IMG/VR virus record: IMGVR_UViG_3300010885_010803
Span: 1-23,683 of that record
Direction: 5' to 3' (one strand)
Origin: a virus
DNA length: 23,683 bases
The stretch's first letter is position 1, and every line of letters starts with the position of its first letter. This document shows, in pieces, positions 1-23,683 of this stretch. A program made the translations under genes and the position numbers. The notes under the pieces were generated by a model, which did no database searches, was not told where the DNA came from, and saw nothing but the letters and a program-made list of their open reading frames with translations.

Positions 1-2433
1 ATCGGCCTTGTGGGCGATCCCGGCCCGCTGATCCCCAACTTAATGGTTGGCGGCGTACAAGCTATTGGTGGGGTAGGGACAGTCACGGCAGGAACGGTGG
101 TCCTCCCCCTAACCCCACTACTCCGGCTAGACGCAGACGACCCGGCGTCTTACCCCGGTACAGGCACCACTTGGTACGACATCAGCGGAAACGGTTACGA
201 TACGTCCTTAAATTCCAACACGGTGTACGACGCCAGCGGCGGTGGCGCGCCCGCGATGCAGTTCGCCAATCCGTTACGACAGACAGCGTCTGGCACTGCC
301 ATCGCGGGCACGGCTGGCGAGATTACGTGTAGTGCTCTGGCTACCCCGGTGTACGTCGGGTCTATGGTGCAAGTATTCGGAGTCCCTAGTGGGACCGGGG
401 CAATCTCTGGTTACGTCAACCCCACAACGTATTTTGTTTCCGCCACGAACAGCTCTACGTCTTTCACGTTGTCTACAACGCTAGGGGTCGCGACGCCGGT
501 CACTACTACGGCGGGAACGACCACGGGGTTAACGTTCTACATTACGTCTAATTCGTACGCGCAAGTACCTACCGCGATGATCGAGACGTTGTCAGTAAAT
601 ACTGGGCTAGGAACCACAGTTGATAAAGCCTATACATTTGATGTGTGGGTTAAATTCTCAGACTTAAGCCCGTTTGTTCAAACCACAGCTACTACAGGCG
701 CTTATCACTCCACAAACGGAGCGATGGTATTAGACGGTAGTTCAAACTCTCAAGGGAATTATTTAGTTAGAATAGGATCGGTAGACGGTGGGTCATACCT
801 TAGAGCGGGTATAAATCAGTATTATTCGATAATTACCAAGGAGTCATCTACCGGCCCGTGGGCACCGTTAGTAGACCGTTGGTATAACTTAACAATGGTG
901 TATACAAACACCCAAGCGGACTCTGACGCAATAAAACTGTATGTCGATGGAACGCTTATTAGCTCGGGACGGGCATATTCAGGAAATGACCCGTCAAACA
1001 TAACTGGAATAATCAGGAATTCCTCCGGCTTTAACGCATTAAATATTGGGGCTAACACGTTTACGGGGCAAAATACGTCTCAGTATGTTTATTTTAGCCA
1101 ATCTATAATCGGGTGGATCCCAGTCGTCAACGGGTATGCCCGAGAACTAACGGCACTTGAAATCCAAGACAGCTATACCTATTACGCATCACGGTTCACT
1201 AATCCTGCGCTACCCGTCCCAGCAACCACTCTTTACGGTACTCCCATTGCGCTGTACGACACCGCTATCACGGACTACGGGCAGTATGGCGACTATTCCG
1301 TTGGCGATTCGTTGTTCTTACCCACGTTTGGCAACGGGTCTAATTCTTACACCTCCACTAGCGGGCTGGTTAATCAGGTAGATTATCTCACCACGACGCC
1401 CGTGACGCTAACAGTATCGGGGGTTGACGCTAGTGGCGTAATAACATACTCCACAATTTCAGGTACCTACCCGGCGGGCCTGCCTCCCATGACGCCTATT
1501 GTTATAACGGGGACTCTTACGGGTGCTGCTACGGGGTCTCTAAGAGCAACGTATGTAAGCGGGAGCGTGTGGTGGACAGCGGGAGCCAATTATTCAAACA
1601 TCGCGAACACCACTTCCTCGACTATTTACCCCAATGGGCCTAAAGAACATACTGTCAATTTTTCTTCAGCGTATTATAACGGTGGCGGCGGGAACTCATC
1701 CCCAATGAACTCCACCGCCGGGACACTAACGGGGCTTATTTTTACTGCCTACCCAAATACTAACCCATTAGTATCTTTCAATGCAGGTACCGGTGGGGCG
1801 TATTACGATAACAGCGCCGGGCTTTTACCACCAACACTTTCCAGCGCTCGCCCGCTGTATGTTACATATACTGGGGATTCGTCGCTCACCATCTTCCCGG
1901 CGCAGAATCTTCAGACCATATTAACTACCCGCGCGGCGTTCACTATTAATGTGTGGTATTATCACACGGCGTTCCCAACAATATCTAGTTCGGTTATAGC
2001 GCAAATTTGGGAAGGCACATTCTACGCGCCTAGCGCGGGTAATTCCGACGTCGGCTTTAGTATTGGTAATAACGTCGGTGGGTCTTACGACGAAATATGC
2101 GCGGGCATATACAATAGAAGTTTGGCTGCGTGGGCAAATACTGCGTCAATACCAGCAACGCTTAATACTTGGTACAACTACACCATGACGTTTAGCGGCG
2201 GCGCAGGGACAATAACTTTCTATCGCAATGCCGTATCAATCGGAACCGCCGCTGTTAGCGGTACAATTACGCAGCCCAGTCCGGTTAACCCAATTGCAGT
2301 GACTCGAAATTTCCAAGCAACTCCATCAGTAGCTCCCGGCAAGCTCGGCGCGCTCCAAATCTACGACGTGGAGTTAACCGGCGCGCAGGTGACGCAGAAC
2401 TGGAACCACTTTAAGACGCGGTACGGGTACTAG
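1..2433 (+). CDS. Tail fibre / receptor-binding protein with two LamG-like domains (5' end cut by window)
   Basis: The frame is open from base 1. The first possible start is a GTG at 10, with no clear ribosome binding site visible, so I treat this as the 3' part of a longer gene. From the GTG it encodes 807 residues. Two concanavalin/LamG-like domains are visible, at about residues 200-390 and 615-805. Each has a strand ending in an aromatic-rich VW core (YTFDVW at 208-213, FTINVW at 644-649), then a WYN-(L/Y)-TM strand and a late LYVDGT / FYRNAV strand. Each is preceded by a small beta-rich insert ending in AGTxTGLxF (168-176 and 570-578), which suggests an internal duplication. LamG domains in phage tail proteins usually bind surface sugars, so an adhesin role at the virion tip is likely. 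The exact family is not certain. Confidence 0.8.
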   Translation: MGLVGDPGPLIPNLMVGGVQAIGGVGTVTAGTVVLPLTPLLRLDADDPASYPGTGTTWYDISGNGYDTSLNSNTVYDASGGGAPAMQFANPLRQTASGTAIAGTAGEITCSALATPVYVGSMVQVFGVPSGTGAISGYVNPTTYFVSATNSSTSFTLSTTLGVATPVTTTAGTTTGLTFYITSNSYAQVPTAMIETLSVNTGLGTTVDKAYTFDVWVKFSDLSPFVQTTATTGAYHSTNGAMVLDGSSNSQGNYLVRIGSVDGGSYLRAGINQYYSIITKESSTGPWAPLVDRWYNLTMVYTNTQADSDAIKLYVDGTLISSGRAYSGNDPSNITGIIRNSSGFNALNIGANTFTGQNTSQYVYFSQSIIGWIPVVNGYARELTALEIQDSYTYYASRFTNPALPVPATTLYGTPIALYDTAITDYGQYGDYSVGDSLFLPTFGNGSNSYTSTSGLVNQVDYLTTTPVTLTVSGVDASGVITYSTISGTYPAGLPPMTPIVITGTLTGAATGSLRATYVSGSVWWTAGANYSNIANTTSSTIYPNGPKEHTVNFSSAYYNGGGGNSSPMNSTAGTLTGLIFTAYPNTNPLVSFNAGTGGAYYDNSAGLLPPTLSSARPLYVTYTGDSSLTIFPAQNLQTILTTRAAFTINVWYYHTAFPTISSSVIAQIWEGTFYAPSAGNSDVGFSIGNNVGGSYDEICAGIYNRSLAAWANTASIPATLNTWYNYTMTFSGGAGTITFYRNAVSIGTAAVSGTITQPSPVNPIAVTRNFQATPSVAPGKLGALQIYDVELTGAQVTQNWNHFKTRYGY

Positions 2434-2435
2434 CG

Positions 2436-2918
2436 ATGGCGTTTGACAACTACAGTTCCCCGAACCTCCCGGTTCCGCCGAACACTTACAGCCGGGCTTA
2501 CTTCATGCAGTTGGTGCGGGCGTTGGGGACGTTCTTCAAAATCTCTGACTCTCGCGCGGGCCTGACCATAGACAGCGTCACGACCAAAATTCTCCGGCTG
2601 TCCGTCGCGCAATTCATCGGTGTTAACGGGGTCAACAATAATTTATCGCTGGCTTCCGCGAGCTTTATCCGCATCAACACCCCCACGGCGAATTTCTCGA
2701 TTACGGGGATGGCCGGAGGGCTTGACGGTAGGATGCTGGTTCTATTTAATTCAACAACCTATAATATGACCATCGCCAACAATAGTGGCAGCAGCCTCCT
2801 TGCAAATCGGATTCTCACGGGCACCAACGCGGATATTGTGACTGTTGGTCAAGGGGCGGTCACATTGATTTACTCCGTAAATGACTTTAGGTGGATCGTC
2901 ACTTCTCTCCAAGCGTAG
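2436..2918 (+). CDS. Small tail-fibre-associated structural protein, 160 aa
   Basis: The ATG lies two bases after the stop of the LamG gene, so the pair is probably translationally coupled. The N-terminus (MAFDNYSSPNLP, then YSRAYFMQLVRALGTFF) resembles short proteins that sit beside tail fibre genes in many podovirus-like phages. The first 40 residues contain a helix. From about residue 45 onward the protein is beta-rich (LSVAQFIGVNG, ANFSITGM, DGRMLVLFNS, GAVTLIYS, RWIVTSL), consistent with a trimeric beta-structured tail or baseplate piece. No catalytic motif or membrane segment is seen. The tail assignment rests on context and general resemblance, and the precise role is unknown. Confidence 0.7.
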   Translation: MAFDNYSSPNLPVPPNTYSRAYFMQLVRALGTFFKISDSRAGLTIDSVTTKILRLSVAQFIGVNGVNNNLSLASASFIRINTPTANFSITGMAGGLDGRMLVLFNSTTYNMTIANNSGSSLLANRILTGTNADIVTVGQGAVTLIYSVNDFRWIVTSLQA

Positions 2919-2929
2919 GATAAAAAATC

Positions 2930-4090
2930 ATGAGTCGAGCACGCAAGCACGATTACAAAGGCATCGCGGCTCTAGGGCGCGGCGAAGACACCATGCTCGT
3001 GCACATGACCCCGCACGAAGTTCACAGTCTCCAAGCGCTTGCAGAAGCCCACGGCGGTTCCCTCACAATTAATCCTGATACCGGATACCCAGAAGCTGGG
3101 TTTTTTAGCAAACTTTTGCCCATTATCGCGGGCATTGGTATTTCGTTGATCCCCGGGGGAGCGGCGTTCGCCCCAGCGGTTGTTGGACTTGGTAGTGCGG
3201 TCGCTAAAAAAGCATCCGGTGGGACGTGGGGCAACTCGCTTAAAAGCGGCATACTGGGCGCGATAGGCGGATACGGTGGAGCCCAACTTGGAACGGGGCT
3301 AATGGCGGCAGGGGCTAAGGGCGCGGGCGCGGGTTTGGCGGGGGCAAATAGTTTTATAGGGGGGGTTGGGGGGGAAGCGACGGCACAGGGAGCAGCCGAA
3401 GCAGCCGAAGCCGCTGGAGCGGGGTCTTTTGCGGGGAACGCAAGCCAAGCCCTATCCGGGGTAAAAAATCTCTACGGTGCCAAAGATTTCTCTGGGTTCG
3501 TACCGGCCAGTGCAAGCAATTTGCTGAGCGGTGGGCGCGGGCTTGCAATGATGGCAGGTTTGGGGTTGGCCCCGGCATTAGTCGGCGCGGCTACTAAAAA
3601 GCAGCCTAATTCTGCCCCCATCAAGTCGCCATTTGGCCCTTACACGGGACCGTGGACTGCTTCACGGGGCAAGATGAGTCTTCCAGATAGCGACTACTAT
3701 ACTTCTGGATACTCTAACCACAATTATTTTCCAGAGCGGATGGCCTACACCTCCCCCAATGCGCCGACGTTTTATGCGGCGGAGGGCGGGGGTATTGCGA
3801 GCCTACCGGGACCACAAGGCCCCGCCCCCGGGGCTGTAGAGGGCATGTTGTCGGGTCCGGGTGACGGCATGAGTGACTCCATCCCCGCCAATATCGACGG
3901 TAAACAGGAAGCCCGGCTAGCCGATGGCGAGTTTGTTCTCCCGGCGGATGTGGTCTCGCACATTGGCAACGGATCGTCAAAGTCCGGCTCCCAGCGGTTG
4001 TACTCAATGATGGACGCAATTCGGGAAGCAAGAACTGGTAACCCAGCTCAAGGCAAGCAAATTAACCCTGATAAATTCCTACCCGCGTAG
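2930..4090 (+). CDS. Gly/Ala-rich internal virion-like protein with C-terminal ADGEFVLP motif, 386 aa
   Basis: The ATG is preceded by AGGA nine bases upstream. The N-terminus has the pattern DTMLVHMTPHEV...INPDTGYPEAGFF, which recurs in proteins of uncultured tailed phages. Residues 59-94 are strongly hydrophobic (FFSKLLPIIAGIGISLIPGG onward). A long Gly/Ala-rich stretch follows to about residue 215 and could associate with or cross membrane. The C-terminal third carries EGGGIASLPG near 285-294 and ARLADGEFVLPADVVSHIGN from 328, ending in a helical tail (YSMMDAIREARTG). This architecture and its place between tail genes and the giant protein suggest a capsid-internal or DNA-ejection protein. 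No enzyme motif is visible. A tape-measure-like role is less likely because the protein is short. Confidence 0.75.
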   Translation: MSRARKHDYKGIAALGRGEDTMLVHMTPHEVHSLQALAEAHGGSLTINPDTGYPEAGFFSKLLPIIAGIGISLIPGGAAFAPAVVGLGSAVAKKASGGTWGNSLKSGILGAIGGYGGAQLGTGLMAAGAKGAGAGLAGANSFIGGVGGEATAQGAAEAAEAAGAGSFAGNASQALSGVKNLYGAKDFSGFVPASASNLLSGGRGLAMMAGLGLAPALVGAATKKQPNSAPIKSPFGPYTGPWTASRGKMSLPDSDYYTSGYSNHNYFPERMAYTSPNAPTFYAAEGGGIASLPGPQGPAPGAVEGMLSGPGDGMSDSIPANIDGKQEARLADGEFVLPADVVSHIGNGSSKSGSQRLYSMMDAIREARTGNPAQGKQINPDKFLPA

Positions 4091-4130
4091 GGTTTACGTC
4101 ATTGGGCATTATTAGGATAGGAAAATAATT

Positions 4131-5042
4131 ATGGCTAATTCAATTTACGGGCAACCAGCGGCAGGGGCAAACGGCACCCAGCAAACATCAAGAACCATTG
4201 CCCCCGGCATGGTGCCGCATGTACAAAATATAGCAGACAGAGCGCAAGGCCTGTCAAATCTCCCGTATGAAACATATCCGGGGCCGCGAATAGCGCCATT
4301 TTCCGACGGGGAAACCAACGCACAGACAAACATCGCGGGGATGAAAAACCCGCAGGAGTTTGACGACGCCTACAATACGTATAAACAAAATACGCAGTAC
4401 ACCCCGGGTATGTTCGGTGCTGCCGAAGCCGCGCAGTATATGAATCCGTATACTCACAACGTGACGGACATCGGCATTCGGGATTTAAACGAACAGGCCG
4501 CGCGCAGTATGGCCTTGGCGGGGGTTAACTCTGCGCGTACCGGCGGCTACGGTGGCAGCGGCAACGCGATTATGAACGCCACGACCGCGAGGACGTTAAA
4601 TCGGGACGTGGCAGATCTGTCAACTAAAGGGCAGTACGATGCGTACAATAACGCACAAAACCAATTTAATACGTACCAAGATCAGCTAGAAAACGCGGCA
4701 AACATACGTAATACTTCCGCACAAGGTTTGGCATCGCTGGGATCTACGAAACAAGCCACCGACTTAGAACGGTACGGCGCACAAAATGCTGCGGGCACGG
4801 ACGTCCGAAACATGCAGCAGCGCCAATATGACATGGGCTACGACGAATTCCAAAAACAAATTGAGCATCCGTATAAGGGCCTTTCGTATTATGCCAACCT
4901 TTTTAACGGCATAAACCCTTCTCTGGGAGAATATACAACCCAACAAAACACGACCCCCACGAATACAGCATCGCAGTTGGCAGGACTTGGGCTAGCTGGG
5001 TTTGGTGAGTATAACAAGTACCTTAAGGCGACCAAGGGATGA
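4131..5042 (+). CDS. Putative internal virion / DNA-ejection protein, 303 aa
   Basis: An AGGA-type ribosome binding site precedes the ATG in a 40-base gap that holds no other feature. The protein is rich in Asn, Gln, Ala and Tyr. It begins with a Pro-rich segment (YETYPGPRIAPFSDGE, about 48-63), followed by the MNPYTHNVTDIGIRDLNEQ pattern and a Gly-rich turn (SARTGGYGGSGNAI). A long helical region then runs to about residue 240 (YDAYNNAQNQFNTYQDQLENAANI). This layout is common in a podovirus-associated family that lies next to ADGEFVLP-type proteins, but I cannot name the family. The last codons overlap the next start as ATGA. No signal peptide, membrane helix or catalytic motif is seen. I infer a structural or ejection role from context. 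Confidence 0.7.
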   Translation: MANSIYGQPAAGANGTQQTSRTIAPGMVPHVQNIADRAQGLSNLPYETYPGPRIAPFSDGETNAQTNIAGMKNPQEFDDAYNTYKQNTQYTPGMFGAAEAAQYMNPYTHNVTDIGIRDLNEQAARSMALAGVNSARTGGYGGSGNAIMNATTARTLNRDVADLSTKGQYDAYNNAQNQFNTYQDQLENAANIRNTSAQGLASLGSTKQATDLERYGAQNAAGTDVRNMQQRQYDMGYDEFQKQIEHPYKGLSYYANLFNGINPSLGEYTTQQNTTPTNTASQLAGLGLAGFGEYNKYLKATKG

Positions 5043-7132
5043 GCATTCCAACCTCTGGACCATTTGCGGACCAAAATCTTACCGCTCTATTCCCGAAACT
5101 CATGAAGTTTACGCCACAACAGCTAAGTCAGGTGCAGGGACTTCCGGGTTGGTTTATGGCATCGGTGCTTGGCGCGCAGGCCGATGCCCGTGCGCAAGGG
5201 GCACAACTTACCCCGCCTACCCAGACCGTTGTCCAGCGAGTAATCGATCAAGCGGTAGGTGCGCCGCCTGCGGGCGCTGAGATGCCCGCTCCTCAAGCCC
5301 CGACGCAGATGGCGTCGCACGGTGGGTACATCCACGACTACGGTGTTGCGAGCCTCCCGTACGAGGCCAATTACGGGCACGGCGGGATTGTGTCGTTTTA
5401 TGGCGGGGGGGATACGGATTTAGACAAAGAGTTGCAGAAATACACACCGGAAGAAATGGCGAATATAAGATCAGGCTTAGATGCCTACGCTCTTAATAAA
5501 CGCCGCACACCGGAAGAAATGGCGAATATAAGATCAGGCTTAGCTGACTACGCTCTTAATAAACGCCGCACACCGGAAGAAATGGCGAATATAAGATCAG
5601 GCTTAGCTGACTACGCTAATAAGAAAAAATCTGCGCACAGTGGAGCTCCTATCAAAGTTAGCGCTATTCCGTCGTATAGCTACGGGATGGATATGAGTAC
5701 TGCCGACGCCGCAGCTAAATTCAGTAAATTTGCGCAAGAAAATCCTGCCCAAGCTAAAGCTATAGGAGTTGCAGTGGGCGCAGTTGGCGTAGCCGGAGTG
5801 ACGGCGGCTTTAACTGTCGCAGGTCCGGCGGCGTTGGCGTTGGGCCTCGAGGGATGCGAGGCTCTCGCACCTCATATTGCAAAACTAGGCTATAAAGGAG
5901 TGATGACAGTATTGGCTGGTGGTGGCGGTGGATACTTGGGGTATAGCGCAGCAGATACTGCTGCAACCCCCTTACCTCCCGAGGTTCCCGGGGTTCCCCA
6001 CCACCCGCACAATACCCAGAAACCCGCGTGGGATGTTACGAACTCCGGAACGGGCTGGATGGGGGCGGGAGATCCAAATTCAGCGACTCCCGGTATTTCT
6101 GTTTTCAAAGACCCGTCGATGGACGATTCTGCGGACGCTTCCGCCACGGGCGCAGCACAAAACTTTGGGCTCCCCCCGATTAATTCTGAGATTCCGCCAT
6201 ACCCAGACTTCGTTCCGCAAGAACTACCTCCGAAATACGATGAGATAGAAGAAGCCAAAAAACAAGCCGCCGCAAATGAGCGGTTCCACGTAGATCCGGA
6301 CTACGCCAAAAACGAACTTGCTAAAAACGATGCAAAACTTGCACAAAACGAAGAAGAACGCAAAGGCGTTTATTCAGGGGAAGCACTTTCAAGATTTGGT
6401 ATGGCGTTGGCTAATAATAATTCAGGCCAAGGGCTCCTAACGGGAATAGCTCAAGCAGCACCCAATTACGCCGCTGCGACTGGAGAGGGTAACGAATACG
6501 CCCGTACCCGTGCCGACCTGTTAGATACTCACGGAGAGCTGCTGCGGGGACAGGAACAGGAGAGGAATGTCAACCGCGCCGACGCGGCGTTTGCGGATCA
6601 AAATAAACGCGAAGCTGAAATACGTGTCGCCAAGAATGCCGACATAAATGCAAAACTCCAATACGGTATTAACAAATCGACGACTCAAGCTGAACAACGC
6701 GATAGAATTACGTCACAAATGACAGAAATGGCTAAACTTATAGAATCCGCTAGGCAAAGTAATCAATCTTTATTAGAACTTCAACGAGAACACGATCTAA
6801 CAGCTCAGTCTACTTTACAAACCCTTATAGCAAAAGGGGCAGATTTAGATAAAGTAGAAGCTGGAAAACAAGCAGTAAGTGACAGTAAAAATTTAACATC
6901 TGTTGTTACAAAATTAAACACAGATTTTACTACTTTACTAAAAAGTGGTACAGCCGGAGTTATAGAAGCTGATCGGGAAAATTTTGTTAGTCGGGGGCTT
7001 GCCCGGTATAAAGCGGCACTTGGATCTCAGTTATCGGTAGACAATCAGGGGGCTCCGGGGATTGCTGGACTCCCGGTTAGTTCAGCGTATGCAAACATGA
7101 CCTCCGCAGCTAATTCCGTCGGGAGACCATAA
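5039..7132 (+). CDS. Putative internal virion protein with three 21-residue tandem repeats, 697 aa
   Basis: The start overlaps the previous stop (ATGA), which implies coupled translation. Domains in order: an N-terminal helical segment to about residue 75; a Pro/Ala linker; a Gly-rich stretch with HGGYIHDYGVASLP and HGGIVSFYGGG (94-124) that echoes the GGGIASLPG motif two genes upstream; three copies of TPEEMANIRSGL(AD/DA)YA (136-198); two hydrophobic Ala/Val/Gly segments (about 238-272 and 286-306); a Pro-rich acidic linker; and a long charged helical region (about 395-650) likely to form coiled coil. The hydrophobic-plus-coiled-coil layout fits proteins that leave the capsid with the DNA, but that is inference. 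The A+T content rises toward the 3' end. No enzyme motif was recognised. Confidence 0.75.
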   Translation: MSIPTSGPFADQNLTALFPKLMKFTPQQLSQVQGLPGWFMASVLGAQADARAQGAQLTPPTQTVVQRVIDQAVGAPPAGAEMPAPQAPTQMASHGGYIHDYGVASLPYEANYGHGGIVSFYGGGDTDLDKELQKYTPEEMANIRSGLDAYALNKRRTPEEMANIRSGLADYALNKRRTPEEMANIRSGLADYANKKKSAHSGAPIKVSAIPSYSYGMDMSTADAAAKFSKFAQENPAQAKAIGVAVGAVGVAGVTAALTVAGPAALALGLEGCEALAPHIAKLGYKGVMTVLAGGGGGYLGYSAADTAATPLPPEVPGVPHHPHNTQKPAWDVTNSGTGWMGAGDPNSATPGISVFKDPSMDDSADASATGAAQNFGLPPINSEIPPYPDFVPQELPPKYDEIEEAKKQAAANERFHVDPDYAKNELAKNDAKLAQNEEERKGVYSGEALSRFGMALANNNSGQGLLTGIAQAAPNYAAATGEGNEYARTRADLLDTHGELLRGQEQERNVNRADAAFADQNKREAEIRVAKNADINAKLQYGINKSTTQAEQRDRITSQMTEMAKLIESARQSNQSLLELQREHDLTAQSTLQTLIAKGADLDKVEAGKQAVSDSKNLTSVVTKLNTDFTTLLKSGTAGVIEADRENFVSRGLARYKAALGSQLSVDNQGAPGIAGLPVSSAYANMTSAANSVGRP
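5444..5632 (+). repeat. Three in-frame 63-bp tandem repeats
   Basis: Copies begin at 5444, 5507 and 5570, each opening with ACACCGGAAGAAATGGCG. The first and second differ by two bases (GATGCC versus GCTGAC), which swaps Asp-Ala for Ala-Asp. The third has lost the CTT codon near its end and diverges into Lys codons. The near identity at DNA level points to recent duplication by slippage or recombination. Each copy encodes 21 residues that are probably helical. Confidence 0.95.
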
Positions 7133-10100
7133 ATGTTAGCCACGCTACGAAATAAAGCCGGGGATGTGGTTGCTCAGCTAGAGGTTCCAGAGGGGGCTAG
7201 TAAATACGATATTTTAAATCAGTATTATCAAAGCCAAATTCCTGCGGCACCCGCTGCGCCCGCTGCGCCCACCGAGACCCCCGGGTTAATGAGTACCGCG
7301 CTGTCCGGGTTTAGTCGTGGCATGTCGCAGACAGGTATATTGGCTTTTAATGTAGTCCCCGCCATGATTGCGGACGCTATGGGGCGTAAAGACGTAGCGG
7401 AAACCAAGCTAAAAGCTGCTGCTGACGCGCAAGCGGAATTAGAGCGCACGAATCCTCACCAAGTACAGTCGTACAAAGATGTAAATTTTAGTAATTTTGG
7501 GCGGTACGGAGCCGAGCGATTGGGCGAAGGTCTAGCCTCTATGGTGCCATCCCTCGTTACGGGTGGTGTGGGGGCCAAGTTAGGGGCTATGGCGGCGGGA
7601 AGATACGCGGCAACCCGTGCGGCGGCGCTTATAGGCCCTTCCCTCCCCGGGGCAGCAGCACTGCAAGTAGCCAAAGCCGGAGCCTCTGGGGCCGCTACGG
7701 GGGCGCTAGCGGGGGCATTTACGGGATCGTACGCCCAGAATTTGCCAGAGGTGTACCAGAACATCTACACCGCCACGGGAAAAACCGCGCTTGGCGCGGC
7801 GGCGGTCACTTCCGTTTTGAGTGCCGCGCTTGACTCCATCATTCCCGCAAAAATTCTTTCCGCGCCGGTTAAGCGCGAAGTCATTAAAAAATTAATGCTT
7901 ACGTCGGGCACTTCGCCGGGGTTCATCAAGACTGTGCTCAAGCACGCGGGTCTAGATGCTGGGATTGAGGGATTAACGGAAGGCGCGCAAGAAGCGCTAA
8001 GCATCACCGCCGAACGAATCAGCGGCGAAAAGAACGGGATGTGGGGGACTCCGGAGTTTGAACGGATCATGGAGTCCAGCCTTAGTGGCGCGCTGCCCGG
8101 GGCGGGCGTTGGGGCGGTAGGCGGTGTACGGCACGGTTTAGAGAATAAAAGCATCCAGCGGGAAATAGCGGACGACAAAACCACAGCAGAAATTACGGCA
8201 AAAGAATCTGCTAGGTCAGCGGCGCTCCCGGCAGAAATCCAAGATCTGGAAGACCAAATCGCGGCCCTACAAGGCCCCGCAGCAACCAGCGCGGTGGATA
8301 AAATTGCGCTTAGAAAAGCAGAAATTGCGCTCGCCGCCGCACAAGCAGAATTCAAACGATTGCAGGTACCGTTCGCGCAACGCGCAGCGCACGACCTCGC
8401 GGAACGTAAACGCATAGACCGGGCAACTCAACAGGCCAAAGACGCCGCAGCGCAGACTAAAGTCGATGAGGAGATTCCCCCGGGAACGTTCGACGCCGTC
8501 CTACAAGAGCTGGTCAAACCACTTCCACGTGGGGAGCAGAAAGCAGCTAAAAATAGAATTTTAAATGGCGTTAAAAACTCTGTTGACATTTCTGGCACTA
8601 AGCTACCAAAAATTACTATGAAGTCCGAGGTGACCCCCGCACATGCGAAACACCTGCGCAATTCGTTAATTGGATTTGATCCACAGGGCACAAGTACGGC
8701 CCATGACACTCTGGGTCAATTCATAAAGATTTTCCTTGGCGAGTCCAATAACGAGGCCGGGGAGGACACGATCGCAACCTACAACCAAACCGTATCTGAC
8801 TTTATAACGCAACAAGCAACACAAGCTGCGGATAAAGCGGAAGCGTCCAGAATAAATGGGCTGAAAAACGATATACGGAAGGACGAGTACCTTGCGTTAG
8901 ACCTTGAGAAAGATCCAGATGCCCGCAAAAAATATTTGGCAAAAGTTAGGGAAAACAACCGTCCTGACTTGGTGTCTCACGCGGCAGTCGCGGACACAAT
9001 AGCTGATGCTACAACATTTGCGGAAACTAATTTTCCGGGGGACACGGACTTCCGCGATGAACTTATTCACAGCAAGTTAGACGAGTTAGACCAAAGTAAT
9101 AAAATATATAAAAACGCGGTAAATAATTCCGCATGGGCTACATCTCAGCGAGCCGCAGCCGCGCGGTTAGCAGCGGACGCCGCCGCAGAGAAAGTAAGAC
9201 TTAAAGCCGCAGCCGATCAGAAAAGAATAGACGATAGAGCCGAAGTCAAAGAAACCAGAGCGAAAAATAAAGCAATAAACGATGCGGAAAGGTTAAGGAA
9301 ACAAACTATACGTGATACAGAAAGAGAGGAAAAAAGCGCAAAAAGAGTTGCGGAAGCTCTTGTAAAAGCACAAAATGCACAAACGACTAAAGACCAAAAT
9401 ATCGCTAACAACCTTCTGCGGATGACACCCGTTGAGGATGTGGTAAATACATATAAAAGACAAGATTCGGACAAAGCTGGCCTGCGGGCTACCTACGGAA
9501 CCGCAGACGGGATATGGAAAACTACGCCATATAAAATCAGTATATTTAACGCCCGAGTAGACGCTCACGAAGCAGCGCTTGCCGATCCAAATACCGACAA
9601 CGCGGAATACCAGTCTTTAATGGCCGCAGCGGAGGCCAATCCCAAAGTTAAACCTCAACTTATAGCAGCCGCGCACGCAACGCCGCACGGTACGGCTATG
9701 GCGGAAACTTTGGCTGGCGTCCGTAATGGAACAATTACCGACCTTCACCCCCTGCTTATGGAGGCCCAACCGGAAGCCTTAGAGAAGTTAACCCGTGCGC
9801 TAGGCCATTCGGTAACTAATCCACTTTCTCCGGCGTTTTTGAACGCTACACGAAAACGGGATGTGGGCCATCTGATAGAGATTGCTCAGGCCAAAAATGA
9901 CCCAGCGGCAATGAAAAAACTACAGGAAACGTACGGTGCACCAAAGGGATCGTCCGAGGAAATTCGTGGGATCGTAGGGAGATTAGTGCCTGCGCCCGCT
10001 GCCGCGCCTGACCCAAACCCGGATGAAGACGCGGATGAAGACGCGCTTACAGAACAGGCGAAAATTGATGTAGACGCTGGGCCTATTGGTGATGCGCTGC

Positions 10101-13100
10101 GCCGCATTGAAAATGGGGATCGGGTTGAAACCAAAGCACAATTGCGCTCTTTTGCAAATAAATTGGTGAAAGACTATGTACTTGACGACATCAGCGACAT
10201 CGAAGCGGCCCTAAGCGACCGTGAAATGCCCGCTGAAGACGTGCTAGACCTTATAAGTGAAACGCTAGACGAGGCTAGAGATACCGCAATAGAAGAGCGC
10301 GTTTCGGAACTGCGATTGGATCGAGCGCCCGCTGCCGCGCCTAAGCCCGCTGCCGCGCCCAAAGCGCCTAAGCCCGCTGCCGCGCCCAAAGCGCCTACGC
10401 AAAAAGAAGTAAATGAGACGCTAAAGAAATCTCACGCGGAGGTTATTGCAGCGCTCCCGGACCTTATCGCTCGGGCAAAAAATGGTGGAGATCCGGCCAC
10501 CGCCAATAAACTGTTTACGTTGTTAGCTTTACTGCCTGAATTTAATCTAACTCCTGACTTTTCGGTAGCAAAAATATACAACGGAGATTTTGTTAAGGGC
10601 GGAGTTGGACTGCTGGAAAGTAATGCCGATGCACAAGCAGCAATGACTGCTAACGATGCGCCACAATTTGTAAAAATATTCAAAGAAGTTAAAAAACAAT
10701 CCGATGCTACGACTACTGATGATTCTGAAGAAACGTCTGAATCTATTTCTGACGATCCCCCCGATGAAGAAACTGGAGCTGCAAAACGCCGTGAAAAATA
10801 TTCTTATGTAAGCGGGGTTAAGAAAATACAAGCCGGGTTAAAACAGCTATCAAATTACCATGAAGGAAGTGGTGGTAACCCTCATACGGCTGAGTCTTTA
10901 GAAAAAGTAGAGCAGTTATCAGCAGCTCTGATGGCTACACACAATCCGTGGTGGACAGACCCAACGGATTCAGATCTTGTACGGCTTGAAATTTTTAACA
11001 GTCTAGACCCAAAAGATTCATTTGCAGATCGATTAGCCACCACAGACCTGACAGCACCAACTAATGGCCCAAAAATTATAGCCGAAATAGGCAAGCTATC
11101 AGCTACGGATAGAGCACGTAAATATTTTAAAGCGTGGGCAAAGTTTACAAACAGCCGGATACGGTACGAAGCAGAAAAAGCAAAGAATACGTATAAAGCC
11201 ATACAGAAGGTTCTGTCCTCCGAGGAAGCTATAAATGTATTAGCCCACGATATTGTGGTTGGGGATAAATACTTAACACTTCCCCGGGTTGGAAAAACTG
11301 CTACTAGCATGGCAATACTAGAGTTATTTACGGAAGGTAAATTGTTTGCCGAAGTAGCGGGATTTATAGACTACAAACTGGGTTTGAGGCAGTCGCTAAG
11401 AAAACAAAACTCCAAAGAAGCCGAGGCCGAACGGGTACAAATATTCAATCCTTCTGTTAAAGAGAACGTTAAATTATTTGTAGAATACCTAAATAGTATC
11501 GGGTATTTTTCTAAACCAAATACATACGGGGACATACCTGCCGTAAGCAGTAAAACTACAAAAGAAACTCCACTAATTAGCTCGAATAATAATATTTTAG
11601 GCGAACAAAAAGAAGCGTATGGAACGGATATTGCAAAAAATGTTAAGTGGTGGAATGAGGGTGAGGGCCTTAATGATACCGACTTATTACGATTTGCTGG
11701 ATTAAGGTATACCGGCGGACAATATGGTGTAGATTATTACAATCTATTGTCGGACGAAGAACAGCAAACTGTACGTGATAAGTTGGCCGATGAACTTTTT
11801 TACTACACCGATATAGACAAATCTACACGGGTAACCGGACTAAAAGCTGATTTAGAAAAAGAAGCCAAAGCGGAAGAAGTATTTACTGACTTCAAAAAAC
11901 AAAAGCCAGTCCAAACAAAAAGAGAACTAGAGGCCGAACGCGAGCTAACAGGGGCGGGTAAAGAAACCCCCGACTTTACTGACTGGGCGGAAACCAGAGA
12001 CGGGTTATTATCCACTATTTCCGAGGGCGAAGAAAAGATAACCGACCTTTTAAAATCCGTGGCTTCTATTATAGATGATAACAAGCCCGAAAATATGTCC
12101 GACGCTGCGGCTAAAATATCTGAAATATACAAAACCATAAACTTAATAACCGCCGCAGCAGATCAGCATGATAACAGCCCGCTATTGCCAAATAACGCTA
12201 AATTAATTTTAGCTGATGTTGAGAAATTAGGTAATGACGTATACAACAAACTTAGACAATTAAAAATATCTAAAGTAACGGCATCTATTTCTTCAGTGGA
12301 TAGTGTCGTAGCCGAAATCCAAGCAATTTTTCGTAACTACAGTTTGTTTGCCCCAGATGGTAGTGGGATTAACGGAAATCCTATGCAGGTACGGGATCAC
12401 TTTGTAGAGGGGGATTTTACGCCAAAAGCAGGCACAGACCCCACTAAAGTTAGAGGTGTATTAATCAAATCGGCTATTGGGCCAGTTAAAATATTGTTGT
12501 ACGCCAACAATATAGCTCCCGGGGATGCCCTGTCTATCGTTATGCACGAAGTGGGGGATCACTACGGCCTTGAACATATTTTAACTACTAAACAATTTAA
12601 TATTTTAGTAGACGCTATAAATGGTTGGGCGGACGAAAATAGTAACACAGTAGAATCTAAACTTGCTCGACAAACTAGAGACCGAGTAAACGACCCTAAA
12701 CGAAACATCCCGGAGAGTAAGAAACCCGGCGAATTACTCGCGTATTTTACTGAATATGCTATAAGCGAATATGGGTACGTCCCCACCGCGATGAAATCGT
12801 CTTCACGGTACGGGCCACTACGTCAATTCCTACAAAAAGTATTTGACGGAATTAATAATTTTATAACCAGATTTTTAACCGGAGACGATGCCGCAACAAC
12901 ACGGGCTAAAAAATTGTACGGGGAAGTCCCGGACACCGCCGCGCAAAAATTAAACGAGTATCAAGCACGAACGATTGCGGAAAAAGCCAAAGCCGCAAAA
13001 GACAACGCGGCTGAAGCCGAACTACGTTACGCCGCCCTACGCAAGGCAGCTTCAACCGCTACGGAAGCAGCGCACGACGCACATATTGCGGCGTTTGGGA

Positions 13101-16100
13101 AAAACGCGGGAAATATAGCTGAGTCTGAAAAAGCATGGAAAAAATATGTGCAAGCGGTTGAGGGTTACAACAAGGCGATTAAGCTAGATTTGCCGATATA
13201 CTCGCTGCTGCTTGCTACTATCTCATTGGACGTACAAAAAGCGTGGAGTAAATTTGCGGAAGCGGCGGAAAGGACAATGGTCCGGGCTCCTAGCAACGTC
13301 AAAATTACGGAGGCTCAACAAAAAGTACGAGTGGCATTAGATAAAGCTACCGCAGCGGTAAAAGAAGAAGCGCGAGGCGAAGGAATTTCCATTCAGAATA
13401 TAGTGGATTTGGCCTATGGTGCCGCACATCAAATTTTAGACCGTACTGGTAGAAAATCTACTTTTGACATTAATAATACTGCGGCGCAAAAAAACCAAAT
13501 ACGGCAAGTGACTGCTCTCATAGCCAATACTTCGCCAGACAAATTGGAGGAATTAGATAGGCTCCGCGCTACCCTTGCACGGCTGACAGCGCCATCCTAT
13601 GCGGAACTTTGGCGCAGAAAACAAGACGCATACGCCGCGTTCCAAGCTAATATGAAATACTGGAAATCCCTACCGACCGATAGTCCGTTTCTAGATAAGT
13701 CTGGTGCCCAGTTTACAGAGCTTCTTGCTGAATACGAGATGGCAAAAACAAACTTATTGGAGTCGTACGGGATAGGTAACTACGCAACCGATATAAGCCC
13801 AATTGAAGAGGACCAGCTAACCGACCAAGAAAAAGAAATAGCCGCCAAAGATCCAGCCGATAGGTCACTTTATCAACTTCGTAGAAAAATTAAACGGAAA
13901 AAAACAGATTCTTCCGACAAGACCAGCGGGACATATGCGCAATTAAAAAACCGAAGGATGGAAGCAGAAAGGCAGCTTTTTGCAAGATTGGGATACGTCG
14001 TGGGAGAAGAAGAAGAATCCCAGACGGGAAGGGCGCTATCCGATAAGAATGCGGCGGCACTGTTGGATTATGATGCCAATCGCACATCCGTCCCTGATGG
14101 CCCGTATAAAAGAGGTAAAACAAGTCAAGACTATTCCCCGGACGACCAAGAGACGATGGAGTCTATCGGCGATACCCTCCGAGCGACACCAGAGTGGGGC
14201 GGGCGGGTTGTTGAAAACGCTAGGAATATTATGTCCTTAGCGCCGTCAAAGTTAGCAGATATGTTTGGGTCGTCTATGACTGTGCTACAGCTTAGGGATA
14301 CCGTATCTGACAAGCCGGAGCTGTATGACTCGTTATTGCGGCTATGGAATACGGTCGGTAATAGTGGCGCACTAGAAGCTAGAATGCGTAAAGAATTAGC
14401 CAAACTGCATACTAGACTAACTAAAAACTACAAAACTCTTACTAAAGCCGAGCAGACAGAATTAAATGAATTGGGTCCGTTGCTGTCTATAAACAGCGTT
14501 AATCCGGACACGAACACTACGCATCCACTGGCTATTAGATTTAATTCTTTATCGGCAATCGCGCAGGATATTTATAGAGAAGTAAGAGAATTTTATAAAG
14601 AAATAGGAGATAAATACCTAGATGTTATAGACATTTTGTTAGACGACGACTCCTCCACGGCGGCTAAACTGCGCGCCCAGTTGATGTCTAAAAGATTACC
14701 AGAATATCTTCCTCTAAATCGCGAAGGGGACTTCTGGGTTCGCTACAAAGTGTACAACGCCGATGGGACTATATCCGCTGACGAATACAAAGAATCAGAC
14801 CTTACCCCCCGAGAAAGAGACCTTACGATTAAGGAGTTGGATAGGTTGACAGGTACCGTCGTGGTACCGGGATCAGTTCACCCGTACATGCTGGCCGACG
14901 CCTTAGAAAAATCAGGGATGTCGAGCACGGAGCCGTTTGCCAAAATATTGGACGCCATGCGGGCTATCAATCCTGAAACCGGCAAAGCAAAAGTGCCGTC
15001 GGACGTCATACAGCAGGTGTACCGGATTTACATGGACACCTTTCCGGCTAAATCCATCCGTAACCAGTTCCGTAAGCGCAGCGGTACTCCCGGATACCAA
15101 AAAGATATGCTGCATGTGCTAACCGTTACAGGGCCTCGACTTATTCGGGGGCTTGTGAATATGGAAAAAACAAAGCAACTGGATGACATATACGACAGCA
15201 TAAACAAATATGCCACAGAAAATGGCGAAATAACGGATGAAAGAACCCGCGTAGTATTGCGGAGTATTGCAAGCAATAAAGAATTTGTCCGTAGTCCGCA
15301 CGTGGGCAGGGCGATGGCAGCGGTTGGACAAATAAGCTATTTCCAATACATCCTAGGCAATATCGGTACTGCGCTCATGAATACCATGACGCTGCCGGTG
15401 ATTGTTCAGGGGGGGCTTGGGGGTGAGTACGGCCACGGCAAAGCCTCCGACGCGATGGCAACCGCTATGCGCATGTGTTTCACCGGTGGTCAAGATGACA
15501 ACACCGAAATGAAAGTAGTGGGGACCAATAAGAGTCTGGGGGATAAAACTTTTTACGGTGACAAAGCCAAAGCCAACCAAGCGTTCCCTCAGAAATTCAT
15601 AGATCTCTTCCACGCTGCGGAAAATGTACAGGTCATAGGGCGATCGGTCGGGCAAGATCTGGCGGTAAAGAAAAATGCCGGTAAGCTGGACGACGCGGCG
15701 GTGTGGCCCACCATAAAAGCGCACCTTGGGTGGGTGTTCCAGAACTCGGAGCGGTTTAATCGTGAAGTGACGCTCTTAGCGTCGTACATGCTGGCAACGG
15801 ATTCTGGCATGTCGCACGAAAATGCTATCCAACGCGCAATTGCAGATACGGAAAAATACAACGGTAGCGCATCCGCAGAACTTGGACCACAGGCGTTCCA
15901 AAAAGGTATAGGCCGCATAATCGGTACCTTCAAACGCTACCCGCTAAATATGATGCACTTGCAGGCCAAATTATTTAAGACGGCATTTAAGGACGCATCA
16001 AGAGAAGTTCAAAATTTAGCCAGAAGTCAGTTAATCTCCACCGTCGTGTTGTCTGGAATGGTGTCCGGCCTAAATGGCGTGCCGTTAATGGGCGCAATAA

Positions 16101-16906
16101 CGTTCTTTATCCATCTCGTTAGTGGTATTTTTGGAGACGACGACGAGCCGCTGGACCCGATAGATGAGATGAACGCCGCGTTATCCCCAATGGTTACCAA
16201 CGGAGTCGTTGGCGCTATGACGGGCATATCTCTCTCCCGCGCCGGGCTGAGTAATTTAGTGTGGAGGGATAACCCCGGTAAAGTGGAGAAGGTTGGGGTG
16301 GTTAGATACGCTATGGAAACGTTGTTAGGACCTATTGCTTCTATCGCATTGGACGTAGAAAAAGCGGCTAATAAATTTAACGAAGGGAAAATAGGAGAAG
16401 CCCTAACTCTTTTAGCCCCAACATTTATGCGAAATATAGCTAAAGGCGTGGGCGCGGGGGTAAATGGCATTAAAAACTCTAGCGGAATTTTATTGTCTGA
16501 TGTAAACGTAGCAGAAGCGTTGATGATGTCAGCGGGTATTACTCCGTTCCGTATACAGCAAATATACGATACTCGCGCGCGTATGTCGGCGGCAGAAAAA
16601 TCCCTGACGAATCGTCGGAAAGCCATCCTTGCTATGTTTGAAGCGGCCCGTAATTCCAAAGACCCTGAGGATTTAGCCGACGCGCGGGAAGCGCAGACTA
16701 ATTGGAACGCTACGCAACGTAAGAATAGCGCAAAAGGAAAGCAGTACGGTAAACCGATTACCGAAGATTCTATTGAAAAATCCCGCAACGCTTTTGGAAC
16801 TAGCCGAGAAAACCAACTCCTTGGCGTTCCGATGGCACGCGGTAAAATTCAGCAGATGAGAGAGTACTACGGTATTAAAAACCCTCCTACCCCAGCCTAC
16901 CCATAA
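7133..16906 (+). CDS. Giant phage polyvalent-type protein with zincin motif and PLxRFG-like region, 3257 aa
   Basis: The ATG directly follows the previous TAA, with GGGAG seven bases upstream. Visible parts in order: a Pro-Ala linker (about 37-46); Gly/Ala-rich hydrophobic segments (about 120-215) and an EGLTEGAQEA pattern near 280; coiled coils (about 345-440 and 670-760); a second Pro-Ala linker (1064-1089); an unrecognised stretch (about 1200-1600); a metallopeptidase-like motif MHEVGDHYGLEH (1804-1815) with a possible third ligand in GELLAYFTE (E1867); Ala-rich helices (about 1910-2100); a PLxRFG-type element reading PLNREGDFWV from 2527 (Phe replaced by Glu); a conserved-looking block to about 2960 containing NSERFNREVTLLASY and FKRYPLNMMHLQ; a hydrophobic segment (2966-3005); and a C-terminus resembling LPD38. 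Such polyvalent proteins are thought to be injected with DNA to act on the host. No N4 RNA polymerase motifs are seen. Confidence 0.85.
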   Translation: MLATLRNKAGDVVAQLEVPEGASKYDILNQYYQSQIPAAPAAPAAPTETPGLMSTALSGFSRGMSQTGILAFNVVPAMIADAMGRKDVAETKLKAAADAQAELERTNPHQVQSYKDVNFSNFGRYGAERLGEGLASMVPSLVTGGVGAKLGAMAAGRYAATRAAALIGPSLPGAAALQVAKAGASGAATGALAGAFTGSYAQNLPEVYQNIYTATGKTALGAAAVTSVLSAALDSIIPAKILSAPVKREVIKKLMLTSGTSPGFIKTVLKHAGLDAGIEGLTEGAQEALSITAERISGEKNGMWGTPEFERIMESSLSGALPGAGVGAVGGVRHGLENKSIQREIADDKTTAEITAKESARSAALPAEIQDLEDQIAALQGPAATSAVDKIALRKAEIALAAAQAEFKRLQVPFAQRAAHDLAERKRIDRATQQAKDAAAQTKVDEEIPPGTFDAVLQELVKPLPRGEQKAAKNRILNGVKNSVDISGTKLPKITMKSEVTPAHAKHLRNSLIGFDPQGTSTAHDTLGQFIKIFLGESNNEAGEDTIATYNQTVSDFITQQATQAADKAEASRINGLKNDIRKDEYLALDLEKDPDARKKYLAKVRENNRPDLVSHAAVADTIADATTFAETNFPGDTDFRDELIHSKLDELDQSNKIYKNAVNNSAWATSQRAAAARLAADAAAEKVRLKAAADQKRIDDRAEVKETRAKNKAINDAERLRKQTIRDTEREEKSAKRVAEALVKAQNAQTTKDQNIANNLLRMTPVEDVVNTYKRQDSDKAGLRATYGTADGIWKTTPYKISIFNARVDAHEAALADPNTDNAEYQSLMAAAEANPKVKPQLIAAAHATPHGTAMAETLAGVRNGTITDLHPLLMEAQPEALEKLTRALGHSVTNPLSPAFLNATRKRDVGHLIEIAQAKNDPAAMKKLQETYGAPKGSSEEIRGIVGRLVPAPAAAPDPNPDEDADEDALTEQAKIDVDAGPIGDALRRIENGDRVETKAQLRSFANKLVKDYVLDDISDIEAALSDREMPAEDVLDLISETLDEARDTAIEERVSELRLDRAPAAAPKPAAAPKAPKPAAAPKAPTQKEVNETLKKSHAEVIAALPDLIARAKNGGDPATANKLFTLLALLPEFNLTPDFSVAKIYNGDFVKGGVGLLESNADAQAAMTANDAPQFVKIFKEVKKQSDATTTDDSEETSESISDDPPDEETGAAKRREKYSYVSGVKKIQAGLKQLSNYHEGSGGNPHTAESLEKVEQLSAALMATHNPWWTDPTDSDLVRLEIFNSLDPKDSFADRLATTDLTAPTNGPKIIAEIGKLSATDRARKYFKAWAKFTNSRIRYEAEKAKNTYKAIQKVLSSEEAINVLAHDIVVGDKYLTLPRVGKTATSMAILELFTEGKLFAEVAGFIDYKLGLRQSLRKQNSKEAEAERVQIFNPSVKENVKLFVEYLNSIGYFSKPNTYGDIPAVSSKTTKETPLISSNNNILGEQKEAYGTDIAKNVKWWNEGEGLNDTDLLRFAGLRYTGGQYGVDYYNLLSDEEQQTVRDKLADELFYYTDIDKSTRVTGLKADLEKEAKAEEVFTDFKKQKPVQTKRELEAERELTGAGKETPDFTDWAETRDGLLSTISEGEEKITDLLKSVASIIDDNKPENMSDAAAKISEIYKTINLITAAADQHDNSPLLPNNAKLILADVEKLGNDVYNKLRQLKISKVTASISSVDSVVAEIQAIFRNYSLFAPDGSGINGNPMQVRDHFVEGDFTPKAGTDPTKVRGVLIKSAIGPVKILLYANNIAPGDALSIVMHEVGDHYGLEHILTTKQFNILVDAINGWADENSNTVESKLARQTRDRVNDPKRNIPESKKPGELLAYFTEYAISEYGYVPTAMKSSSRYGPLRQFLQKVFDGINNFITRFLTGDDAATTRAKKLYGEVPDTAAQKLNEYQARTIAEKAKAAKDNAAEAELRYAALRKAASTATEAAHDAHIAAFGKNAGNIAESEKAWKKYVQAVEGYNKAIKLDLPIYSLLLATISLDVQKAWSKFAEAAERTMVRAPSNVKITEAQQKVRVALDKATAAVKEEARGEGISIQNIVDLAYGAAHQILDRTGRKSTFDINNTAAQKNQIRQVTALIANTSPDKLEELDRLRATLARLTAPSYAELWRRKQDAYAAFQANMKYWKSLPTDSPFLDKSGAQFTELLAEYEMAKTNLLESYGIGNYATDISPIEEDQLTDQEKEIAAKDPADRSLYQLRRKIKRKKTDSSDKTSGTYAQLKNRRMEAERQLFARLGYVVGEEEESQTGRALSDKNAAALLDYDANRTSVPDGPYKRGKTSQDYSPDDQETMESIGDTLRATPEWGGRVVENARNIMSLAPSKLADMFGSSMTVLQLRDTVSDKPELYDSLLRLWNTVGNSGALEARMRKELAKLHTRLTKNYKTLTKAEQTELNELGPLLSINSVNPDTNTTHPLAIRFNSLSAIAQDIYREVREFYKEIGDKYLDVIDILLDDDSSTAAKLRAQLMSKRLPEYLPLNREGDFWVRYKVYNADGTISADEYKESDLTPRERDLTIKELDRLTGTVVVPGSVHPYMLADALEKSGMSSTEPFAKILDAMRAINPETGKAKVPSDVIQQVYRIYMDTFPAKSIRNQFRKRSGTPGYQKDMLHVLTVTGPRLIRGLVNMEKTKQLDDIYDSINKYATENGEITDERTRVVLRSIASNKEFVRSPHVGRAMAAVGQISYFQYILGNIGTALMNTMTLPVIVQGGLGGEYGHGKASDAMATAMRMCFTGGQDDNTEMKVVGTNKSLGDKTFYGDKAKANQAFPQKFIDLFHAAENVQVIGRSVGQDLAVKKNAGKLDDAAVWPTIKAHLGWVFQNSERFNREVTLLASYMLATDSGMSHENAIQRAIADTEKYNGSASAELGPQAFQKGIGRIIGTFKRYPLNMMHLQAKLFKTAFKDASREVQNLARSQLISTVVLSGMVSGLNGVPLMGAITFFIHLVSGIFGDDDEPLDPIDEMNAALSPMVTNGVVGAMTGISLSRAGLSNLVWRDNPGKVEKVGVVRYAMETLLGPIASIALDVEKAANKFNEGKIGEALTLLAPTFMRNIAKGVGAGVNGIKNSSGILLSDVNVAEALMMSAGITPFRIQQIYDTRARMSAAEKSLTNRRKAILAMFEAARNSKDPEDLADAREAQTNWNATQRKNSAKGKQYGKPITEDSIEKSRNAFGTSRENQLLGVPMARGKIQQMREYYGIKNPPTPAYP
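10325..10396 (+). repeat. 27-bp tandem repeat encoding a Pro-Ala-Lys linker
   Basis: Two perfect 27-bp copies (10343-10369 and 10370-10396) follow a partial copy from 10325. They encode KPAAAPKAP repeats within the giant protein. The low-complexity, positively charged linker separates an acidic helical segment from the following domain and probably acts as a flexible spacer. Confidence 0.9.
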
Positions 16907-16940
16907 AAAAAAACCCCACCTCGGTTTCCCGGGGTGGGGT
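16905..16940 (-). terminator. Intrinsic terminator for the leftward (minus-strand) operon
   Basis: ACCCCACC (16913-16920) pairs perfectly with GGTGGGGT (16933-16940). CGG/CCG (16922-16924 with 16929-16931) extends the stem around a four-base loop. Read leftward, the hairpin is followed by nine U residues (complement of A at 16905-16913), the classical Rho-independent form. Read rightward, the sequence after the stem is AAGAACAC with no U tract. It should therefore stop replication-operon transcripts, which end at 17006, just before they run antisense into the giant virion gene. Confidence 0.85.
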
Positions 16941-16970
16941 AAGAACACAGACAATGCGTTGATCGGTGAT

Positions 16971-16990
16971 GATACGCGGTGATACGGGGT
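16971..16990. repeat. 10-bp tandem repeat in the convergent junction
   Basis: GATACGCGGT and GATACGGGGT lie back to back. They are flanked by a degenerate earlier copy (GATCGGTGAT, 16961-16970) and a trailing GAC. This is in the roughly 65-base non-coding stretch between the terminator and the stop of the last minus-strand gene. No other feature is visible here. It could be a protein-binding site or chance low complexity. Confidence 0.4.
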
Positions 16991-17005
16991 GACACAACTA
17001 GGGCG

Positions 17006-17248
17006 CTATTCCCACCACCCCTTGCGCCGGTAGGTAAAATACAGGGGGCGAACCCGCCACACCCGTATGCCCCGCACAGAATCTTCCACAGCCAACAGAA
17101 TCTTGATGACGTACTTTCGTTTCTCGCACTCCGCGCGCACGACTCTGGTGGCGGTCTCCACATCCAAGCACGGGATAAAAAACGACGCCCCGAAAGTGAA
17201 TTTCCGCCACTTCACGACAAAGTCCAGCGTGTGGATAACCATCCCCAC
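17006..17248 (-). CDS. Small basic phage protein of unknown function, 80 aa (GTG or ATG start)
   Basis: This is the last gene of the leftward block. A GTG start at 17248 shares one base with the primase-helicase TAG stop, and an ATG lies two codons in, at 17242 (78 aa). No strong ribosome binding site is seen, so coupled translation is likely. The sequence FTFGASFFIPCLD, then a helix (TATRVVRAECEKRK), then KILLAVED-x-GIRVWRV fits a compact beta-alpha-beta domain. It resembles a family of short proteins common in tailed phages of environmental bacteria, for which I know no function. The C-terminus is basic and aromatic (YFTYRRKGWWE). Competing frames here on both strands lack family-like features. 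Confidence 0.7.
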   Translation of the reverse strand: MGMVIHTLDFVVKWRKFTFGASFFIPCLDVETATRVVRAECEKRKYVIKILLAVEDSVRGIRVWRVRPLYFTYRRKGWWE

Positions 17249-20070
17249 TACGCGGATACCGTGCTGGGAATCGGGGAGACGTTCACGATCAGAGACTCTG
17301 CCCCAAATACGTCCTCATTGCGGAAGGTAAAGCAGTAGCACTGAACCGCTGGTGCGACCATCTTGGTCCCCCTAGTCAGACGCTTCCTACTCTCACCTTT
17401 GTAAATACCTTTTTTATGTAATATGTTTAATAAGTCTTTAAACACTACTTGTTCTTTAGTGCAATAGCGCTTGAATGTTTTAGAGTCTATGTAGATTAGC
17501 TTTTCGTCCACCTCTATGCGAACCGACAGCTCGTAGCGGGGCTCCAGAAACGGGGCTTCAAACAACCCACTGCGCAAGTCCATCTCGTTGTTCACCACCA
17601 AGGTGGTACCCAGATTAGCGTTTAGAAATTCCCCAAGCACGTCGTCGTACGTAGACACGGTATTAATTACGTCTTTACGCCATTCTGGTATAAGCGACAT
17701 AACTACCCAATTTATTATTTTGTCTATGTCGTATTTTATAAGTCCTAAATCGCAAGCTATGATTCCACCGGTTATGTTAGCCGCGACCACTGCGGAGACG
17801 TATCGCTCCTTGTTGGCTAGCCCCGCCAAAATATCAATTTTCTTCTGAACTTCCAGCATTAGTGCTATGGCGACTTCCTGATTTTTAACCAGCCAATCTA
17901 TGTAAATTGGACCCGCCACCCCATAGTTCTGGTACATGACGCCTTCATATAATTGGTAGGCTTCATTCTTGGTCATCACCCCCGACGGGGGGATGGCGTA
18001 TTCCAGCAACCGCATAACCTCGCCGTTCGCGGTAGATTTTATGGTGCCCAGTTTCTGTATCAGGGACGAATTTGATGAACTTATCACGAGCGTGGACCAG
18101 TGAGTGTCGTTGGTACGTTCCATATTTACCTGCGACTGCATTCTCCCCGCGCCTTCGCCTTGCGTGACCTCGTACGCAAAATTGGATACCGCTGCGGGCA
18201 ACACGTTGGTCATCTCATCCATCGTGAACGCTAAATTATTGTGTAGTCCTAACCGGAACTTTTTGTGCGCCATAGTGTCCGACTCTTTTGACAGCAGCGC
18301 CTCTGGGTGTCCTATTATGCTGTTGACCATTTTCAGAATCGTAGTCTTACCGGTACCAGATTCTGGGTGAAGCAGATTAATCCACGCGCCGTTATAGCCG
18401 GTAAATTTCATCAACGGCGCACCGAACCCCGTCAGCAGCCCGAAGGCGTGCGGTTCAAACCCTACCCGATCGTAGGCGTTAGCCACGCGACTCCATTCGG
18501 TCAGCGTGCCCTTGGGGCGAACATCTTTGGAAAGTCTGGCGGTAATCTCCGACGGGGGGCTGTACTTTATCTCGGTCATCCCAAACTCTTGCGTGCCGAG
18601 AACAAATTTTGTGTTGTCGTCCGCCCACCCGAATTGCGTCCGAAGAACCTCAATGTCTAGTTCAACCTGCTGAGTTTTGGCGCACAGGACTAGGTATTTC
18701 ATTATCCGGTCAATCTGCCCAGCCAACGCGATGATCCCGTGATAGGACAGCAGTTTGCGCAGTTCTTCCTTAGACGACATAGTCGCCAGCGGGATCACAA
18801 ACTCGCGTGGGGCTTCGCGCGGCAGGTGCAGTCTAGCGAGGACAGAATCGCCCCTACCGCCCTCGTGCATCCGCTTGACTAGGTAGAAGTCATGCTCGTA
18901 GACCGGGGTAAACTCCTCATTCTCTATGAGGTATATCCCCCCATTCTTGCCGCGCTTGTAGGGGTCTGGGACGGGGGGTGGGGTGTAATAGCTAGGGGTA
19001 CCCCGGGCAGCGATATGCAAAATAGGGGATGAGCCATCGTCAAATTCGATTTCTTCCCCAAGGGTTATGGGGCTTTTTATCTTCTCCCAGTGCTGGCATT
19101 TCTGGCAGACGTCGGGACGAAGGTGCGCAATCGTGGCGCACAAGTACGGTTTGTCCAGCAGTCCGTCGGCCATCTTCTCCGTTTCCGACCGGCTGTATTG
19201 CGGGTGGTCTTCGGACATGATGTGTATCGCGTCGCCAGCATCGACGCAGTTTGCCGCGATGGATAGCCCGGCCCGCCATAGGGCGTACCCTACCTCGCTC
19301 TGCCGCGCGACGATGAACCCTAACTGCTCGCACCCCGCACTTCTGGTCGTCTTGTCTATGATCAGCGAAAACCGATTGCGGCTATTGGCGCGCAAGGATT
19401 TTTGTAGCGGGGTTAATTCTCTGGATATGTAATCTGGTATTTCTAGCGTATCGGACAACGCATCACTTAGCCCTACCAGAACGCCAAACTCTTGGTAATC
19501 GACTTCTTTACCGTCGAGCAACCACTCCACCATTACCCACGGCGACCGCTTTTTGTTGGATGTCCCCACGGGGCGTAGCAGTCTGGCTTCGTCGGCGGTA
19601 ATCGCCGCGTCGGCCACAAGGCCATAACTCCGGCACGCTACTTTCAGCGCCTCGGCAATTAGCTTCCAATTTTTTCTTGGGGCTGGCGTCGTGTAAAACC
19701 AGTAAACGTGCAGCCCGTTGCCGGAGCTTATTACCGTAGGGACGGGCAGGTTGTACTTCGACACGAATCCTACTAGCGCGTCAATTCCCTGTTCTTGGGT
19801 GGCGTAGAATTTGCCTTCCCCACAATCTATATCTAGGTACGAAGCCCCTATAGATTTTACGTTGCTCTGACTTCTCTCAGTATTATTCTCAAAATTAGAT
19901 ACCGCGTAGTACGCATCGTATTCTGTGTTTTCTAATCTATCTAATTCTTTTACCGCGCTTTCTACGGTTTGATGCCATGTTACCGTAGATGGAAGACCTT
20001 GCTTAATGCCCTGTATTACATGCCAGCTAGTGTCGTCCCATATAGTCCGGAGGAATGTCTGTGTATCCAA
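17248..20070 (-). CDS. Primase-helicase: archaeo-eukaryotic primase domain plus DUF927-like ATPase, 940 aa
   Basis: The N-terminal domain has AEP primase hallmarks: YLDIDCGEGK with metal-binding D80 and D82, SGNGLHVYW (116-124) with the catalytic histidine motif, and ARLLRPVGTSNKK (162-174) with a conserved basic residue. A probable zinc site follows (C311, C322, C325, H327), then a KIKSPITLG segment typical of phage primases. The C-terminal ATPase has Walker A PESGTGKTT (569-577), Walker B LAFTMDEM (613-620, D618/E619) and a sensor-like ISSSNSS (663-669), resembling DUF927 or phage/plasmid replicative helicases. It probably unwinds DNA and makes primers at the phage fork in the cytoplasm. 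The start is TTG, chosen because AGAGGT lies seven bases upstream. It follows the HTH gene after 27 bases. Confidence 0.9.
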   Translation of the reverse strand: MDTQTFLRTIWDDTSWHVIQGIKQGLPSTVTWHQTVESAVKELDRLENTEYDAYYAVSNFENNTERSQSNVKSIGASYLDIDCGEGKFYATQEQGIDALVGFVSKYNLPVPTVISSGNGLHVYWFYTTPAPRKNWKLIAEALKVACRSYGLVADAAITADEARLLRPVGTSNKKRSPWVMVEWLLDGKEVDYQEFGVLVGLSDALSDTLEIPDYISRELTPLQKSLRANSRNRFSLIIDKTTRSAGCEQLGFIVARQSEVGYALWRAGLSIAANCVDAGDAIHIMSEDHPQYSRSETEKMADGLLDKPYLCATIAHLRPDVCQKCQHWEKIKSPITLGEEIEFDDGSSPILHIAARGTPSYYTPPPVPDPYKRGKNGGIYLIENEEFTPVYEHDFYLVKRMHEGGRGDSVLARLHLPREAPREFVIPLATMSSKEELRKLLSYHGIIALAGQIDRIMKYLVLCAKTQQVELDIEVLRTQFGWADDNTKFVLGTQEFGMTEIKYSPPSEITARLSKDVRPKGTLTEWSRVANAYDRVGFEPHAFGLLTGFGAPLMKFTGYNGAWINLLHPESGTGKTTILKMVNSIIGHPEALLSKESDTMAHKKFRLGLHNNLAFTMDEMTNVLPAAVSNFAYEVTQGEGAGRMQSQVNMERTNDTHWSTLVISSSNSSLIQKLGTIKSTANGEVMRLLEYAIPPSGVMTKNEAYQLYEGVMYQNYGVAGPIYIDWLVKNQEVAIALMLEVQKKIDILAGLANKERYVSAVVAANITGGIIACDLGLIKYDIDKIINWVVMSLIPEWRKDVINTVSTYDDVLGEFLNANLGTTLVVNNEMDLRSGLFEAPFLEPRYELSVRIEVDEKLIYIDSKTFKRYCTKEQVVFKDLLNILHKKGIYKGESRKRLTRGTKMVAPAVQCYCFTFRNEDVFGAESLIVNVSPIPSTVSA

Positions 20071-20077
20071 TGCGTAG

Positions 20078-20083
20078 ACCTCT
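20078..20083 (-). promoter_or_regulatory. Ribosome binding site setting the TTG start of the primase-helicase
   Basis: AGAGGT on the minus strand lies seven bases before the TTG at 20070. It sits in an otherwise A-rich 27-base gap after the HTH gene. No in-frame ATG has a comparable site, so this decides the start. Confidence 0.75.
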
Positions 20084-20097
20084 TTTTATTTTTATTT

Positions 20098-20340
20098 TCA
20101 CACGCCCCCTATGTGCAAAAGTTTTTCTATTTTTTCTATGTATTTTTTCCTCGGGGTGGAAGTGCCCACCATCCATTTGTAGATAGTCATGCGCGACACT
20201 CCAAAGTAGTCCGTTACTTCCGCCACGGGTATGTCCCGACTTATCATGTACTTGCCCAGAAGAATGCCGGGGCTATCGGATTTACCAGCCGCAATCGCGT
20301 TGGCTTCCACAATTCTGTTGCTATAGCCCCGGCAGTCCAT
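20098..20340 (-). CDS. Small helix-turn-helix DNA-binding protein, 80 aa
   Basis: The ATG overlaps the upstream gene's TAA by one base (TAATG), so translation is coupled. Residues about 37-58 form a helix-turn-helix: IPVAEVTDYFGVSRMTIYKWM, with the turn at FGVS and the recognition helix SRMTIYKWMVG. The rest is a Lys-rich helix (RKKYIEKIEKLL). The fold could belong to a Cro/XRE-like regulator or a small replication-associated DNA-binding protein. No dimerisation or enzymatic domain is visible. Its position between an SSB-like candidate and the primase-helicase suggests either autoregulation of the replication block or help in loading the replication machinery. Both are inference. Confidence 0.75.
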   Translation of the reverse strand: MDCRGYSNRIVEANAIAAGKSDSPGILLGKYMISRDIPVAEVTDYFGVSRMTIYKWMVGTSTPRKKYIEKIEKLLHIGGV

Positions 20341-21185
20341 TACGCCACCTCGTCGTCAGAAACGTTAGAGGCTTGCGAAGCCCGCGAAAACTTGTTGAGC
20401 GCCAAGCTCAAGTCCGTCGCTTTGCTCCGTTCGGGTTCCGCTCGCGGCATAGGGGCGGGCAACGCGGGCAGGGTGTCTGCTTGGAACACCGTCATGGTGA
20501 TCGCAGCTTTTGCCTCCGGGGAAGCCGAGTAATCCCGAATCGCCGGTAGCGCTTCGCGCGTGGGGAAACCCACAGCGGTGAACACGATTTTGGGTTGGTC
20601 AGCGTCTACGTCAAACTGCGCGCGGGTAATCACGCGGTCAACCGACATCCCCTGCGGCCCCAACAACTGCTGATACTGATCCCAAGGCATGTGGGTTTTG
20701 TCCCCAGTACCGAAAACCGAAGTACCCGGCAACTCGAACTGATAAACACCGCCCTCAATGTCCCCTGCAAGCACCACAGCGATGCGGCGTTTCGTACGGC
20801 ATGCCTTGTAGGATTTGCCGCCGCCTGAGCCCTGAACGCTTTGTGGGCAGTCACGGCAGGTAGCGCTTTGTGGAGCCTGCGCCGTCGGATGCGGCACGCG
20901 GCCATCGCCTGACCAACAGGTCGGGGGCACAGCTTTTTCAGCCTTGGCGTCGTACGAATCGGCGTAGTACATGCGGTTCACTTCGCGTGCCACGTTCACC
21001 ACGATGAAGTCCAGAAAATTCTCCTCGCGAGTAGCGAGTTCTTTGCCGCCTACGATCATCCGGAAGCGCTTGCCGCGAATGGAAATCCGCTTAGCACCAC
21101 CGCCGCCCTGCAAGCTCTTGGCAAGATCAGTCTGACCTTCAGCTTTGATGTAGTCTGGGATTGTATTAAAAATATCGGTTGTCAT
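20340..21185 (-). CDS. Zinc-ligand phage protein with acidic tail, candidate single-stranded DNA-binding protein, 281 aa
   Basis: The ATG has AAAGGA upstream at good spacing. Residues 31-75 look like an oligonucleotide-binding beta region (AKRISIRGKRFRMIVGGKEL). Four cysteines (C90, C110, C113, C129) lie in a Gly-rich insert and probably bind one zinc. Further beta strands follow (RRIAVVLAGD, GVYQFELPG, KIVFTAVGFPT). The C-terminal 45 residues are low-complexity and end in SNVSDDEVA, an acidic tail like those SSB proteins use to recruit partners. This kind of protein is common next to phage helicases and primases. I infer coating of single-stranded DNA, but the fold is not proved by motif. 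Its stop overlaps the HTH start. Confidence 0.65.
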   Translation of the reverse strand: MTTDIFNTIPDYIKAEGQTDLAKSLQGGGGAKRISIRGKRFRMIVGGKELATREENFLDFIVVNVAREVNRMYYADSYDAKAEKAVPPTCWSGDGRVPHPTAQAPQSATCRDCPQSVQGSGGGKSYKACRTKRRIAVVLAGDIEGGVYQFELPGTSVFGTGDKTHMPWDQYQQLLGPQGMSVDRVITRAQFDVDADQPKIVFTAVGFPTREALPAIRDYSASPEAKAAITMTVFQADTLPALPAPMPRAEPERSKATDLSLALNKFSRASQASNVSDDEVA

Positions 21186-21206
21186 TTCTATATGTCCTTT
21201 AATGTA

Positions 21207-21632
21207 CTATTTTCTACGTACGGTGATGGCGAATTGCCGGATAACTTCAAGCCCAGCGGGGTAAATGCTGGGATTTTCTTCTAAAAACTGCTTTATGTTG
21301 GTCTGGTGCACGCGCCGTTCCAACAGGTCGAATACATTATGTTCTCTTATCAGGTTATACATAGCGTCCCAGTTTGTGGTCCAGTACCTGCTCTTAATAC
21401 TCCTGATGGCTGTCCCGGAAGCAGTACGGATGCTATCCGCCCCTAACGCTTCACACTGCGCTAGGATTTCTGCCTCTATGATGTCCATCTTGTCCGACAC
21501 CACTTTCGTGTCGGCGTCGGCGATTTCTTTGATAAGAACTTTCTGGTCCCTAAGAGCGATGTAGCGGGCCACCAACTCGTCTGTGGAATTCAATGTCTCA
21601 GTCACTTTTGCGTCCTCTTGCTTAGGGCTCAA
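21207..21632 (-). CDS. Helical phage protein of unknown function, 141 aa (TTG start)
   Basis: The start is TTG at 21632, with GAGG seven bases upstream. The N-terminal half is probably two long helices (ELVARYIALRDQKVLIKEIAD and VSDKMDIIEAEILAQCEAL). Then comes ADSIRTASGTAIRSIKSRYW, a pattern typical of a widespread phage family in which a beta hairpin follows the helices. The C-terminal part reads DAMYNLIREHNVFDLLERRVHQTNIKQFLEE. No catalytic residues are evident. Proteins of this layout often lie beside SSB or recombination genes in phages, so a role in replication or recombination is plausible but unshown. It is separated from the helicase by 59 bases and from the next gene by 21. Confidence 0.7.
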   Translation of the reverse strand: MSPKQEDAKVTETLNSTDELVARYIALRDQKVLIKEIADADTKVVSDKMDIIEAEILAQCEALGADSIRTASGTAIRSIKSRYWTTNWDAMYNLIREHNVFDLLERRVHQTNIKQFLEENPSIYPAGLEVIRQFAITVRRK

Positions 21633-21639
21633 TGTTGCG

Positions 21640-21643
21640 CCTC
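21640..21643 (-). promoter_or_regulatory. Ribosome binding site supporting a TTG start at 21632
   Basis: GAGG on the minus strand lies seven bases before the TTG. No ATG occurs nearby in frame. The next alternative would be a GTG nine codons in, without comparable spacing. Confidence 0.6.
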
Positions 21644-21654
21644 GAAAGGTAACC

Positions 21655-21676
21655 TTGTCAACTACCGCGATGACAA
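21655..21676. promoter_or_regulatory. Inverted repeat TTGTCA-N10-TGACAA, possible operator
   Basis: Perfect 6-bp half-sites at 21655-21660 and 21671-21676 are separated by 10 bases, so the half-site centres are 16 bp apart. They lie in the 59-base gap between the helicase stop and the next gene, the largest gap inside the minus-strand block. The spacing suits a dimeric HTH protein, and such a protein is encoded two genes downstream. No convincing -10 element is visible beside it, and a chance match is possible. Confidence 0.25.
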
Positions 21677-21691
21677 AAAACCATAAATAAT

Positions 21692-23266
21692 TTACGAAGC
21701 TATCTCCATTTTATAAAGGTCAAGTAATTCAACGTGTTGCCCTAACTTAGCGGACAATCTTGCGTACAAGCGCTCCTCCACTTTGCTCCCAGATATGTGA
21801 AACACTGTCATGCAATTCTTCTGCCCATATCGGTCTATGCGGGCGTTGGCTTGTAGATAGATCTCTATGCTAGTCGGGGGGGCGTACCAGATAATGGTGT
21901 CCGCAGCGGTCAACGTAACCCCATGCGCGGCGGTCTGTGGCTGAATTAAAAGAACTTTGATGTCAGAACTGCTGCCTGTTTGGAACCTGTTAATTATCTC
22001 TGTGCGCTTCGGCAAACTAACGGCCCCGGAAATGACCTCGCAAGGTATCCTCCGCTTGATTAGATGAGCCTCAAGCATAGCGATAGTATGGGTAAATGGT
22101 ACAAATACCAAAAGTTTGTTAGAACACTCATCTATAATTTCCGTTACAACATCTAGTCTGTTCGACGCATCGAACTCCACTACGGATTTTGTGTCCGTGT
22201 ACACCGCCCCGCAAGATACCTGTAGTAGCTTGCTAAGATTTACCGCAGCGTTAGCCGACGATATTTGCTCATCCCCAAAAGATGCGCAGAACTCTTTTTT
22301 AAGTTTCTTGTAGTATGCCGTTTGCTCCGAAGTCAGCGGCGCATCGCGGCTTATAAACGTGACGTCCGGCAAATCTAGGCAGTCTTTCTTTTCAAACCGA
22401 ATCGCAGGCTGGAGCGCTTTGAATATCCTGTCCGACGCATCTTGTTTGGGTAGCCACTGGAAGCGGCCCGTGTTGAACATCACCTGATCACGCCACGCCC
22501 CGAAGAACTTCGGCACGCTGTCTGGGACGATCATCTTGGCTAGGCCGTAGGCGTCTATTGGCGACTGCGCTGCGGGCGTGCCTGTCATCATCCACACCCA
22601 AGTGGTTGGCAACACTAATTTTTTCAGGGATTTCCACCGCTGGGTACTGGGGTTTTTGTAGGCGTTGGCTTCGTCTATTATGATTAAATCAAACCCGCCC
22701 ATCTGTAATTCGGGTAGCACAATGTCAATACCGTCGTAATTGATAACGACGAACTCGTAGTCTTCCTCTATCACCTTCCGCCGTTTCTTTCGGTCCCCGT
22801 GGGCAATCCCCACCGTGCGGTGAATGGCAAACTGGAATAGGTCTTTTTGCCATGCGACTTGCATGATCGACATCGGGCATATGACCAATACCCGCCCAAT
22901 GTGTCCGTGGGTCAGCAAGTAATCTGCGGCCCAGATTGCAGCGGCGGTCTTGCCAGTTCCTTGTTCGTTGAAACAGAAGGCTCGGGAGTTTAGTGTCAGA
23001 AACTCGGACGTCACGCGCTGGTGCGCCATCGGAGGGTACAGCCCCGGCCATAGGTAGTCCCGATGGATGGGGCTAGGGACGTTTTTGATCCGTAGGTGTT
23101 TGAGCGCGTGCGCTTCGTGTAGGCCCCACTGTACTAAAACGTTAAAAATGTCGGTCGGTTCGTCATCTATATTGGGTTCTACTATCAAGGACTCAGGAAT
23201 GGCGTTTAAGATTTTGTGCGGGTTTCTTGTGCGTACTAATAAAGCAGAATTGTCTATTATTTCCAT
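21692..23266 (-). CDS. SNF2-like superfamily 2 DNA helicase/ATPase, 524 aa
   Basis: The ATG shares one base with the HNH gene's TAA (TAATG). SF2 motifs are in order: Q-like region YPPMAHQ (77-83), motif I NEQGTGKTAAA (100-110), motif Ia VLVICPMSIMQVAWQ (126-140), motif II IIIDEANAY (195-203), motif III MMTGTPAAQ (226-234), motif V HGVTLTAADTIIW (448-460) and motif VI QANARIDRYGQ (472-482). The RxDRxGQ ending and full two-lobed length match compact phage SNF2-type proteins. Motif II reads DEAN in place of the usual DEAH. The family moves on or remodels double-stranded DNA using ATP, and here it probably aids phage replication or recombination. No extra nuclease or targeting domain is present. 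Confidence 0.9.
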   Translation of the reverse strand: MEIIDNSALLVRTRNPHKILNAIPESLIVEPNIDDEPTDIFNVLVQWGLHEAHALKHLRIKNVPSPIHRDYLWPGLYPPMAHQRVTSEFLTLNSRAFCFNEQGTGKTAAAIWAADYLLTHGHIGRVLVICPMSIMQVAWQKDLFQFAIHRTVGIAHGDRKKRRKVIEEDYEFVVINYDGIDIVLPELQMGGFDLIIIDEANAYKNPSTQRWKSLKKLVLPTTWVWMMTGTPAAQSPIDAYGLAKMIVPDSVPKFFGAWRDQVMFNTGRFQWLPKQDASDRIFKALQPAIRFEKKDCLDLPDVTFISRDAPLTSEQTAYYKKLKKEFCASFGDEQISSANAAVNLSKLLQVSCGAVYTDTKSVVEFDASNRLDVVTEIIDECSNKLLVFVPFTHTIAMLEAHLIKRRIPCEVISGAVSLPKRTEIINRFQTGSSSDIKVLLIQPQTAAHGVTLTAADTIIWYAPPTSIEIYLQANARIDRYGQKNCMTVFHISGSKVEERLYARLSAKLGQHVELLDLYKMEIAS

Positions 23267-23565
23267 TAGGGTTTCTTTTTCCTAGGTACGTTTTTCTTGA
23301 CTGTGTGGTCTGCATTTCTATAAAAACTACGGTTGTCGTGTGGAGATTCTAGTCTTAAATTGCTAGATTCGCTAGTGCCGCCTTTGCTCAAAGGTCTAAT
23401 GTGATCTATATCTTTACCCTTTCGGTTGACTATTTTACCATCTTTTCCGGGATTGTCCATCTCATATCGAGCGCGTTCTCTATCCGCCCTAGGTTTTGAT
23501 TCGTTTCTGGCTTTCTGTTGCTGGTATTCTTTCTTATATGGTCGTGGCTTGTTAACGTAAGGCAT
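23266..23565 (-). CDS. HNH endonuclease, 99 aa
   Basis: The ATG at 23565 is preferred because AAAAGGA lies eight bases upstream. A TTG at 23604 would add 13 residues but lacks such support. The N-terminus is very basic (PYVNKPRPYKKEYQQQKAR, then RADRERARYEM). The HNH core is GKDIDHIRPLSKGGTSESSN: D54-H55, then N69 and N78 (DNRSF), matching the metal-binding, beta-beta-alpha HNH pattern. The C-terminus is Lys/Arg-rich (KKNVPRKKKP). Small HNH proteins in phages nick or cut DNA and may act in packaging, in recombination or as free-standing homing enzymes. Its coupling to the helicase by TAATG argues for a resident gene over a recent insertion. The exact role is unknown. Confidence 0.85.
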   Translation of the reverse strand: MPYVNKPRPYKKEYQQQKARNESKPRADRERARYEMDNPGKDGKIVNRKGKDIDHIRPLSKGGTSESSNLRLESPHDNRSFYRNADHTVKKNVPRKKKP

Positions 23566-23683
23566 TGCCAAATTCCTTTTGAAAGTCTGCTTCAAACCGA
23601 TCAAAGTCTATTTCTACGCGGCACAACTTACAGACGAACCCGTCGTCGAATTCGTCGTTTTGGAGCACTACGGCTGGGTCAAT
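23552..23683 (-). CDS. C-terminal fragment of a CxxC protein, cut by the window edge
   Basis: An open frame enters from the right edge and ends at TAA (23552-23554). It encodes at least 43 residues finishing in EFGNALR. It contains GFVCKLCRVEIDF, a CxxC pair that could be half of a zinc ribbon, followed by an acidic and aromatic helix (DRFEADFQKEF). Its last codons overlap the HNH start by 14 bases, typical of this tightly packed operon. The rest of the gene is outside the window, so neither its function nor its full length can be judged. Confidence 0.55.
   Translation of the reverse strand: MDPAVVLQNDEFDDGFVCKLCRVEIDFDRFEADFQKEFGNALR
23574..23580 (-). promoter_or_regulatory. Ribosome binding site setting the HNH start
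   Basis: AAAAGGA on the minus strand lies eight bases before the ATG at 23565, inside the end of the upstream CxxC gene. It supports the shorter 99-residue HNH product. Confidence 0.7.

Follow-up and report, generated by a model that had tools for sequence, protein, structure and literature searches.

A 3257-residue PLxRFG polyvalent-type protein with a predicted zincin-like metallopeptidase domain as candidate ejected internal virion protein of a tailed phage

The giant gene and its neighbourhood

The window, i.e. the whole stretch of DNA that was analysed, is an entire IMG/VR record of 23,683 bases and represents a metagenomic phage contig. A single ORF with an ATG start occupies positions 7133-16906 of the plus strand and encodes a PLxRFG polyvalent-type protein of 3257 residues, with exactly the coordinates given in a preliminary description of this DNA. 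GGGAG is located just 5' of this ORF, and its ATG abuts the stop codon of the gene encoding a 697-aa protein. The genes and features discussed below are:

2930..4090 (+), 386-aa protein rich in Gly/Ala that completes the syntenic module
4131..5042 (+), 303-aa protein of a DNA ejection protein family
5039..7132 (+), 697-aa protein directly upstream of the giant gene, candidate ejection protein
7133..16906 (+), giant gene, 3257 residues
7274..8182 (+), conserved N-terminal domain (NTD), Gly/Ala-rich, candidate membrane/ejection domain, residues 48-350
7787..7843 (+), most hydrophobic segment of the NTD, residues 219-237
7967..7993 (+), EGLTEGAQE motif, residues 279-287
8183..12400 (+), unmatched middle, payload or linker, residues 351-1756
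12401..12775 (+), zincin-like metallopeptidase domain, residues 1757-1881
12545..12562 (+), HEVGDH (HExxxH) with H1805, E1806 and H1810
12731..12733 (+), Glu1867, predicted third zinc ligand on the second helix
12776..14689 (+), unmatched stretch, residues 1882-2519
14690..16777 (+), PLxRFG C-terminal domain (CTD), residues 2520-3215
14711..14728 (+), PLNREG, the PLxRFG signature with F replaced by E

Along the giant gene the GC content is 56% at the gene start and 48% at the gene end, but drops to 41% in the stretch at about 11-13 kb of the window. This low-GC stretch (positions 11001-13000, 41% vs 47-56% mostly elsewhere) takes in the zincin-like domain and some of the unmatched middle.

Three internal-virion-like proteins had been proposed to precede the giant. 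One of them, the 303-aa protein, indeed matches the DNA ejection protein family PHROG 4287 (E 1.8e-12), while the 386-aa and 697-aa proteins belong to no named family and are assigned to the module by gene order. Of 41 loci that extend at least 5 kb upstream of the giant, 31 have a gene of the 303-aa family no more than 2.8 kb away from it, accompanied by the 386-aa gene in 30 and by the 697-aa gene as well in 21. Thus, the family match and the synteny bear out a neighbourhood of ejection type. The giant gene lies near late virion genes, as is characteristic of polyvalent proteins, with the ejection gene upstream and, on the contig of a related giant (L017), head and tail genes farther on. The portal profiles PF12236 and PF16510 gave no match in the contigs of relatives, the search with PF12236 having had no working control.

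Near residue 140 of the 697-aa protein the sequence TPEEMANIRSGLxxYALNKRR is repeated in tandem, in three almost identical copies. At positions 16904-16945, between the convergent gene sets, there is a strong inverted repeat (CCCCACC...GGTGGGG) with a run of A on its left side; read on the minus strand, this run would supply the T tract of a terminator for the genes encoded there. A replication-type module with a 940-aa primase/helicase-like protein, an HTH protein, an SNF2-like helicase and an HNH protein is encoded on the minus strand (17248-23604) and is retained in 55-74 of the PLxRFG loci that were fetched. It includes a 141-aa protein (21207-21632, minus strand) with relatives in 73 loci. 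Despite its location in a replication module this protein matches a PHROG named 'minor head protein' (PHROG 13900, E 6.6e-21), and the name may be wrong.

Domains of the giant protein

The PLxRFG-like character of the C-terminus, expected from the preliminary description, is confirmed by the NCBIfam profile for the PLxRFG domain, NF032893, which matches residues 2525-3205 with 295.3 bits (E 9.7e-88, profile positions 3-655 of 681) and thus exceeds its curated cut-off of 100 bits. The string PLNREGDFWV is present at residue 2527 as described; the signature keeps P, L, R and G, and these four residues are invariant in an end-to-end alignment with eight reference giants of the PEp14/LASTA/PBC5 type. 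Searching with the C-terminus by tblastn matched 67 phage records, and relatives are encoded by at least 524 stretches of IMG/VR and 48 of GTDB genomes. Compared with the contig L002, which shares 80% protein identity over the common C-terminal part, dN is 0.127 and dS 0.718, and third codon positions hold most of the differences, indicating that at least the C-terminal part is under purifying selection as a protein. The AlphaFold2 model of the CTD (pLDDT 81) is mostly helical. It matches the C-terminal parts of many predictions annotated as 'large polyvalent protein' (E 1e-27) and, more weakly, two proteins of Roseobacter phages, CRP-4/5, that are annotated as 'internal virion protein D' (E 2e-6, 3.5e-7); no solved structure in the PDB gave a useful match, from which novelty of the fold does not follow.

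The NTD, residues 48-350, is conserved in about 40 giants. Its EGLTEGAQE motif aligns to the EEGVQ region of the virion RNA polymerase (vRNAP) of phage N4, and within the pattern ExxTExxQ (residues 279-286) E279, T282, E283 and Q286 are invariant in 20 sequences. When used as a slice, the NTD hits the virion structural protein family PHROG 6958 (E 9.4e-14), a match that a PHROG scan with the whole protein had missed. Of the 20 members of the NTD alignment, 12 hit the virion RNA polymerase family PHROG 2206, with a best E of 2.3e-7. Profile-profile alignment (hhalign) with five N4-like vRNAPs gave scores of 50.6 for the NTD and 58.4 for the zincin-like domain, with 30 block-shuffled controls reaching at most 23.9 and 23.4, respectively. 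As a plain hmmsearch of the NTD profile finds nothing in the same five proteins, we regard the relation of the NTD to N4 vRNAP, suggested by profile methods, as moderate. The N4 NTD is believed to cross the membrane and, together with gp51, to constitute the portion of the ejectosome in the inner membrane (PMC12633501). Hydrophobic, membrane-active segments had been ascribed to the giant, and hydrophobic segments do exist; since their peaks are modest (Kyte-Doolittle means of 1.72 at residue 219 and 1.79 at residue 2983, 19-residue window), membrane activity is a possibility.

The preliminary description also pointed to HEVGDH-YGLEH at residues 1805-1815. The string is present, but its metzincin-like reading (HExxHxxGxxH) fails, as Asp occupies position 5, that of the second His, and His1815 (position 11) lacks conservation among relatives. 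Instead, the motif is HExxxH, with Glu1867 as predicted third zinc ligand. H1805, E1806, H1810 and E1867 are invariant across 44 aligned relatives sharing 13-28% identity with the window protein, the active-site motif having the form HExxxH in 41 of them and HExxH in three, and HExxxH combined with a Glu on the next helix is the hallmark of HEXXXH-type zincin-like metallopeptidases. Taken alone, such a motif says little, because HExxH and HExxxH each arise in about 3-4% of shuffled sequences; its significance comes from homology. The zincin region matches another giant in a phmmer search (E 3e-20), iteration leads to 86 domain matches, and about 70 other giants contain domains homologous to residues 1757-1881. 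These relatives were reached solely through the C-terminal alignment, scans of viral contigs with the zincin slice alone finding no relative.

In the AlphaFold2 model of this domain (pLDDT 84, core above 90) three strands (62-65, 86-89 and 97-101, slice numbering) are followed by the HExxxH helix (110-127) and the Glu helix (172-191), i.e. a three-stranded sheet with flanking helices, so that the zincin fold proposed around residues 1805-1867 is recovered with its expected three-strand, two-helix core. Its best neighbours in the PDB are mostly zincins (lethal-factor, PPEP, MATCAP and 3e11 structures) with Z-scores of 5.9 or less, and the E-values in Foldseek exceed 0.4. That anthrax lethal factor structures are among the fold matches reflects the common zincin-type fold and has no bearing on function. 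PPEP-2, which matches with a Z-score of 4.3, has likewise been reported as structural match of the zincin in an N4-like vRNAP from Pectobacterium (PMC8472413). Taken together, homology and the model support a zincin domain in the giant protein, and the metallopeptidase is probably active, judging from its residues. Activity is not guaranteed, as N4 vRNAP carries a zincin and yet is packaged uncut (PMC5512222). Giants from Acinetobacter genomes (L103, L114, L117, L119 and L134) contain two tandem zincin domains, both with HExxxH.

All 24 ORFs that hold the three blocks have them in the order NTD, zincin, CTD, with total lengths ranging from 1,641 to 4,844 residues. For two segments of the window protein, residues 351-1756 and 1882-2519 (together about 2,040 residues, 63%), no homologue could be detected in phage records, the fetched giants, Pfam or PHROGs. 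Specifically, tblastn of residues 1-2399 against phages gave no match, scans of viral contigs with residues 1190-1699 no relative, and a search of PDB sequences with residues 1140-1739 no homologue; designed helical proteins and TraC, which appeared in the PDB sequence searches, were taken as matches of helix composition. A Pfam scan of the whole protein yielded nothing at E-values up to 1, and no Pfam LPD match exceeded the cut-off of 27 (best LPD39 with 11.9 bits, E 0.17). Neither a methylase nor a helicase nor a second enzyme was found in the whole protein or in slices of it (Pfam, PHROG), nor was an effector domain discernible across about 2,000 residues. Polyvalent proteins unite at least two domains of disparate activity in a single chain (Iyer et al. 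2017); in the giant the zincin is the one predicted enzyme, next to the N- and C-terminal virion-type domains. The giant protein is ordinary in kind with an unusually divergent payload. Among PLxRFG giants it is the middle that varies, which makes injected cargo a reasonable guess for it.

Possible roles in the virion and during infection

H66_0060, gene 60 of phage H66, is a PLxRFG relative with its own HExxH. In GenBank it is annotated as 'structural protein' with the note 'verified by mass spectrometry as part ...', the wording for a nearby gene being 'as part of the virion', and this annotation is the sole direct virion evidence found for a homologue. The DarB-like gp69 of phage JC1 was detected in virions with 51 unique peptides (PMC9144972), but was set aside as evidence from a homologue, as tblastn tallies with two PLxRFG queries named no Burkholderia phage.

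The identity of the domains, their conserved order, the invariant active-site residues, the gene neighbourhood and the virion annotation of the relative were all obtained by computation; packaging of the giant, its ejection, its membrane insertion, and catalysis and its target are what we infer. The chassis, with a membrane-type NTD, a zinc-protease domain and a packaging-type CTD, is of a known kind, which phages probably bring along in the particle and pass into the host together with their DNA. We consider it likely that the giant is a virion-packaged, ejected PLxRFG polyvalent internal virion protein of a tailed phage with a predicted metallopeptidase. During assembly the C-terminal PLxRFG domain would hold the protein in the particle. 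Upon infection the giant would exit the head via the DNA path after the smaller ejection proteins encoded upstream, its NTD would engage the inner membrane, and the HExxxH zincin, with its complete set of catalytic residues, may cut the chain or a host protein, a cut in the chain most likely freeing the segment of residues 351-1756. Such a mechanism gains plausibility from the analogous N4 vRNAP, which is known to enter the host by ejection and in which the N-terminal part serves injection and the C-terminal part encapsidation, with a zincin between them (PMC8472413; PMC5512222). For the CTD a packaging role is suggested by analogy only, as profile comparison of the N4 CTD with the CTD of the giant is not significant (score 28.8, control maximum 24.8). 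Host takeover by the giant, as envisaged in the preliminary description, can only be inferred because the two unmatched segments have no detectable homologue.

Alternatively, the zincin could be a maturation protease that cuts the giant at head assembly, before or in the virion, so that only fragments would be ejected. Precedent is provided by DdrB from phage P1, which is cut to 76 kDa prior to packaging (PMC5512222), and both the intact catalytic residues and the very long chain would fit. We nevertheless find this rather doubtful, as N4 vRNAP, the closest architecture, escapes cleavage despite its zincin (PMC5512222) and the sequence contains no recognisable cleavage site. It is unlikely, too, that the giant is a purely mechanical ejection component like gp16 of phage T7 that keeps the zincin only as a structural module: the ejection-type neighbourhood, the resemblance of the C-terminal model to internal virion protein D and the lack of a recognisable effector domain would agree with such a role, but invariance of H, E, H and E across 44 sequences of such low identity is what a catalytic site predicts, and relatives bear methylase/helicase annotations. 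The C-terminus further matches PHROG 10089, DarB-like antirestriction (E 4.1e-45), and many relatives bear that name, which might suggest an anti-restriction protein shielding the incoming DNA. This match is restricted to the common C-terminal domain, and neither the adenine methylase nor the SWI2/SNF2 helicase of such proteins was found (Pfam, PHROG), making a DarB-like function improbable. Finally, that the giant is a divergent N4-type vRNAP is highly improbable, for despite the related NTD and zincin and the similar gene order, the scores of residues 340-1760 and 1880-2520 against N4-like vRNAPs lie in about the same low range as those of reversed controls, giving no clear signal for a single-subunit RNA polymerase domain.

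Comparison with known systems

The giant resembles proteins of several known groups. In the PLxRFG giants of F116/H66, PEp14, LASTA, PBC5 and related phages the CTD is likewise present over most or all of its length, the zincin precedes it by several hundred residues, and the genes follow ejection- or tail-type genes. Many of these giants carry methylase/helicase annotations, whereas the middle of the window giant has no recognisable enzyme; moreover, the window giant has PLNREG in place of PLxRFG, and HExxxH where several of them have HExxH. Giants from IMG/VR (L016, L060, L072, L017 and others) exhibit the same three blocks in the same order, the same upstream module and downstream replication genes, but are often 1600-2050 residues long, the window giant being about 1,200 residues longer, mostly in the middle. 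As to the peptidase, HEXXXH zincins have already been described in polyvalent proteins (Iyer et al. 2017; PMC5512222), with HExxxH, three strands and a Glu on the second helix as here, a comparable layout by description. The CTD has moderate similarity in predicted structure to internal virion protein D of the T7 type, via the Roseobacter CRP-4/5 proteins so annotated; there is no sequence match, and no transglycosylase was found in the window giant.

N4 vRNAP (gp50) shares with the window giant a related NTD and zincin in the same order and is encoded by a giant gene that closes a series of ejection genes, the series gp52-gp51-gp50 being comparable to the upstream genes and the giant in the window. 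It differs in its RNA polymerase domain, none being detected in the window giant, and the CTDs are not significantly related. New in our analysis are the conservation of residues 48-350 and their relation to N4 by profiles, the block order found in 24 of 24 ORFs and the synteny of ejection genes in 31 loci. We tentatively suggest that PLxRFG giants and N4-type vRNAPs might share one ancestral ejection chassis, consisting of a membrane NTD, a zincin and a helical packaging C-terminus, that takes unrelated payloads, the 1,400-residue middle then being an undescribed kind of payload released by the HExxxH peptidase, a possibility that we regard as less likely than not. If the idea of a common chassis were true, the N- and C-terminal blocks would be markers for ejected giants in any phage genome, and the sequence between them could be read as candidate injected cargo.
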